From NCBI GenBank assembly GCA_013360465.1, contig JABWBO010000037.1, positions 1-64,000 on the forward strand: DNA of 64,000 nt, read 5' to 3'. Shown here one piece after another: positions 1 to 64,000 of this stretch. Numbering within the stretch: position 1 is the first letter of the stretch; each line of letters opens with the position of its first letter. This stretch comes from Anaerolineae bacterium. Its GTDB lineage: Bacteria; Chloroflexota; Anaerolineae; Aggregatilineales; Phototrophicaceae. The notes under the pieces are model-generated. The model made no database searches and was not told where the DNA came from. It worked only from the letters and a program-made list of their open reading frames with translations. A program made the translations under genes and the position numbers.

Positions 1-118
1 GCGGTGTTTCCACCTCCGGTGAGTCAGTTGACCATACGGGTTCTCACTACCCGTAACCTCCTTCGAGGCAGTACATGAAAACGCCTTTACGGGCGCACGG
101 CGACCCCTCCTTTCTGAT

Positions 119-298
119 TCACGACGGAGATGACCATTGGCTCTCCTTTCTGCGCCGGACGTACTCGGTCACTACCAGGCGGAGCAGAGCTGACAGGGCG
201 ATATTCCTGGAGGCGGCGAGCTCCTGGAGTTCCTGCCGGAGGCCGTTTGGAACGTAGAACTTGACGAGTTTGTGGTTGAGCTGCATGTTTTGGGACAT
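119..298 (-). CDS. Small ribbon-helix-helix-like protein
   Basis: A short protein of 59 residues from the ATG at 298. A GTG at 328 would add ten residues that look less protein-like. The body contains KFYVPNGLRQELQELA followed by a helical ALSALLRLVVTEYVRRRK. This is the strand-helix-helix pattern of CopG/Arc-type DNA-binding proteins, which act as dimers on operators and are often antitoxins or plasmid regulators. No toxin partner is visible beside it. It is transcribed in the same direction as the primase gene but lies downstream of it by about 190 bp. The family assignment rests on pattern only. Confidence 0.45.
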   Translation of the reverse strand: MSQNMQLNHKLVKFYVPNGLRQELQELAASRNIALSALLRLVVTEYVRRRKESQWSSPS

Positions 299-490
299 AG
301 ATGGGACCGGCGTGGTCCTGAATTCCACTTAATCACATCCGGAATCGCCTGTCAAGCAGCGAAACAGGCACGTCCGGGGAAGGGAGAGATCCTGAGCGGG
401 TCTGGGACGGCTCCGAGTCACAAGAATGGTACAAGGTGCTGGGTGGCACTGCGGAAAGGCGAACAAGGGGCACTACAGAGTCTCAGAAGC

Positions 491-1486
491 CTATCCCAGA
501 AGGCGGTCGGCAAGGTCCTTGATGGTGGATTTGAAACTATCGTTCTCGCCCTGGCGTGCGCGCCACTTCATCCAGAAGTCAATGATGCTGCCGCCGCCAC
601 AGCCGGCAAAGCAGTTCCAGTAGTTGCCATCCTCGCTGACTCCAAAGCTCTTGTGCTCGTCGTCGTGAAAAGGGCAGTAGCCTCGGCCCTGCGCGTCCAG
701 CTCGACATACTGGCGGACGAAGTCGTGGACGCTGATCGCTGCCTTGATGCGCTCTGAGGGCGTCCCGGCAACGCGCTGCCATTTGCCTCGACGTGACGGT
801 TTTGCTGGCTTGAAGGCGGGAGTAGGGGAGTGATCTCGTGCCTTGGGTGCGTAGGACAGCACTTTTTCCAGATAAGCATTAGGGACACGCTCAGGATTGG
901 CCAGCAGCGCGATCTGCTCACGGATGGTTGGCGCGAGTGGTTCACCGGATGGCGTGATGAAATGGTATCGGCGGCCGGTGAGACGGTGCTTTCCGAGCGG
1001 CAACCGGACGAACGAGCCAGGTCCAGTACGCAGTACCTCCTGCTTGGGGTAGATCTCGATCTTGCCCAGTTTGAAGTTGGTCGCAATTTGCCTTCCGAAA
1101 CGGCGAGCATCCTGACCGGAGATGGGGGGCAGGAACAACCAGAGGTGTCCGCCTCGTCGTGAGGGTTCCAGATAAGATGGCACCTCTTTCTTCGCCAGTG
1201 AAGTCGAGATGTGGCGTAGTCGATCCCATTGGTCGGATAAATCAGCGTCAATGCAAACCCAGGATGCTGTGTTCTCTGGACTCAAAGCGTACGCGCCGAG
1301 CGTGATGAACCCCTTGAGATGGGCGACGACCAGGTCAGGGTGAAGGGTGCTCTTGACGGCGGTGTAGGTGCCGTCGGCGAGCTGGAGAGGATACTGATCG
1401 TAGCGAGGGACGAACGCTGCGGCGTAAGCGAGGGCGGTGTTCTGGTCGAGTTCAGATGGTAGATGTTCAGCTCGCTCGCGGGGCAT
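491..1486 (-). CDS. Archaeo-eukaryotic primase-type protein with C-terminal CHC2 zinc finger
   Basis: A 331-residue protein, taking the ATG at 1486; the frame stays open upstream to 1540. The N-terminal two thirds resembles the primase domain of TOTE-type conflict proteins. It has HLKGFITLGAYAL, then VCIDADLSD with the two metal-binding acidic residues, then GGHLWLFL with the conserved His. The C-terminal part has CPFHDDEHKSFGV...WNCFAGCGGG, the CHC2 zinc finger of DnaG-like primases. The expected activity is primer synthesis or polymerisation on DNA, either in replication of a mobile element or in a defence role. There is no helicase fused to it. The gene is divergent from the SNF2 helicase at 1752, with about 265 bp between them, so it may belong to the same island. 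Confidence 0.75.
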   Translation of the reverse strand: MPRERAEHLPSELDQNTALAYAAAFVPRYDQYPLQLADGTYTAVKSTLHPDLVVAHLKGFITLGAYALSPENTASWVCIDADLSDQWDRLRHISTSLAKKEVPSYLEPSRRGGHLWLFLPPISGQDARRFGRQIATNFKLGKIEIYPKQEVLRTGPGSFVRLPLGKHRLTGRRYHFITPSGEPLAPTIREQIALLANPERVPNAYLEKVLSYAPKARDHSPTPAFKPAKPSRRGKWQRVAGTPSERIKAAISVHDFVRQYVELDAQGRGYCPFHDDEHKSFGVSEDGNYWNCFAGCGGGSIIDFWMKWRARQGENDSFKSTIKDLADRLLG

Positions 1487-1751
1487 AAGATGACTTGACA
1501 ATAGAACATGGTGCAAGCAAGTGCAAGTCGTGATGTGCACGCTGTTGCGGCGCCGTAATGATGCGGACCTATGGTCATAGTTGCCGGTGGCCGCAATTCC
1601 TTTGGCCGTCGCTTGTTTGATGCAGTATATTCAGAGACACACATGTGAACTTCAGCTTAATCAGAACTCGTGTCGCTGCGCTTTCTGATTACCAGGGTTC
1701 TGGGCTTCGTTTTGGTCTAACAATCTCAGCGTGTTAGGGTTCGGAGAGAGA

Positions 1752-4700
1752 ATGTCTTCTGCTTTCCCATTGAAGGAATACTCGATTCCCGAACAGGGAC
1801 AAATCGTTCAACTTCGCCATCGGCTTTGGATGGTCCAAGATGTTGTATCGGACACAGGCCGAGCGCCGGACGTACCTGTGTCTTATCGAGTTCAACTTGA
1901 ATGCCTAGACGACGACTCGATTGGCGCGACGCTCAATGTAATTTGGGAGAGTGAGGTCAGTCCACATATTTATGATGGACAAGGACTTCCCAAGCCGACT
2001 CAATGGGATGCGCCGGCGGTCTTTGAAAGCTTCCTTTCAGCAATCCGGTGGTCCACTTCATCCTTGCTGGAACGTGACGCGATCCTGTCACCTTTTCACG
2101 CCGCAATTGACCTTGAGGAATACCAACTTGAACCCGTGGTGCGGGCGTTAAGTCTCCCACGGGTAAACCTGCTGATTGCGGATGATGTCGGTTTGGGGAA
2201 GACGATTGAGGCGAGCCTAATTGTTCAGGAGATGTTGTCACGGCGCAGCATCCGACGAATCTTGATCGTATGTCCCGCCTCTTTGCAGCGTCAGTGGCAA
2301 GATGAACTGCGTGAGAAGTTCCAGCTCGATTTCCGGATAATCGACCGTGACAGCATCCAGCAGTTACGGCGCGAATTTGGGGTTCACGTCAATCCATGGT
2401 CTAGTCATCCTCGCCTGATCACCTCGATGGATTTCTTGAAGCGGGAACAGCCACTACGCCTTTTTCGCGAAGGGTTGCAGTCACATGACTCGCCGCTACG
2501 TGATTGGGATCTGCTAATCGTTGATGAGGCACACAATGCAGCCCCGTCTGGCAGGGCACGATACGCAGTAGATAGCGATCGAACCCGGATGCTGCGCGCT
2601 ATTGCCGACCATTTCGAACACCGACTATTCTTGACCGCGACACCGCACAATGGGTTCACAGAGAGTTTTACGGCGCTACTTGAAATTCTGGATCCACTTC
2701 GCTTCAGCCGGGGACCGACAGTGAACACAGAGCAGGTCGCCAGAGTGATGATTCGGCGCCTGAAGCGGCAGATCAAGAATGCTTTGGGGCGACGCAAATT
2801 TGCCGAACGAATCGTAGCTGCGATTCCTGTACGCTTGTCTGGGCGTGAACAACAGCTATACGATCTCCTTGATGCTTATACAGAATCGCGTTTGGAACGG
2901 CTGGAGCGTACGGATATTCTGCCCGTGAAGTTCGCGCTGATTATGCTGAAAAAGCGAATGCTTTCCTCGCCGCGCGCCTTTGTCCGCAGCCTCAATACAC
3001 ACATGACCACGCTCGGTGGTGGTGCGATGGGCGCAGATTCTCGTCTACTCGAACGCATGACTCAGCGCGTCAGTGAGGATTGGGCAGACGACACCGAAAA
3101 GTCCCTGGCCGAAGACGATGCTCTAGTCGAATCGAGCCGTTTTTTCACAGAACTAACACCCGCCGAACAGAGTTATTTGCGCCAACTTCAGGGGCTGGCA
3201 GCAGAGCTGCATGAAGATACAAAGCTTAATCATCTGATCGGTTGGATTGACGAGCATTTGCAGGCTGGCCAGAAATGGAAAAGTGAGCGGTTAGTGATCT
3301 TCACTGAATACAAAGACACGCTAGACTATCTTCTCGAACAGCTTACCACGCGCTACGGAACCGACCGTTTATTGTCTCTTTTTGGCGGCATGAACGGTGG
3401 AGATCGCGAGACAATTAAGGCAGCGTTTCAAGCTGATCCGGACGAACACTATGTGCGAATTCTTCTCGCAACGGATGCTGCCAGTGAAGGGTTGAACCTT
3501 CAAAATCACTGTCGCTACCTTATCCATTACGAAATCCCCTGGAACCCGATCCGGATGGAGCAGCGCAACGGGCGTATCGACCGGCATGGCCAGCAGGCGG
3601 AAACGGTGAATGTATTCCACTTCATCTACGAAGACCGCGCTGACTCCCAATTCTTGCAGACCGTGATCGATAAGGTTCAGACGATCCAATCCGATCTTGG
3701 TAGTGTTGGTGAAATCATTTCAGCGCAGGTTGAGAACGCGATGCTGAGCCGTGAGCATCGGCTGAACCTACCTGAGCATCGGCTTGCGTTGGCACAAGAG
3801 GCGCTTCGCACTGACCTGGTGACCGATGAACAAATCCGACAGATAAGGCGTCAGTTGGATCGAACACGACAGGTGCTTTCTCTTGACCCGCTAACGATGG
3901 CATCGGTGTTGGATAGTGCATTGCGGTTGCATAACCATCCGGGTCTAAGCAAAGCGACCGATCCTGTATTGAATGACCATGCCTATCAACTGCGCAACCT
4001 GCCACGCGGATGGAAAAAAGCTGAAAGGTCTTTGCAGGATGCGCGCGGCTCGTGGCTGGACATCACTTTTGATCATGCTCTTGCCCGCGAGCGGCGTGAC
4101 TTGACGTTACTGCACCTCAACCACCCACTGATGAAACTGGCGATCGGAACTTTTCGAGCCCGAGTGTGGGCAGAAGATGGTGAAGGTGGGCTGCACCGAG
4201 TCTCGTACCGTGTTCTCCCTGAGCTCAGCAAACCTGTTGTTCTGGCATATGGACGAATGGTCGTTGTTGGTGCATTGTCCTTGCGATTGCACGAATCGCT
4301 CATTTGTGTTGGCGGCGAAATCAATGAAGGACAGATCGATACCCTGTCGGCGGACGATATCACTCGGTTGCTCGACTTGAGGTATGAGCACCCAGCAATT
4401 TCGCGTTCGCTGGGGGATGATCTACGGCGTTTGTTTCCGATTCATCAGCGGGCGTTGATTCGGTTGCTGGAAGAGGAACAGAAGCGCCAGCGAATTGCCC
4501 TTGAGGAACTCGCTGTGCGGCGAGCTGATGAAGTCAGCGTCCAGATTCGGACATTGATCGATGAACGGATCAGGGAGATTCGTGAGCGCATTCATCGCGA
4601 AGAACATGGTCGGGCACCCGAACAGCAACTTGAACTGTTCGATCGAGATGAATTCCTACAATATGAAGAAGACATGGATTGGCTCAGGCAGAAGCGGGAC

Positions 4701-4832
4701 GCACTGATAGAACGGCGCAAGACAGAGCCGGAACGTGTGCGAAAGGGCTTCGAAATTCGCTCCGCAAGAGCGTTTCCACTGGCCCTGCTTTACCTGCTGC
4801 CTGCAAGTCTCGTTCGTGAAGAAGGGCGTTAG
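1752..4832 (+). CDS. SNF2-family helicase/ATPase, DISARM DrmD-like
   Basis: About 1026 residues from the ATG at 1752; an in-frame GTG at 1731 is an alternative start. Motifs of a Swi2/Snf2 DNA translocase are clear: ADDVGLGKTIEA (Walker A, about residue 143), VDEAHN (motif II, about 257), ATDAASEGLNLQ (motif V, about 573) and RNGRIDRHGQ (motif VI, about 606). A charged, helical C-terminal region follows. Size, domain order and the adenine methyltransferase immediately downstream match the first two genes of class 1 DISARM (drmD, drmMI), which is a restriction-type anti-phage system. The gene ends 2 bp before the next start, so the two are co-transcribed. It could instead belong to an unnamed relative of DISARM, because later genes of the island differ. 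Confidence 0.8.
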   Translation: MSSAFPLKEYSIPEQGQIVQLRHRLWMVQDVVSDTGRAPDVPVSYRVQLECLDDDSIGATLNVIWESEVSPHIYDGQGLPKPTQWDAPAVFESFLSAIRWSTSSLLERDAILSPFHAAIDLEEYQLEPVVRALSLPRVNLLIADDVGLGKTIEASLIVQEMLSRRSIRRILIVCPASLQRQWQDELREKFQLDFRIIDRDSIQQLRREFGVHVNPWSSHPRLITSMDFLKREQPLRLFREGLQSHDSPLRDWDLLIVDEAHNAAPSGRARYAVDSDRTRMLRAIADHFEHRLFLTATPHNGFTESFTALLEILDPLRFSRGPTVNTEQVARVMIRRLKRQIKNALGRRKFAERIVAAIPVRLSGREQQLYDLLDAYTESRLERLERTDILPVKFALIMLKKRMLSSPRAFVRSLNTHMTTLGGGAMGADSRLLERMTQRVSEDWADDTEKSLAEDDALVESSRFFTELTPAEQSYLRQLQGLAAELHEDTKLNHLIGWIDEHLQAGQKWKSERLVIFTEYKDTLDYLLEQLTTRYGTDRLLSLFGGMNGGDRETIKAAFQADPDEHYVRILLATDAASEGLNLQNHCRYLIHYEIPWNPIRMEQRNGRIDRHGQQAETVNVFHFIYEDRADSQFLQTVIDKVQTIQSDLGSVGEIISAQVENAMLSREHRLNLPEHRLALAQEALRTDLVTDEQIRQIRRQLDRTRQVLSLDPLTMASVLDSALRLHNHPGLSKATDPVLNDHAYQLRNLPRGWKKAERSLQDARGSWLDITFDHALARERRDLTLLHLNHPLMKLAIGTFRARVWAEDGEGGLHRVSYRVLPELSKPVVLAYGRMVVVGALSLRLHESLICVGGEINEGQIDTLSADDITRLLDLRYEHPAISRSLGDDLRRLFPIHQRALIRLLEEEQKRQRIALEELAVRRADEVSVQIRTLIDERIREIRERIHREEHGRAPEQQLELFDRDEFLQYEEDMDWLRQKRDALIERRKTEPERVRKGFEIRSARAFPLALLYLLPASLVREEGR

Positions 4833-4834
4833 CG

Positions 4835-7800
4835 TTGGCACATAACTCGCACGATTGGCTCTCGCTAGTCGAATTGTCTGGTCTGCTCATTTCCGAGCCA
4901 GTTTTGAACGAGAGCTTCGAGTCGGGAGCGCAGCCTCTAGACTTCTCTTTGGCGCGCCAGTTCCGGACGGAATTTGAGCGCTGGCGCGGCGCGACAGATC
5001 GCCAGGATGCCGAGGCGTTGCGCTCGGCACGCTCACGCTGGATTACGTTCATTCTTCGCGATCTACTCGCGTATGACCGAGCTCTGCGAGGGAGAATAGA
5101 GTTACCCCCACAGCTCAGAATTCAGCTTACCGATTATCTTCAAACACTTCAGCCAGATTACTTTGTCGTTGGCGCGGAGGGTGTTCCTGAACTTCTTGTA
5201 CTTGTAACTGAGGGCGAACTAGATCGTCCAGAACAGGTTACTGGACGTTGGAAGGCTTCCCCCTTTACCAAGATGGACCGGCTTCTGCGCGAGACGCGTA
5301 TTCCGCTGGGTATATTGACGAATGGCGATGACTGGCGGCTAATCTATGCGGCGCCTGGCTTGCCAACTTCGTACCTTACCTGGACGGCTGACGGCTGGAA
5401 TGACGAACGGTCCACCCTGAATGCTTTCGCCATGCTCCTGCGTTCTCCGGCCCGTCTGTTGGCAATGGCGAGCGAGAGCCAGCAGCGACAGGCGGATGTA
5501 ACGGATCAACTCGGTAATCAGGTCTTGAGTGCACTCTCGATCTTTGTGCGTGAACTGGACCGTGCTGATCTTGAAAACGGTGGAAAGCTTCTTGCTGAAG
5601 TGACGCCGGAACAAGTATACGAAATGGCGCTCTTCGTCATGATGCGGCTGGTCTTTATGTTCTACGCCGAAGAAAACGGACTGCTGCCTCACGGGGATGT
5701 CTTCTATGATCAAGCTTACGGCTTGACCCATCTGTGGAACCGGCTGGAGCGTGAACGCGCCGAAGACACTGATCGCTATGAGTTGCGCGAAGATGCTTAC
5801 CCGGGTTTATTGGCATCATTTCGCATGATCTATCACGGCTGCACTCACGCAGACTTTCGTATGGTCGCTTATGGGGGTGCGCTGTTCGACCCCGAAAGGT
5901 TTCCCGTCCTCGAAGATGCTCGCCTGCGAATTCGCAATTCAGCGTTAGGGAGGATACTAAGGCATCTGACCACGGCTGAGAGCAAAGACGGACGCCAGCG
6001 CGTCAGCTATCGGGCGCTTCAGGTGGAACAGTTGGGCTACGTCTATGAGAATTTGCTCGGCTATACGGTTCGCGCTGCGAAAGAGCTGATGATCCTGCCG
6101 TCCGGCGGACTGGAAGCACAGCCTTTGGCTGCATATGCAGCCGCGCTCGAAACGGAAACACTTTACGAGACTTTCAAGTCCCACACGAGGATGCATTGGG
6201 CGCAGGCGAAAGCACGAGCTGCGGATGCTGTGATGCGCTTTGCCTCTTCTGGCGATGCCGTCCACGCGCTTGACCCACTGGCGGATGATTTCATCCAGCC
6301 GGGACAACGATACATTGCTTTTCAGATGGGGACACGCAAACGCGGTGGTATCTTCTACACACCACCGCAGCTCACATCCTTTCTGGTTGAGCAGGCGCTC
6401 AAGCCGCAATGCTATGACGATGCTGACGGAGATGCGCCGCGCATTCGCAGCCCCAAGCATATCCTTTCGCTCACTGTCTGTGATCCGGCGATGGGATCAG
6501 GTGCTTTTCTGGTTCAGGCAGTACGTTATCTGGCGGATAGACTGCTGGAAGCATGGGACGCGGCAGCAATAACCGCCACCGGAGATACGAAACTGGTCAT
6601 GCCTTTTGCCGAGCCGGAGCGAACTGCAACTGAGAACGAAGGTGTAATCCCGACCGACCGCGCGGAAGCGACCGCTTGGGCGCGACGCCTGGTGGCAGAG
6701 CGCTGCATCTACGGCGTCGATCTCAACGGGCTGGCGGTTGAACTGGCGAAACTCTCCCTATGGCTGGTCACGCTGAGCAAAGACAAGCCGTTCACCTTCC
6801 TTGATGACCGCCTGAAACATGGCAATAGTCTGATCGGAGCGAGTTTCTTTGCCGAAACTGACCTGGAGATCAAGAAGGGTAAGATGACCGCGCAGGGCAG
6901 GGCGCGGCAGATCAGTTTCATACCTGATGCGGCGCTGGAAGCGCGCAGGGGTGCGACGAAGGACGAGAAAGCGACCGCGCGCAAACGCATTGACAGCAAC
7001 CGTACCGCGCAGGCGGCGATCCTTGCCGGCATGATGGACATGTTCGCCAATGTCGACTTTGCGGACGTGCTGCGCCACCTGGTTGACCAGACGGCGGACC
7101 TGAGTAAGCCGACGCGGAGTGCCGAGCAGTACCAGGACAAAGCCGACCTGTTGCGCCACTTGCTGAGCGAGGGAGACTATCCGGCGCTCAAAGAGATCGC
7201 CGACCTGTGGTGCGCGGTCTGGTTTTGGGAGCGCGACATTGAGGCGGCAGGGCTGCCGCCGACGACGCAGGAATATCACGATGTGATCGTGACCATCTTG
7301 GGATTGGTGCGCGGAATTGCCACGCAAGAAACTCGCATCCGCCAGATTCGTGACACTGCGAGACGGATCGCTGCGCAAGAGTATTTCTTCCACTGGGAAC
7401 TCGAATACCCATTTGTGTTTGCCCGGCATAACCCCGGCTTTGATGCGACAGTTGGCAATCCACCATGGGAAGTGGTTCAAGCAGAGCCACAAGAATTTTT
7501 CGAGGCATATGATCCGAAATTCAGGGACTACACAAAAGAGGAATCTCTCAAGATCGTGGAGAAGTACCTCTCAGACGACTCGGCAGTTGCTGACACTTGG
7601 TTTGAGTATGCTACAAGACAAGGCCGTCAGTCGTTTTACTTTGCTGCCGGAGTAGCATTCTGCTACCAAGGTTCTGGAAAATCGAGCACACACAAGTTGT
7701 TCGCTGAGCGTTTCTTTTGGCTACTGCGCGAATACGGGCGTATTGCCCTTATGATGCCTTCGGCGATCTACAGTGATCTTGGTACGAGAGAACTGCGTCG

Positions 7801-8962
7801 CCATTTTTTAGCAAATGGACGAATCATCTATCTTCTTAGCTTTAGCAATGAACGGTTCATTTTTCCACATGTTCACCATTTCTTTCGTTTTTCACTCCTT
7901 GGGATACAGAAAGGGGTGCAATCCACTCAATTCTTAGCGGCTTTTCGCTATGATCCACGGTTAGCGGTGACTGCCGAAGAGCTGCCTGATTTTATAGAAA
8001 ATGAACACAATCTCCTATCAATACCTGTTGATTCTATTACCCGATTCAGTCCGGATAGTTTCAGCATAATGGAATTTAGGAATCAAGAGGATCTAGATGT
8101 CTCCTCTAAGATTTATGGTGATCTGCCACTAATTGGGGAGCCAATTCCTTCACAGTGGGATGTTCGCTTCGGAATTGAGTTTCAGCTTAATGAGTACAGT
8201 CATATTCTACAGAATGAACCGCATGGACTTCCGCTATTTGAAGGCAAAATGATACATCAGTTCGACGCCTTCTATGATTCTCCCCAATACTGGATCGATG
8301 AAGAATCAGGACGTTCTGAGACTATTAGGAATGGAGTTGCTTCTTATGAACTATACAGATTCGTGTATCGTCGAATATCGAACAGCAGTAATGAGAGAAC
8401 GTTGATATCTTCTGTGATTCCAAAAATGTGTTTCACGTCTGCATCTGTCCCTCATAGCCTTCCGGGAAATGCTGAATATGGACATCTGCTATACCTGATC
8501 TCTTGTCTGAACTCATACGTGCTCGATTATTGCATTCGGCAAAAAGTCAGCACAACCATCAACACTGTATATTTGTATCAGCTTCCACTTCCGAGGCTTA
8601 CGCCTGGCAATCCATACTTTGCTGCTTTGCTCGATCGTTCTTTGAAGCTCAGTTGTACTTCTCAGCACTTTGCCGATCTGTGGTATGAAGTAACTGGCAT
8701 GGTTTGGCCGAACGATATCTACATTTGTCCGCCGCCTCGTACTGGGGATCTCGAGATCCATACGATACGACAGCGTCTACGTGACGAAAGCGACGCGCTG
8801 GTGGCGCACCTATACGGTTTGAGCCGAGACGATTTCGCTCATATCCTCGGCACGTTCCCGTTGGTCTTCCCAAATACCTCTGAAGGCGAAGCTAAAAAGG
8901 CTGCGCTGCTGGCAGTCTATGACGAGTACAACGAAATCACGGCGGGGTGGGCGCGTCAATAG
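4835..8962 (+). CDS. Large N6-adenine DNA methyltransferase (Eco57I/PglX-like; DISARM DrmMI-like)
   Basis: A 1375-residue protein. The start is a TTG at 4835, preceded by a GAAGGG ribosome-binding site that lies inside the end of the helicase gene, which suggests translational coupling. Methyltransferase motif I DPAMGSGAF sits near residue 550 and motif IV NPPW near residue 875, as in gamma-class adenine methylases that use S-adenosylmethionine. The N-terminal region (LLVLVTEGEL...LTNGDDWRLIY, about residues 125-170) resembles the domain before the methylase in type IIG/PglX-like proteins. The region after NPPW is a likely target-recognition part. In a defence role it would mark host DNA so that the neighbouring helicase/nuclease proteins spare it. 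No separate restriction subunit overlaps the gene. Confidence 0.85.
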   Translation: MAHNSHDWLSLVELSGLLISEPVLNESFESGAQPLDFSLARQFRTEFERWRGATDRQDAEALRSARSRWITFILRDLLAYDRALRGRIELPPQLRIQLTDYLQTLQPDYFVVGAEGVPELLVLVTEGELDRPEQVTGRWKASPFTKMDRLLRETRIPLGILTNGDDWRLIYAAPGLPTSYLTWTADGWNDERSTLNAFAMLLRSPARLLAMASESQQRQADVTDQLGNQVLSALSIFVRELDRADLENGGKLLAEVTPEQVYEMALFVMMRLVFMFYAEENGLLPHGDVFYDQAYGLTHLWNRLERERAEDTDRYELREDAYPGLLASFRMIYHGCTHADFRMVAYGGALFDPERFPVLEDARLRIRNSALGRILRHLTTAESKDGRQRVSYRALQVEQLGYVYENLLGYTVRAAKELMILPSGGLEAQPLAAYAAALETETLYETFKSHTRMHWAQAKARAADAVMRFASSGDAVHALDPLADDFIQPGQRYIAFQMGTRKRGGIFYTPPQLTSFLVEQALKPQCYDDADGDAPRIRSPKHILSLTVCDPAMGSGAFLVQAVRYLADRLLEAWDAAAITATGDTKLVMPFAEPERTATENEGVIPTDRAEATAWARRLVAERCIYGVDLNGLAVELAKLSLWLVTLSKDKPFTFLDDRLKHGNSLIGASFFAETDLEIKKGKMTAQGRARQISFIPDAALEARRGATKDEKATARKRIDSNRTAQAAILAGMMDMFANVDFADVLRHLVDQTADLSKPTRSAEQYQDKADLLRHLLSEGDYPALKEIADLWCAVWFWERDIEAAGLPPTTQEYHDVIVTILGLVRGIATQETRIRQIRDTARRIAAQEYFFHWELEYPFVFARHNPGFDATVGNPPWEVVQAEPQEFFEAYDPKFRDYTKEESLKIVEKYLSDDSAVADTWFEYATRQGRQSFYFAAGVAFCYQGSGKSSTHKLFAERFFWLLREYGRIALMMPSAIYSDLGTRELRRHFLANGRIIYLLSFSNERFIFPHVHHFFRFSLLGIQKGVQSTQFLAAFRYDPRLAVTAEELPDFIENEHNLLSIPVDSITRFSPDSFSIMEFRNQEDLDVSSKIYGDLPLIGEPIPSQWDVRFGIEFQLNEYSHILQNEPHGLPLFEGKMIHQFDAFYDSPQYWIDEESGRSETIRNGVASYELYRFVYRRISNSSNERTLISSVIPKMCFTSASVPHSLPGNAEYGHLLYLISCLNSYVLDYCIRQKVSTTINTVYLYQLPLPRLTPGNPYFAALLDRSLKLSCTSQHFADLWYEVTGMVWPNDIYICPPPRTGDLEIHTIRQRLRDESDALVAHLYGLSRDDFAHILGTFPLVFPNTSEGEAKKAALLAVYDEYNEITAGWARQ

Positions 8963-9175
8963 TTGTCGTCATATTCTGTGAAATATGTGAAAAATAGCCT
9001 GATGCATCGGGATCTTAAGTCAAATTAGGATCGCTTAACGGCTTATTCGTATAGACTGGAAATACTTTCAATCGCAAGTGGGCAGTCCTACTCGGATGAT
9101 TGTTGTTGCCTCGATAGCTCACGTTAAATAGTCTAGAGATGTTCTCTTGTGCAGTGATATCCACGGGAAAGCTGT

Positions 9176-10012
9176 ATGAGTACCGAACCACTCCGCGTCG
9201 CCCGAGAGCTGATCAAGGGGAAACGCTACGCTGAAGCGCGCGATCTGCTAGCTAGGGTCGATCATCCGACGGCTGCAAAATGGCTCGCAAAGCTGGATGA
9301 GTTAGCCCCTCAGACTCTGCAAAGAGCACGTGAGCTCATTGATCAGGGGGAGTACCGCGAGGCCCGTTTCCTCCTGCAATCGCTCAACAATCCGACGGCC
9401 AAGCGTTGGCTAGCTAAGCTCGAGGAACTTGTGCCGGAGGCAACTGCGAATCACGCCCCCGCGCAAGTGGACGATTATGTTGATATGGATACGATTCAGC
9501 CGGTTCGTGTCGTTGCCATGCCTGGAATAATGGAAACGCCGAAAAGGGCAACCAAGCGTTGTCCATACTGTGCGGAAGACATTCTTCTTGAGGCAGCGGT
9601 CTGCCGTTTTTGTGGCCGGGATCTGATTTCCCAACCTCTTATCCCCGTACCCGATGTTCGCCCGCAACTTCAAAGCATGCATGCCGAACTGCTGCATACG
9701 CGAAACATTATCCAGACGCTGGAATTCCGGACACGGCAGCTCGATGAGCAGATTTCTCTGCGAAAGATCAACTACGCTGCGCTGATAGTAGGGTTCATTA
9801 TCCTGTGGTTCTTTGTGCCAATTGTCGAGTTGATGTGCTTGCTCTTGATACTGGCCGGCATAGGAATATGGTATGCCGACGATCAGACCAGCAAGCTTCG
9901 CATAAAAAAGGGAGCAATACTCGACGATCTCAGCGGCCTCTATGAGCGTCAAGGAGCACTGGAACAAAGCATTGCACAGCTAGAAATTGGCATCAGAGGA
10001 ACAGGATGGTAA
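9176..10012 (+). CDS. Zinc-ribbon membrane protein with N-terminal helical repeats
   Basis: A 278-residue protein starting a second transcription unit 213 bp after the methyltransferase. Residues 1-90 hold two copies of a helical repeat (RELIKGKRYAEARDLL and RELIDQGEYREARFLL, each followed by a PTA-x-x-WLAKL segment). A zinc ribbon CPYCAEDIL...CRFCGRDL lies near residues 123-145. After a helical stretch come two adjacent hydrophobic segments (YAALIVGFIILWFF and CLLLILAGIGIWY), then a second helical tail. It would place a small zinc-binding scaffold at the membrane. The stop lies 7 bp before the next start, so it belongs to the same operon as the helicase and nuclease genes. I do not recognise a named family; its role in the island is unknown. 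Confidence 0.7.
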   Translation: MSTEPLRVARELIKGKRYAEARDLLARVDHPTAAKWLAKLDELAPQTLQRARELIDQGEYREARFLLQSLNNPTAKRWLAKLEELVPEATANHAPAQVDDYVDMDTIQPVRVVAMPGIMETPKRATKRCPYCAEDILLEAAVCRFCGRDLISQPLIPVPDVRPQLQSMHAELLHTRNIIQTLEFRTRQLDEQISLRKINYAALIVGFIILWFFVPIVELMCLLLILAGIGIWYADDQTSKLRIKKGAILDDLSGLYERQGALEQSIAQLEIGIRGTGW

Positions 10013-10019
10013 GTGCAAA

Positions 10020-13000
10020 ATGTCTCTAAACCCTGTCCAATTTGGAAAAGATGTTATCGATCAGTTCGGTCGTTATCTGCTGACGACTTTTCCCATCGCC
10101 GATGATCGTCTCTCGGCACAGGTGCGGGAACGATTACGCCACAACGTGGGCAGTGACCCACTGTTGTATCGAGGACCATACGTTTACCTGAACCGTCCAT
10201 TTGAGCCGGGACCAGAGATCGAGAGCCTGATTGCTCAGGGTAAGCTTCATCCGGTCATGCGCGCGGTCTTCCCATACGAGTCGCTGCACTTTCATCAGGC
10301 CCAGGCAGTTGAAGCTGTACAGGCCGGAAATCACCTGATCCTGTCGACCGGCACCGGTTCTGGCAAGACGGAAGCATTCATGCTTCCCATTGTTGACCAC
10401 TGTCTTAGGTTGCGAGACGAGAATGCTCCACCGGGGGTTGCCGCTGTGCTGGTTTATCCGATGAATGCGCTCGTCAACGACCAGTTGGAGAGGCTTCGCT
10501 GGTCCCTTGCCGGCACACGGGTGACATTTGGGCGCTATACAGGGGAGACGCCACGGGCGTATTCGGAGACGACGATCACCCTCAACGCGCCGGTTGCTTA
10601 TACGTCCCTTCAGCGTGAGCAATATAAGGATGGCAAAGCTGATTTCGGCTCAGAGGTTTTGCCGCTGCCCTGGGAAGAGTGTTACGATACAGCGACCATC
10701 CGTGAGAAGAAGCCCCGCATCCTGCTGACGAACTACGCGCAGTTGGAATACCTGCTGCTGCGCGACAAAGATCTTGATCTGTTTCGCGGTTCGCCCCTAC
10801 AGTTTATTGTCTTTGATGAAGTTCATACCTATACAGGCGCGCTCGGCTCGGAGGTCGCTTGCCTGATCCGACGTCTGCGTGATGTGGCGGGGAAGTCGTC
10901 CACCGATGTGACGATGATCGGTACTTCGGCGACCGTCAGCAGCAAACCTGACGACGAAGGAAACGCTATTGATGCTGAGGCAGTGACAAGGCGTTTCGCC
11001 CATCGGCTTTTTGGCGTGCCACAAAAAGACATTGTCGTCGTGAGGGAGACGTATCGCGATTTTCCACATCTCGATACGTATTTGCCGCCGCTGCCGAACG
11101 ACATGCTTGGACTACTCGATGCGATTCTCAAGGCGGCGCGGGTTATCCAGCTTCAGACAGAAATTGAACCGGATGATATACCTGCTGAATTGATCGAAAG
11201 AACGGCAGCTTTGTGTGGTCGCGCTACAGGCTCTGATGCATCAGGTATGGCTGCCTTGAGCGAGTTACTGGCCAACAATCGCTGCATCGCTCGCCTCGGC
11301 ACGATTTTTGATGAGCCGCGTGCCTGGGATGAGACACTTCCAATATGGCGCAGACTTGGCGCCGGACGCGAATTCGCATCAGAACCGGAGCTCATCGCCG
11401 AAATGCTTGCCTACCTAACGCTCGGCGCTCTTGCCACTGTCGACGGCGACCCTCTCTTGCGCCCCAAGCTGCACTACTTCGTGCAGGGCTTACAGGGATT
11501 GGGTATCAGTTTCCAGACAACTGGTGACCCAGAACTTAGCTTCAGTGACAATCAGTCGATTCCACCTCTCATGCTGTGTCGATCATGTGGTCAGCATTAC
11601 ACGCGTCTCTTGGTCACGAACTGGACAACATCGAATGACAGCCATTTCAGCTATCGTTCTGCTCGAATCCCTCGACCGTTTGAAGAGCCAGCCGGCGAAT
11701 GGAAGTGGCTGTATTTAACCGATCGTTTTCATACGCAGGATGACGAGGAAAGTGCAGATGAAAAGTGGGAAAAAGCTTTCGTCTGTACTGCGTGTCAGAC
11801 CGTTCACGAGAAGAATGAACCCCGCTGCCTCAATCCACACTGCCGCCAAACGGGAACTCTCGTCGCACTCTTCGCTTTCAATCTCGATGGTGGGGGGCTT
11901 CCAAAGCGCTGTGGGGCATGCGGAGGCCTGAACTCCGAACACATGCCGATCATCAGCTACACACGCAGCGCTGCGGTTGCTGACGTGACCATTCTGGCAC
12001 AGTCAATGCTCACGATGATGAGTGAGCAAGCCTTGCGAAAAGTGCTGATCTTCGCGGATAGTCGCCAGGAAGCGGCATTTCAAGCTGGCTGGATGGACCA
12101 GCGAGCCAAGCGCTTTCGGATGCGCCACTTGGCTTACCAAATCGCGCGCGAAAATGATGCGCCCCTCAACTGGGATGATTTCGCCTTTGAGATCAATGCC
12201 CGTGCAATGCAGTCTGGCATCTTCAGTCAGCGTGATTTCAACGACCGGGAGAACATGGCTCGTGCGCACTGGTTCTTGGTCGAAGAACTCGCTTTCGTCA
12301 CCCAGCGACGCAGCAATCTGGAACAACTGGGGTTGATCGGTATCACCTATGGTGACCTGGACCGGGGGGAAGATCCGTTTTTTCAACAGTGGGCGGATGA
12401 ACTCGGCGTGTCGCCCGAGGCTGTAGTCAACGTCACCCAGCTTCTCCTGGATGTGTTCCGGCGGCGCGGCATGTTGAGCGACGAGCTATTGTCACGTTGG
12501 TGGGACAATAAGTTCCCTGAAGTGTTCAAGGGCATCATCAATGTGCCTGAGTACTACCGTCCATCGGCTCTGGTACTGCAAAATGTCGCACGCAATGGGT
12601 CACTGAAAGGTTGGCGCGCACAAAATGGGCGATCACTGGCTCAGGTTGTTACAGAAAAATCCCTGAAGAAGATCGCTGGAGGATTGCGAGATCGCTTCTT
12701 GGATGCACTCTGGAGTTGGCTGGTCGATCAGCAATATCTTATCCCTGTTCTGTTGACACAGCGGCGTTACGGTAGAGTTGAACCGATTCCAAATCTGCCT
12801 GATGCAGTCTACCAAGTCAATGTGAATCGTTTGGGAATCCGTGAGGTTCACCAGCGATATGTATGCAGTCATTGCCACCGAGCTCAGAGTGTGATGACGA
12901 ACTCCAGAAACTGCCCTGAGTATGGATGTGCAGGAACTTTGCGCGAAGAGGGGCGCGACCACGAGCACTTTGACGTATACCAGTACACACAAGTCAAAGA

Positions 13001-15305
13001 ATTCGTCCCGATGATGGCACGCGAACACAGCGCACAGGTCCCTCAGGATCGACGGCAAGAAGTCGAGCGGCAGTTCAAGTCGGACTCTGGCAACATCAAT
13101 ACCATCGTCGCTACACCCACCCTAGAAATGGGCGTGGATATCGGGCGACTGGAAATGGCAATGATGCGGAATGTTCCGCCAACGCCAGCCAATTATGCCC
13201 AGCGAGCAGGGCGCGCTGGCCGACGACATCGTATCGGCATTGTCATGACCTATGCCGGGTCGAGCCAGCACGACCGCTATTTCTATGCCGATCCACCGCA
13301 GGCGATAGCCGGTGAAGTACGTGTTCCCACGTTTTCGATGCAGAATGCGCCACTCATTCGCAAACACGTTCATAGTGCAACGCTTACTTTGCTTCGTGAA
13401 TGGGTGACCTTTAACGAACGAGCCATTCTTACGAAGACCTTCCCCTCGTTTATCAGGGACTATCTCACCGAATGGGTCGAAGATGAGGGGCAAAAGCGAA
13501 GCCGGTTTTTTGATGCGGCAATGACGTTTCCTGAATTCCGCAGACTTCTGGAAGTCTATCATTCTCGGCTGCTCGAGCGACTGATCAAACTATTCCGAAG
13601 TGATTGGACGCCGGACGATCTTGATGCGGTTAGCCCCGCTGTATTGGAAACCTACTTGCGCGAAATGCCCGATCTGCTTGAACGGCATGTACGACTGCTG
13701 TTTAATCAGGTGCGCGCCTATCGAGGCGAACTTGACAGGTTACGGAGCATCGAGAGCCTGAACAAGGATGAAAAGAAACGTCGCCAGCGCTACGAACAGG
13801 CACTCGATTCCTATCTTCGTGAGGATATTGGCAACTATGCTCTGTCTTGGCTTGCTGTGGACGGCTTTTTCCCCGGCTATGCCTTATCACGCGAAACAGT
13901 TCAGGCCACGAGCTTGCAGCCATTCATGGAGCTATCGCGTCCGGCGCCCGTCGCCCTGCGTGAATTGACTCCGGCGAATCGCGTTTATGCGGACGGGCGA
14001 ATCTTCAGCGTACAGCGCATGAATTTCGGTCGTCTCAAGGCGGATGACAATCGCTTCAGCTCAGACACCCTGCGGGAAGAGATGCTGTTCGACATCGAGA
14101 AACAACGCCTGTTCAGTCCTAAGGCTGTGCCGACGGAAGGCGGAAACACCAACATTCAGTCGATCACATCGTATCGACTGACCGACGTCGAAATGGAGCA
14201 GGCAGAGAGCATCAATGACCAAGTCGAAGTGAGGCACCGTATCGCATTCGACATTCGCGGCATGTTGATGGATAGCCACAAAGGTGGCCTGCATGGACGT
14301 GTTGGAGGACGTCAGTTCCGGTTCTTACGTGGCGAGACTGTGAGGTTGGTCAACCTGGGCATGATCAAACCAAATCCTGTTGGTGTTCAGGGTTTTCCAC
14401 TATGTCCCGTTTGCGGTGAGACTCGCTCTCCGAACAACCTCTCGCTTGAGGAATACAACCGATTTCGTACGCAGCATAGTGAACGTTGCGGCATTGACAG
14501 CGTTGGTTTCTTTAGCCTCCATGTAGATCTGAACTCTGATGTCTTGTGCATTGGGCCTTACGAAGAGATAGATCACGCGGTCAACGCCTATGAAGGTTTG
14601 CTCATAGGTGCGCGTAACGTCCTCGATATGAGCGGAGGCGAATTAGAAGGCTTCTTCTACCCCGACGACACCGGGGCGATTTGGGCTGTGATCTACGATC
14701 CACTTCCGGGCGGTACGGGATTCTTCGATCAGCTACTTGCGCACTGGGATCGAGTCTGCCATGAAGGGATCGCCGCGCTTGAGCGGTGTGATTGTGAAAC
14801 AGCCTGTTATAAGTGCCTACAGAATTTTCGTAACCAGCAATATCACGATTCGCTTGATAGACGAATGGCCATTGAGATCCTTGCGGATCTTCGAGGAGAA
14901 CCGCAGAAAGAGCACTCTATACCTGCACCTAAGATCAACGACACCGGACGAAGAACTGCTCAAGAGAAGGCAGAGAGCCCTGCTGAAGATCAGTTCTTGG
15001 CGCTTCTTGCGAAACGTGGTTTTCCTGTGCCCACCGCAAGTCAACATAGGGTAGAGCTAGGCAATGGAAACTTCACGGTCGCGGACTTCGCTTGGCCAGA
15101 AAAGGGACTGCTAATTTTCATAGATGGCACGTCTCCCGGTTTGCATGGCGACCCTGACCAGGCGCGACGGGACCGCAATAAGCGTCGTCAAGCGAGGATG
15201 CTGCACTATCAGGTGGTTGAGATCACTGCGCAAGAGTTGAAAGACGAGCTGATGATTGCGGTCAAGTTGGAAGATATCGAGTTCATTCTTTCGCAGGAGA
15301 TCTGA
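10020..15305 (+). CDS. Giant DEAD-box/DUF1998 helicase with C-terminal Vsr/DUF559-like nuclease (DruE/DrmAB-like)
   Basis: A 1761-residue protein, with the start set at the ATG at 10020. Helicase motifs are STGTGSGKTEAF (about residue 109), FDEVHTY (about 264), EMGVDIGRLEMAM and AQRAGRAGRR (about 1060). Several zinc-binding Cys clusters (CRSCG, CTAC...CLNPHC, CGACGG, CSHC...CPEYGC) are scattered through the middle. The Cys-rich DUF1998 signature CDCETACYKCLQNF is near residue 1590. The last 110 residues (ADFAWPEKGLLIFIDG then ARRDRNKRRQARML) resemble the Vsr/DUF559 endonuclease fold. Helicase plus DUF1998 in one chain is the hallmark of Druantia DruE and of DISARM DrmA+DrmB combined. The nuclease tail suggests that it both moves along and cuts DNA. 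The stop overlaps the next start (TGATG). Confidence 0.8.
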   Translation: MSLNPVQFGKDVIDQFGRYLLTTFPIADDRLSAQVRERLRHNVGSDPLLYRGPYVYLNRPFEPGPEIESLIAQGKLHPVMRAVFPYESLHFHQAQAVEAVQAGNHLILSTGTGSGKTEAFMLPIVDHCLRLRDENAPPGVAAVLVYPMNALVNDQLERLRWSLAGTRVTFGRYTGETPRAYSETTITLNAPVAYTSLQREQYKDGKADFGSEVLPLPWEECYDTATIREKKPRILLTNYAQLEYLLLRDKDLDLFRGSPLQFIVFDEVHTYTGALGSEVACLIRRLRDVAGKSSTDVTMIGTSATVSSKPDDEGNAIDAEAVTRRFAHRLFGVPQKDIVVVRETYRDFPHLDTYLPPLPNDMLGLLDAILKAARVIQLQTEIEPDDIPAELIERTAALCGRATGSDASGMAALSELLANNRCIARLGTIFDEPRAWDETLPIWRRLGAGREFASEPELIAEMLAYLTLGALATVDGDPLLRPKLHYFVQGLQGLGISFQTTGDPELSFSDNQSIPPLMLCRSCGQHYTRLLVTNWTTSNDSHFSYRSARIPRPFEEPAGEWKWLYLTDRFHTQDDEESADEKWEKAFVCTACQTVHEKNEPRCLNPHCRQTGTLVALFAFNLDGGGLPKRCGACGGLNSEHMPIISYTRSAAVADVTILAQSMLTMMSEQALRKVLIFADSRQEAAFQAGWMDQRAKRFRMRHLAYQIARENDAPLNWDDFAFEINARAMQSGIFSQRDFNDRENMARAHWFLVEELAFVTQRRSNLEQLGLIGITYGDLDRGEDPFFQQWADELGVSPEAVVNVTQLLLDVFRRRGMLSDELLSRWWDNKFPEVFKGIINVPEYYRPSALVLQNVARNGSLKGWRAQNGRSLAQVVTEKSLKKIAGGLRDRFLDALWSWLVDQQYLIPVLLTQRRYGRVEPIPNLPDAVYQVNVNRLGIREVHQRYVCSHCHRAQSVMTNSRNCPEYGCAGTLREEGRDHEHFDVYQYTQVKEFVPMMAREHSAQVPQDRRQEVERQFKSDSGNINTIVATPTLEMGVDIGRLEMAMMRNVPPTPANYAQRAGRAGRRHRIGIVMTYAGSSQHDRYFYADPPQAIAGEVRVPTFSMQNAPLIRKHVHSATLTLLREWVTFNERAILTKTFPSFIRDYLTEWVEDEGQKRSRFFDAAMTFPEFRRLLEVYHSRLLERLIKLFRSDWTPDDLDAVSPAVLETYLREMPDLLERHVRLLFNQVRAYRGELDRLRSIESLNKDEKKRRQRYEQALDSYLREDIGNYALSWLAVDGFFPGYALSRETVQATSLQPFMELSRPAPVALRELTPANRVYADGRIFSVQRMNFGRLKADDNRFSSDTLREEMLFDIEKQRLFSPKAVPTEGGNTNIQSITSYRLTDVEMEQAESINDQVEVRHRIAFDIRGMLMDSHKGGLHGRVGGRQFRFLRGETVRLVNLGMIKPNPVGVQGFPLCPVCGETRSPNNLSLEEYNRFRTQHSERCGIDSVGFFSLHVDLNSDVLCIGPYEEIDHAVNAYEGLLIGARNVLDMSGGELEGFFYPDDTGAIWAVIYDPLPGGTGFFDQLLAHWDRVCHEGIAALERCDCETACYKCLQNFRNQQYHDSLDRRMAIEILADLRGEPQKEHSIPAPKINDTGRRTAQEKAESPAEDQFLALLAKRGFPVPTASQHRVELGNGNFTVADFAWPEKGLLIFIDGTSPGLHGDPDQARRDRNKRRQARMLHYQVVEITAQELKDELMIAVKLEDIEFILSQEI

Positions 15306-18300
15306 TGTTCGAGGTTGGCGAAATTGTAAGCCTGAAAGTCGACAGTAGCCGGCAGGGTCCAATTATCGAGATCCTTTCGCAGGTGGCAGGCAAGACGCGC
15401 TATAGGGTATTCCATTCGCCGGCTGACATGCCGATCTACTTTGAGGATCAGATTGTGTCAGCGTCGGGGGAGGTAGCGGATCCATTGGTGGATGCGTTGC
15501 TGAATGGTCGATGGGTCAGCCCGGAAACATTTCGTGCCCGACTCACTGCTGCCCGTCTAGCCCATCCTCAGACCGATCATGTGTATGCGCTGCATGCAGC
15601 ACGCGTGAAATACGTCCCCTTCCAGTTCAAGCCATTGCTTCGCCTTCTTCGTTCTGACCGTCCGAGATTGCTGATAGCAGATGAAGTTGGCGTAGGTAAG
15701 ACGATCGAAGCTGGACTCATCCTGAAAGAGCTTCAGTCCCGACAGCAGGTTGACAAGGTTCTGATTATCTGTCCGAAAGCGCTCGTGCAGAAGTGGCGTG
15801 CAGAGATGCGCCGTTTCGATGAGGATTTTCAGATACTTGCCCCTGAAACGCTTCAATACTGCATCAGTGAAACAAATCTGGATGGCGTCTGGCCCGCCCA
15901 GTATCGCCGCGCGATTGTGAATCTTGAACTCATCCGGAGTGATGCCGTTCTTGCGGGAAATGACAGAAAAAAGGGCCTTCTCACACTCAGCCCTCCTCCT
16001 CAGTTCAGCCTGATTATTGTGGATGAGGCACATCATCTGCGAAACCCACAGACGAATTCATATGAGGTCGCAAGGTATCTCTGTGATGTGGGAGACGCAG
16101 TACTTTTCCTATCTGCGACACCTATTCAAACGGCTTCTCACAATCTATTCGCATTGCTTCATTTGCTTCGCCCCGATCTATTTCAGGATTTTGGTGTGTT
16201 TCAGGCAATGGTTGAACCGAACCAGCATATCAACCAAGCTATTCGGGCGATACGCGGCAGTCATGCTCACCTCAGTTGGCAAGAAGACGTACGTTCGGCG
16301 TTTCAATCGGCGGTGGCCACAGAATGGGGAAGGCAGATACTGGCTACCGACGAGAATTACATGTTCTGGCGTGACCGAATGGCTGATACCACGCCTCTTT
16401 CCGATTGGGAACGGGTTCGTTGCCTGCGTGACCTCGAAGAAATGCATACGTTGGCGCATCTTGTTAACCGAACTCGGCGGCGCGATATCGGACGATTTAC
16501 CATACGCGAACCCCGTACAATTGCTGTGCCGTTCACATCCGCACAGCAGGCGTTCTATGAAGCGCTGATTGAGTTCAGGCGCGATTTGTATGCGCTTGCC
16601 TATGGTGAACAAGTCGCCCGCATGATCACTGACACGCTTGAAAGACAGGCGTCTAGCTGCCTTCCTGCGATGGCAAGCTCACTAGAATCCCTAGTCCGTG
16701 GCAGTGCCTTCTCGGTTTCAACGCTTACTGATGATACAGAATCGGACGACACTGCATTCGTTGAATTGGCACCAGTGCTTGCCCGTCTCAAGCACTTACA
16801 AGAACTGGCGACCGGCCTACAAGATGAAGATCCAAAGCTTGACCAACTTACTGAGATAGTTGACCGTGCGCTTGCCGATCCGGGCTCTGGAAAGGTTCTG
16901 TTGTTCTCTTTCTTTTTACATACGCTCGAGTATTTGAAGCGCCGATTGTCACGTCGTGGGTATCGCGTTGAGCTCATCACCGGAAAAACGCCCGATCATG
17001 AGCGCGAACTATTGCGAAATCGTTTTGCTCAGCCTCGGGAATATCTGGACACAGTTGATATGTTACTTTCCTCAGAAGTTGGCTGTGAGGGGTTAGACTA
17101 TCAGTTCTGTGATCGTCTTGTGAATTACGACATCCCATGGAACCCGATGCGCGTAGAGCAGCGTATTGGACGCATTGATCGCTATGGGCAGCTCAGCGAT
17201 AAGGTATTGATCTACAACTTCATCACTCCTGGAACTGTTGAAGAACGGATCTATTTCCGGTGTTTTGATCGCCTTGGCATCTTTAATGACACGCTTGGCG
17301 ACCTGGAAGAAATCATGGGACAAGTCATGGATGAACTCGATGATGCTGCATTGTCCATCTACTTGAGCCCTGAGCAATCAGAAGCGAAAGCCCTGCAAAC
17401 CGCAGACAACACTATTCGGTTAGCTGAAGAGCAGCGCCGCATCGAAGACGCTGGTTATGTCTCGTTCAGTCTTGAGCAGTCCTTTGCGGACGATATTGCT
17501 CGTCTAGAAGCAGAAGGAAAGTTTGTTTCACCGACAGATCTTAGGCAGATGGTTGGCGAGTTCCTAGAGGACTCAGTGCTGGGAGGACGCTTAACCCCAG
17601 ATCCACAAAACACAAGCGGATACAAGATTCGTCTTGCACGCGACTCACGAGGAAAGCTAATTGATCAAATGCGTACCATGCAACTATATGGTAGATCTGC
17701 CCAGATATTTCGAAGATGGCTGGAGAGTGATGAAGCATCTATTACAGTCACATTTGATCAGAACACTGCTTCTGATTTTCGCTACATGGAATTCATCACC
17801 CCATTGCATCCGTTAACCCGCATAGCTGTAGCGGCCCAGAACGCTGTAGTCGATCCTCTGGTGACATCAGTGCTCACAACTGGAGATGCTTCGGGAAACT
17901 TTCTGATCGCATACGATATTTGGGAGAGTATCGCAGTGCAATCCGATCTGCGTTTGGTTGCTCTGGCCTGGGATCTCGATACAAACATGCCAGTGAGCGG
18001 GGGCCATGCTGAGGCACTATCTCGACTGATACATGAGGCTGATTACGCACCGTATCAGGTTACGCAGCAGTTGAAGGAGAGGTTCCAGCAGGCGATCTTG
18101 CACATCGATGAATATCTCTACCAGATGCGCCAATCTGACTTGTCGGAACTTCAAATTCGTAATCGAAAGTTGCTTGCGCGTCGGTTAGGTAGTCTGGACT
18201 CATACTATCAGAGGCGAAAGGACCGAGTTCATGCAGACCTGGAACAAGCTACCGAACCCCGAATCCAACGGATGAAAAAGTCCGAATTGCAGCGCGTCGA

Positions 18301-18403
18301 ACATGAATATGCAGCGCGGCGGAAAGAGATCGAAGCACGGGGAAATGCGGATATCATCACGAAGCGGATTGCACTTGCAGTGCTGACTATTGAGGCCCAG
18401 TAG
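15305..18403 (+). CDS. Second SNF2-family helicase/ATPase
   Basis: A 1032-residue Swi2/Snf2 protein, distinct in sequence from the one at 1752. It has ADEVGVGKTIEAG (Walker A, about residue 125), IIVDEAHHLRN (motif II, about 239), SSEVGCEGLDYQ (motif V) and EQRIGRIDRYGQ (motif VI, about 617). A long helical C-terminal region is rich in charged residues. It overlaps the preceding gene by one base and is followed after 2 bp by the ATPase/HNH gene, so the three must be co-translated. Two SNF2 motors in one island is unusual. It may serve the DUF1998 helicase as the other SNF2 serves the methyltransferase, though this is inference. Confidence 0.8.
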   Translation: MFEVGEIVSLKVDSSRQGPIIEILSQVAGKTRYRVFHSPADMPIYFEDQIVSASGEVADPLVDALLNGRWVSPETFRARLTAARLAHPQTDHVYALHAARVKYVPFQFKPLLRLLRSDRPRLLIADEVGVGKTIEAGLILKELQSRQQVDKVLIICPKALVQKWRAEMRRFDEDFQILAPETLQYCISETNLDGVWPAQYRRAIVNLELIRSDAVLAGNDRKKGLLTLSPPPQFSLIIVDEAHHLRNPQTNSYEVARYLCDVGDAVLFLSATPIQTASHNLFALLHLLRPDLFQDFGVFQAMVEPNQHINQAIRAIRGSHAHLSWQEDVRSAFQSAVATEWGRQILATDENYMFWRDRMADTTPLSDWERVRCLRDLEEMHTLAHLVNRTRRRDIGRFTIREPRTIAVPFTSAQQAFYEALIEFRRDLYALAYGEQVARMITDTLERQASSCLPAMASSLESLVRGSAFSVSTLTDDTESDDTAFVELAPVLARLKHLQELATGLQDEDPKLDQLTEIVDRALADPGSGKVLLFSFFLHTLEYLKRRLSRRGYRVELITGKTPDHERELLRNRFAQPREYLDTVDMLLSSEVGCEGLDYQFCDRLVNYDIPWNPMRVEQRIGRIDRYGQLSDKVLIYNFITPGTVEERIYFRCFDRLGIFNDTLGDLEEIMGQVMDELDDAALSIYLSPEQSEAKALQTADNTIRLAEEQRRIEDAGYVSFSLEQSFADDIARLEAEGKFVSPTDLRQMVGEFLEDSVLGGRLTPDPQNTSGYKIRLARDSRGKLIDQMRTMQLYGRSAQIFRRWLESDEASITVTFDQNTASDFRYMEFITPLHPLTRIAVAAQNAVVDPLVTSVLTTGDASGNFLIAYDIWESIAVQSDLRLVALAWDLDTNMPVSGGHAEALSRLIHEADYAPYQVTQQLKERFQQAILHIDEYLYQMRQSDLSELQIRNRKLLARRLGSLDSYYQRRKDRVHADLEQATEPRIQRMKKSELQRVEHEYAARRKEIEARGNADIITKRIALAVLTIEAQ

Positions 18404-18405
18404 CC

Positions 18406-21400
18406 ATGCCGACGAATTATGCCGAAATTGCTGAGATCAACCGCCAGAAGTACGGCACTGAGGTCTCGAACTATGGTCAGTATATTGCTGACCTACTCTA
18501 TAGCGATCGTACCCATTTCATATATGAGTTGCTGCAGAATGCTGAGGATACTGAAGCGACGCAGGTCGAGTTCTCGCTGTTTAGGGATCGGGTGGAGTTT
18601 CGTCACAATGGAAGACCTTTTGCTCGCGAAGATGTGATAGGAATTTGTAATATCGGCAGGGGCACTAAAGCCGAGGACATGACCAAAATCGGCAAATTTG
18701 GGATAGGCTTCAAATCAGTGTACGCAGTTACCCGTACACCCATCATCTACTCTGGAGGCGAGCGATTTTCAATAGAGCATTATGTTTTCCCACGAGAGGT
18801 ACCGCCTGTCTCTCTTTTGAAGCATGAGACACGCATAGTACTTCCATTTAATCGGCCAGATCTGGATGTCGACAAGGCATATAGCGAGATTGCTTATGGT
18901 CTCCAAGAGGTTTCTCCTCAAACGATACTATTCCTCCGCCACATTGCCGAGCTTCGTTGGGAAATAGAGGAGGGGAAAAGCGGACACTATCTGCGGGATA
19001 CCCGCTTCACGAACGAGAATCGACTAGCTGTACGCATAGTAGACATCATTGATGAGACTGATAAGTACGAAAGATGGATGGTATTCAAGCGTCCAGCAGT
19101 TTACCAGGATCATGATTTGTCTGTAGAAATTGCCGTTCCTGTGAACCGTATTGAGAATGCAGATACCGAGACGTACTCATTAAGTAGGTACGAGTTTCCA
19201 AGGCTTGTGGTGTTCTTTCCCACAGCTCGACCGACTCCATTTGGTTTCGTGATGCAGGGGCCATATCGAACAACACCCGCCAGAGACAATATTCGGTCAC
19301 GGGATCCATTGAACGAGTTCCTAATTTTGGAGACCTCAAAACTAGCAGTTGACGCGCTTAAGCTACTTAGGGACACACGCGAACTTACTGTTGAAAGTTT
19401 GACCATATTCGTTTGTGATGTCTTGGCAACAACAGATGCTTTTTTTCCGGTTTTTGCAGCCATTCGATCTGCTCTGATGAACTCCCCGTTCTTACCGACA
19501 GAGTCGAAGGAATACACGTCTGGAATCCGAGGGAGATTGGCTCGCCCGGGTTCATTAGCTCAGTTGTTCTCGGATGCTCAACTAAACGATCTGGATATTG
19601 GTGCACCTCCGTTGCACTGGCTCTCGACTTCCATAACCCTTGATAGAGCGCGTCTGCTATACACATACCTCACGCGTCAGCTAACGGTCCAAGAGCTTGA
19701 TCCTTTTGCAGTCATGCGGCGTATGAACGCGAAATTTTTACAGGAGCAGTCGGACGAGTGGATACGACGCCTGTATATTATGTTGGACAGACTGCAATCA
19801 GTAGTACGGGAACTCATCGACAAGGGTACGCCTATTCTGCGCCTCGAAAATGGCCAGCATGTGCCGGTTCGTCATTTGGACAGACCGCGAGCCTACTTGC
19901 CCCCAGAAGGCGATACACAATTCCCAATCGTCAAACGAAGCATATGCTCTGATCCTGCGGTAGTTAGCTTTCTCAGGTCCAAATGTGAGTTAACAGAACC
20001 AGACCGAATGTCAGAGGTTCTTGAGTATGTGTTGCCTAGGTATGAGCAAAGGCCAGTTCAGTTTTCGGTAGATGGCTATCTGAAGGATATAGAGAAGATC
20101 TTTAGCGCGCTAGAGATGCCGGATCGAAGAAGGCGTGCTTCGCTGCTCGAACGGCTGAGGGGCTGTAGTTTCTTGTTAGGGCGCAATGCCGCAAGCGGAG
20201 AGGAGGCGCTTGTCGCACCTGGGATTATCGTTCCAGACCATTCAGACTACAGTCTGTTCTATGCAGGAAATCCCGAGGCCTGGTTTCCAGGGGAAAATCT
20301 TGCTGAGTATGCTGAGATTTTGCACCGATTTGGATTCATAAAGAGCGATTTCGTCAATGCCAGGGATGCAGACAGTGCCGGCTATGTCAGTGTGCTGTGG
20401 CAGCGTGGCGAGCATGTGAGAGGCTTGAACCATTTTGATCCTGATTGCGAAATTGATGGTCTGGAGTTTGCACTTCAGAACCCAAGTCATGAACGTTCCA
20501 GGTTTGTTTGGAATAAGCTTTTACTTCCCAACAAGCATCATATTCGTGGGGAAGTCGAGTACTCGACACGACAAGATTTCACTAATGCAAAGCGGAAGGT
20601 AGAGCTATCCTCTATGGGAAGACTGGCAACTGAGTACGCCTGGTTGCCGACGACTGCGGGCGGATGGTTCAAACCATCCGATCTTACGCTGGATGAGCTT
20701 CCGCCGGACTTCACCAGAGATGAGGGATTGGCTAACCAGCTAGGGATGCGCTCGACTGATCTGAAAGGTATTTCGCAGCAACTGAACGTAGAAGAAGAAG
20801 TCGTTCGGGCGTTTATGAAAGCGTTCCAGAAAGACCCCAATCTTGTGCGCAGCTTCTTGAGCAACCTTGGGCAGGCGGAGCGGATTCCAACTCAGTCAAG
20901 CCACAATGATCGTAAGCCGTCTGAAATTCGTCAAGAGATCCCCAACGTTGCTGAAGAAATGAAAGAAGCTTTCCTAAGATCGGGGGTCTTCGAATTGACA
21001 GATACGGAATCGGAATTATCTCTTGTGCCAAATCCCGAGCTGCGACATGCAAGGATTGTGGAGGAAATTACAACGACAAAACAGCTTGAAGTTGAAAATA
21101 CCCTCCGTGCAAAAGACGAGAAAGATTTTGGACCGGTAGATACAACCACTGGCGCAATCCAGGTTAGGTGGGAACAAAAGGATCCTCAGACTCGCAATTT
21201 CCTATTAGAGCAATATGGTGGAAGGTGCCAAATCTGCGGCCATACTTTCCCGTTACGAAAGGATGGCTCCCCTTACTTTGAGGGAGTTTATATCGCGCGG
21301 CATTCACACGGAAGGTGGTTCGACCGACCCGGCAACGTGCTGTGTTTGTGTGCAAATCATGCGGCACAATTCCTGTATGGAGAGGTCAGGCTTGAGGACT

Positions 21401-21543
21401 TCAATCGGTCTATCCTGGGTCTGAGAGAAACGAAAGCGGAGTATCTTGTTCCACTGAGATTATGTGGAGTTGATATGAAGATCCGCTTCACACAGCGACA
21501 TGTTATTGATATACAGGCAATTCTGCAGTCTGCCGACACCTAA
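18406..21543 (+). CDS. Sacsin/HSP90-like ATPase with C-terminal HNH-type nuclease motif
   Basis: A 1045-residue protein. The N-terminal 150 residues carry the GHKL ATP-binding signature: YELLQNAEDTEA (N box, about residue 42), VEFRHNGRPF (G1 region) and GKFGIGFKSVYAV (G2, about 96). This is the form seen in sacsin-like and NO VEIN-type proteins found beside bacterial restriction systems. A long middle region has no motif I know. Near residues 941-989, RCQICG...ARHSHGRWF...NVLCLCANHAAQF has the spacing of an HNH/McrA-like zinc-supported nuclease. It is the last gene of the operon and a plausible effector, using ATP-driven shape change to gate a nuclease. Cleavage activity is inferred from the motif only. 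Confidence 0.75.
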   Translation: MPTNYAEIAEINRQKYGTEVSNYGQYIADLLYSDRTHFIYELLQNAEDTEATQVEFSLFRDRVEFRHNGRPFAREDVIGICNIGRGTKAEDMTKIGKFGIGFKSVYAVTRTPIIYSGGERFSIEHYVFPREVPPVSLLKHETRIVLPFNRPDLDVDKAYSEIAYGLQEVSPQTILFLRHIAELRWEIEEGKSGHYLRDTRFTNENRLAVRIVDIIDETDKYERWMVFKRPAVYQDHDLSVEIAVPVNRIENADTETYSLSRYEFPRLVVFFPTARPTPFGFVMQGPYRTTPARDNIRSRDPLNEFLILETSKLAVDALKLLRDTRELTVESLTIFVCDVLATTDAFFPVFAAIRSALMNSPFLPTESKEYTSGIRGRLARPGSLAQLFSDAQLNDLDIGAPPLHWLSTSITLDRARLLYTYLTRQLTVQELDPFAVMRRMNAKFLQEQSDEWIRRLYIMLDRLQSVVRELIDKGTPILRLENGQHVPVRHLDRPRAYLPPEGDTQFPIVKRSICSDPAVVSFLRSKCELTEPDRMSEVLEYVLPRYEQRPVQFSVDGYLKDIEKIFSALEMPDRRRRASLLERLRGCSFLLGRNAASGEEALVAPGIIVPDHSDYSLFYAGNPEAWFPGENLAEYAEILHRFGFIKSDFVNARDADSAGYVSVLWQRGEHVRGLNHFDPDCEIDGLEFALQNPSHERSRFVWNKLLLPNKHHIRGEVEYSTRQDFTNAKRKVELSSMGRLATEYAWLPTTAGGWFKPSDLTLDELPPDFTRDEGLANQLGMRSTDLKGISQQLNVEEEVVRAFMKAFQKDPNLVRSFLSNLGQAERIPTQSSHNDRKPSEIRQEIPNVAEEMKEAFLRSGVFELTDTESELSLVPNPELRHARIVEEITTTKQLEVENTLRAKDEKDFGPVDTTTGAIQVRWEQKDPQTRNFLLEQYGGRCQICGHTFPLRKDGSPYFEGVYIARHSHGRWFDRPGNVLCLCANHAAQFLYGEVRLEDFNRSILGLRETKAEYLVPLRLCGVDMKIRFTQRHVIDIQAILQSADT

Positions 21544-21550
21544 CATACGT

Positions 21551-21586
21551 GTCGTGTCCACATGAAGCAGCTCATGAGGACACGAC
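21551..21586. terminator. Strong hairpin at the end of the defence operon
   Basis: Immediately after the ATPase/HNH stop codon, GTCGTGTCC and GGACACGAC form a perfect 9-bp stem that is extended inward by ACATGA/TCATGA. No run of T follows on either strand. It may be a bidirectional stem between two convergent genes rather than a classic intrinsic terminator. Confidence 0.5.
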
Positions 21587-21706
21587 GAACCTAGGCATTG
21601 AATGAGCAGAACTATGAGAATCGTTTGGTTCAGCAGTTTGTTGGCTGCGAACTTGTACTGTGTTCTTGTGTCACGTTGAGTGTAAGTAGGACAGAAGTGT
21701 CATGCT

Positions 21707-23530
21707 TCAGTTCTTCCCGGTTCGGGCGTTGACAATCTGCGAAATGCGTGCCGGTGACAGCTCGTATTCGTGGGCAAGCGCAGACAACAACTCGCCGAGT
21801 GAATAACGGTGACGGATGACATCATTGCGGAGCGGTTCAGGCGGGATAGTCTCCACTGCATGATAGGTCTCGGCGAAGTAGTGGACCGCACAGGTCACTA
21901 TGTTGGGTGTATTGTAAATGCGCTCCCGAATCCTTCCGGGGTCAAAGCCGTATCCTTCTTCTCCCTCAGTTTTAAGCTCCGTGCGCAGCACCATGAAGTG
22001 GGCGGACCAGGGCTTGAGGCGAAAGTCCACGACTTTCCGCTCATCCAGGTCATAGACGACATACTCGACGAGGTTGCGCGCCATATGGTAGCGGTCCTCG
22101 TCGTTGCTTCCCTCCCACAGCCTTGCTATCTTGTTCACTGCTTCGATGGCCACCATCAACTCTGACGTCGTTCGCTGCGTCTCGGTCGTGTAGTTCTGCC
22201 AATGGGTGATTTCCCGTTCCAGTTTTTCCTTGCGGGAGACGTATTCTTCGCGGGAGATGTCCCCATCCTCGAAGATATGACGGGCCGCATCCAGCCGTTT
22301 CCTGGCTCTTGCGATGGCGGTCGTGCGCTTGGATTCGAAGTCGCGCTCGTCGGCTGGCTGGTCGCTGAGCAGCGCGGCCAGGTTGAGCATCGGCTCGATG
22401 AATTCCGGCGCCAGCGTGAGATTCTGAACGAGGCGCAGGAAGTCACCTTCGACAAGTTTGCTGGGGACAGCGCGACGCTGGCAGTCACAGTGCAGACCGG
22501 GTCGGTGTCGGTAGGAGTCGCGATGGATGCCGCTCAATTTGGAGCGCAGCCTGACGTTGTCCTGCTGCACGGCGATCCGCTCACAGCCGGCGCAATACAC
22601 GAGGCCGGACAGCGCGTAGGCCATCACCGACTTGTTCCGTCCGGTGTCGGGCATGCTGAAGGAACGATCACGGATGATCTCTCCAACTCTTCGCAGAAGG
22701 TGAATGTCGAACACGGCGCGGTCTGCATCGAGCGGCACATCGTTCGGCTCAATCTCCCGATAGTTCCTGGTGCTCGACTTCTTGTCCAGCACTGCGCCGC
22801 CGTATTCGGGCCAACTGCTGGTCACCCGTCGGACGTCGTCCACTTCGAGCGGTGAGGGCTGCCCGTAGCGGTCGCGAAATGCCCATCCTTCAGACTGCAT
22901 GATGCTGCACACGCGGGCACGTCCCAGACCAGTGACATACAGCTCCATGATGCGGAACGCGCAGTCGTAGTAGCCACGCCAGATGGCCTCTGGGGCAGGT
23001 GACTCGTCCTGGATGGTGCCGGCCTGCCAGCTGCCGTTTGGGAGTAGCCACGCGCCTTCGTCCGTGGGCATGAGATAGCCGTCTTTGTTGCGCTTGGTGC
23101 CGAACAGGGGCAGGCCAACAGTGATGTTCTTGGACTTGCGGTAGGCAATGTTTGCCTTGCGCCGCAGCGACACATCCATGGCGTACCACTCGTCGAAGAT
23201 GGCGGAGAGCTGAGCGAAGAGTCGTCCCTGCGGAGTGCTGAAGTCGATGTGCTTCGACGGATCGGCGAGGACGAGCTTGATCCCCTTCTGGTCGACGAAA
23301 TCGAGCAGGTCGCCGATGCGCCACCCTTTTCGATGCAGACGCGACAGGTCGTTGGCGACCAGCGCCACCACATCAGGATCGTCGAGGCGGGCTTTGAGCG
23401 CCATCCAGCCGGGTCGGTTCTTCTCATGCATGGCCGACTTGTGCCCTTCGGCATCCTCGTACCATTCCGGTGTCCAGCCGCTGCGCCACACCGATCCGCG
23501 CTGGATACTGCTTTCCGGTCTCGTCCTCAA
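21707..23530 (-). CDS. Large serine recombinase, N-terminal catalytic part missing or frameshifted
   Basis: An open frame of 607 residues beginning at a TTG (23530), with an in-frame stop at 23549-23551. It contains the latter part of the resolvase domain (WYEDAEGHKSA, RPGWMALKARL, ANDLSRLHRKGW), a recombinase domain, a zinc ribbon (LVYCAGCERIAV...HCDCQRR), a coiled coil (about residues 390-450) and a C-terminal helix-turn-helix-like ELSPARISQIV. Family members normally begin 35-60 residues earlier, with a RVS motif that supplies the nucleophilic serine. That motif is not visible in this frame. The overlapping frame at about 23460-23560 encodes KRIGLNTRGRFIEDETG at about the right distance, which suggests a frameshifted and decayed start. 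The recombinase is therefore probably inactive. It may be what brought in part of this island. Confidence 0.75.
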   Translation of the reverse strand: MRTRPESSIQRGSVWRSGWTPEWYEDAEGHKSAMHEKNRPGWMALKARLDDPDVVALVANDLSRLHRKGWRIGDLLDFVDQKGIKLVLADPSKHIDFSTPQGRLFAQLSAIFDEWYAMDVSLRRKANIAYRKSKNITVGLPLFGTKRNKDGYLMPTDEGAWLLPNGSWQAGTIQDESPAPEAIWRGYYDCAFRIMELYVTGLGRARVCSIMQSEGWAFRDRYGQPSPLEVDDVRRVTSSWPEYGGAVLDKKSSTRNYREIEPNDVPLDADRAVFDIHLLRRVGEIIRDRSFSMPDTGRNKSVMAYALSGLVYCAGCERIAVQQDNVRLRSKLSGIHRDSYRHRPGLHCDCQRRAVPSKLVEGDFLRLVQNLTLAPEFIEPMLNLAALLSDQPADERDFESKRTTAIARARKRLDAARHIFEDGDISREEYVSRKEKLEREITHWQNYTTETQRTTSELMVAIEAVNKIARLWEGSNDEDRYHMARNLVEYVVYDLDERKVVDFRLKPWSAHFMVLRTELKTEGEEGYGFDPGRIRERIYNTPNIVTCAVHYFAETYHAVETIPPEPLRNDVIRHRYSLGELLSALAHEYELSPARISQIVNARTGKN

Positions 23531-23703
23531 TGAACCTGCCTCGTGTGTTTAGTCCGATCCGCTTCGCCATCCCAGGCGGAGGGAGCATGTGTTCATAGTT
23601 GTTCCAGTTGAGCGGCGTGGTGATGAAACACGGCTCGGCGACGCTCGCGCATCCGGCACGTTGGGACAGAATCGCGATTCGAATCGGGTTCCGGTCGCCG
23701 CCG

Positions 23704-25155
23704 GTTTCAATCCCCCGAAGGGGAGAGCGCGCCCCGTGACCCGTCCAGTGTCCAGACACCGAGTGAGCAGGTCGGAAAGTTTCAATCCCCCGAAGGGGAG
23801 AGCGCGCCCCGTGACTTTACAGCTAGAATCACCAACAGCGAACAGTGTGAGTTTCAATCCCCCGAAGGGGAGAGCGCGCCCCGTGACGACGCGAAGCCTG
23901 AACAATCATGGCGTAGCTGTATTGTTTCAATCCCCCGAAGGGGAGAGCGCGCCCCGTGACGGATTGTCGCGGCACTGGTTGGCTCGGTGGTGGGCGGGTT
24001 TCAATCCCCCGAAGGGGAGAGCGCGCCCCGTGACTCGCAGCACTGCCGATCATGGCACAAGACACGCTTTGTTTCAATCCCCCGAAGGGGAGAGCGCGCC
24101 CCGTGACGCAGACGCAATGAACGTGACTGTCGGTTCCACCTTTGGTTTCAATCCCCCGAAGGGGAGAGCGCGCCCCGTGACGTGAATTCTCAGCGTGAGG
24201 ACTCGCGTGACAGTCAGAGTTTCAATCCCCCGAAGGGGAGAGCGCGCCCCGTGACCCGTGGTCAACGCTGCTCTTCATCGTCTTTCTCTTTGGTTTCAAT
24301 CCCCCGAAGGGGAGAGCGCGCCCCGTGACGGTCTGGTCGCCGGACGCGACCTATTTGGCTCAGAGTTTCAATCCCCCGAAGGGGAGAGCGCGCCCCGTGA
24401 CACGTTGGTAACAACGATGTGCCGATGGTTCATGGTGAGTTTCAATCCCCCGAAGGGGAGAGCGCGCCCCGTGACAATGATTGAACTCAAGTCCTGGCTG
24501 GCTGCCGAATTGGTTTCAATCCCCCGAAGGGGAGAGCGCGCCCCGTGACGTAACATTGACGGGCGAGCTAGCGGACATGCTGGAGCAGTACGGTTTCAAT
24601 CCCCCGAAGGGGAGAGCGCGCCCCGTGACCGACGAACACGGAGACGGCAGACGCATTTACCCTGCTCCTCGTTTCAATCCCCCGAAGGGGAGAGCGCGCC
24701 CCGTGACCAAGGCACTGCTTCGACCCTGCCTGAAACTGTTGATTGCGTTTCAATCCCCCGAAGGGGAGAGCGCGCCCCGTGACCTCATTTGGTGGCGGTT
24801 TCCAAAATGGAGGCTTTTCGTTTCAATCCCCCGAAGGGGAGAGCGCGCCCCGTGACCGGTCGAGGCAGTTGTGAACACCGAGGCACCCACCTTGGTTTCA
24901 ATCCCCCGAAGGGGAGAGCGCGCCCCGTGACTTCGTTCTAAGGAGCACATAATGTCCAAGCGATTGTGTTTCAATCCCCCGAAGGGGAGAGCGCGCCCCG
25001 TGACAAGATGAACGCAGGACGTGGTTGTCTCAAGCTGATGGTTTCAATCCCCCGAAGGGGAGAGCGCGCCCCGTGACCAACCGATGACGATCCGACGTTC
25101 ACCAACAACCAGTATAACGTTTCAATCCCCCGAAGGGGAGAGCGCGCCCCGTGAC
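23704..25155 (-). CRISPR. CRISPR array 1: 20 repeats of 37 bp, 19 spacers
   Basis: Twenty near-identical 37-bp units, the first at 23704-23740 and the last at 25119-25155, separated by spacers of 34-41 bp. On the plus strand the repeat opens GTTTCAATCCCCC and closes CCCCGTGAC. On the minus strand it therefore ends in ATTGAAAC, the usual 8-nt 5' handle of type I/III crRNAs, and has a CCCC-TTC-GGGG hairpin. This sets transcription on the minus strand, with the leader on the right (from 25156) and the oldest spacers beside the broken recombinase. The repeats are uniform to the distal end, which suggests that the array is recent or maintained. Confidence 0.97.
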
Positions 25156-25500
25156 CCTAGAATACAGGGTTCTTCGAATCCCGTCAATTTCGCGCTTCAG
25201 CGCGCGCCAGCGCTGCGACTTGATCCCCCTGCGGACACCAGTTCTGTAACACCCTCGTTTTGTGCATCCGGCGTCAATCAGAGCCGCCCCCACCCCCATT
25301 TCTGGACCCCAGATCACGCGCCAGCGCGCTGGATCACCGCAAAATCGCGTTTTGCGACCCGTATGTACTTTTGAGGGAGAAATGCCGTGCGGTGCTGATG
25401 AAAGCGGCACAAGCGAATCGCATGGCGTCGCTGCTGCACATGAGCGGCGCTGTCTGATCGGCGTAGGCGGAAGACAGCGCCATTGTTGAAGCATGTCAAT
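25156..25500 (-). promoter_or_regulatory. Leader region of CRISPR array 1 and divergent cas promoter region
   Basis: A stretch of about 530 bp with no convincing gene separates array 1 from the WYL regulator (start 25683). Because array 1 is read on the minus strand, this is its leader side. The first 45 bp (AGAATAC...GTTC...CCGTCAATTTC) recur beside the decayed array at 46360-46400, which supports a leader role. The remainder should hold the array promoter and the divergent promoter for the cas operon. I see no certain -35/-10 pair. Confidence 0.6.
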
Positions 25501-25682
25501 CCCGACGGGCTGACTATCCTCTGCTCACTGTCGTCGCGTATTACGGACATCCGCCTCCTCCACCTTCAGGGGGCAAGCTTCAGCCGGTGCGGTGGTAAGC
25601 ACTTTGATGAGTCTATTCAGACATACTTGCGATACCTGCGAGTGTTGTGCGCTATGATGAAACAGAAAGGACGAGCCGCACA

Positions 25683-26651
25683 ATGGGACATGCTGAGAAC
25701 AAACGAGAGAACATCGAACGAATGATCCTGCTGCTCCAGCAGGCGGGCGATGATGGCATTTCGATGCGCGAGATCGCCGACGCGCTGGGCGTTCACGAGT
25801 CAACGGCGCATCGCTACCGCGATGAGATCGAAGTCCGGTATGCGCTTGAAGAAGTGGGCTACGGCCGATTCCGGCTTGATAGGACACAGACTCTGAGTAA
25901 CATCAGCCTGTCGGCAAGTGAGGCGCTGACCATCTATCTGGCGCTGCGACGCTTCATTCGGCAGACGAGCCAGGCACCAGATTTCATGATCTCCGCGCTG
26001 CGCAAGGTGACGCCGGCCCTCCAGCGGCCCGACCTGGTGGATGCCCTCAGCGAGTCGATCCAGCACCTGCAAGTGGAACGCACCGCAACGCCAGAACACA
26101 AGGCGGTGTGGGAGACGCTGATCCGCTGCTGGATTTACCGGCGCGTGGTGCGCATCCAGTACCTTGGGCTGAACAAGACGGCTCCGACCGAACATGTGAT
26201 AGAACCCTACCTGTTCGAGCCGATGCCGTTCGGCGATACGACCTACCTCATTGCCTGGAGCCGCACCCGCAACAACCTGCGCACCTTCAAGCCGGACCGC
26301 ATTCTGCGCGCCACCGAGCTTGCCGAAACGTTCGAAAAGCGTCTGAATCTGGATGTAGGCGCTCTACTGAGGAACGCCTGGGGAATCTGGTACGGGGAGC
26401 CGACGACGCGGGTCGAACTGCTCTTTGCGCCGCGCGTCGCCCGGCGGGTGATGGAGTCCACCTACATGACCGGAGAGCAGAAGGAGCTGCAGCCGGATGG
26501 CAGCCTCTACTGGGCGGTGGACATCGTGGGTACGCTGGAGATTCTGTCGTGGATTCGTGGGTGGGGGCACGAGGTGAAGGTGCTTGCGCCGGAGACACTG
26601 CGAGCGGAGGTGAAACGAGACCTTGAGGCAGCACTGGAACTGTACCGATAG
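25683..26651 (+). CDS. WYL-domain transcriptional regulator of the CRISPR locus
   Basis: A 322-residue protein from the ATG at 25683, with AAAGGA upstream. An N-terminal helix-turn-helix (ISMREIADALGVHESTAHRY, about residues 22-41) is followed by a WYL domain with the segments RRVVRIQYLGL and EPYLFEPMPFG...YLIAWS, then a WCX-type C-terminal extension (TTRVELLFAPRVARRV). WYL proteins bind DNA and sense nucleic acids or nucleotides, and several regulate CRISPR or defence operons. It lies 9 bp ahead of cas8 and is divergent from the array 1 leader. It probably controls the cas operon, the array, or both. Confidence 0.85.
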   Translation: MGHAENKRENIERMILLLQQAGDDGISMREIADALGVHESTAHRYRDEIEVRYALEEVGYGRFRLDRTQTLSNISLSASEALTIYLALRRFIRQTSQAPDFMISALRKVTPALQRPDLVDALSESIQHLQVERTATPEHKAVWETLIRCWIYRRVVRIQYLGLNKTAPTEHVIEPYLFEPMPFGDTTYLIAWSRTRNNLRTFKPDRILRATELAETFEKRLNLDVGALLRNAWGIWYGEPTTRVELLFAPRVARRVMESTYMTGEQKELQPDGSLYWAVDIVGTLEILSWIRGWGHEVKVLAPETLRAEVKRDLEAALELYR

Positions 26652-26660
26652 GATGGATGT

Positions 26661-28106
26661 ATGAGCGAAAACAAGCCACTTGGACTGCGCTACACAGGAC
26701 ACCCGTTCATCGACATCGGTGTGGCAGTTGCAACCGTTGTCGCTCGGAGACAGCACCCAGAGAAGGTCACTGTCGATGAGCTGATCCCATTTCTGCAGGA
26801 CATCAAGCGTTGGTACATAGATTATCCTGGAATTCAGAGCTTCTTACGCAACGTCTTTCCGAATTCGAAATTCGTTCAAGGCGCTGTATCACTTGCGGAC
26901 AAAGAGCAGTACGCGGATGAGGTTCTATTCGGCTTCATAGGCGATGAGATCGCAAATGATGATCGGCAGTGTTGTGTGTTTTTCCCCGAACTGGCAGCAT
27001 CGCGACGAGTTACGCGAACCATCATGCCGTTGCTTAACAGTGTTGACACGGTGAACTTCGGTGCTGCGGGGAATCCTGGAGTACCTGTAAGCGGTTTAGC
27101 CATTATGTGCCTACACCTGTTGCCGCTCGGATGCCTTCGCCTGTATTCATACGCGAGTCCCAAAACTCGGCTACTCGGATTTCACCATATCAGCAGTCAG
27201 GGCGGGCCGAACCTAAACATGGTGTTTGCTGCATACGCTCTTGACCACCATACAACCTCAATAGGCCTATCCGGTGAAATAACGACGTTTGGCAGCCATA
27301 GTCAAACTCGTTACGTTGAAGAGTTGCTACGTGTGAAGAGGGAAGTGCTGCGAAACCGTTTGACAAGGAGTAGCTTGACGGCTTATCGAAACGTCTCGGG
27401 ATACTTTTTCGCGAACGAAAATCGAGAAACTTCCATTGCGGTGTTGCATCTCGACAATGGAGTTCATGCGTTTATTGAAGCAGCTGAGCTGGATCATGCC
27501 GACACGTGGCACCGCCTGATTGCTGCCAATTGGCAAAAGGTCGAGGACGAACCCGATGCCCCGCTCACCGAGGAGTCTCGCCGCCAGCGCCGCAACTTCG
27601 TCTTCGAGCAGCTCTTCGATGCCCCGGTCAATTGGCTGCGCCTTGCCGGCGCTCTCATCACGCACGGCGACTGGGCGCTTGTCCACTTATTCCTGAAGGA
27701 GATCGTCAATATGCAGCAAGCCGAAATCGATAATCTGAAGATGCTGGGCATGAAACTCGCCCGCTACATGAGCGAGAATGATGTTTCGGCAAAAGGGCTG
27801 TCGTGGGGGTTCTACCACCAGTTCAAGACAGCCAGGACCGCCAAGATCAGGGCGCTCGTCCGCTCCGCCAACGAGAGTCTGTCGCGCAAAGGGCTGTCGG
27901 ACCTGATCATCACCCATGCCGAAATCCTGCTGGCTTTCAACCGCGTACAGGGGTATCAGGATTTCACGCTGGCGCGCGACATCATCGCCATGGTGATGTT
28001 CGAGGAGCTCCACAAGATGGGCTACAGCATGGGCAAAGCCGTGCCCGCTGAGGAGGACGAGATCGCCGAGCGTTATGCCGCCATTCCTGACGAAGTCGAA
28101 GCCTAA
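26661..28106 (+). CDS. cas8b1: Type I-B CRISPR Cascade large subunit Cas8 (Cst1 family)
   Basis: A 481-residue protein at the head of the interference genes. The N-terminus GLRYTGHPFIDIGVAVATVV and the following FVQGAVSLAD region match the Cst1/Cas8 family of Tneap-type I-B systems, whose large subunit recognises the PAM and recruits Cas3. The gene comes before cas7 (start 28123) with a GAGGAGAAAG ribosome-binding site between them. Base composition changes inside the gene: the first 800 bp are near 48-50% GC, whereas from about 27,480 to the end GC is about 60%, like the downstream cas genes. Recombination of the 5' part is possible. Assignment rests on the N-terminal pattern plus position. 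Confidence 0.85.
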   Translation: MSENKPLGLRYTGHPFIDIGVAVATVVARRQHPEKVTVDELIPFLQDIKRWYIDYPGIQSFLRNVFPNSKFVQGAVSLADKEQYADEVLFGFIGDEIANDDRQCCVFFPELAASRRVTRTIMPLLNSVDTVNFGAAGNPGVPVSGLAIMCLHLLPLGCLRLYSYASPKTRLLGFHHISSQGGPNLNMVFAAYALDHHTTSIGLSGEITTFGSHSQTRYVEELLRVKREVLRNRLTRSSLTAYRNVSGYFFANENRETSIAVLHLDNGVHAFIEAAELDHADTWHRLIAANWQKVEDEPDAPLTEESRRQRRNFVFEQLFDAPVNWLRLAGALITHGDWALVHLFLKEIVNMQQAEIDNLKMLGMKLARYMSENDVSAKGLSWGFYHQFKTARTAKIRALVRSANESLSRKGLSDLIITHAEILLAFNRVQGYQDFTLARDIIAMVMFEELHKMGYSMGKAVPAEEDEIAERYAAIPDEVEA

Positions 28107-28122
28107 AACGAGGAGAAAGACA

Positions 28123-29133
28123 ATGAGCTATTATGTCACCGGACTGCTGCTGATCGATGCCCCGGCGTCGGCGCTGAACAACGGGCAGGCAGAAAACAAC
28201 GAGAGCAAGGTTAAGGCGATCCGCGTGCCCGGACAGGGTGACTATCCCTACGTCTCGGCGCAATCCTTCCGCTACTGGCTGCGCGATACGCTCTCCGACC
28301 AGTTCGGAAGCGAATGGACGGCGTCCAAAGTCTATACCGCCGGCGCAGGTTCAAAGCAGCAGGCTTACACCGAGGGCGATCCGATTGATTATCCCGATGA
28401 CGATCTGTTCGGCTACATGCGGGCGACCAAGGAGCGCACCGTCACGCGCGTCTCGCCCTTCCGCGCCAGCACGCTGGTATCCATCGCGCCCGCGCCGATC
28501 GTGAGCGATTTCGGCGTGATGGCGCGCGCTGAAAAGCAGGAAGGCGACAAGGAAGGCGTCGTCCTGCACGCGCACCAATTCTATCGGGCGGTCCTTCAGG
28601 GGATGTTCTCGATTGATTTGCAGTCCGCCGGAACCTTCACGAACCAGATGCGCTCCGGCTTCCAGAATCTGGCGCAGGACACGCTCGAAAAAGCCAGCAA
28701 TCTGGGTTTGACGCCTGTTCCGGCGCTGCGTTCGTTCCGTCTGCCCTTGCAGGAACGCATCCGCCGAGTGCAGGTGCTGCTGCGCGCGCTTGGGCGCATC
28801 CAGGGCGGCGCTAAGCAGACGCTCCACTATACCGATGTCGCCCCGGTATTCGTGATGGCGGCGGTGACACGCGGCGGGAACAATCTATTTGGGAGAGCGG
28901 TCACCACCGATGCCCGGAACCGTCCCACGCTCCACTGGGATGTGCTGAATGAGATTCGCGACGTTCAGGGCGACTCGCTGGCATCCAGCGTATTCGTAGG
29001 ACGCAGTGCGGGTTTCATGGACGATGCCGTTGAGATGCTGCGCGAGCAGTACCAGATCAGCCCGATCCATCCCCGGCAGGCGCTCGATGCGCTGGCTGAC
29101 GAGATCGCGCTGCACCCGGAATGGTGGGAATGA
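28123..29133 (+). CDS. cas7: Cascade backbone subunit Cas7 (Cst2/DevR family)
   Basis: A 336-residue protein; the ATG at 28123 is chosen because it follows a strong GAGGAGAAAG site. It opens YYVTGLLLIDAPASALNNG and contains KAIRVPGQGDYPYVSAQSFR, YWLRDTL and KERTVTRVSPFRAS. These features are typical of the Cst2/DevR group, which binds along the crRNA and forms the Cascade filament. The stop overlaps the start of cas5 by 4 bp (ATGA). It works together with Cas8, Cas5 and Cas6. Confidence 0.92.
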   Translation: MSYYVTGLLLIDAPASALNNGQAENNESKVKAIRVPGQGDYPYVSAQSFRYWLRDTLSDQFGSEWTASKVYTAGAGSKQQAYTEGDPIDYPDDDLFGYMRATKERTVTRVSPFRASTLVSIAPAPIVSDFGVMARAEKQEGDKEGVVLHAHQFYRAVLQGMFSIDLQSAGTFTNQMRSGFQNLAQDTLEKASNLGLTPVPALRSFRLPLQERIRRVQVLLRALGRIQGGAKQTLHYTDVAPVFVMAAVTRGGNNLFGRAVTTDARNRPTLHWDVLNEIRDVQGDSLASSVFVGRSAGFMDDAVEMLREQYQISPIHPRQALDALADEIALHPEWWE

Positions 29134-29915
29134 TCCCCCAGGAGATGCCGGCGCTGAAGGTGGTGATAGCGGGCTATGCGGCATCTTTCCGCTATCCCCA
29201 CTTCGTCCAGGGCATTCATCCGACCTACGAGATGCCGCCTCCGGCAACCCTCTACGGATTGATCGTCGGGGTGCTGGGGGACTATTTCCCGCGCGATGGG
29301 CTGCGCTTCGCTTATCATTTCAGCTATCGGGCGAAGTTCAACGATTACGAACACCTGCATTTTCCGCCTTCAGAGATCAAGAAGCCAGAAGAGCGCGCGC
29401 TCCTCAAACAAATCGACCGCGCATTCGGCGTCGCCGACATGCCCCCGGCGATCAATCCGTTCGTGCGCGAGCTGCTCTTTGAGCCGCGCCTGACGCTCTA
29501 CCTGGACCGGACGGAACTCGACGGAGTCGACCTTGTGGGCGCCTTTCGTCAGCCGCGCTACCCGGTGGTGCTGGGGCGGTCCCAGGATCTCATGACACTG
29601 GGGCCGCCGGAGGTGGTGGCGCTGCGCCAGGCGGAGCGCTGCTATGTCACCGGCACGCTGCTCTCGCTGGAAGACGCGGCGGTCATCGGCGGGCAGTTCT
29701 ACGCGGTCACCATGCCGCGCTACATCTCGCCGGCGCGGCAACCGGAATGGGCGCAGTACGCCGTCCTGCCCGAGTCGCGCCGACCGCCCATCTTCCCGGA
29801 CGACGCCCTGCTGAGCGCCGGTGGGGCGCTGAACTGGTGGGTGGACCCGGCAGAGCCGCACCCCTGGGACCCGACCCTGCCGCGCGCCGTTTACTGGCAT
29901 TCCTGGAGCGCCTGA
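29130..29915 (+). CDS. cas5: Cascade subunit Cas5 (type I-B, Cas5t-like)
   Basis: A 261-residue RAMP-fold protein. The ATG at 29130 overlaps the cas7 stop; an ATG at 29145 is an alternative. The N-terminal KVVIAGYAASFRYPHFVQG and THP-like IHPTYEMPPPATLYGLIVGV segments are the Cas5 signature, in which the first strand contacts the 5' handle of the crRNA. The C-terminus ends in FPDDALLSAGGALNWWVDP, shared by Cas5t proteins. It sits between cas7 and cas3, as expected for the subtype. Confidence 0.92.
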   Translation: MIPQEMPALKVVIAGYAASFRYPHFVQGIHPTYEMPPPATLYGLIVGVLGDYFPRDGLRFAYHFSYRAKFNDYEHLHFPPSEIKKPEERALLKQIDRAFGVADMPPAINPFVRELLFEPRLTLYLDRTELDGVDLVGAFRQPRYPVVLGRSQDLMTLGPPEVVALRQAERCYVTGTLLSLEDAAVIGGQFYAVTMPRYISPARQPEWAQYAVLPESRRPPIFPDDALLSAGGALNWWVDPAEPHPWDPTLPRAVYWHSWSA

Positions 29916-29917
29916 CT

Positions 29918-32347
29918 GTGGAACACATTCCGCCAGAACTGAATCCTGATTTCATCGACGGGATCAAAGCCAAGAGCCGCGATATGGGCGGCGACACGCT
30001 GGCGCAGCATACCTGGGCGGTGCTGGCTCGTCTTGCCGACCAGCGAAGGCTGCGCCCCCATCTGGCGGAGCAGTTCGGCGACCCGCGCTTGTGGCTCCGC
30101 CTCTACTGGGGCTGCTTTCTGCATGATTTCGGCAAGGCGGCGGCGGGGTTTCAGGAACGCCTGCAAGACGACCCGCCGCCGAATGACTGGTCGGAGGGGC
30201 GGCACCGCCACGAGGTGCTGTCCCTCGCCTTCGTGGACTGGATGTTCCCGCGCGATCACCCGGATCGTCTACCAATCATCGGGGTGATCGCCGCGCATCA
30301 CAAGGACCTGAACGGCGAGAACGGCATCCTGCCGCGCTACGGCGCGATCCGCTATGACGACCGGCAGCGCGCCCGCCTTCAGTTCCTCATCGACCAGCTC
30401 GACAGCCCCACAATCGATGGGCTGTGGCGCTGGCTGACCGAGTTCGGGAATGCCTGGGCTGCCGCGCTGGGATTCGGCGGCGCAGAGTCGATCCAGCCCG
30501 CACGTCGCGCCGTGAACACTCAATCGATCATGGGCGCACTTGATGATCTGGTCGATTACGCTCAGGATCAGCGCGGCACAGCAGTGTCGATCACTCTGCG
30601 CGGCCTGATCCTCACGGCCGACCACGCGGCCTCTGCCAACACCGATCCGTTCCCCAACATGCCGCTGAATGAGGCGGTCGCCGCGAAGCCAACGCAGGGA
30701 TTCACGCTGCGGCGTCACCAGACGGCGGCACGCGAAACCGCGGCTGGGTCCCATCTACTGATCGCGCCTACCGGCAGCGGCAAAACCGAAGCGGCGCTGC
30801 TGTGGGCGGCGCGTCAGATGGCGCTGTATCCGTCGGCGCGGCTGTTCTACACCCTGCCGTACCAGGCGAGCATGAACGCGATGGCGGACCGGCTGTGGAC
30901 GCGCTACTTCCGCAGGGGCGATTCTGCCGCCGACTTCAGCGACGAGACGGTGAACCGGGCGGTGATGATCCAGCACAGCCGGGCGACGCTGCATCTGTAC
31001 CAGCAGATGATGACAGCCGATTCTGGCGCAGCACCGCGCGCGGTCGCCGATCTGGCGCGGCGGCAGCGGGACCGCGCCCGGCTGAACTTCTATCCGCTGC
31101 AGGTCTTCAGCCCGTACCAGATGCTCAAGGCGGCGTTTTCCCTCAAGGGCTACGAGGCGCTGCTGCTCGATTACACCGGCGGGCTGTTCATCTTCGACGA
31201 GATTCACGCCTATGACCCGGAGCGGCTGGCGCTGATTCTGGAGATGATGCGCTGGCTGCGCGTCACCTTCGGCGCGCGCTTCTTCGTGATGACGGCGACG
31301 CTGCCGCCGCATTTGCAGGCGCGGCTGATGGACGCTTTGGGCATCGGCGCGGACTCGGCGCTGACGGCAGACTCGGCGACCTTCGCCGAGTCGCAGCGGC
31401 ACATCGTCCGGCTGCTGGAGGGGGCGCTGACCGACGACGCGGCGCTGGTGCGTATGCTTGCGGACTACCATCAGGGCAAGACCGTGCTGGTCTGCTGCAA
31501 CCAGGTCCAGCGGGCGCTGGCGCTCTATGACGCCTTACGCGCGCACGTCGAGCCGGAGCGCATCCTGCTGCTGCACAGCCGCTTCAACGGCGGCGACCGC
31601 GCGGACAAGGAGCGGCGGCTGCTGGAAGCGTTTCATCTGCGCCCCGGTTGGCAGGCGCGCGGCGGACGCCCGCCCTGCATCGTGGTGGCGACGCAGGTGA
31701 TCGAGGTCAGCCTGGATGTCGATTTCGACACGATCTACACGGAACCCGCGCCGCTGGAAGCCCTGATCCAGCGTTTTGGACGGGTGAACCGCGCGCGCGC
31801 TGACCATGCGCTGGTCGATGTCCACGTCATGCGTCAACCCGTCGAGGGCGGCGATGTCTTGCCTTACGATGAAGCGCTGGTGCGGCGCAGCCTGGGGACG
31901 CTGGAACAGCGCTGCGCCGACCGTCCCATCGACGAGGGGCAGGTGAGCGCCATGCTCGGCGAGATCTACCAGGGCGACCTGCTGGCGGATTGGGACAGGC
32001 GCTTCGAGGGCAAGACGCGCGACCTGCGCCGCATCCTGCAAGCCATGCGCCCCTTCCAATCTGCCGATGAGGCGACCTTCCAGCAGTTCTACCAGATGTT
32101 CGACGGTGTGCAGGTGCTGCCGCTGGAGAACGAGAACGACTTTCTCGACGCCTGGGAAAACAGGGGTTTCCTTGATGCCAGCCGCTTCCTGGTGAACATC
32201 AGCTGGCGTCAGTACGCTATGCTCCGGTCGCGCGGAAGACTGATGGGAACGGGCGAACGCGACGACATCCCCCGCGCCGATGTGCCGTATGATCCTGAAC
32301 GGGGACTTGATCTGTATCACGAAGCAGTGGAGGATAGCGACGAATGA
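29918..32347 (+). CDS. cas3: Cas3 nuclease-helicase (HD plus DExH)
   Basis: About 809 residues from a GTG at 29918, 2 bp after the cas5 stop. The frame is open further upstream inside cas5, but that part is not Cas3-like. The N-terminal HD nuclease has the sequence LHDFGKAAAGFQ, HRHEVLSLAFVDWM and AAHHKDLNG. The helicase has LIAPTGSGKTEAALLWA (Walker A), FIFDEIHAYD (DExH) and TQVIEVSLDVDFD with RFGRVNR (motifs V/VI). The enzyme unwinds and degrades target DNA after Cascade binding. All key residues are present and it should be active. Confidence 0.95.
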   Translation: MEHIPPELNPDFIDGIKAKSRDMGGDTLAQHTWAVLARLADQRRLRPHLAEQFGDPRLWLRLYWGCFLHDFGKAAAGFQERLQDDPPPNDWSEGRHRHEVLSLAFVDWMFPRDHPDRLPIIGVIAAHHKDLNGENGILPRYGAIRYDDRQRARLQFLIDQLDSPTIDGLWRWLTEFGNAWAAALGFGGAESIQPARRAVNTQSIMGALDDLVDYAQDQRGTAVSITLRGLILTADHAASANTDPFPNMPLNEAVAAKPTQGFTLRRHQTAARETAAGSHLLIAPTGSGKTEAALLWAARQMALYPSARLFYTLPYQASMNAMADRLWTRYFRRGDSAADFSDETVNRAVMIQHSRATLHLYQQMMTADSGAAPRAVADLARRQRDRARLNFYPLQVFSPYQMLKAAFSLKGYEALLLDYTGGLFIFDEIHAYDPERLALILEMMRWLRVTFGARFFVMTATLPPHLQARLMDALGIGADSALTADSATFAESQRHIVRLLEGALTDDAALVRMLADYHQGKTVLVCCNQVQRALALYDALRAHVEPERILLLHSRFNGGDRADKERRLLEAFHLRPGWQARGGRPPCIVVATQVIEVSLDVDFDTIYTEPAPLEALIQRFGRVNRARADHALVDVHVMRQPVEGGDVLPYDEALVRRSLGTLEQRCADRPIDEGQVSAMLGEIYQGDLLADWDRRFEGKTRDLRRILQAMRPFQSADEATFQQFYQMFDGVQVLPLENENDFLDAWENRGFLDASRFLVNISWRQYAMLRSRGRLMGTGERDDIPRADVPYDPERGLDLYHEAVEDSDE

Positions 32348-33309
32348 CCGATCACCTGACGCTGATGGGCGGTCTTTCCGTGCTGCACCTGCGTTTCACC
32401 GTCGAAGCGGAGTCGCCGGTGTACTTCGATGCCCAGCCCGGCTCGGCGCTGCGCGGGGCGCTGTACACCTACATGCGCCGACATTATTGCAGCGAGGCTT
32501 CCGGCTTCGCGGGCGAGAATCATCAGCAGGAGTGCCCGGTGTGCTGGCTGTTGGCACTGGAAGATGAGGAGCGGATGCGCGGACGGAACCTGCCGCGCCC
32601 GCTGACCCTTCAGCCGCCGGCGCCGGGGGAATATGCGCGGGGGGCGCGCTTCACCTTTGGCGTCACGCTGATCGGCAGGGCGCAGCGCTTGATGATCTAC
32701 CTGCTTCGGGCGGGAGGGCAGATCGGACGCATCGGAGTTGGCAAAGGGCGCGGAACCTTCCGGCTGATCGATATCGCCGAATACAGCCCGCTGCTCGACA
32801 CCGCGCGCTCGCTCCAGCAGGATCAGTCAGTTTGGCGGACGACGCTCCATGTCGATGCGCCGCGCATCGAGGAGTGCGCCGGTATGGGCACGCCGGACCG
32901 GGTGACTCTGCACCTGCTGACGCCAATGCGGCTGATCGCCGACAAGACGCGGCAGCGTTCGGTGAACCCGGTGACGCTGAGCCAGCGGCTGATCGAGCGC
33001 TGTCAGGACCTGGTGACGTATTATGGGGAAGGCGAACCGCCGGCGCGCGAAGCCTGGATCGCCGCCGCCGGCGCGCTGCGGACGCACGCCGAAACGGTGC
33101 GCATCGCCTATGATGAGACGGAGTGGGTCGAAGCATGGAGCGGCAGCCGGCGGCAGGATCATCTGACGCCGATCGGCGGATTGACCGGCGTCGTGCGCTT
33201 CGAGGGTGAAGGCGTGGCGGCGCTGCGCCCCTGGCTGCTGTGGGGGCAAAGCCTTCACGTGGGGAAGGATGCGGTTAAGGGGAACGGCTGGTATCGCGTT
33301 CTCGCCTGA
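32344..33309 (+). CDS. cas6: CRISPR pre-crRNA endoribonuclease Cas6 of the type I-B operon
   Basis: A 321-residue RAMP protein overlapping the cas3 stop by 4 bp. It contains PVYFDAQPGSALRGALYTYM, RRHYC...CPVCWLL, the mid-protein IGRIGVGKGRGTFRL and, at the C-terminus, WGQSLHVGKDAVKGNGWYRV, the glycine-rich loop of Cas6 enzymes. It would cut pre-crRNA within the repeats to leave an 8-nt 5' handle. It is the closest cas6 to array 2, whose leader begins right after it. Two more Cas6-like genes occur in the type III operon. Confidence 0.88.
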   Translation: MTDHLTLMGGLSVLHLRFTVEAESPVYFDAQPGSALRGALYTYMRRHYCSEASGFAGENHQQECPVCWLLALEDEERMRGRNLPRPLTLQPPAPGEYARGARFTFGVTLIGRAQRLMIYLLRAGGQIGRIGVGKGRGTFRLIDIAEYSPLLDTARSLQQDQSVWRTTLHVDAPRIEECAGMGTPDRVTLHLLTPMRLIADKTRQRSVNPVTLSQRLIERCQDLVTYYGEGEPPAREAWIAAAGALRTHAETVRIAYDETEWVEAWSGSRRQDHLTPIGGLTGVVRFEGEGVAALRPWLLWGQSLHVGKDAVKGNGWYRVLA

Positions 33310-33478
33310 CGAAACTCGGCGCAGGAAACGCGCAGAAAACGAGTTTCGATCCACAGCGCCGGAAACGGCTCATTTCTTATGAAGGCGGAACAAAAATGAC
33401 TTGCTACAAGCCCCGTTTTGGCGTAGAGTCATGGTTACAGGTCAAAAATGACCTGGGAGTGTATTTTGGAGGATCGCG
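33310..33478 (+). promoter_or_regulatory. Leader of CRISPR array 2
   Basis: This 169-bp AT-richer stretch lies between the cas6 stop and the first array 2 repeat, on the correct side for an array read on the plus strand. It contains a short palindrome GGTCAAAAATGACC at about 33440-33453, and AAAAATGAC also occurs at about 33393. No open reading frame is convincing. It should carry the promoter and spacer-integration signals. Confidence 0.65.
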
Positions 33479-35420
33479 GCTTCACCGAACATCGACCCGC
33501 AGAGGGTATTGAAACCACGCAGCGAGAGACGATCCATTTCGCCACATTGGCTTCACCGAACATCGACCCGCAGAGGGTATTGAAACGGTGATTCCCGCTC
33601 AGTACCTCGTAGACTGGATCGGCTTCACCGAACATCGACCCGCAGAGGGTATTGAAACTGCCGGGCTGCCAGCATACGCAGCGCCAGCACAATAAGCTTC
33701 ACCGAACATCGACCCGCAGAGGGTATTGAAACACGGCAGGAAGCCCGGAACCGTATGCGGCAAGCGTCGCTTCACCGAACATCGACCCGCAGAGGGTATT
33801 GAAACCTGTCGGGCTATGTGCGCGGCGATGGCATGATCTCGAGCTTCACCGAACATCGACCCGCAGAGGAAAGCCTTGAGGGCGAGCTTCACCGAACATC
33901 GACCCGCAGAGGGTATTGAAACTACAGAAGCGCCTTGATGAGCAGTTGGAAAGCATTGGCTTCACCGAACATCGACCCGCAGAGGGTATTGAAACACCGT
34001 GCCATCGCCAACGCTATCGGCAACCGTGATGCGCTTCACCGAACATCGACCCGCAGAGGGTATTGAAACGCACCCTGGTCTGCACGTTCACAGTGGACAG
34101 TACACGCTTCACCGAACATCGACCCGCAGAGGGTATTGAAACTAAACAAAGCGCTGCGGCGTGCTGTCAGCATAGGGGGGCTTCACCGAACATCGACCCG
34201 CAGAGGGTATTGAAACAGTTCGTCCTGACGCTGCTGCTCAGCGAGGTAAGCCGCTTCACCGAACATCGACCCGCAGAGGGTATTGAAACCTGGCGCGCCA
34301 GCGTGACGGGATCGGCGGACGGGCTGCTTCACCGAACATCGACCCGCAGAGGGTATTGAAACCTGTCGGGCTATGTGCGCGGCGATGGCATGATCTCGAG
34401 CTTCACCGAACATCGACCCGCAGATGATCTCGAGCTTCACCGAACATCGACCCGCAGAGGGTATTGAAACATGTGGTCAAGGTGTACAGCATCGTCTACC
34501 TGAACGAGCTTCACCGAACATCGACCCGCAGAGGGTATTGAAACGACATCTACACGTCGGCGGTGAAGTTCGTCGGCTACGCTTCACCGAACATCGACCC
34601 GCAGAGGGTATTGAAACGGCGTGCACCACCTCGGTGTCCAGGTCGATTTCCCAGAGCTTCACCGAACATCGACCCGCAGAGGGTATTGAAACCTTCAGTC
34701 AGGACCGGCTTTAATTCCTTCGGCGCGGGCTTCACCGAACATCGACCCGCAGAGGGTATTGAAACGATACGTTGGCGGTCCATTCAATCAACAGACCGTC
34801 CGCTTCACCGAACATCGACCCGCAGAGGGTATTGAAACCCTGGTGGTCGTCAGGATTGCGGTCCTGCGGCTCATGCTTCACCGAACATCGACCCGCAGAG
34901 GGTATTGAAACCTTCGTCGGACGACCGGCTTGGCGTTGACCAGTCCTTGCTTCACCGAACATCGACCCGCAGAGGGTATTGAAACCGTTCGCGGGCGTCG
35001 CCTTGCCCAACGGCACAAACGAGCTTCACCGAACATCGACCCGCAGAGGGTATTGAAACTATATGGAACAGCGCGGGGATGCATGGTATTTGGCTAGCTT
35101 CACCGAACATCGACCCGCAGAGGGTATTGAAACGCGGCCAGCAGCGCGGAGTAAATCGGCGCGACGCGGGGCTTCACCGAACATCGACCCGCAGAGGGTA
35201 TTGAAACGTGTACGGGCGGATGATCCGCGAGGCGACACTAATCGCTTCACCGAACATCGACCCGTAGAGGGTATTGAAACCGCGCCTCCGCCTCTTCGTA
35301 TATGTGCACCATAACAAGCTTCACCGAACATCGACCCGCAGAGGGTATTGAAACAAATCATGGGAGTAGGGCTGAACGTGGACGACGAACGCTTCACCGA
35401 ACATCGACCCGCAGAGGGTA
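33479..35420 (+). CRISPR. CRISPR array 2: 28 repeat units of 37 bp, three truncated
   Basis: Units run from 33479-33515 to 35391-35420. Each full unit begins GCTTCACCGAACATCGACCC and ends GGGTATTGAAAC, so it has a CCC-GCAGA-GGG mini-hairpin and the ATTGAAAC handle on the plus strand. Spacers are mostly 34-38 bp. Three units are incomplete: 33843-33869, 34400-34424 and the terminal 35391-35420, which loses TTGAAAC. The unit at 35244 has a C-to-T change (CCCGTAGAGG). The 37-bp spacer at 33806-33842 recurs exactly at 34363-34399. The repeat differs from that of array 1 except for the handle, so the two arrays belong to different repeat families. Confidence 0.97.
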
Positions 35421-35512
35421 CAACCGCCAGATTGGACCTACCAAATTCGCAGCACTTGCAAGAGGGTGATGCTACGCTGAAATCAACGACAAACGGCGAG
35501 GATCACAGTCCT

Positions 35513-36532
35513 ATGGCAATTGTCTCCCACCTGATTGCGGATTCGTTTGGGTCGCACATCGGCAAGTACAGCGAACGGCTGAAAATCACCCGCAATGGCG
35601 AGACGCTGGCGCAGGCTCCGCTGCTGCATCTGCAATCGCTGCACATCACCAGCCGAGGCATCAGCATCTCCGCCGATGCGCTGGAAGCCTGTTGTGAGCG
35701 AGGAATTCCTGTCCACTTCCTCGATTCGCAGGGGTCACCTTACGCCAACATCTACGCCGCCGCCCTCACCGGCACGGTGCGTACCCGAAGAGAACAGCTC
35801 CGCGCCTATGACGACGAGCGCGGGGCGCTCCTGGGCGTCGCTATCGCGCGGGGCAAGATCGAAAATGCGCGGATCACCCTCAAGTACTTTGCCAAATCCC
35901 GCCGGGATACAGAGCAGGGCGCGGCGCTGCTCGAAGCGGAAAATGATCTGATCGAGCCGCTGGCGGCGCTGGACCGGCTCGACCGGCTGCACATCGACGA
36001 TCTGCGACCGCACATCCTCGCCGTTGAGGGGCGCGCCGCCCGCTGCTACTGGGATGCCGTCGGTCACATCCTCCCGACGGAATACGGCTGGACCGGCAGA
36101 ACCACGCGCGGCGCGACCGACCCGGTCAACAGCCTGCTGAACTATGGCTATGGCATCCTCTACAGTCAGATCGAGCGCGCCCTGGTGCTGGCGGGTCTCG
36201 ATCCCTTCGCCGGGTTCGTCCACGCGGACCGCCCAGGCAAGCCCAGCCTGGTCCTGGATCTGATCGAGGAGTTTCGCCAGACGGTGGTGGATCGCGTGGT
36301 CGTGGGGCTGGTCAGCCGGCGCTTCGGGGTCGAGCAGGATGAGCATGGTCGGCTGACGGAGGATGTGCGGCGGAAATATGCCGAACACATCCTCGATCAC
36401 CTGGAGAGCAAGGTCAAAGTGCAGGGCGAACGCTGTACGCTGCGCCACGTCATTCAGACACAGGCGCGTCATCTGGCATCGGCGCTGCGGGGAGAATCCG
36501 CTGCCTATGTCCCTTATCGTGCGGAATGGTGA
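35513..36532 (+). CDS. cas1: Cas1 spacer-integration nuclease
   Basis: A 339-residue protein from the ATG at 35513. The frame extends back into the array but that part is repeat sequence. It contains the Cas1 metal-binding triad in VEGRAARCYWDAV (Glu), GFVHADRPGKPSLV (His) and LDLIEEFRQTVVDR (Asp/Glu). With Cas2 and Cas4 it forms the adaptation complex that inserts new spacers at the leader. The gene starts 92 bp after the last array 2 repeat and ends 3 bp before cas2. It is intact and probably active. Confidence 0.96.
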   Translation: MAIVSHLIADSFGSHIGKYSERLKITRNGETLAQAPLLHLQSLHITSRGISISADALEACCERGIPVHFLDSQGSPYANIYAAALTGTVRTRREQLRAYDDERGALLGVAIARGKIENARITLKYFAKSRRDTEQGAALLEAENDLIEPLAALDRLDRLHIDDLRPHILAVEGRAARCYWDAVGHILPTEYGWTGRTTRGATDPVNSLLNYGYGILYSQIERALVLAGLDPFAGFVHADRPGKPSLVLDLIEEFRQTVVDRVVVGLVSRRFGVEQDEHGRLTEDVRRKYAEHILDHLESKVKVQGERCTLRHVIQTQARHLASALRGESAAYVPYRAEW

Positions 36533-36535
36533 GCG

Positions 36536-36781
36536 ATGCACCTGCTCGTCTTCTACGACATCTCCAGCGACCGAATCCGGGGCAAGGTTGCCTGCATCTG
36601 CGAGGATTATGGTCTGGATCGCATTCAGCTTTCCGCCTTCTACGGTCGATTGAGCCGCAACCACCGCGAGGAGTTGATGCTCCGGCTCTCCACGGTGCTG
36701 GGCGAGGAGAGCGGACGCATCCAGCTCGTGCCCGTATCGACCGAAACCTGGGCGCAGCGCTTGGAGATCGCCAATGACTGA
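36536..36781 (+). CDS. cas2: Cas2 adaptation protein
   Basis: An 81-residue protein with the typical start HLLVFYDISSDRIRGKVA, where the Asp in YDIS is the conserved metal ligand. It then has RIQLSAFYGRLSRNHREEL and the C-terminal beta strand IQLVPVSTETW. Length is normal for the family. The dimer bridges two Cas1 dimers in the integrase. It lies 3 bp after cas1 and overlaps cas4 by 8 bp. Confidence 0.95.
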   Translation: MHLLVFYDISSDRIRGKVACICEDYGLDRIQLSAFYGRLSRNHREELMLRLSTVLGEESGRIQLVPVSTETWAQRLEIAND

Positions 36782-37379
36782 AGCACAGCAAACAGCGCTG
36801 GACGAGGCAGACTTCTTCACCGTGACCGACCTCAAGCAGTTCGCTTACTGTCCGCGCGTCATCTACTATGAGCGCTGCCTGCCTGGAATTCGACCCCGCA
36901 CCTTCAAGATGGACGCCGGTCACGCGGTACACAAGGAAGAGGGCGAGAAGTCGCGCCGGCGGGTGACCGCATCCTATGGCATTGTCCAGGGCGAGCGGCT
37001 GTTCGAGGTGCGGTTCCGCAGTGAACGGCTTGGGCTGATGGGGGTCCTCGATGAGCTGATCGTCGGCACAGATGGCGCACGAATCCCGGTGGATTACAAG
37101 ATGGCACGTGCCGTCAGCGCCAATCACCGGGTTCAGATCGCGGCTTACGCCATGCTGATCGAGGAAACGTGGAACGTGCCTGTGCCGCGAGGACACATCT
37201 ACCTGATCCCGAAGCGCAGCCCGGTGGAAATTCTCATGACGCCCCGGCTCCGGCAGTCTGTGCGCGAATCCCTGGATGCCCTTCGTAACCTAGTTCAGCG
37301 CGAGGCAGTCCCACCGCCGCCGGCGAAGCGCGCAGTCTGCGCCGGGTGCGAGTTTCGGCGATTCTGCAATGATGTGTGA
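36774..37379 (+). CDS. cas4: Cas4 exonuclease (RecB-like, iron-sulfur)
   Basis: A 201-residue protein. The N-terminal FAYCPRVIYYERCLPG supplies the first cluster cysteine. The RecB nuclease core is visible as GVLDELIV, PVDYKMARAVSANHRVQIAAYA, and the C-terminal CAGCEFRRFCND gives the remaining three cysteines. Cas4 trims pre-spacers so that they carry the right PAM end before integration by Cas1-Cas2. It is the last plus-strand gene of the type I-B locus and meets the type III operon tail to tail. Confidence 0.95.
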   Translation: MTEAQQTALDEADFFTVTDLKQFAYCPRVIYYERCLPGIRPRTFKMDAGHAVHKEEGEKSRRRVTASYGIVQGERLFEVRFRSERLGLMGVLDELIVGTDGARIPVDYKMARAVSANHRVQIAAYAMLIEETWNVPVPRGHIYLIPKRSPVEILMTPRLRQSVRESLDALRNLVQREAVPPPPAKRAVCAGCEFRRFCNDV

Positions 37380-37397
37380 GCTTCCGAAGCAGACTCT

Positions 37398-38309
37398 TCA
37401 CGCCCACGCCATGCCCATGCCGTTGGTCGTCTTGCGCCCGATGCCGCTGTAGTAGGCGAAATCGACCAGCAGGCTGACCGTCCGTGCGAACCACACGAAA
37501 TCGCGGCGCAGCAGCGCTTCCAGCTCCGGTTGGTGCTTCTTCAGGTGGTCGCTGGCGCGCAGCAGGTCGAACGCCGCTTCCCCCACAAAGCCTGCCTCGG
37601 TGCTGCCCTGTTTGCCCTTGTAGGTCGCCGTCTCCAGGCGATAGCCGCTGATGACGATGTGGTGGGTTAGGAAGACCATCACCTGATCCTCCGGCAGATC
37701 GCGCAGGCGGTGGGAGGTGAAGGCGATCCAGCGATTGAGCAGACTGCCGAAGACCAGATCAGGGCGCGGCAGGGGGAAGACTACGCCGCTGGAGCGGAAC
37801 GTCGTGGCGCTGCGAAAGGTCAGCGCGAAGCTGCGCGCCGGCTCGACCTCGCGGTTGCGGTCGATGAGCTGCTGATAGCTGCACCGCCCCGGCAGGCGCG
37901 ACTCATCCCACACCACCGCCTGGACCTGCCAGAGCGTGTGGTCGATCTCGACGGTGACGATCCCCCCGCTCGCCAAGGAATCAACGGTGGTCTGGCGGTA
38001 GCGCTCCAGCGCCGCGACGGTGGCGGCGGAGAGCGCTGTGAAGCGCACCCAGCACAGATCGCCTTCCTCCAGGTCGCCGAAATGCACCCCTTCGCCGCGC
38101 ATCAGCCCGCTGGCGGTGAAAGGCTTTTCCGCGCCCTCGTCGTGGATGTCCACCGCCAGCGCCGGGTCGCAGGCGTCGAGGAGCGTCAGCCCCAGGCGGA
38201 AGATCGCCCGTCCCATGTGGTTGTAGATGTGGGTCGGGCGCGGCGCGCGGATGTGGATGAGGAGCGCAGCCAGATCGATGATGGTGGGGTTCCCCGGCGG
38301 CATCGTCAC
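37398..38309 (-). CDS. cas6: Cas6-family pre-crRNA endoribonuclease, distal gene of type III operon
   Basis: A 303-residue RAMP protein from the ATG at 38309. The N-terminal LAALLIHIRAPRPTHIYNHMGRA includes a possible catalytic-type His, and the C-terminal DFAYYSGIGRKTTNGMGMAW is the glycine-rich Cas6 loop. The middle PLPRPDLVFGSLLNRWIAF is shared with the neighbouring gene at 38502, so the two are relatives. It would mature crRNAs for the type III complex, possibly from array 1 or array 3 transcripts. An 86-bp copy of its 5' region (38168-38253) lies at 46760-46845. Confidence 0.85.
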   Translation of the reverse strand: MTMPPGNPTIIDLAALLIHIRAPRPTHIYNHMGRAIFRLGLTLLDACDPALAVDIHDEGAEKPFTASGLMRGEGVHFGDLEEGDLCWVRFTALSAATVAALERYRQTTVDSLASGGIVTVEIDHTLWQVQAVVWDESRLPGRCSYQQLIDRNREVEPARSFALTFRSATTFRSSGVVFPLPRPDLVFGSLLNRWIAFTSHRLRDLPEDQVMVFLTHHIVISGYRLETATYKGKQGSTEAGFVGEAAFDLLRASDHLKKHQPELEALLRRDFVWFARTVSLLVDFAYYSGIGRKTTNGMGMAWA

Positions 38310-38396
38310 GGCGTCCTCCTGACGGCTGGCGGATTCCGTCGGTGAGTATAGCGGGTTCCTGGGGAAGCCGCGCGGAGGCGTGCGATGTCGTGCATG

Positions 38397-38422
38397 TCGA
38401 AATCCCCCGAAGGGGCAATCAC
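38397..38422. repeat. Solitary half-repeat resembling array 1
   Basis: Between the two cas6-like genes, CGAAATCCCCCGAAGGGG followed by CAATCACC matches the first half of the array 1 repeat, including the hairpin core. No second copy or spacer lies beside it. It could be a CRISPR relic or a hairpin site used by Cas6. The 192-bp gap between the genes holds nothing else that I recognise. Confidence 0.4.
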
Positions 38423-38501
38423 CTGCTGCAACCGCCTTCGCAACTGGTCCGCGATGAAACTCGTCTCCTGCGCGATTCGTCGAGGAGTTTTGTCACGTCC
38501 A

Positions 38502-39308
38502 TCAGCCCCGCTCCGGCAGGACTTCCACCTGCCCCATGCCGATGCTGGTGCGCGCCCCCACCCCGGCGAATCGGCTGAACGCGGCAAGGGCATGGACGAC
38601 CCGCTGCCAGTATTCATCGCCCCTCCAGACGACGTAGCGGCAGTCGCCCGTGCCGCCGGTCAGCACACCGTAAGGCGAGTCGCCGGTATCCACCCGCCGT
38701 GACTCCATGCGGTAGCGGCTGATGCGAATGCACTCGCGGGCGAAGGTGCGCGTGTCGGGGTGAAGCTGAATGTCGCACAGGCTGTTCCAGCGGTCGAGCA
38801 GCCCGCCGAAGACCAGATCGGGCGTGGGGAAGGGGAACTGCGATCCGCCGCTGTGAAAGGTGACCGGGGTGCGGAAGCGCAGCGTCAGCCCGCGCTGCGG
38901 CAGCTCAGCGCTCAGCGTGTGCTGCTGGATCAGATCGGCGTCGGTGGTGGTCTCCGTCTCCACCGTGACGACGCCGTAGGATTTCTCGCCGAGCGTGATC
39001 CCCGCGCCGGGCAGCACGGGCAGAATGCGCGTCGCCCACAGGTCGGTCAGGTCGTCATCGAGGGTGGTGAAGGCGAGGGTGAAGGCGGCGGGATCAGCGA
39101 CGGCGGGTTTTTGCAGGGGACTGACGGTGTAGCAGGCGGGCTGGTTGTCGGCGGTGATGCGGGCGAAGATTTCCGGCGAGGCGGCGCGCGTCATGTCGAG
39201 GAACCAGGCGCGGGCGGGAACGCCGGACCAGTGCGGACCCTGCCGGCTCGGCTGTAGCGGATGGAGACTGAGTTGAGCGCGTGAGAAGACGGTCACCGAC
39301 TCACCCAA
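38502..39308 (-). CDS. cas6: Second Cas6-family protein of the type III operon
   Basis: About 264-268 residues; the start is TTG at 39308 or GTG at 39296, just beyond the csm5 stop. The N-terminal FSRAQLSLHPLQPSRQG and LTLRFRTPVTFHSGGSQFPF, then PTPDLVFGGLLDRWNSLC, correspond to the same segments of the cas6 at 37398. The C-terminus FSRFAGVGARTSIGMGQVEV is the glycine-rich loop. Two diverged tandem Cas6 genes could handle the two repeat families, or one could be a structural or inactive partner. Which of the two is catalytic cannot be decided by eye. Confidence 0.8.
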   Translation of the reverse strand: MGESVTVFSRAQLSLHPLQPSRQGPHWSGVPARAWFLDMTRAASPEIFARITADNQPACYTVSPLQKPAVADPAAFTLAFTTLDDDLTDLWATRILPVLPGAGITLGEKSYGVVTVETETTTDADLIQQHTLSAELPQRGLTLRFRTPVTFHSGGSQFPFPTPDLVFGGLLDRWNSLCDIQLHPDTRTFARECIRISRYRMESRRVDTGDSPYGVLTGGTGDCRYVVWRGDEYWQRVVHALAAFSRFAGVGARTSIGMGQVEVLPERG

Positions 39309-40395
39309 CCGTCACCAGCACCCAGCCCATCGGGCGGACCGGCTGCCCCTGGCTGCGCAGCAGATGCCGGCTCTTCGGGAAGCGGTCGCCCGGCGCAAAA
39401 GCCGCCGCATTCCGCTTCAGCTTGTACTGCTGCACGATGCGGGCGAAGCGACGCGGGTCCGCCAGCAGCAGATCGTTGAGCGTCTTGCTGTTCCACCCCG
39501 TCCCCCAGCCGATCTGCGCGAGAAACTGGTTTTCGCCCAGGCTGTTGAACCGCTTGACCAGCTCCGACCGGTAGAAGCCGCGCACGATTTTGGTGTCCTC
39601 GCGGTCGGCGAAGTACTCCAGCTCCTGCCGCAGCCGCTGCTCGGCGAACGCCCGCCCCATCTGCGCCAGGACTCCTGGCGTCACCCAGTGCGCCTTGCCG
39701 CTCCATCCCAGGTCCGCCGCCGGCTTGTCGCGGAAGCCATAGCTGTCCAGCGCTATCGTCGTCTCGAACACCATGCCCTCAGGGGCGGCTTCACAGGCGG
39801 TCACCGCGCCGGCGCCGTCCCCGTGCGAGGTCGGGTAGATGTCGACAGACACCACCCGCAGATCGCCCGTCTTGGGCGGCTGGCTGTCGCGGACGTGGAC
39901 GGCGCGGAACAGATCGCGATTGGGGTCGGACCCGATCATCTCGCGCTCGACCGGCTGCCCGGCGAAGGAGCGCGACTTGCCCAGCCGATCCAGGTCCGGC
40001 TTCTTCTCCTGAGCGGCATACAGCCCCCAGATGAACGCCGTCCGCAGCATCCCTTTCAAGGTGCTGCCGGGCAGGTAGGGCAGCCCGAAGCCGTTCTTCT
40101 CGAATGTGCGCACCTCGTCCTTCTCCGGCGCGCCGCTCATGCGATAGCGAAAGACGTCCAGCGCTTCGGGGGAGTAGTCGTGCAGGATGTCGCCGGGCGG
40201 GACATTCATCCAGTCCTTGCCGGACATTTCGCCATAAGCCCAGCGGGCATAGCGGTCGATGTGGATCACATAGGTGCGTCCGCCGTGAACGACGAAGTCC
40301 AGGCTGCGCTTGAGGACGCCGCCGTCGCCGATATGAACGGGCGACAGGACCTCGATGGTGACCGGCAGGGAGGTGACGGGGCTTTGAATGTCCAT
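39301..40395 (-). CDS. csm5: Type III-A effector subunit Csm5
   Basis: A 364-residue RAMP protein from the ATG at 40395. It begins LPVTIEVLSPVHIGDGG, the typical first strand and glycine loop of Csm5. It also has FGLPYLPGSSLKGMLRTAF-like residues (LPYLPGSTLKGMLRTAFI), the second RAMP signature, and the C-terminal IGWGTGWNSKTLNDLL. It caps the 3' end of the Csm filament. The start is 2 bp before the stop of csm4 in the direction of transcription, so it is tightly coupled. Order cas10-csm2-csm3-csm4-csm5 is canonical for III-A. Confidence 0.9.
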   Translation of the reverse strand: MDIQSPVTSLPVTIEVLSPVHIGDGGVLKRSLDFVVHGGRTYVIHIDRYARWAYGEMSGKDWMNVPPGDILHDYSPEALDVFRYRMSGAPEKDEVRTFEKNGFGLPYLPGSTLKGMLRTAFIWGLYAAQEKKPDLDRLGKSRSFAGQPVEREMIGSDPNRDLFRAVHVRDSQPPKTGDLRVVSVDIYPTSHGDGAGAVTACEAAPEGMVFETTIALDSYGFRDKPAADLGWSGKAHWVTPGVLAQMGRAFAEQRLRQELEYFADREDTKIVRGFYRSELVKRFNSLGENQFLAQIGWGTGWNSKTLNDLLLADPRRFARIVQQYKLKRNAAAFAPGDRFPKSRHLLRSQGQPVRPMGWVLVTVG

Positions 40396-40397
40396 CG

Positions 40398-41450
40398 CTA
40401 ATCCTTCAGGCGAATCGGCAGCGCGAGTCCGCAGCGCCATACCGGATGGCGGTTCGGCTGAGTCTTGAATTCGTCGGGCGCGACATCGACCAGCCTGCCA
40501 TACAGCGCCCGCCCGTCGAATGCCCGCAGCACGCTGCCAAAGCGGAGCATGCGCACCGCTTTGCGGCGCAGTCGGTCATTGTCCGGGCTGCTCATCCATC
40601 CGCGCCGCATCTCGACGGCATAGGCGCAGTCCGGCGCGAACGCCGCCCGTTCGCCGGCGCTCAGATCGGGCGCATAGTAGGACAGGGTCATGAAGCGGTC
40701 GCCGGGGTGGATGTCCGGCAGCATCAGCGGGGTGTCCAGGGCGCGCCGGTGGCTGAACGCGCCATAGCCGCTGCTGCGTTCGCCGCCGAGTCCCTGTTCG
40801 CCCAGCAGGTCGAGTAGCGCCGGCAGCGTCCCCTGCACCCACTGCGTATCCAGCGGGGCGACGCCCACCCAGATGCCGCCGCCCGGCGTGAACGTCAGAC
40901 AGCCGGCGCGGTAGACGGCGCTGGCGCTGGTCACACGGTCAACGGCGACGCGCGGCACGTCGTCCACCGTCCAAAGGGGCAGCCCGCCGCCGCTGCGGCG
41001 CGCCAGTTCGGCATAGTCCTGGCGCAGCGCATCAAGCTCCGCCGGGGTCACCAGCGCTTCGATATCCTCCACGTAACGGCGGTCGGCGCGTCCCGTGACG
41101 CCGATTTCGCCGAGCAGGATCGACTCCGACATCCAGCGGGCTTTGCGCCGGTCGTCGCCGCGCGGGTGCTGCGCCCAGGACAGCGGCGTCGGGTAGAAGC
41201 GCAGCGGCTCGCCCCGGCACAGCACGTAGGGGAAACCGCAGGAGATCAGGAAAGGCGGCGCGCCCTGGGCGAAGCGGTCCAGCAGCCGAGTCAGCGCCGC
41301 AGCTGAATCGGCAATGCGCAGCGTGCTGCACAGCGCGCTGAAGATCGTATCGGAAGGAGCGAAGTCGGTGGACGCCTCCACCCCCACGCCGCGCTGCCCA
41401 AAATGGAAGGCGCGCGCTGGCTCCAGATGCAGGCATTGAAGGTCCATCAC
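40398..41450 (-). CDS. csm4: Type III-A effector subunit Csm4
   Basis: A 350-residue RAMP protein, starting at the ATG at 41447 or the GTG at 41450. The N-terminal QCLHLEPARAFHFGQRG and ASTDFAPSDTIFSALCSTLR match Csm4, which binds the crRNA 5' handle and docks onto Cas10. A glycine-rich GEQGLGGERSSGYGAF lies in the middle and is also characteristic. It is followed by csm5 after 2 bp. Confidence 0.9.
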   Translation of the reverse strand: MMDLQCLHLEPARAFHFGQRGVGVEASTDFAPSDTIFSALCSTLRIADSAAALTRLLDRFAQGAPPFLISCGFPYVLCRGEPLRFYPTPLSWAQHPRGDDRRKARWMSESILLGEIGVTGRADRRYVEDIEALVTPAELDALRQDYAELARRSGGGLPLWTVDDVPRVAVDRVTSASAVYRAGCLTFTPGGGIWVGVAPLDTQWVQGTLPALLDLLGEQGLGGERSSGYGAFSHRRALDTPLMLPDIHPGDRFMTLSYYAPDLSAGERAAFAPDCAYAVEMRRGWMSSPDNDRLRRKAVRMLRFGSVLRAFDGRALYGRLVDVAPDEFKTQPNRHPVWRCGLALPIRLKD

Positions 41451-41454
41451 AGCC

Positions 41455-42312
41455 TCATCGGAAAAGCTGCGCGACGTCGGGTTTCAACGTGTCCAGCGCG
41501 GCAGAGAAGGACTCCAGGGTAGGGTAGACTTCGGTATTGCGCAGATCACGGTAACGGATGGGATCGCCCTCGCCGGTCACCCGCACGCCCAGGCGCAGAT
41601 TTCTGAAGGCGATCTGCCCATACCCGCGCGATCCGCTGCTGCCCAGGTAATCATCTTCGACGAGCTGGAGCATGGTCACGATGTCGAAGAACCAGTCAAT
41701 ATCGTCCAGCGGCGGCTGGTCCGGGTTCTTGTCCCGGTTGCCGAAGACGGAATAGATCAGCTTGCAGTCGGTGAATCGGGCGCCTGCCGGCACGCGCTCC
41801 ATCTGGCGGGGCACGGCGGCGCTGGTGATGCGGTCGATGGCGGCTTCCCACTTGGTCTCGGTATACGGCTGGTCGGTCGCGCCGGCTTCGTCCAGCTCCA
41901 GGGCGCTGGCATCGCTCAGAAACGTGTCATGGATGATCAGCCGGGTTGGGTTTTTCACGCCGAGAGGGTTGGCGTCGCCCGTCGCCCCGAAGATGCGACA
42001 GACGACATCATTATTGAGGATGCCCTTGTCGTCCAGGGTGTGGATGCGCACCATCGGGCTGCCGCGGCGCACATAGAAATTCTGCGGCGCGTTGGTTGCT
42101 TTTTCCCACAGGCTGCGCATCTTGCCGCGCAGCGATGACCCTGGGATGTAGGGACGCTGCGAGAGCGGGTCGCGCAGGACGACGTTTTCCAGCCCGCCGA
42201 TTTGCAGGGAGGTTGGCTTGCCGCCGATGCGCAGACCGGTGACGGCGACGATGTCCATCGTCAGGAAGATGCGTCCGTAGAGCTTGATCGATGCAACCGG
42301 TTCGTCTGCCAT
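41455..42312 (-). CDS. csm3: Type III-A backbone subunit Csm3
   Basis: A 285-residue protein with the Csm3 signature: VAVTGLRIGGKPTSLQIGG, VVLRDPLSQRPYIPGSSLRG and KMRSLWEKA, followed by RLIIHDTFLSDAS. Csm3 lines the crRNA and normally cuts target RNA every six bases using an acidic residue in the loop between the IGG and IGG motifs. Here that loop reads KPTSLQ and shows no Asp or Glu, so the slicing activity may be lost. This alignment is from memory of the family and needs checking. The gene sits between csm2 and csm4 with 3-4 bp gaps. Confidence 0.92.
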   Translation of the reverse strand: MADEPVASIKLYGRIFLTMDIVAVTGLRIGGKPTSLQIGGLENVVLRDPLSQRPYIPGSSLRGKMRSLWEKATNAPQNFYVRRGSPMVRIHTLDDKGILNNDVVCRIFGATGDANPLGVKNPTRLIIHDTFLSDASALELDEAGATDQPYTETKWEAAIDRITSAAVPRQMERVPAGARFTDCKLIYSVFGNRDKNPDQPPLDDIDWFFDIVTMLQLVEDDYLGSSGSRGYGQIAFRNLRLGVRVTGEGDPIRYRDLRNTEVYPTLESFSAALDTLKPDVAQLFR

Positions 42313-42315
42313 CGC

Positions 42316-42738
42316 TTATCGTCCTTCCTCGTCGCCGCCGCTGGCTTTGTGATAGGCAACCACTGCTTCAAACAGATTCATGAAGTTCTGAAAGCGATCG
42401 CGCTCTTTCGCCCGGTCCTGGACCGCGAGGTCAATCGCATCGCTGAGGACGCTGGTCAGCGGTGTCAGCGGATCGGACTGCCGGGTCCTGAAGCGCGCCG
42501 CCTGATATGCGAGCTTCGGCTTCAGCAGGATCAGGTCGTTGCGATACGACTCCGAATCTGGGCGCCACTTCGCCTGAATCTTGCGGGCTTCTCCGAAGAT
42601 GTTGCGCAGTTGGCTGCTCTTCAGCCCGCCGCTGACCAGCGCCCTGGCGAACGGTTCAGCGGACTTGACCAACGCTTCAGCATCGCCCGCCTGGATGATC
42701 TGCCGAAGGATTTCGCTATCGATGCTGTTTGCTGGCAT
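42316..42738 (-). CDS. csm2: Type III-A small subunit Csm2
   Basis: A 140-residue, mainly helical protein from the ATG at 42738; the frame is open further upstream but that part overlaps cas10. Segments such as SSQLRNIFGEARKIQ and LILLKPKLAYQAARF are typical of Csm2, which forms the inner filament of the Csm complex. The start lies inside the end of cas10 (overlap 23 bp) and the stop is 3 bp before csm3. Confidence 0.88.
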   Translation of the reverse strand: MPANSIDSEILRQIIQAGDAEALVKSAEPFARALVSGGLKSSQLRNIFGEARKIQAKWRPDSESYRNDLILLKPKLAYQAARFRTRQSDPLTPLTSVLSDAIDLAVQDRAKERDRFQNFMNLFEAVVAYHKASGGDEEGR

Positions 42739-44959
42739 GCTCCGCCTCCTCGTTCTGCGTTTGTGTTCTGATCTCAAACTCGACCCAGCGCGCCGCCGCG
42801 CCACCAAGCCTGATGTTCTCCAGGATCGCCTGCTGGATCGCCTGGACATCCGCCCCGATTTGTTCGGCGTCTGTGACCTTTTTGTCCTTCGCCAGCTTCC
42901 TGATGCCGTCGCTGATGCGCGTGAACTGGTACGCCGCCATCCAGCAGAAGGGACCGAACTTCAGATAGGTCTCGCCGTGCCTGGCATAGTCTTCGCGCCA
43001 GCGCTCATACACCCGCGTCACATTGCGGATGACCGTCCGCTGTTCCTGCGCCTCGTACACGTTCAGCACCCGATGCAGACGTGCACGCAGGGCTTGCAGC
43101 GCGCCCCAGTCGTCGCCTTCCGCCCAGCCGTAGACCTGACCGAACAGGCTGACCGCGTTCTTGCGCGGGTCCTTCTCATCTCTCGGGTTATGCTGCTTGG
43201 CGTGGTCGTCGAGCGCCGCCTTGGCGCGTTCCGCCGCCACGTAGAAGGGGAATTTCTTCGGCGCCAGGTCAATGCCGGCGGAAATGGTCAGCTTGCCCTG
43301 ACTGAAGGCGAAGAACAGATCGTGAATGCGCTGCGCCAGGTCGGGCAGGAGGTCCCACTCGCCGACGATGAACAGATCATCCCCGCCGCCATAGAGCAGG
43401 TACAGGCTGTTATCGCGCTCGGCTGCCTCTTCCACCTCCCGGCAGATCAGCGGCAGATACGCCTCGAAGAAGGCGCTCAGGGCGCTGCTCAGCGCCATCT
43501 GCCGCGTCAGCGTCGGCTCCTGAAGCCGCTGCTCGAACACCTTGCCCAGGTTGTCCACATCCATGCGCAGCACGCCGAGGCGGGGGAAGCCGTTGCCCTC
43601 ATCGCCGCGCGTCGCCAGCAGGGCGAAGGTGCGGATCGTCTCGCCGGGGCGTGAAGTGCCGCCCTCTTCATCATCTTCGGGGTGCTTCTCCAGCCACGCC
43701 ATATCCGTTTCCTTGACCTGCGGCGTGTGGGCGGCGAGGAACCGGAAGCCGTGTGTGCGGCGCGGGTCAAATTCCGTATGGTTCAGCCCCACGAGGGTCT
43801 CGCCTTCGGCGGCGGCGTGTCCTTCGTTGTACAGCCGCGCCGACCAGCCGGTGATGTCGTGCAGCAGGTACGCGTAGTCTCTTTCGGGGTTGATGCCCGG
43901 ACGCGGCGCATACTTCCGGCTGAAGACGACGGCGTTCTTCCCCTTCCTGGAAAGATCTTCAGCCAGCAGGCGGAAAGCGAGCTGCTCCGGGCTGACCCAG
44001 GGCTGATTGTCGGCACGCGCCGCCGCCGCCTCGTCCGTCTCCCGTCCGGGGCGGGGTTCGCGGCGCGAGATGGCGCAGAAAAACTCGCTCCCGCCTCCCT
44101 GCTGCTCAAAAAAGTGATCGTCTAGCAGTTCGACGAACGGCTGTGCCTTCTGGCGCAGTTCCTCTTCGCGCAGCGCGGTCATCACCCTGCGAAGCAGACG
44201 GGCGTTGGCAAGCGCGGCTTTGGGCATCGGTGAGGCGGCGAGGATGAACGACAGATCGCCTTCAAACCATTCCAGCAGGCGCGCATTCATCTCGCGCCGC
44301 AAAGCCGACACATCCACGCCAGAGGGCAGGAGCAGCAGGAAGCGCCCACCCGCGATGTACAGCGCGTTAGTGAGCGGCAGGGCGTACTCCGCCAGGATGC
44401 GGCGGACGACGCACTCGGCGAGAAGCTGCAAAAAGAACGAGCGCCCGCGCACGCCCTTCGTCGCGCCATCTGAGGCGATAGTGTAGATCACCCGCTGCAC
44501 GCCGGGAAAATCACCGCTGACCAGCGTGAATCCGTCGTCGAGCCGCGCTGCCTCGCCGCCGGCGGCATGACCGATGGCGCTGAGCAGACGGAACTCGGTC
44601 GCCAGCGTGACGCCTTTTTCCCGGCGCGAGCCTGGCGTCTCCCGCGCTTCCGCCTCGATGAGCGCCGACCAGGCTTCAAATGCCGACGCTGGGTCGGGCA
44701 GCGCCGTCGGGGTGCTGAGCAGCCGGCGCGCGCCATAGGCGGCGCGGCGAAGTTTCGCCACAGCCTCCAGGTCCGCCGGCGGCAGGGATGCCCCCACGCC
44801 GCTCAGCGCGTCGAAAATATCGGCAGACGCCCCGGAGCCTCCCGGAAGCAGGGTGAGGAACGGCGTCAGATCGGTCTGCGGACCGGTGTTGGACAGCGGC
44901 GGCGCGCCGAGCTGACGCAGCACATGGTTGGCGAGCGCGCGGCGGAGCGAATCGGTCAT
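42716..44959 (-). CDS. cas10: Cas10/Csm1 with GGDD cyclase motif but no HD domain
   Basis: A 747-residue protein from the ATG at 44959, which overlaps the stop of the TIR-SAVED gene (ATGA). The second palm domain keeps LYLLYGGGDDLFIVGEW, with GGDD at residues 525-528, and the following LTISAGIDLAPKKFPFY. It should therefore make cyclic oligoadenylates when the complex binds target RNA. A first palm domain is seen near GDFPGVQRVIYTIASDG. The N-terminal 130 residues contain no His-Asp pair like that of the HD nuclease, and no Cys-x2-Cys zinc pair is obvious. DNA cleavage by Cas10 is therefore unlikely and second-messenger signalling is the probable output. Confidence 0.93.
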   Translation of the reverse strand: MTDSLRRALANHVLRQLGAPPLSNTGPQTDLTPFLTLLPGGSGASADIFDALSGVGASLPPADLEAVAKLRRAAYGARRLLSTPTALPDPASAFEAWSALIEAEARETPGSRREKGVTLATEFRLLSAIGHAAGGEAARLDDGFTLVSGDFPGVQRVIYTIASDGATKGVRGRSFFLQLLAECVVRRILAEYALPLTNALYIAGGRFLLLLPSGVDVSALRREMNARLLEWFEGDLSFILAASPMPKAALANARLLRRVMTALREEELRQKAQPFVELLDDHFFEQQGGGSEFFCAISRREPRPGRETDEAAAARADNQPWVSPEQLAFRLLAEDLSRKGKNAVVFSRKYAPRPGINPERDYAYLLHDITGWSARLYNEGHAAAEGETLVGLNHTEFDPRRTHGFRFLAAHTPQVKETDMAWLEKHPEDDEEGGTSRPGETIRTFALLATRGDEGNGFPRLGVLRMDVDNLGKVFEQRLQEPTLTRQMALSSALSAFFEAYLPLICREVEEAAERDNSLYLLYGGGDDLFIVGEWDLLPDLAQRIHDLFFAFSQGKLTISAGIDLAPKKFPFYVAAERAKAALDDHAKQHNPRDEKDPRKNAVSLFGQVYGWAEGDDWGALQALRARLHRVLNVYEAQEQRTVIRNVTRVYERWREDYARHGETYLKFGPFCWMAAYQFTRISDGIRKLAKDKKVTDAEQIGADVQAIQQAILENIRLGGAAARWVEFEIRTQTQNEEAEHASKQHR

Positions 44960-45945
44960 TTCTCTGCCTCTGATCCGATGAAGACCGGGAGGTAAACCCC
45001 CTTGTCTTCGTCCAGGTGGTACAGATCGAACTTCATCGACTTCTGCAGGTGCGCCAGTTCGATGCCCAACCGGAGGGCGAGGATGCCCGGCGCTTTGATG
45101 AAGCATTGGACCCGCTTGGGCTCCGGGGCATAGGCTTGGGTCAGCGCCCAGTAGACGGCGTGAATCGCATCGTCCCACTCGGCGCGTCCGTGTCCATCGG
45201 TGCTGTAATCGTAGACGGACGCCTCGCGGTCGCGCAGCATCCCGCGAACCAGGATCAGGCGCAGCGGGACGGCTGGATTGAGACCTGCGACCAAATCGGC
45301 AATATCGACCGGCATGCTGTCGCCTGGAAAAGGACCAGTCGCCTGCAAGCCGATCTGGATCGTGGGCTGACGTTCGAGGGTGTCACCGTCAAAACCGACC
45401 AGATAGACGGCGTGATAGCGCCGGAAGCTGATCGGCAAGCCGAAGAGGGTGTACCCCGCCGCGCTGAACTGAAGCGCGCCGTCCAGGCTGCCGGCGGTGT
45501 CGGCGAACGTCCGATGGTCCGCATCCGCCGCGCGGTGCAGATCGGTCGGGATGCCTGGATGATGGCGCGCCTGGGGCGTTTTCGCGTTCAGACTGTCGAT
45601 CAGCTTGCCGAAAGCGTCCGGGTCGGCGTCGGGGATGTAGTTGACGCTGAGCAGCGCCGGCGGCGGCGTGCAGGGCGTAAGGAGATAGGGGATCACCGGT
45701 CGGTTTGCCGCCTGGGCGGTGTCGATCTCCCGCCTCACCCAGTCCGACTCCACCGACTCCGGCGAGAGAAACACGATCATGCCGGCGCAGGTCGCGATCC
45801 GCCCCGCCAGATGACTGGGAAAACTTTCTCCGCCGGTCATGCTCTTGTCGATCCAGGCGCGGAAATGCCGCTGAAGGCGTGCGACCAACGGATAGACCCG
45901 ATCCTTATCCTTCCGAGAGTAGCTGATGAACAACTCCGGCAGCAT
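44956..45945 (-). CDS. TIR-SAVED cyclic-nucleotide-activated NADase, CRISPR type III effector
   Basis: A 329-residue protein. The ATG at 45945 follows an AGGAG site; a GTG lies at 45951. Residues 1-125 form a TIR domain: ELFISYSRKDKDRVYPLVARL, IDKSMTGGESF, MIVFLSPESVESDWVRREI, with the usual acidic residue for NAD cleavage in the last segment. The C-terminal half ends RVQCFIKAPGILALRLGIE, then LYHLDEDKGVYLPVF, the pattern of SAVED sensor domains. TIR-SAVED proteins are known from CBASS. Here the gene is first in the type III operon and overlaps cas10, so it should sense the oligoadenylates made by Cas10 and deplete NAD on infection. I see no Csm6 or other effector in the locus. Confidence 0.85.
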   Translation of the reverse strand: MLPELFISYSRKDKDRVYPLVARLQRHFRAWIDKSMTGGESFPSHLAGRIATCAGMIVFLSPESVESDWVRREIDTAQAANRPVIPYLLTPCTPPPALLSVNYIPDADPDAFGKLIDSLNAKTPQARHHPGIPTDLHRAADADHRTFADTAGSLDGALQFSAAGYTLFGLPISFRRYHAVYLVGFDGDTLERQPTIQIGLQATGPFPGDSMPVDIADLVAGLNPAVPLRLILVRGMLRDREASVYDYSTDGHGRAEWDDAIHAVYWALTQAYAPEPKRVQCFIKAPGILALRLGIELAHLQKSMKFDLYHLDEDKGVYLPVFIGSEAEK

Positions 45946-46102
45946 GGGCACTCCTGCGCGACGGGGACGACTAATACGCAGAGGCTAACACATAACCCTG
46001 GTGAACGGCAAATTCTCTTAGTTTGCGAAGCGACGAAGGCGTGAACGGTCCCTGGAGCGGCTGGTTCCGAGCCGGCGTGTTCCCGGTGTTCAACCAGGGA
46101 GC

Positions 46103-46359
46103 GTGTCGAATCCCCCGGAGGGGTGCGCCCATAGGCTGACCGGACCATACCATGCAGTGTTCAAGGAGCCAAACTAGTTTCAATCCCCCGGAGGGGTGCG
46201 CCCATAGGCTGACGAAAAAACAAAGGGTTTATTGCGGGCGTATCGCTTGTGTTTCAGTCCCCCGGAGGGGCAAGCATACCCGTGATCAACAAGGAATTCC
46301 TTCGTGGCGTGACCGCTGGCATGTTTCAATCCCCCGAAGGGTTGGGTGTGCCGCGTGAC
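46103..46359 (-). CRISPR. CRISPR array 3: small decayed array of four divergent repeats
   Basis: Four units at about 46103-46140, 46177-46213, 46251-46287 and 46323-46359, with spacers of 36, 37 and 35 bp. All begin near GTTTCAATCCCCCGGAGGGG or a close variant but differ from one another in the second half: two end CATAGGCTGAC, one ACCCGTGATC and one GCCGCGTGAC. On the minus strand they end in ATTGAAAC or a variant, so the array reads leftward towards the type III operon. The family is related to array 1. Uneven decay suggests that it no longer acquires spacers. Confidence 0.8.
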
Positions 46360-46420
46360 TCAAGAATACCGAGTTCGGCGCTTTCCGTCAATTTCACGGG
46401 ACAGCGGACAGCCGCGCAAA
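46360..46420 (-). promoter_or_regulatory. Leader remnant of array 3
   Basis: Directly beside the last divergent repeat, AGAATACCGAGTTC and TTCCGTCAATTTCAC mirror the segments next to array 1 at 25160-25195 (AGAATACAGGGTTC and TCCCGTCAATTTCGC). Shared flanks on the same side of both arrays point to a common leader. Confidence 0.5.
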
Positions 46421-46759
46421 CATCCCATCCTTGCCTGTCAGGTCATTGATGTTCTTGGCTTTCGCCAGTTCCTGCCGTATCGTTTCCGCATCCGGCATGT
46501 GCGGCAGCGCCGATTCGGGTGTCTGCTTTTCCTCGTCTCTATTCTTCCTTCGACACGCCATTTACACCACTTATCTTATAGACTCTGCGGTTTCGCCTAC
46601 CCCATGCTGAGGGCAAAAAAGTACGCTCAGCGCACCTCGTCGATGGCGCTCGGTCTGACCGACCGCATTTACTCCATCCGCGACCTGCTGCTCACTCCCT
46701 TATATCTCATACCCTTACGGAGATAATCTTACCGAACTACCGCACCGCCTGCGCCCCGG
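46421..46759. other. Gene-free stretch between array 3 and cas6 fragment
   Basis: I see no supported gene here. Open frames exist on the plus strand but lack any recognisable pattern or ribosome-binding site. The base composition is lower in GC than that of the following metabolic genes. It is probably degraded CRISPR-flanking DNA. Confidence 0.4.
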
Positions 46760-46845
46760 CGCAGGCGTCGAGGAGCGTCAGCCCCAGGCGGAAGATCGCC
46801 CGTCCCATATGGTTGTAGATGTGGGTCGGGCGCGGCGCGCGGATG
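46760..46845 (-). pseudogene. 86-bp fragment of a cas6 gene
   Basis: This segment matches 38168-38253, inside the cas6 gene at 37398-38309, at 85 of 86 positions; the single difference is CATATGG for CATGTGG. It would encode part of the Cas6 N-terminus (around HIYNHMGRAIFRLGL) and is cut at both ends. It marks a duplication or rearrangement end-point at the edge of the CRISPR region, right before the first metabolic gene. Confidence 0.85.
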
Positions 46846-46856
46846 ATGTCGGAAGA

Positions 46857-47714
46857 TTACCCCAGCGGAAGACCCAGATCCCGGACTTTCTGCGTCAGAT
46901 TGCGCTTGGCGAGCGGGATCAGCCCGAGGGGCAGATGCTCGATCACGCCATAGGCATTAGGGTTAGTCTGGTGCAGCCGCATGAGGATGGTGTCGAAGTC
47001 CATCAGCCCGGTGCCGATCACCGTCTCGGTGATGTGTACGACCAGGCGATCCTCCAGCATAAAATCCTTCAGGTGTACCGTCGCGATATATGGCGCCAGC
47101 AGGTCGAACAGGTGGTTGAGCATCGGTTCCAGGTTGAAAGCCGTCGGCAGGTCGCCCACGAAGTTGCAGGGATCGAGGTTGATCTTGAGGTGTTTGGAGC
47201 CGGTCCGCTCGATCACCCGCTTAATCGTTTCGGGGGTGTTCAACGTGGTCGTCACGTGCGTTTCCAGCACGATGTCGACTCCCAGGTCTTCGGCAACCTG
47301 GAGGATCTCGATCAGGCTTTGCACCAGCCGATCTTCGGTCTGCGATGTGTAGTTGTCGCCGTGGGGATACCAGTCGCCGCGCGGGCTAAGGCTGGTTGGA
47401 CGCACACCGGATTCGGTGATGCCCATCTTCGCAGCCAGCCGGGCGATGTCCTGTGCCCCGGCGACCCCGGCTTTGCGCACACGTTCGTCGGGCGAAATAA
47501 TGCAGGGGTAGGGTCCCCAGAGCTGCAAGAAGGGCATCCCCTGATCGGCGAACACGCTTCTGGCGTTGTCCGCCGTCTGATCGGAGATGGCGCTGGCGGG
47601 CACGCTGATGTGCGCCCCGACGCCATGAAAGCCCAGATCTGCCGCAAACCGCAGCCGGTCATACGTCACATCGGTGAGATCGCTCGTGAACAGACCGAGT
47701 AAACCAATCTTCAT
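46857..47714 (-). CDS. Sugar phosphate isomerase/epimerase-family TIM-barrel protein
   Basis: A 285-residue protein of the AP-endonuclease-2/xylose-isomerase-like fold. Candidate metal ligands occur in IVLETHVTT (Glu), INLDPCNF (Asp), TVHLKDFM (His) and GVIEHLPLG (Glu), the arrangement seen in hydroxypyruvate isomerase and in sugar epimerases. It is the last gene of a minus-strand catabolic block and would act in the cytoplasm on a keto-sugar or sugar acid. The 168-bp gap to the mutarotase gene upstream may hold its own promoter. Precise substrate unknown. Confidence 0.8.
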   Translation of the reverse strand: MKIGLLGLFTSDLTDVTYDRLRFAADLGFHGVGAHISVPASAISDQTADNARSVFADQGMPFLQLWGPYPCIISPDERVRKAGVAGAQDIARLAAKMGITESGVRPTSLSPRGDWYPHGDNYTSQTEDRLVQSLIEILQVAEDLGVDIVLETHVTTTLNTPETIKRVIERTGSKHLKINLDPCNFVGDLPTAFNLEPMLNHLFDLLAPYIATVHLKDFMLEDRLVVHITETVIGTGLMDFDTILMRLHQTNPNAYGVIEHLPLGLIPLAKRNLTQKVRDLGLPLG

Positions 47715-47882
47715 GGTTGTCTCCTACGCGGGATGAAAGGACTGAGTTGAAAGGGCTGAGGACTGAGTCAGGACACACCCGCGTTCTCGACTCGAAGGAT
47801 CAAAGCGCTGTTACAGGTAGGGCGACCGCTGCGCAATCCTCTTTACTCGGCACGCAGTCCTGGTCTTGTCAGTCCATTCTTG

Positions 47883-48227
47883 TCAATCCATATGGAACAG
47901 TTCTTCCATCGGCAGCCACCAACCGCCCTCGATACTGCCTTTGGAATTGCCCTCGAACGGTTCCTGACAGGGATCGGTGAGCGCCCACCACTCATGGGTG
48001 CGCGGATCGGCAGCGACTTTAGCCATGTCGGCGGCGAAGTCGTCACCTACGTACTCGAAATAGGCGAAGAGCAGTCCACCTCGATGATAGATTGAGTAGC
48101 GTGTCACTTTGGCTTCGCGCAGTTTCGCCAGCACGTCCGCCCAGACAGCGGCGTGCAGGTGCTTGTATTCGTCGTACTTTTCCGGTTTGAGTCGGATGAT
48201 CTGTCCGAAACGCTGGATGTTTCCCAC
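47883..48227 (-). CDS. rhaM: L-rhamnose mutarotase family protein
   Basis: A 114-residue protein with the family features RFGQIIRLKPEKYDEYKHLHA, VWADVLAKLREAKVTRYSIY, LFAYFEYVGDDF and the C-terminal WWLPMEELFHMD. These proteins interconvert alpha and beta anomers of L-rhamnose or L-fucose, and the conserved His in KHLHA is the catalytic base. It lies 12 bp downstream of the dehydrogenase E1-beta gene. It is the best clue that the block handles a 6-deoxy-hexose, although homologues occur in other sugar clusters. Confidence 0.85.
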   Translation of the reverse strand: MGNIQRFGQIIRLKPEKYDEYKHLHAAVWADVLAKLREAKVTRYSIYHRGGLLFAYFEYVGDDFAADMAKVAADPRTHEWWALTDPCQEPFEGNSKGSIEGGWWLPMEELFHMD

Positions 48228-48239
48228 GATAGCGCTCCT

Positions 48240-49220
48240 TTATGCGTCGGTCAGAACGGATTTGACGGCGCGCATAATCCGCCCGACGTTCGGCAGTACC
48301 TCGTCTTCCAGCGGCGGACTGTAGGCGATCAGCGCCGCGCCCATGTTGACGCGCTTGACCGGCGCGGCAAGCCAGTACACGCCTTCATCTGCGGCAAGTG
48401 AGGCGATATCGCCGCCCCAGCCGGCTTGATGCGGCGCTTCTTCGACCACCACCAGGTGGTTGGTTTTGGCTAGCGAATGAAGGATGGTCGCCTTGTCCAG
48501 CGGCACGAACGAGCGAACGTCGATCACCTCGCAGGAAATGTCCTCCCTGGCGAGCTGCTCGGCGGCTTCCAGCGAGCGGTGCATCATCAACTGCGAGGCG
48601 ACGACGGTGACGTCGGTCCCCTCGCGCATCACCTTCGACTCGCCCAGCTTCATCGGCGCAGTGTCGTCCGGCACCTCGCCCTTCATGTTGTACAGACCCT
48701 TATGCTCCAGCACAAAGACCGGGTTGTTTTCGCGGATTGCGCCGCGCAGCAGTCCATACATGTCGACAGGCGTGGACGGTGACACGACCTTGATGCCGGG
48801 GAAGTTCATCAGCCAGGACTCGGCGCACTGGCTGTGCTGTGTGCCGAAGCCGTTGCCGCCGCCCTGTGCGGCGCGCACTGTCAGCGGCACGACGAACTGC
48901 CCGCCCGACATGTAGCGGTACTTTGCCACCTGGTTAGCGAGCTGGTCGAGCGCTACCGGCACGAAGTCGGCGAACATCAGCTCGGCGACCGGTCGCAGAC
49001 CCGTGATCGCCGCGCCCAGTGCCGTCCCGATGATCGCCTGCTCGCTGATCGGCGTATCGCGCACGCGGTCGGGACCAAAACGCTCGTACAAGCCGGGCGT
49101 CACTTTGAAGACGCCGCCGGCTTCGGCGACATCTTCGCCGAAAAAGATCACATCCGGGTCGCTGGCGAGTTCGTCAGTCAGCGCCTTGGCGACTGCTTCG
49201 CGATAGGTCATTTCAGGCAT
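48240..49220 (-). CDS. 2-oxo-acid dehydrogenase E1 beta subunit (pyruvate/acetoin type)
   Basis: A 326-residue protein beginning MTYREAVAKALTDELASDP, with VIFFGEDVAEAGGVFKVT, TPISEQAIIGTALGAAITG and FADFVPVALDQLANQVAKYR. These are hallmarks of the beta subunit of E1 in pyruvate or acetoin dehydrogenase complexes, which needs thiamine diphosphate held between alpha and beta subunits. It follows the alpha gene by 6 bp. E2 is next upstream in the operon. No E3 (lipoamide dehydrogenase) gene is in the window, so it must be shared from elsewhere. Confidence 0.92.
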   Translation of the reverse strand: MPEMTYREAVAKALTDELASDPDVIFFGEDVAEAGGVFKVTPGLYERFGPDRVRDTPISEQAIIGTALGAAITGLRPVAELMFADFVPVALDQLANQVAKYRYMSGGQFVVPLTVRAAQGGGNGFGTQHSQCAESWLMNFPGIKVVSPSTPVDMYGLLRGAIRENNPVFVLEHKGLYNMKGEVPDDTAPMKLGESKVMREGTDVTVVASQLMMHRSLEAAEQLAREDISCEVIDVRSFVPLDKATILHSLAKTNHLVVVEEAPHQAGWGGDIASLAADEGVYWLAAPVKRVNMGAALIAYSPPLEDEVLPNVGRIMRAVKSVLTDA

Positions 49221-49226
49221 TGCCGC

Positions 49227-50198
49227 TCACCCTTCGTAGTAGACATCGGCGTAAAGCGCTTCGACCGGCGGATAGGGCTGTTGTTTCGCCCATTCGACCG
49301 CATCGACTACCGCCATCTCGGCGGCTTGGCGCATCTCGGCGAACTCCACCTCGTCGAGCTGGCTGTCGGCGATCATACGCGCTTTGAGAATGTCGATCGG
49401 ATCGCGTTTCAGCCACTCGTCCAGTTCACCCTGCTTGCGGTACGGGGCGGTGTCGGTGCGCGAATGACCGCGGTAGCGGTAGGTCTTGCACTCGATCAGC
49501 GAGGGACCTTCGCCGGCGCGCGCCCGGTCGCCCGCCGCTTTAACGACCGTGTAGACCGCTTCGGCGTCCTGTCCATCGACAATCACGCCGGGCATGGCGT
49601 AGGACGTTCCGCGCACGGCGATATCCTGTACTGGCGTGGTCTTGCTCCACACGCTGTATTCACCGTACAGGTTGTTCTCGCAGATGAACAGCGCCGGCAG
49701 CTTCCAAACTGACGCCATGTTAAGCGCTTCGTGGAAGGCGCCGATATTGGACGCGCCCTCACCGAAGAAGGTGACGGCGATGCCGCCGGTTTTCTTGACC
49801 TGCGCCGTCAGCGCCGCGCCCATGGCGATCGGCAGCTGGGCGCCGACGATGGCGTTGGCGCCCAGCAGCCCGATCGAGGCGTCTGTCATATGCATGCTGC
49901 CGCCCTTGCCTTTACAGGCACCGGCTTCTTTGCCCATCATCTCGCCCATCATCGCCCGCAGGCTCATGCCCAGTGCCAGCGCGTGATGGTGACCACGATA
50001 GGTGCAGGTGACCTTGTCGCCCGTGATGAGCGCCGCTGCCGTGCCGACTGCCACCGCCTCGTGACCGATAGCCAGGTGGGTCGTCCCCCGGATCAGGTTA
50101 GCGAGGAACAGCTCCTGAATTTTCTCTTCTGCCAGGCGCGTCTCGATCATCAGACGGAGCGCCTGCTGCCGCCTCTCGATGGGCAAGCTTGTGATCAT
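49227..50198 (-). CDS. 2-oxo-acid dehydrogenase E1 alpha subunit (pyruvate/acetoin type)
   Basis: A 323-residue protein with THLAIGHEAVAVG, YRGHHHALALG, GGSMHM, and the thiamine diphosphate site TFFGEGASNIGAFHEALNMA followed by ENNLYGEY. The alternative start codons near 50198 do not change the call. It decarboxylates the 2-oxo acid and passes the acyl group to the lipoyl arm of E2. It lies 37 bp after the E2 gene, in the same operon. Length fits AcoA-type rather than the longer mitochondrial type. Confidence 0.92.
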   Translation of the reverse strand: MITSLPIERRQQALRLMIETRLAEEKIQELFLANLIRGTTHLAIGHEAVAVGTAAALITGDKVTCTYRGHHHALALGMSLRAMMGEMMGKEAGACKGKGGSMHMTDASIGLLGANAIVGAQLPIAMGAALTAQVKKTGGIAVTFFGEGASNIGAFHEALNMASVWKLPALFICENNLYGEYSVWSKTTPVQDIAVRGTSYAMPGVIVDGQDAEAVYTVVKAAGDRARAGEGPSLIECKTYRYRGHSRTDTAPYRKQGELDEWLKRDPIDILKARMIADSQLDEVEFAEMRQAAEMAVVDAVEWAKQQPYPPVEALYADVYYEG

Positions 50199-50235
50199 AG
50201 GTCTCTCGCTTTACCTTCCATTCAAACCAGACGCT

Positions 50236-51606
50236 TTATCCCGCGCCCGGCGCGAACCGCTTCAATTCTTCCTCGAAAATGACCATGAACCGCGCCAGAT
50301 CCATGCCGTCGACCACCCGGTGATCGCCGCTCAGCGTCATGTGCGCCGTCTGCCGGATGAACAGTCCGCCATCAATGACTATCGGTCGCGGTTTGAACGC
50401 CCCCACCGCCAGGATTCCCACCTGGGGCGGGTTGATCACCGCCGTGAAGTGATCCACCTGCCAGATCATCCCCAGGTTGCTCACCGTGAAGGTTCCGCCC
50501 TGGAGATCATCCAGGCTCAGCCGGTTGGCGCGCGCGCGTTCGATCAAGGCGCGGCTCGTCTCTGCCATACCGACCAGCGAGTAGCGTTCGGCGCTGCGCA
50601 GCACCGGCGTGATCAGCCCATCGTCGCGGGCGACAGCCACAGCCAGATGGACGGGCTGATAATGCAGGAGCTTGCCGTCATGGAAGGTTGCGTTCAGCGC
50701 CGGCAGCCGCGCCAGGGTTTGCGCTGTCAGATAGAGGATCAGATCGTTGATCCTGATCTTGCCGGGTAGCGACTTCAAGAGAGCCAGGGCGTCGTCGAAG
50801 ACGAATTCGCCGGTCACGTAGAAGTGCGGGGCTTCGCGCATACTCTCTCCCAGCCGTTTGCCGATGATCTGGCGCGTGCGGGAGAGCGGCACGACTGTGA
50901 CACCATCCTCTGCCGGGATGAGCGAAGCCTGTTCAGCGGCAGTCGCGGCAGGTGTTTCGCTCACTGCCTGGGGAGCGGCTGCATAGGAGTCCAGCGTCGC
51001 CAGTGTGATCGGGTTGGCGTAGCCAGCTGCCAGCACTGCCGCCAGATCAATACCGCGTTCGTGGGCAGCCCGGCGCACAGCCGGCAGCGCACGAATGCCT
51101 CTGGCATCTCCAAGCGGGTCACGAGACAGCGGTGTGACCGGGGTCTGTCGTCCCTGTCGGAAAGCCTGCTGCACATCGCTGCGCGTCACACGTCCCCGCG
51201 TCCCGCTCCCGGCGATCTGCTCGATATCGACCTGGAGGTCACGTGCCACGCGCTGTGCGACCGGCGATACCCGTGAGGCGCTGCTGCTGGCGGCGAGCGG
51301 TGCATCGGGCGCTACTGCCGCAGTGGACCCTGCTGCGGGAGCCGCGCCGGCGGCAGGGCGGTACTCTTCGGGGCTGCCGATGCGGGCGATCACGCTGCCA
51401 ATGGCGATTTCCTGATCCGCCGCGATCCGGTGTTCAAGCAGGATGCCGCCGACCAGGGCTTCCAGTTCGACGTTCGCTTTGTCCGATTCGATCACGGCGA
51501 TAGCTTCGCCCTTCTGCACCGCACTCCCCGGCGCTTTCAGCCATTCGACCAGACGCCCGGTCTGGGTGTCAAAGCCCAGATTGGGCATCAAGATATCGGT
51601 TGCCAT
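50236..51606 (-). CDS. Dihydrolipoamide acyltransferase E2 component
   Basis: A 456-residue protein. An N-terminal lipoyl domain has AIAVIESDKANVELEALVGG, with the Lys in SDKA as the lipoylation site. After an Ala/Pro-rich linker comes a peripheral-subunit-binding domain (SPVAQRVARDLQVDIEQIAG, about residues 111-150). The catalytic acyltransferase domain ends HMTLSGDHRVVDGMDLARFM, holding the active-site His and Asp. It accepts the acyl group from E1 and gives it to coenzyme A. It lies 1 bp downstream of the tautomerase gene. Confidence 0.94.
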   Translation of the reverse strand: MATDILMPNLGFDTQTGRLVEWLKAPGSAVQKGEAIAVIESDKANVELEALVGGILLEHRIAADQEIAIGSVIARIGSPEEYRPAAGAAPAAGSTAAVAPDAPLAASSSASRVSPVAQRVARDLQVDIEQIAGSGTRGRVTRSDVQQAFRQGRQTPVTPLSRDPLGDARGIRALPAVRRAAHERGIDLAAVLAAGYANPITLATLDSYAAAPQAVSETPAATAAEQASLIPAEDGVTVVPLSRTRQIIGKRLGESMREAPHFYVTGEFVFDDALALLKSLPGKIRINDLILYLTAQTLARLPALNATFHDGKLLHYQPVHLAVAVARDDGLITPVLRSAERYSLVGMAETSRALIERARANRLSLDDLQGGTFTVSNLGMIWQVDHFTAVINPPQVGILAVGAFKPRPIVIDGGLFIRQTAHMTLSGDHRVVDGMDLARFMVIFEEELKRFAPGAG

Positions 51607-51607
51607 G

Positions 51608-51808
51608 TCAGTCCTCGGTTATTCGTGAACTTGCCGCCTTCAGCCCAGGTCGCGCGGAGTCGCCGTCCTCGATGTTCTGAAAGATGATCAGCACATCTTC
51701 CGGTCGCGCTCCGCCTTCTTCAACGAGCGCCTCATAAATGCGCTGGCTCACGGCTTTTTTCTGACTGGCGCTGCGCCCCGGAGCCCAGTAAACAAACACG
51801 GTTGGCAC
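51608..51808 (-). CDS. 4-oxalocrotonate tautomerase-family protein
   Basis: A 66-residue protein, MPTVFVYWAPGRSASQKKAV, giving an N-terminal proline after methionine removal, the catalytic base of this family. It continues RIYEALVEEGGARPEDVLI. Such small enzymes form hexamers and convert enol to keto forms of 2-oxo acids. Its position, 1 bp before E2, suggests that it supplies the dehydrogenase with the keto tautomer. The family substrate range is wide, so the exact compound is unknown. Confidence 0.85.
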   Translation of the reverse strand: MPTVFVYWAPGRSASQKKAVSQRIYEALVEEGGARPEDVLIIFQNIEDGDSARPGLKAASSRITED

Positions 51809-51881
51809 AATCGTTTTCCCTAGCAGTCATGGGGGCTGGAAATGACCCCGATGCTTCGAAAGAAACAGGAACCCTCTCGAT

Positions 51882-52751
51882 TTAGCCCTTGATGGCGCCA
51901 AACGTCAAGCCGCGCACCATGTTGCGCTGCGTGGAGATGACGAAGATGATCGCGGGGATCATCATCAGCACCGACATGGCGCACATACCCCGCCAGTCTA
52001 CGGTGAACTGGCTGGTGAAATCGTACAGCCCGACCGGGAAAGTCTTAGCGTTGGGTGTGCGCGTCAGTAGGCTTGCCAGCTGATATTCGTTCCACGATGC
52101 TAGGAAGGCGAAAATCGCCGCCGCCGTCATGCCCGGCAGCGCCAGCGGCAGGTCCACCCGCCAGAACGCCGTCCAGTAGCTACAGCCGTCGATGTAGGCT
52201 GCCTCGTCCAGGTCGCGCGGGATCTGCCGGAAGAAACCATCCATCAGCCAGATGGTGAAAGGCGTATTAACGGCGACGTAGACAAACGCCAGTCCTTGGA
52301 CAGTATCCACCAGCCCGACGTTGCGCATCAAAAGGAAGAGAGGCAGGCTGAGGGCGATACCCGGTACTGCGCGCGAGAGCATGATCAGCAGGAAGACCAT
52401 CCTGTGTCCCCGGAACTCGAAGCGCGAGAAGGCGTAACCCGCCATGGTCCCCAGCGCCAGCGATGCGGTGGTGCTTAGCATCGACACCAGGATCGAGTTG
52501 CGCATGTAGTCGCCGACGGGGACACCCGCCGCGTAATCCGGGTTAAGTCCGAACAGTGATGCATACGAGTCGAAGGTGATGCGCTGTGGAATCCAGACGG
52601 GTGGGGTGACATTCACTTCGGATGCCGGGCGAAATGACGTGAAGATGATCCAGATCGCGGGCAGCGCGCCGAGCGTGAGGATGGCGAATGCCACCAGGTT
52701 GTAAACAGCCTGGCGTGAACGCCCATGAGGTCGTACTGCGCGAGTCATCAT
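51882..52751 (-). CDS. CUT1 carbohydrate ABC transporter permease (MalG-like)
   Basis: A 289-residue membrane protein with about six hydrophobic segments, the first being VAFAILTLGALPAIWIIFTS. The cytoplasmic EAA loop DLDEAAYIDGCSYWTAFWRV is present. It pairs with the permease upstream, whose stop overlaps its start by one base. It imports a sugar or sugar-like solute bound by the binding protein at 54079. No ABC ATPase is encoded nearby, so a shared MsmK-like ATPase is likely. Confidence 0.93.
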   Translation of the reverse strand: MMTRAVRPHGRSRQAVYNLVAFAILTLGALPAIWIIFTSFRPASEVNVTPPVWIPQRITFDSYASLFGLNPDYAAGVPVGDYMRNSILVSMLSTTASLALGTMAGYAFSRFEFRGHRMVFLLIMLSRAVPGIALSLPLFLLMRNVGLVDTVQGLAFVYVAVNTPFTIWLMDGFFRQIPRDLDEAAYIDGCSYWTAFWRVDLPLALPGMTAAAIFAFLASWNEYQLASLLTRTPNAKTFPVGLYDFTSQFTVDWRGMCAMSVLMMIPAIIFVISTQRNMVRGLTFGAIKG

Positions 52752-53716
52752 TACTGCACCAGCCTTGACTTCACCAGTTGGCGGAACAGATAGAAGGTGA
52801 ACAGGACGCCGACGACCACGCTCACCATCGACATGGCGCTAGCCAGACCGAAGCGTGAGTTCTGGATAGCCATCTCGCCGACATACGTCCAGATCATCTC
52901 GGTGCGGTTGGCTGGTCCGCCGTCGGTCATGATGCGCACGATGTCGTAGGCGCGCCCAACGTCGAGCGAACGCACGGTCAGCGCGATCAGCACGAATGGC
53001 TGAAGCAGCGGCAGGGTGATCATGCGGAACTGCTGCCAGGCGGTCGCCCCATCCACTTCGGCAGCTTCATAGACCTCGCTCGGCAGTGAGAGCGTGCCCG
53101 CCAGCAGAATGATGGTCGTGACCGGGACGTTCATCCAGATGCTTGCCAGCCCGATCGAGACGATACCGCTGGGCACGTCGACCAACCAGGCTTTCGGCGT
53201 GGTCAGCAGCCCCAGCGAGAGCAGGATGTTGTTCACCAGCCCGACCGTGGCATTGAAGAACCAGGCGAACTGAAAGCCGACCAGCACCGGCGCGAACATC
53301 ATCGGAATCATCAGCAGCGTGCGGATCAGGCTTTGTCCCCATGTCACGCGGGCGATCAACTGCGATAATCCAAGCGCGAGGACGTATTCCAGGTTGACCG
53401 TCACCGCCATGAACAGCAGCGTGCGGAAGAACGCCCCGATGAAGACTTCATCGCCCAGCAGACGTTCGTAGTTGCGGAACATATCGGCGGGGTCAAAGGC
53501 GAAGGTTGCTGGGCGCAGCAGGTTGAACGGCGTGAAGCTGACGTAGATCGAGTAGAGCATGGGGTAGAGTACGATGGCGGCGATCACGATGAGCGTGGGG
53601 GCGATCAGCAGCCAGGGGAAAATGGCGCGCCGAGCGACAAAACTGTTCTTTTGCTGGCGCGCCGGCGACGGCTGTATGGGCAGCGTGGTCGCGCGTTCTG
53701 ATGATTGTGCAGCCAT
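52751..53716 (-). CDS. CUT1 carbohydrate ABC transporter permease (MalF-like)
   Basis: A 321-residue membrane protein from the ATG at 53716; the frame is open to 53788 but those residues lack pattern. Hydrophobic segments start with FPWLLIAPTLIVIAAIVLYP. The EAA loop is SEVYEAAEVDGATAWQQFRM, followed by DGGPANRTEMIWTYV, typical of MalF-type subunits. It forms the transport channel with the MalG-like partner. Confidence 0.93.
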   Translation of the reverse strand: MAAQSSERATTLPIQPSPARQQKNSFVARRAIFPWLLIAPTLIVIAAIVLYPMLYSIYVSFTPFNLLRPATFAFDPADMFRNYERLLGDEVFIGAFFRTLLFMAVTVNLEYVLALGLSQLIARVTWGQSLIRTLLMIPMMFAPVLVGFQFAWFFNATVGLVNNILLSLGLLTTPKAWLVDVPSGIVSIGLASIWMNVPVTTIILLAGTLSLPSEVYEAAEVDGATAWQQFRMITLPLLQPFVLIALTVRSLDVGRAYDIVRIMTDGGPANRTEMIWTYVGEMAIQNSRFGLASAMSMVSVVVGVLFTFYLFRQLVKSRLVQ

Positions 53717-53846
53717 CCGCACTTGTTCCGGGTTTGGTCGGTCGACTTGGAAACCGCGTAGGCAGGGACAGGAGCTTTCTATCCCCACGCCTGTAAGGTT
53801 GAAAAACAGGCGGGTCCCTCAACAAACTGAGCATGATGGGGTTTTC

Positions 53847-53910
53847 CGTAGGGGCGGGGTAGTGTCCCCGTCCGCCATTCACCGGGCGGACAGGTTGGTC
53901 CGCCCCTACG
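53847..53910. repeat. Inverted repeat in intergenic region
   Basis: CGTAGGGGCGG at 53847-53857 and CCGCCCCTACG at 53900-53910 form a perfect 11-bp inverted repeat with about 42 bp between. The inner part also has GTCCCCGTCCGCC and GGGCGGAC. It resembles the small palindromic intergenic elements common in bacterial genomes. It may also end transcription from the binding-protein gene. Confidence 0.55.
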
Positions 53911-53949
53911 TCATCAACCCGTCAGACCCGCCTGTTTCGTGGACTTACT

Positions 53950-54080
53950 AGGGTCTGTCTGCAAACCGCTCACCTCACCCCGTTTCGCTGCGCTCAACCG
54001 CCCTCCAATTGGAGAGGGGCAGGAAACCGTCAGGTTTCCGGGGTGAGGTTGTGTGAAAACCGGGTTTGCAGACACGCTCT
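53950..54080. repeat. MITE-like imperfect palindrome, about 130 bp
   Basis: The outer arms TGTCTGCAAACC (53956-53967) and GGTTTGCAGACA (54063-54074) are perfect inverses. Inside them, CCTCACCCCG and CGGGGTGAGG pair too, so nearly the whole unit can fold. It abuts the stop codon of the substrate-binding protein. No gene fits inside. Shape and size suggest a non-autonomous mobile element or REP-type element. Confidence 0.6.
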
Positions 54081-55440
54081 AACCGTAGTAGCCCAGTTCG
54101 TCCAGCAGGTCGCGCGCGGCATCCGCGCCGGACGCGACGCCATCAGACACCGCCACATCGCCCAGGATAATCGACTGGAGCGCCGGCGTCCACAGGTTGG
54201 TGAAGCTGATCCAATCTGGGAAGAGCGGCGGGGTGAAGAAGTCCTCGCCGATCTGTGTCTGGGCTGTCTCCAGACGAGTGCGATCCAGCTCCACGCTGGA
54301 GGCGGAGGCGTCGGCGATGATACGCGCCCAGACGTCATCGCGCACCGGCAGGACGCCCAACTGTGCTTCGGTATACTGAACGGACTCGCTGGTCAGGAAC
54401 TTGATCAGCGCCGCTGCGGCAGGCTTGTTCTGAGAAGCCTTGGTGATGGAGAAGGCATGTGCGCCCGCCCAACCGGTCCGAACGCCCTCTGAAGCACCTG
54501 TGGGACCGCGCACGATGTCGAAGTTGCCAGCCACCGCGGGGCAAGAGTCCGCACTCTGGAAGTAGCTGTACCAGCCGTACCATTCGAGGTAGAAGGCGAC
54601 CTTGCCGTCGCAGAAGTTCTGCGCTACTTCCGGCCACAGCAGGTTCGGGGTGTCGGCGGGGATCAGATTGTTGACGTATAGGTCGCGCATCCACTGAGCG
54701 GTCATGATGCCGGCGTCGCTGTTGAAAGTCGGCTCAAAGGCATCATCGAAGTAGTTGCCGCCGTTGGCGACCAGCATCTCGTAGTAACGCCCGCTCAGCG
54801 CCTCTTCCTTGCCGGCGAACTGCGTGCCATACTGGACGGCGCCCTGGGCGACGAAGAACTCTGCCATATCGTACATCTGATCGAGGGTGTCCGGCGGCGC
54901 CAGCGGATAGCCATACTCGGCTTCGAAGGCGGACTGGAGATCGGCATTACCGAACAGATCGGTCCGATAGTGCATGCCGCTGATGTCGGCATGGCGGGGG
55001 ATGAGCTGCAGGTTGCCGTCAATCGTCGATGAGTTGATGATGGCAGCGCTGAACTGCGCCAGGTCGTCTTCGCTGAAGTAACTCTGGAGCGGCTCGACAA
55101 AATCGACGTACTGCGCCATAAAGCTGGTATGGTTCCAGGCTACGTCGAAGTCAACCGTGCCGGCAGCGTAGTTGGTCTTCAGATAGCGGTCGATCTCGAA
55201 ACCATCACCCAGGAAGACGATCTCAACGGTCGCGCCAGTCGCTTCCTCCCACTCGCTGATGCGGTCGTAAATCGTCTCATAGGGCTGCCCACCGATGGTT
55301 GCCACGCGCACGGTCACGCCGTCAAAGCGCTGGTCCAACCCTGCCGTCGCCGGTTCACTATCCTGCGCGGCAGCGACGCCGATGCCGAACAGTGCCAGCA
55401 CACTCACCACACCGAGCAGTATCCTGAATTTCCTAAGCAT
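54079..55440 (-). CDS. Extracellular solute-binding protein of the CUT1 transporter
   Basis: A 453-residue secreted protein. The signal peptide KFRILLGVVSVLALFGIGVA ends at an AAAQ-type cleavage site with no lipobox Cys. The mature part has VRVATIGGQPYETIYDRISEW and a family-1 binding-protein layout with GWAGAHAFSITKASQNKPAA near the C-terminus. It captures the substrate outside the cell for the two permeases downstream. The gap of 362 bp to the MalF-like gene holds palindromic elements. Confidence 0.9.
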   Translation of the reverse strand: MLRKFRILLGVVSVLALFGIGVAAAQDSEPATAGLDQRFDGVTVRVATIGGQPYETIYDRISEWEEATGATVEIVFLGDGFEIDRYLKTNYAAGTVDFDVAWNHTSFMAQYVDFVEPLQSYFSEDDLAQFSAAIINSSTIDGNLQLIPRHADISGMHYRTDLFGNADLQSAFEAEYGYPLAPPDTLDQMYDMAEFFVAQGAVQYGTQFAGKEEALSGRYYEMLVANGGNYFDDAFEPTFNSDAGIMTAQWMRDLYVNNLIPADTPNLLWPEVAQNFCDGKVAFYLEWYGWYSYFQSADSCPAVAGNFDIVRGPTGASEGVRTGWAGAHAFSITKASQNKPAAAALIKFLTSESVQYTEAQLGVLPVRDDVWARIIADASASSVELDRTRLETAQTQIGEDFFTPPLFPDWISFTNLWTPALQSIILGDVAVSDGVASGADAARDLLDELGYYG

Positions 55441-55484
55441 TTTGCTCTCCTAGAGGCTCTCTAAATTCTCCACAAACATGCGAT

Positions 55485-56726
55485 TCAGGGGATATATCCC
55501 GCCGCCCGCATGATGGATTCGACTTCTGCCGCCGCGTCTTCCAGTGCTTGCTCGACCGACTTCTCGCCGGTCACCACGAAATGCTGCATCTGGTTGAAGA
55601 CTTCGTTGATGGCTGGGTACTCAGGGATGCGCGGCGGGCTTTCCACGCTTTGATGCACCGCCTCGATGGCTGTGTAGTAGCTGAACTGACTCTGAACGGT
55701 TGGGTCGCGCCATGTTGACAATCGGACGCCGGTTCCGCCGCTCAGCGCCGTGATGCGATCCATCTCCGGGGTGGCGCAGTGGCGCAGAAATGCGTATGCC
55801 AGGTCTTTCTGCGCGCTGCCAGCCGGGATGCCCAGCACCCAATAAATGTTGAGCGACATGTGCGGACCGTTTTCGCCGCGCGGCACCAGGCTGACGCGGT
55901 TCTGCCCGATGATCTTCGAGGGCGGCAGCTCCGCCACCGCCGAGAACCCGCACCAGTTCCACATCATAGCTGCTTCACCCGCGGCGTAGGCGATGCCGGA
56001 AGCGACGCTGTCGTATTCCAGGGTTTTTGGCGGGCAAACGTTGTCGCGCAGGATCAGGTCGGCGTAAAATTGAAGCGCTTCCCGCCCGATGGCATCGTGA
56101 AAGGTGGGATGCCACTGCGCGTCGAACAGTCTTCCGCCCCGGCTCCACAGATGGATGAAGAAGTCATAGACATTGTTATGTCCATCGTTCAACCCGGCGA
56201 TCATCGCACCGTATAGCCCCTGATCCGGTCGCGTGAAGAAGCGCGCTACGTCGCGGAACTGCGTCCAGGTTTCCGGCACACGCAGGGGGTAGCCATATTG
56301 CGCGGCAAAGGCTGCCTGCTCGACCGGATCTTCGAAAAGGTCGGCGCGGTACATGAACATTTCGGGCCCATCGTGGTAGGGGAGCGCAAAAATGCCGCCG
56401 TCTGCGTCGCGCTGGAGTTCGAGCAGACTGGGCGACCAGCCTAGGGGCCAGTCTTGCGGTGGCGCATCCGCCAGCCGATCGTTCAACCGCGTCATGCCGC
56501 CGATCTTGAGCAGCTCCGGCAGCCAGTCTGTCAGCACCAGGACGATATCCCAGTCTGCGGAGAGGGCGCGGCGCTCCGTCACCAGGTGTTCATACAGCTT
56601 TTCGGGGTCGATGGCGACGAGATTGAGTTCTGCATCGCCATGCGCCTGCCGAAAAGAATTCGCCTGTGCAGCGAAAGAACGTTCGAAACCGTCAAATGTA
56701 CGGTAAAGCAGATTGAGTTTTGGCAT
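55485..56726 (-). CDS. Second solute-binding-protein homologue, without signal peptide
   Basis: A 413-residue protein from the ATG at 56726; a GTG lies at 56735. It has family-1 binding-protein features: DIVLVLTDWLPELLKIGG, GIFALPYHDGPEMFMYRADL and NIYWVLGIPAGSAQKDLAY. The N-terminus PKLNLLYRTFDGFERSF goes straight into the mature fold with no hydrophobic signal sequence or lipobox. It either stays in the cytoplasm, for example as a ligand sensor, or is exported in some unusual way. It lies 44 bp upstream of the secreted paralogue in the same orientation and is divergent from the GntR regulator. Confidence 0.85.
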   Translation of the reverse strand: MPKLNLLYRTFDGFERSFAAQANSFRQAHGDAELNLVAIDPEKLYEHLVTERRALSADWDIVLVLTDWLPELLKIGGMTRLNDRLADAPPQDWPLGWSPSLLELQRDADGGIFALPYHDGPEMFMYRADLFEDPVEQAAFAAQYGYPLRVPETWTQFRDVARFFTRPDQGLYGAMIAGLNDGHNNVYDFFIHLWSRGGRLFDAQWHPTFHDAIGREALQFYADLILRDNVCPPKTLEYDSVASGIAYAAGEAAMMWNWCGFSAVAELPPSKIIGQNRVSLVPRGENGPHMSLNIYWVLGIPAGSAQKDLAYAFLRHCATPEMDRITALSGGTGVRLSTWRDPTVQSQFSYYTAIEAVHQSVESPPRIPEYPAINEVFNQMQHFVVTGEKSVEQALEDAAAEVESIMRAAGYIP

Positions 56727-56759
56727 ATCATTCACAAAAGAAGCATTACGCTGGTTGAA

Positions 56760-56785
56760 GAATTATAATTTATATCCTATAATTC
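56760..56785. promoter_or_regulatory. Candidate GntR operator/promoter in divergent region
   Basis: GAATTATA and TATAATTC form a perfect 8-bp inverted repeat separated by 10 bp, in an AT-rich patch of an otherwise GC-rich region. It lies 34 bp before the GntR start and about 34 bp before the divergent binding-protein gene. TATAAT-like boxes occur in both arms. A single site could control both transcription units. Confidence 0.5.
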
Positions 56786-56818
56786 GGCAAGTGGCTGATC
56801 AAGAAAGGAAGCCGCAGT

Positions 56819-57544
56819 ATGTCGAAAGCCCTGCGTCCGATTGAAGACAGTCGGCGCACCCTAGCCGCTCAGGTTGCTGAGCGTATCCGTCACGCCATCC
56901 TGAACCGCGACCTGATGCCCGGTTCGCGCATCAATCAGCCTCAGCTTGCCGAAGACCTGAACGTTAGTCTGGTCCCCGTCCGCGAAGCGCTGAAGACGCT
57001 CGAAGCTGAAGGGCTGGTCACGATCACGCCGCGTCGGGGGGCGTTTATCACCGAGATCTCTCTCGACGACCTGGATGAGCTGTACTTCGCCCGCCAGCTC
57101 ATCGAGGGCGAGGGCATCCGCATCGCTCTGCCAAAACTCGATGACGACGATTTCGCCTTCCTGCGACAGACCATCGACGCCATGAAGGTCGCCACCGACG
57201 CCGGTGATATCCACAGTTTCATGCAGCGCAACCGCGAATACCACATGCGCATCTATCAGGCGATGAACAACCGCCATCTTGTCCAGGTGATCGACGCCAT
57301 GTGGGAGCGCAGCGAGCTGTACCGCTTCCGCTATATGTTCGTGACTCGCAACGCCGAGACGATTCATCAGGAGCATGAGGCGATCCTGGTCGCCTTGATG
57401 AATCGCGATACCGAACTGGCTGTGAAGCTCGCGCGCGACCACATCTGGCACACGCGCGTCGGACTGTATGAACAGATCTCGCAGGACATGTCGATTTCGT
57501 CGCCTGCCACCGTCGGTATCTCTGACCGAAAGAGCGCCGACTGA
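56819..57544 (+). CDS. GntR-family regulator, FadR subfamily
   Basis: A 241-residue protein after an AGAAAGGA ribosome-binding site. The winged helix is AERIRHAILNRDLMPGSRIN, then LAEDLNVSLVPVREALKTLE (about residues 20-65). The all-helical FCD ligand domain follows, with DELYFARQLIEGEGIRI and EHEAILVALMNRD. FadR-type proteins repress catabolic operons and release DNA on binding an acid metabolite. Its stop overlaps the lyase start (TGATG), so it is co-transcribed with the genes it probably controls, and it is divergent from the transporter block. Confidence 0.9.
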   Translation: MSKALRPIEDSRRTLAAQVAERIRHAILNRDLMPGSRINQPQLAEDLNVSLVPVREALKTLEAEGLVTITPRRGAFITEISLDDLDELYFARQLIEGEGIRIALPKLDDDDFAFLRQTIDAMKVATDAGDIHSFMQRNREYHMRIYQAMNNRHLVQVIDAMWERSELYRFRYMFVTRNAETIHQEHEAILVALMNRDTELAVKLARDHIWHTRVGLYEQISQDMSISSPATVGISDRKSAD

Positions 57545-58935
57545 TGCCCGCCCACGTCATCGACTCGCTCTTCTTTCGCGACCTGTTTGGCACCCCGGCG
57601 ATGCGGCGGGTGTTCGACGATCTGACTCTGCTTCAGAAGTGGCTCGACTTCGAGGCGGCGCTGGCGCGAGCGCAGGCGGGGCTGGGCATGATGCCGCAGT
57701 CCGCCGCCGACGAGATCACCGCGCAGGCGCGCGCCGACCGCATGGACACCGACGCCATCAAACAGGGGATCGACAAGACCGTCCATCCCCTGGTCTCGGT
57801 GATCTGGCAGCTCTCCAACCACTGCGCGGACGATGCCGGACGATATGTCCACTGGGGCGCAACGACACAGGATGTCATGGATACAGCCATCGTGCTGCAA
57901 ATCCGCGACGCCCTGCCCCTCTTTGAAGACGCGATTGAACGATTGAAGGTGGTGATGAGCCGCCTTGCCCGCCTTCATCGTGCCACGCCAATCGCCGGAC
58001 GCACGCACGGGCAGCAGGCGCTGCCTACAACGTTCGGCGCCAAGATCGCCGTCTGGTTAGCCGAACTGGAACGCCAGCGCCAGCGCCTGGAAGCCGGCAA
58101 GCCGCGCGTCCTGGTGGGCGAGTTCGGCGGCGCGGTCGGCACGCTGGCTGGGCTAGCCGAGAGCGATGTCGACGAACTGGCGGTTCAGACGGCGCTGATG
58201 AAGGAACTCGATCTGGGCGTGCCGCCCATCGCCTGGCACACCTCGCGCGATGGGATCGTCGAATTCGCGCTGATCGTCGTGCAGCTCGCCGCCCTGATGG
58301 GACGCATCGCCCATGAAGTCATCGATCTGCAAAAGCAGGAGTTCGGTGAAGTCGAGGAGCCGTTCGAGATGGGCAAAGTCGGCAGCAGCACCATGCCCCA
58401 TAAGCGCAACCCGATGCTCTGTGAGGCGGTGCTGACCCTCGCCCGCCTGTGCCGGGAAAAGGCGGCAACAGCCGTCGACACCCTCGTTTACAACGAACAC
58501 GAGCGCGACTGGTCTTCTTTTCAAATGGAATGGGCTTATCTGCCGGAGCTGTGCGTGATGGCGCATGGTGCGCTGGAGATCACCTGGCGGGTACTGGATG
58601 GGCTGATCGTCTACCCTGATCGGATGCGGCGCAACCTGGACCTGACCGGTGGGCTGCTGCTGGCTGAGCGGGTGATGTTTGCGTTGGGGGAGTCTGTCGG
58701 TCGTCAGGCGGCGCATGATGTCGTCTATGAGTGCGCCATGCACTCCATCGAGACCCAGCGGGCTTTCCTCGACGTGTTGTGTGACGACGCAAGGGTGAAT
58801 GTTCACCTGTCGCGCGAAGGGATCGCCGCCCTGCTTGAACCGGCGGCATACACAGGATTAGCTGCCCGATTTGTGGATCGTGTCCTGGAATGGACGAGTA
58901 GTGAACGCGCCTGGTCGAGAAAGGGATGCAAATAA
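57544..58935 (+). CDS. Adenylosuccinate lyase/3-carboxymuconate cycloisomerase superfamily lyase
   Basis: A 463-residue protein with the superfamily signature GSSTMPHKRNPMLCEAVLTL near residue 280, RTHGQQALPTTFG near 155 and WGATTQDVMDTAIVLQI near 100. Members remove or add a group across a C-C double bond from a C-N or C-O centre. The purine enzyme purB is unlikely because the gene is in a catabolic operon; a role like PcaB or a C-N lyase acting on a sugar- or amino-acid-derived substrate is more likely. The start codon overlaps the GntR stop. Confidence 0.85.
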   Translation: MPAHVIDSLFFRDLFGTPAMRRVFDDLTLLQKWLDFEAALARAQAGLGMMPQSAADEITAQARADRMDTDAIKQGIDKTVHPLVSVIWQLSNHCADDAGRYVHWGATTQDVMDTAIVLQIRDALPLFEDAIERLKVVMSRLARLHRATPIAGRTHGQQALPTTFGAKIAVWLAELERQRQRLEAGKPRVLVGEFGGAVGTLAGLAESDVDELAVQTALMKELDLGVPPIAWHTSRDGIVEFALIVVQLAALMGRIAHEVIDLQKQEFGEVEEPFEMGKVGSSTMPHKRNPMLCEAVLTLARLCREKAATAVDTLVYNEHERDWSSFQMEWAYLPELCVMAHGALEITWRVLDGLIVYPDRMRRNLDLTGGLLLAERVMFALGESVGRQAAHDVVYECAMHSIETQRAFLDVLCDDARVNVHLSREGIAALLEPAAYTGLAARFVDRVLEWTSSERAWSRKGCK

Positions 58936-58936
58936 G

Positions 58937-59782
58937 ATGATTATTGATGCCCACCAGCACTTCTGGAATCTTGAAAAAGTCAGCTATCCCTGGCTGGTCC
59001 CGGAATATGGTCCGATTTACCGGACCTTTGAAGCGCCGGAGCTGATTCCTCAGCTCAAGGCGGCTGGCGTCGACAAAACGGTCCTGGTTCAGTCGATGGA
59101 TTCGGTCGAAGACACGCAGTACATGCTCGATGTCGCGGCGCAGAACGACTGGGTTGCAGGAGTAGTCGGCTGGGTTCCGCTGCTCGACCCTGACGAAGCC
59201 GGGCGTCAGTTAGAGCGCTACAAGGCGATATCTCCTGTCTTCAAGGGCATGCGCCACCTGATCCACACTGAGGCGGACCCCGACTGGGTGGTGCAGGACC
59301 GCGTGATTGAAAGCCTCAAGGTGCTGGCATGGCATGGCTACAGCTTCGATGTCGTTGCCGTCTTTCCGAATCACCTGCGCCATGTGCCGACCCTTTCCGA
59401 GAAAATCCCGAATCTTCGCATGGTTATCGATCATCTGGCAAAACCACCGTACCCGGACTCTCACGCTATGGCTGTCTGGCGCGGACAGATCGCTGCCGCC
59501 GCTCAGAACCCCAATGTCTTCGCCAAGGTCAGCGGTTTGAACACCGCTGTCGGCAAGTCCGATTGGACGGCGGATGACATGCTGCCAGCCATCGACTACG
59601 CCGTCGAACATTTCGGCGCACAGCGGTTGATGTTCGGGGGCGACTGGCCCGTCGCCATTCTTGCCGGCGATTACGCCAAGGTCGTGGCTGAGACGAAGAG
59701 GGCGCTGGGACATCTGTCGCCGGCAGGACAGGACGCCATCTGGAGCGGGACGGCTAATCGCTTCTACCGGCTTGGGCTGTAG
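58937..59782 (+). CDS. Amidohydrolase 2 family lactonase-like protein
   Basis: A 281-residue TIM-barrel protein. The ATG at 58937 fits, because MIIDAHQHFWNLEKVSYPW is the usual N-terminus of the L-fuconolactonase/COG3618 group. Other conserved segments are GVVGWVPLLDP, FKGMRHLIHTE, MVIDHLAKPPYP, and RLMFGGDWPVAIL with the catalytic Asp. Relatives open sugar lactones such as L-fucono- or L-rhamnono-lactone, or hydrolyse pyrone dicarboxylate. The following two dehydrogenase genes support a sugar lactone. Confidence 0.88.
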   Translation: MIIDAHQHFWNLEKVSYPWLVPEYGPIYRTFEAPELIPQLKAAGVDKTVLVQSMDSVEDTQYMLDVAAQNDWVAGVVGWVPLLDPDEAGRQLERYKAISPVFKGMRHLIHTEADPDWVVQDRVIESLKVLAWHGYSFDVVAVFPNHLRHVPTLSEKIPNLRMVIDHLAKPPYPDSHAMAVWRGQIAAAAQNPNVFAKVSGLNTAVGKSDWTADDMLPAIDYAVEHFGAQRLMFGGDWPVAILAGDYAKVVAETKRALGHLSPAGQDAIWSGTANRFYRLGL

Positions 59783-59796
59783 GCAGGGCATCGCAC

Positions 59797-60876
59797 ATGG
59801 ATATTCAATCGATCAACTGGCGTCCAAAGCTTGGCGACAGGACGAACTTTGGCATCGGCTTCGTCGGCTGCGGCGGCATTGTTCAGTACGGACATATTCC
59901 GGCTTACAAGAAAGCCGGCTTTCATATGGTGGCGGCTTATGATCTGAAGCGCGAGGCGGCGGAAGCCGTCCGCGATCTGACCGGCGGCAGCGCCACCGTC
60001 CACGACTCGCTGGATGCGCTCCTCGCCGACCCGGCTGTGGAGATCGTCGACATCGCCGTCATGCCCTGGGTGCAGCACGAGATCGTCCAGAAAGTGGCGG
60101 CGGCGGGCAAGCACATGCTCTGTCAGAAGCCGCTCAGCCTGAACTTCGATCAGGCGGTAGATATCGTAAATATGGCGCATCAGGCGGGCGTCAAGCAGGC
60201 TGTCAACCACCAGATGCGCTGGGATTCCGGCATCGCCGCTGCCAGGCAGATGATCGAGCAGGGCGCGATCGGCACGCCGACCGATGCGCAGATTCAGGTC
60301 AGCAGCGCTACTCCCTGGCATATGTGGCCCTGGCTGGCTTCTGCGCCGCGCCTGGAAGTGCAGTACCACAGCATCCACTATATCGATTCGATGCGCTTCC
60401 TGTTCGGTATGCCGGAATGGCTGACCAGCCGCCACGCGAAATATGCGGGGCAGGGTGATGTCAAGGCGGAGACCAAGAGCATTACCATCATGGATTATGC
60501 TGACGGCTTGCAGGCGATGGTCGCCGTCAACCACTACAACATGCACGGCGAGACCCACGCCGTCTTCCGCTTCTACGGTACCGAGGGCGCGATCGAGGGC
60601 ACGATTGGACTGATGTACAACTATCCCAGCGGTCGCCCAGATACGCTCGTCTACCGTCAGCAGGGCAGAGACCCGATCGAACTCCCGCTCGACGAAATGT
60701 GGATTCCTGATGCTTTTGTCGGACCGATGGCGGGTCTGATGAGCGCTATCGAGACCGACGGCGTCCCGCCCACCGACAGCGCCGACAACCTGAATACCCT
60801 GCGCCTGGTTGAAGCCGCTTATCTGTCCGCATCGGAAAACCGCTCGGTCGCACTGGCTGGTTTCCTGGAAGGGTGA
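59797..60876 (+). CDS. Gfo/Idh/MocA-family NAD(P)-dependent oxidoreductase
   Basis: A 359-residue protein. The Rossmann motif GFVGCGGIVQYGHIPAYKKA lies near residue 25. The family EKP motif appears here as QKPLSLN (about residue 110), and the substrate side has VNHQMRW and IHYIDSMRFLFG with the conserved His. Such enzymes oxidise or epimerise sugars, inositols or sugar acids with NAD. It starts 14 bp after the lactonase and ends 5 bp before the SDR start. Confidence 0.92.
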   Translation: MDIQSINWRPKLGDRTNFGIGFVGCGGIVQYGHIPAYKKAGFHMVAAYDLKREAAEAVRDLTGGSATVHDSLDALLADPAVEIVDIAVMPWVQHEIVQKVAAAGKHMLCQKPLSLNFDQAVDIVNMAHQAGVKQAVNHQMRWDSGIAAARQMIEQGAIGTPTDAQIQVSSATPWHMWPWLASAPRLEVQYHSIHYIDSMRFLFGMPEWLTSRHAKYAGQGDVKAETKSITIMDYADGLQAMVAVNHYNMHGETHAVFRFYGTEGAIEGTIGLMYNYPSGRPDTLVYRQQGRDPIELPLDEMWIPDAFVGPMAGLMSAIETDGVPPTDSADNLNTLRLVEAAYLSASENRSVALAGFLEG

Positions 60877-60881
60877 GAGTG

Positions 60882-61709
60882 ATGAGCATCGTAGCGGACC
60901 GCCACAAAGGCAAGGTCGCCATCGTCACGGGAGCCGGGCAGGGCATCGGCAAGGGAGTGGCGCTGCGCTTCGCCCAGGAGGGCGCGCACGTCGTAGTGGC
61001 TGAGTACAAAGCCGAAAACGCCCGCCAGACTGCCGAGGAGTGTGGAGCCTTCACGCGGGCGTTGGCTTACCCCATCGATATTGGCGACACCGACCAGATC
61101 GCGCAGATGGTGCGCGAGGTAGTCGCCGAGTTCGGTCACATCGACATCCTGGTCAATAACGCCGGCGTGCTGGAGACACTGCCGCTTTTTGATCTGACGC
61201 CGGAAAAGTGGGACTGGCTCCAGCGCGTCAACCAGCGCGGGCTGTTCTTCTGCCTGCAAATCGTTGCCAAGCAGATGGTCGCCCAGGTGCCGAACGAGAT
61301 CAAAGCGGCAGGTAAAGCCGACCGCAGCTACGGCAAGATCGTCAATGTCTCTTCCATCGCCGGGCGCAGCGGGCGTCCCTACGCCGCGCATTACTCGGCG
61401 GCTAAATGGGCGGCGATCAGCATCACGCAGAGCGCAGCGAAGTATCTTGCACCCTTCAACATCAACGTCAATGCTGTCTGCCCAGGCGTGGTGCCGACTC
61501 CGATGTGGGACGACATCGATCGGGTGCAGGCGGAGCGCTTTGGCATCGGACCAGGCGAGTGGATTCAGAAGACTATCGACGGCGTGCCGCTTAAGCGGGC
61601 AGCGACGCCGGGCGATCTGGCGGCGGCGGTGTCTTTCTTATGCTCCGATGATGCCGACTACATCACCGGGCAGGCGCTCAACGTCGACGGCGGCATTGAG
61701 ATGGACTGA
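60882..61709 (+). CDS. Short-chain dehydrogenase/reductase
   Basis: A 275-residue protein from the ATG at 60882. The cofactor loop VAIVTGAGQGIGKGVALRF, the NNAG motif (DILVNNAGVLETL) and the catalytic YxxxK in YAAHYSAAKWAAISI are present. The C-terminal DYITGQALNVDGGIEMD is typical of classical SDRs. It probably oxidises a sugar, such as fucose or a related polyol, to the lactone or ketone. An acidic residue after the second strand (VVVAEYKAEN) suggests NAD preference. Confidence 0.93.
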   Translation: MSIVADRHKGKVAIVTGAGQGIGKGVALRFAQEGAHVVVAEYKAENARQTAEECGAFTRALAYPIDIGDTDQIAQMVREVVAEFGHIDILVNNAGVLETLPLFDLTPEKWDWLQRVNQRGLFFCLQIVAKQMVAQVPNEIKAAGKADRSYGKIVNVSSIAGRSGRPYAAHYSAAKWAAISITQSAAKYLAPFNINVNAVCPGVVPTPMWDDIDRVQAERFGIGPGEWIQKTIDGVPLKRAATPGDLAAAVSFLCSDDADYITGQALNVDGGIEMD

Positions 61710-61713
61710 GGCG

Positions 61714-62748
61714 ATGATGAGCCATTCGCCCAACCGCGATCCACAGCACAGTCGGCTGCACCATGTCAAACTGCTCCGCTCGGAGACGATTGGTCGAGTG
61801 CTGCGCCTGGATGACCTGGAAACCATCGGTGTGTCCAGCCAGACGCTGGCAGAGGAAGCCATCGCCGAGGGAGATCTCGCCTTTGCTGCTGCCCTGATTG
61901 GCTACTACCACAACGAGATGCGCATCATGCACAACATCATGCGCACCTGGATTCAGGACACCATTCGCTACATTGTTCTGAAGAGCGGCGCCGAGGATGT
62001 CTCCGCCACCCATGCCGCCAGCGCGATCCTGTACACCTTCGATGCCTACCCATTCGGCGAGGCGGAGCGCGACCACGCCGCCGCTGCGCTGGATGCCGGC
62101 GACACCGCTCCGGCGCTGTTCTGGTTGGAACGGATGCGCCTGGCTTTCCTCAACGTACACGACGTGCTGGTCGCCTGGATGCAGAATTTGCTCTCATCTA
62201 TCGCCGCCGATTTTCAGGAACCGGCTGTGCTGGAGACGATCCTGCATACGCACCAGGACATCTGGGGAGATCGTTATGCCGCCTGGGATCAGATGACGCC
62301 GTGGGAGAAAGTCGCGCTGACCGTCGAAGGGATGCGCGGCGGACACTTCAGCGGTATGCGGCGGCGCGGCGATGTGATCGTCGAGGATCAGGGCGATCGC
62401 TTCATGGTGGCTTTCGACCCCTGTGGCAGCGGCGGCGTGCTGCGCCGGGGCGACTCGGAAACCGGACGCAGCCCGATCAACGTGACCTTACACGGAGTCA
62501 ACCAGGAGTCACATCTGTGGACGTGGCAGAAGACCGGCGTCCACTGGTACTGTTCTCACTGCGCCATCGCCATGGAGTGGCTGCCAGGGCATAAACGGCG
62601 TTACCTGCTGCGCCCGCTCGATCACACGCTCGATCACGGCGCGCCCTGTCCCTGGTATATCTATAAGAAAGACCGCCTGATTCGCGCGGAGCATTACCCG
62701 CGTACCGGGCACACCAAACCTGACGAAGCTGCGATTGCACAAGAATAG
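61714..62748 (+). CDS. Unrecognised protein with conserved-looking Cys motifs
   Basis: A 344-residue protein beginning MMSHSPNRDPQHSRLH, 4 bp after the SDR stop. I do not recognise the family. Residues 30-200 are helical (LAEEAIAEGDLAFAAALIGY and HNEMRIMHNIMRTWI). The C-terminal third has FDPCGSGGVLRRGDSETGRS, WTWQKTGVHWYCSHCAIAME and HGAPCPWYIYKK, giving five Cys and several His that could bind a metal or cluster. It is followed by a MetE-like methyltransferase, so it may take part in methyl or C1 chemistry, though this is a guess from position. Confidence 0.8.
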   Translation: MMSHSPNRDPQHSRLHHVKLLRSETIGRVLRLDDLETIGVSSQTLAEEAIAEGDLAFAAALIGYYHNEMRIMHNIMRTWIQDTIRYIVLKSGAEDVSATHAASAILYTFDAYPFGEAERDHAAAALDAGDTAPALFWLERMRLAFLNVHDVLVAWMQNLLSSIAADFQEPAVLETILHTHQDIWGDRYAAWDQMTPWEKVALTVEGMRGGHFSGMRRRGDVIVEDQGDRFMVAFDPCGSGGVLRRGDSETGRSPINVTLHGVNQESHLWTWQKTGVHWYCSHCAIAMEWLPGHKRRYLLRPLDHTLDHGAPCPWYIYKKDRLIRAEHYPRTGHTKPDEAAIAQE

Positions 62749-62759
62749 GATGTTCCGTC

Positions 62760-63797
62760 ATGTATCATTACGAAAATATGCCCTTACTCCCCACGCAGGT
62801 GATCGGCAGCTACGGCACACCGGGCTGGCTGTATGTTGTGCGCGAAGCTATGAAGCGCGGCGAAATAGGATCGGTCGACATCCGCGAAGCCTTCGACGAT
62901 GCCACCAATCTGGCGATCATGGAGCAGGAAGAGGCTGGCGTCGATGTGATCAGCGATGGCGAGATGCGCCGCTTCAACTTCCTGGTCGGTTTCTACGACT
63001 CGATTAAGGGCTTAGAGAAGATTCCCTGGGAGCGTCAGCTTGGCTACCCCGGACCTGATATGATCGATGCCTTCCGCGCCGTAGGCGAACTCAGCACTCC
63101 CGACGGTCTGGGTCTGCCGGAAGAGCTGCGCTACGCTCGCAAGCGTACATCGAAGCCGCTTGTCACGCCGCTGGGCGGTCCGGTGACCTTCGCCTTTCGC
63201 ATCAACCCCGGACAGGTCTACTCCGACAAGAAGGCTATCGCCTGGGCGCTAGCCCCGCTGATCAACGAGGAACTCAAAAAGGCTGTAGCCGCTGGAGCGA
63301 CCCATATTCAGCTCGACGAACCCTCGGCTATCGACGACTTCGTGCCCATGCCCGACTTCGTGGAGATGTTCAACCGCTGCGTCGAGGGACTGGACGCGAC
63401 CATTGGTCTGCACATCTGCTTCGGCAATTTCATGGGACGTCCGGCGGTAGCGCATCGCACCTACGAGTACATCGCGCCGATCTTCCCCGACCTCAACGTC
63501 GACATCATCCATCTGGAATTCGCCAACCGGGGGATGTGGCAGACCGATCTGTTCGCGAAGTATGCCCGCCCGGACCAGTACCTTGCCGCCGGAGTGATTG
63601 ATGTCAAGGCGCGCGCGGTCGAGACGCCGTCCATTGTCGTGGAACGCATCCATGACGTGCTGAAGTACAACGACCCGGCTAAGGTGTGGGTCAGCTCCGA
63701 CTGCGGGTTCAGCATGACGGCGCGCTGGGTGGCGCGGGAGAAGCTGCGCGCTATGGTCGAGGGTACGAAGCAGGTCCGCGCCGAACTCGGAGGATAA
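62760..63797 (+). CDS. MetE-like (cobalamin-independent) methyltransferase family protein
   Basis: A 345-residue protein corresponding to the catalytic half of MetE. It has VIGSYGTPGWL, EEAGVDVISDGEMRRFNF, HIQLDEPSAIDDF, LHICFGNF with the His and Cys zinc ligands, and VWVSSDCGFSMTARW with the second Cys. MetE itself is about 750 residues; this single-domain form occurs in many catabolic clusters and may demethylate or move C1 groups from other donors. It begins 11 bp after the unknown gene and is the last gene seen in the operon. Confidence 0.88.
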   Translation: MYHYENMPLLPTQVIGSYGTPGWLYVVREAMKRGEIGSVDIREAFDDATNLAIMEQEEAGVDVISDGEMRRFNFLVGFYDSIKGLEKIPWERQLGYPGPDMIDAFRAVGELSTPDGLGLPEELRYARKRTSKPLVTPLGGPVTFAFRINPGQVYSDKKAIAWALAPLINEELKKAVAAGATHIQLDEPSAIDDFVPMPDFVEMFNRCVEGLDATIGLHICFGNFMGRPAVAHRTYEYIAPIFPDLNVDIIHLEFANRGMWQTDLFAKYARPDQYLAAGVIDVKARAVETPSIVVERIHDVLKYNDPAKVWVSSDCGFSMTARWVAREKLRAMVEGTKQVRAELGG

Positions 63798-64000
63798 AAA
63801 GCTTACCGGCGGTTTCGCTCATGGAGGCGGTAGCATCACTTGTTCAATTCTGCCCGGTGTGCGGCCACCCTTGAAACATACCGGTTGAACATCAAGAAAA
63901 GGTCTCGATTGCAGGTTCTAAGCGGATGTCGCCTCGGGCACCCGTGCCCATACCTTCTATCATCCTGACTTCATCTTCGATAAAGACCCGACTCAAGAAC
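63798..64000. other. Window end, no gene recognised
   Basis: The last 203 bp after the MetE-like gene show no convincing start, ribosome-binding site or RNA gene. A GGCGGTTTCGC...GGAGGCGGT stretch near 63810 could fold weakly but is not a clear terminator. Confidence 0.3.

What the first reader, a model, noticed from the sequence alone, without database searches (positions are those of the whole stretch)
10020..15305. DUF1998 helicase fused to a C-terminal Vsr/DUF559-like nuclease
The last 110 residues show the Vsr-like pattern (ADFAW, LLIFIDG, then RRDRNKRRQ) directly after the DUF1998 Cys cluster. A helicase with its own nuclease would explain the missing separate nuclease gene.
Basis: partly seen in the sequence, partly recalled or inferred. 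Interest (0 to 1): 0.6.

Follow-up and report, generated by a model that had tools for sequence, protein, structure and literature searches.

The report
ARMADA defence helicase with built-in nuclease
A bacterial gene joins a DNA-unwinding motor to a DNA-cutting domain inside an anti-virus gene cluster; the join is real, and it belongs to a family of defence systems that was described in 2025.

Summary
The ORF at 10020-15305 (+) is an intact 1761-aa YprA/MrfA-type helicase whose last ~120 residues form a Vsr-type endonuclease domain. No Pfam model finds this domain in the window protein. Related C-termini reach DUF559, MTES_1575 and, rarely, Vsr; their profile finds 3hrl, I-Bth0305I and Vsr in the PDB; the AlphaFold model (pLDDT 88) matches 3r3p (Z 12.7) and 1cw0 (Z 9.9). 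The fusion is not new in kind: the gene follows a BrxHII/DrmD-like SNF2 helicase and a PglX-like methyltransferase, the ARMADA layout (Bell et al. 2025, PMC12458937), whose YprA helicases are reported to end in a predicted active Vsr nuclease. Model libraries name the parts DISARM DrmD and Druantia DruE. Unusual here is a second, separable pair (SNF2 helicase + sacsin-ATPase/HNH) joined by a TGATG overlap. Nuclease activity, substrate and coupling are inferred, not shown.

The parts
10020..15305 (+). YprA/MrfA-type SF2 helicase with C-terminal Vsr-type nuclease (ArmC-like), 1761 aa; the focal gene
14607..14819 (+). MZB (DUF1998) zinc-binding domain
   Evidence: Pfam PF09369 E 3.8e-10 (aa 1541-1611 counted from TTG 9987)
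14937..15302 (+). Vsr-type (EDxHD-like) endonuclease domain, aa 1640-1761
14985..14987 (+). E1656, falls on Vsr Glu25 (numbering and catalytic role recalled)
   Evidence: 77/77 sequences with a residue; 6 gaps
15084..15086 (+). D1689 (the Asp of ADFAW), falls on Vsr Asp51
   Evidence: 83/83
15123..15125 (+). D1702 (the Asp of LLIFIDG), falls on Vsr His64
   Evidence: 79/81; 2 gaps
15144..15146 (+). H1709, falls on Vsr His69
   Evidence: 78/78 with a residue; 5 gaps
15171..15173 (+). D1718 (the Asp of RRDRNKRRQ), falls on Vsr Asp97
   Evidence: 78/80; 3 gaps
1731..4832 (+). BrxHII/DrmD-like SNF2 helicase (ArmA-like)
   Evidence: PADLOC DrmD 1094 bits; NCBIfam NF038317 1061 bits, cut-off 610; DVGLGKT and DEAH intact
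4835..8962 (+). PglX/DrmMI/type IIG-like adenine methyltransferase (ArmB-like)
   Evidence: PADLOC DrmMI E 2e-208; Eco57I PF07669; DPAMGSGA and NPPW motifs intact
9176..10012 (+). Small zinc-ribbon, probably membrane-bound protein between methyltransferase and helicase; likely accessory
   Evidence: weak zinc-ribbon and TPR hits, all below cut-off; no homologue at E 1e-5 in the 87 ARMADA-branch loci examined; membrane segment read by eye
15305..18403 (+). Second SNF2 helicase; its ATG overlaps the stop of the focal gene (TGATG)
   Evidence: paired with a relative of the next gene in L176 and L182
18406..21543 (+). Sacsin-type ATPase with HNH-like C-terminus
   Evidence: SACS PF25794 E 5e-20; NF047352 E 1.6e-26 and PT-DNA_restrict E 3.4e-5 below cut-off; HNH_2 E 0.0057 below cut-off

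Best explanation
The gene at 10020-15305 is the YprA-like helicase-nuclease of an ARMADA-type anti-phage system: 1731-4832 is ArmA-like, 4835-8962 ArmB-like, 10020-15305 ArmC-like. The MrfA-like motor most likely loads on 3' single-stranded or otherwise exposed DNA of an invader and moves along it using ATP. The tethered Vsr-type domain then cuts the DNA with a metal-dependent active site (E1656, D1689, D1702, H1709, D1718). The PglX-like methyltransferase and SNF2 helicase probably provide or read the mark that spares host DNA. Shown here: gene order, intact motor and methyltransferase motifs, nuclease fold (predicted model), conserved catalytic columns, recurrence of the same gene set. Shown by others for relatives: an E. 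coli ARMADA Type II needs all four of its genes, and several motor mutants and the NPPW mutant lose protection, while two other point mutants lose it only partly (PMC12458937); Druantia III DruE unwinds 3'-tailed DNA and cuts long DNA, but carries PLD domains (PMC13192584). Inferred: that this Vsr domain is active, its substrate, loading polarity, and methylation-based self-protection.
For: Gene set: 64 of 78 ARMADA-branch loci with at least 3 kb of flank on one side also hold a hit above 55 bits to the SNF2 helicase or the methyltransferase; L046 (genome G317) has all three in the same order at 54, 41 and 45% identity. Phylogeny: 119 helicases, 1384 columns, FastTree, midpoint root; window clade with L046, L056, L057, L079, L082 at support 1.0. 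The branch that holds the window has 88 members at 0.982: 78 carry the Vsr-type end and 67 have a partner in the locus; of the other 31, 0 carry it and 1 has a partner. Nuclease: profile hits 3hrl 3e-5, 3r3p 6e-5, 1cw0 5e-4, 1vsr 2e-3; model pLDDT 87.6; Z 12.7 over 97 residues at 2.5 A to 3r3p, Z 9.9 over 104 residues to 1cw0. Conservation: D1689 83/83, E1656 77/77, H1709 78/78, D1702 79/81, D1718 78/80. Literature: ARMADA Types I and II carry a 'predicted active Vsr' C-terminus; the order SNF2-methyltransferase-YprA is reported for Type I of many archaea and cyanobacteria.
Against: No Pfam family finds the domain in the window protein itself. Foldseek has no PDB match below E 1e-3; its best is 2.3e-3. 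In VIA-align a mitoribosomal protein (9g6k_L9, Z 9.7) ties with Vsr, so the fold match alone does not prove a nuclease. Vsr's His64 column is Asp here. Two relatives, L075 and L130, have lost most catalytic residues. 14 of the 78 loci show no partner gene. The join of the window clade to the Type I-like clade has support of only 0.482. The BrxA-like insertion that marks this lineage could not be confirmed. No Vsr mutant is mentioned in the preprint's activity section. The 83 sequences were chosen by matching the domain profile, which favours conserved ones.
Confidence: 0.88

Rival explanations
1. The helicase belongs to a Druantia (Type III-like) system and the Vsr domain is one of the occasional Vsr ends reported for that branch.
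For: Best PADLOC model is DruE3 (359 bits). PMC12458937 says some Druantia III-like helicases end in a Vsr nuclease.
Against: Two helicases of the Druantia-like side score far higher on DruE models (1486 bits for L155, 717 for L098), though DruE scores do not separate cleanly: L029, on the ARMADA side, reaches 552. The tree separates the window from the Druantia-like side (0.982). The SNF2 + methyltransferase partners are ARMADA's. No DruH model is among the hits listed (best 25 per protein).
Confidence: 0.05
2. The locus is a DISARM Class 1 system, as the annotation of its first gene suggests.
For: NCBIfam NF038317 (DISARM DrmD) 1061 bits, cut-off 610, for 1731-4832; PADLOC DrmD 1094 bits and a model named DrmA (PDLC02572) 875 bits for the same gene, DrmMI for the second.
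Against: DISARM has a helicase and a separate OB-CON-DUF1998 protein plus a PLD nuclease. Here helicase and MZB are one protein with a Vsr end; on it DrmA models reach only 56 bits, over motor segments. Pfam finds no PLD domain in the six genes.
Confidence: 0.03
3. The Vsr-like domain is a degenerate DNA-binding or structural domain, not a nuclease.
For: PMC12458937 calls the Vsr ends of Druantia I and II inactivated; L075 and L130 have lost catalytic residues; the window has Asp where Vsr has His64; a mitoribosomal protein matches the fold at Z 9.7.
Against: All five catalytic columns are retained in the window and near-invariant in 83 sequences, which a purely structural role would not explain.
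Confidence: 0.12
4. All six genes 1731-21543 act as one composite system with two nucleases (Vsr and HNH).
For: Six same-strand genes with gaps of 2-7 nt or an overlap, apart from a 213-nt gap before 9176; TGATG overlap at 15303-15307.
Against: In 87 ARMADA-branch loci examined (62 with at least 3 kb downstream) the second SNF2 helicase gives one 50-bit partial hit and the sacsin protein three partial hits. Relatives of the two genes pair without ARMADA in L176 and L182.
Confidence: 0.2

Closest known systems
ARMADA Type I (Bell et al. 2025 preprint, PMC12458937; abstract, sections 5-9, 12 and figure legends read; passages; supplement not seen)
   Same: YprA-like helicase with a C-terminal predicted active Vsr domain, BrxHII-like SNF2 helicase, PglX-like methyltransferase; the SNF2-methyltransferase-YprA order is reported for many archaea and cyanobacteria
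   Different: The window helicase sits in its own subclade whose join to the Type I-like clade is unresolved (0.482); a zinc-ribbon gene and a SNF2 + sacsin-HNH pair are added
ARMADA Type II
   Same: Same core trio and order; Vsr domain after the MZB
   Different: The helicases that I take for Type II here are about 2100 aa and form their own clade of seven (1.0); six of the seven were checked and are followed by a ~700-aa ORF, UvrD-like in the two tested; the window has a SNF2 gene there instead
Druantia Type III DruE (PMC13192584 preprint; abstract, two sections and passages read)
   Same: YprA-like motor, MZB zinc module, C-terminal nuclease
   Different: DruE III has two PLD domains and works with DruH
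Vsr endonuclease (1cw0) and EDxHD homing endonuclease I-Bth0305I (3r3p; EDxHD label from passages of PMC3943268)
   Same: Fold (Z 9.9 and 12.7); in Vsr the E, D, H, D columns coincide
   Different: Fused to a helicase; Vsr's His64 is Asp here; the H1709 column is Ala in the 3r3p chain
DISARM DrmD / DrmMI
   Same: The first two genes match these models
   Different: Helicase and DUF1998 part not split; no PLD domain by Pfam in the six genes

Membership tests
ARMADA | BrxHII-like SNF2 helicase and PglX-like methyltransferase next to a YprA-like helicase | tested here: met
ARMADA | YprA helicase in the ARMADA branch, apart from Druantia | tested here: met
   support 0.982 in a 119-sequence, midpoint-rooted tree; branches named by me from partner genes and length, no named reference sequences included
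ARMADA | C-terminal Vsr domain with catalytic residues kept | tested here: met
ARMADA | BrxA-like helical insertion after RecA1 (lineage mark) | tested here: inconclusive
   aa 346-505 model pLDDT 89.7 is helical; BrxA 7zge appears at Z 3.1 among unrelated rows; profile finds a solved helicase 9tu7, E 1.6e-7
ARMADA Type I | Clade membership with Type I rather than Type II | tested here: inconclusive
   outside the Type II-like clade (1.0) but the join to the Type I-like clade has 0.482
ARMADA Type II | GajB-like UvrD helicase (ArmD) after the YprA gene | tested here: not met
   next gene 15305-18403 is SNF2
Vsr-type endonuclease fold | Fold and E/D/H/D active-site columns | tested here: met
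   Vsr's His64 column holds Asp, so the set is a variant
Vsr-type endonuclease fold | DNA cleavage | not testable with these tools
   needs biochemistry
Druantia | DruE-clade helicase | tested here: not met
   separate in the tree; DruE score 359 bits versus 717 and 1486 for two Druantia-side proteins, but 552 for the ARMADA-side L029
DISARM | Helicase and DUF1998 part in separate genes, with a PLD nuclease DrmC | tested here: not met
   single helicase-MZB protein; no Pfam PLD domain in the six genes. PADLOC PLD_Helicase and NCBIfam phospholipD_antiphage models do hit both SNF2 genes, over the helicase stretches
TALON | YprA with C-terminal RNase H fold, with NERD nuclease, TPR-CSD and TBP genes | tested here: not met
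   C-terminus is Vsr-type. No NERD, CSD or TBP family above threshold in the genes scanned; weak TPR hits below cut-off in 9176-10012 and a TOTE-type primase next door

The most novel reading that the evidence does not exclude
The six-gene run is one composite machine: an ARMADA helicase-nuclease of a lineage that is neither Type I nor Type II, translationally coupled to a second helicase-nuclease module (SNF2 + sacsin-ATPase/HNH), so that two different nucleases and three motors act on the same marked or unmarked DNA.
Probability: 0.15. Interest if true: 0.5.

Novelty: new member of a known kind. Interest (0 to 1): 0.3.

Why it matters
It supports, with an independent alignment and structure match, that the built-in Vsr nuclease of ARMADA helicases keeps a full catalytic set over wide phylogenetic distance, and it names the residues to mutate. 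In the preprint's activity section the E. coli ARMADA was probed in its motors and methyltransferase and no Vsr mutant is mentioned, so the nuclease step looks open and this window supplies a clean test case. It also shows that current model libraries give ARMADA parts DISARM and Druantia names.

Tried and rejected
Pfam on the C-terminus alone gives only hits that I take for chance. The BrxA-like insertion test was inconclusive: BrxA 7zge is listed only at Z 3.1. Megablast of a presumed Type II helicase against E. coli found no match, so no E. coli anchor is in the tree, and I named the branches myself from length, partners and the downstream ORF. Paper searches for a sacsin system with SNF2, HNH or helicase returned 0, 2 and 1 papers; passages of PMC3710099 do not describe this pair, and PMC8195603 was seen in the listing only. 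Vsr residue numbers come from the alignment plus recalled numbering; Taylor et al. 2011 on I-Bth0305I is not held. The H1709 column is Ala in the 3r3p chain; I recall, unchecked, that this crystal may be of an inactivating mutant.

Selections that favour the reading: the 83 C-termini are those, of 155 helicase ORFs (window included), that pass the iterated profile; the other 72 include fragments, truncated ends and proteins with no domain or another one. Near-identical pairs (L103/L117, L113/L134) are counted separately. Of eight loci looked at for the second pair, only L176 and L182 hold both genes: L177 and L181 show the sacsin relative alone, L178, L179 and L180 the helicase relative alone, and L183 lists no helicase in its annotation.

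Full report
What is there. The + strand at 10020-15305 is an unbroken gene for 1761 aa (TTG 9987 would add 11 aa). Its stop overlaps the next start by one base (TGATG at 15303-15307) and it starts 7 nt after the previous stop. Pfam finds DEAD, Helicase_C and MZB above cut-off, and the motor motifs are intact. The last ~120 residues, after the Cys cluster, have no Pfam family in this protein.

What the C-terminus is. An iterated profile finds the same domain in 83 of 155 related helicase ORFs, window included. Five positions stand out: E1656 (77 of 77 with a residue), D1689 (83 of 83), D1702 (79 of 81), H1709 (78 of 78) and D1718 (78 of 80); R1722 is 65 of 80. A profile without the window and the four rows nearest to it still finds the window at E 7.8e-25, against 0 of 1550 shuffled ends and 4 of 7857 other ORFs below 1e-3. 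Member by member, 26 of 54 reach DUF559, 19 MTES_1575 and 3 Vsr at E up to 0.1. Against PDB sequences the profile hits 3hrl, 3r3p, 1cw0 and 1vsr between 3e-5 and 2e-3. That alignment puts the five conserved columns on Glu25, Asp51, His64, His69 and Asp97 of Vsr (numbering and catalytic role recalled). Position 1700, where 3hrl has the Glu of its ExDG motif, is Phe or Tyr in 76 of 82 sequences with a residue there, as in Vsr. The model of aa 1640-1761 has pLDDT 87.6 and pTM 0.79. Foldseek ranks 3r3p first at E 2.3e-3, with nothing below 1e-3; VIA-align gives 3r3p Z 12.7, 1cw0 9.9, 3hrl 9.6 and 1vsr 9.2, and a mitoribosomal protein, 9g6k_L9, ties with Vsr at 9.7. The fold match plus the catalytic columns make it a Vsr-type domain with a complete, slightly variant, active site.

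What system it belongs to. Upstream on the same strand lie a DrmD/BrxHII-like SNF2 helicase and a PglX/DrmMI-like methyltransferase. The set recurs: in 64 of 78 ARMADA-branch loci with at least 3 kb of flank on one side, at least one partner is present, and L046 has all three in the same order. In a 119-sequence tree the window helicase groups at 1.0 with L046, L056, L057, L079 and L082. The branch that holds it has 88 members (0.982): 78 carry the Vsr-type end and 67 have a partner; of the other 31, none carries it and one has a partner. Type II-like helicases form a clade at 1.0; the join of the window clade to the Type I-like clade has 0.482. Bell et al. 2025 (PMC12458937; sections 5-9, 12 and the figure legends read) define ARMADA by this trio, report a C-terminal 'predicted active Vsr' domain for Types I and II, and report this gene order for many archaeal and cyanobacterial Type I loci. 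The window is therefore ARMADA, not Type II (the next gene is SNF2, not UvrD), and closest in layout to Type I. Such helicases are rare around it: at E up to 1e-60, 11 of 301 genomes drawn from the phylum and 9 of 199 from the class have one, the window's own included. The host is probably Anaerolineae: a 7166-bp contig marked 'same class' matches a record titled Anaerolineae in length and ORF coordinates.

How it likely works. By analogy with DruE III, which loads on 3'-tailed DNA and cuts long DNA with ATP and Mg2+ (PMC13192584; abstract, two sections and passages read), the motor probably threads an exposed 3' strand and the Vsr domain cuts it; the methyltransferase and SNF2 helicase probably distinguish self. 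Motor and methyltransferase dependence is shown for an E. coli Type II system. For the window protein the nuclease step is inferred.

What is unusual here. Downstream lie a second SNF2 helicase and a sacsin-ATPase protein with an HNH-like C-terminus. None of the 87 ARMADA-branch loci examined carries this pair: one 50-bit hit to the helicase and three partial hits to the sacsin part. Relatives of the two genes stand side by side without ARMADA in a genome of the same phylum (L176, order reversed) and on a Methanomethylovorans plasmid (L182), at 32-37% identity over 648-1052 residues; in six other loci looked at, only one of the two was seen. So it is most likely a separate module that became attached.

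Verdict. As a kind of protein it was described before; as a test case for a nuclease step that looks untested it is useful.

Noticed in passing
window 15305-21543: SNF2 helicase + sacsin-ATPase/HNH gene pair; relatives stand side by side without ARMADA in L176 and L182 (Methanomethylovorans plasmid), so it may be an independent two-gene defence module. Not found described in the searches (one listed paper, PMC8195603, not opened).
   Followed up: partly
window 491-1540 (-): TOTE-type archaeo-eukaryotic primase domain plus CHC2 zinc finger, divergent from the ARMADA run.
   Followed up: no
window 21707-23530 (-): Serine recombinase (Resolvase domain, 607 aa) directly after the gene run, a possible mover of the island.
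   Followed up: no
window 25647-32347: WYL regulator, Cas7/DevR-like and Cas3 genes, probably a type I CRISPR-Cas locus next to the island.
   Followed up: no
L018, L019, L021, L023, L057, L082 and window 8963-10019: The stretches between the core ARMADA genes often hold unrelated small genes (Uma2, PIN, VapBC, Rpn, NYN and others), as if they were an insertion spot.
   Followed up: partly
L082:10001-11338: A truncated copy of the helicase's start, then two small ORFs that look like a nucleotidyltransferase and its partner (read by eye), precede the full helicase gene.
   Followed up: no
L137, L140, L141, L145, L148, L162 (IMG/VR contigs): ARMADA Type II-like sets in contigs classed as viral, each with a ~700-aa ORF right after the helicase; UvrD-like in the two tested, L145 and L141.
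   Followed up: partly
window 1731-4832 and NCBIfam NF038317: The ARMADA SNF2 helicase scores above the cut-off of the 'DISARM DrmD' model, so ARMADA loci may be annotated as DISARM.
   Followed up: no
PDB 9tu7 and 9wae: Solved helicases of 2108 and 1970 aa match the window helicase (E 1.3e-57 and 1.4e-27); which systems they come from was not settled.
   Followed up: no
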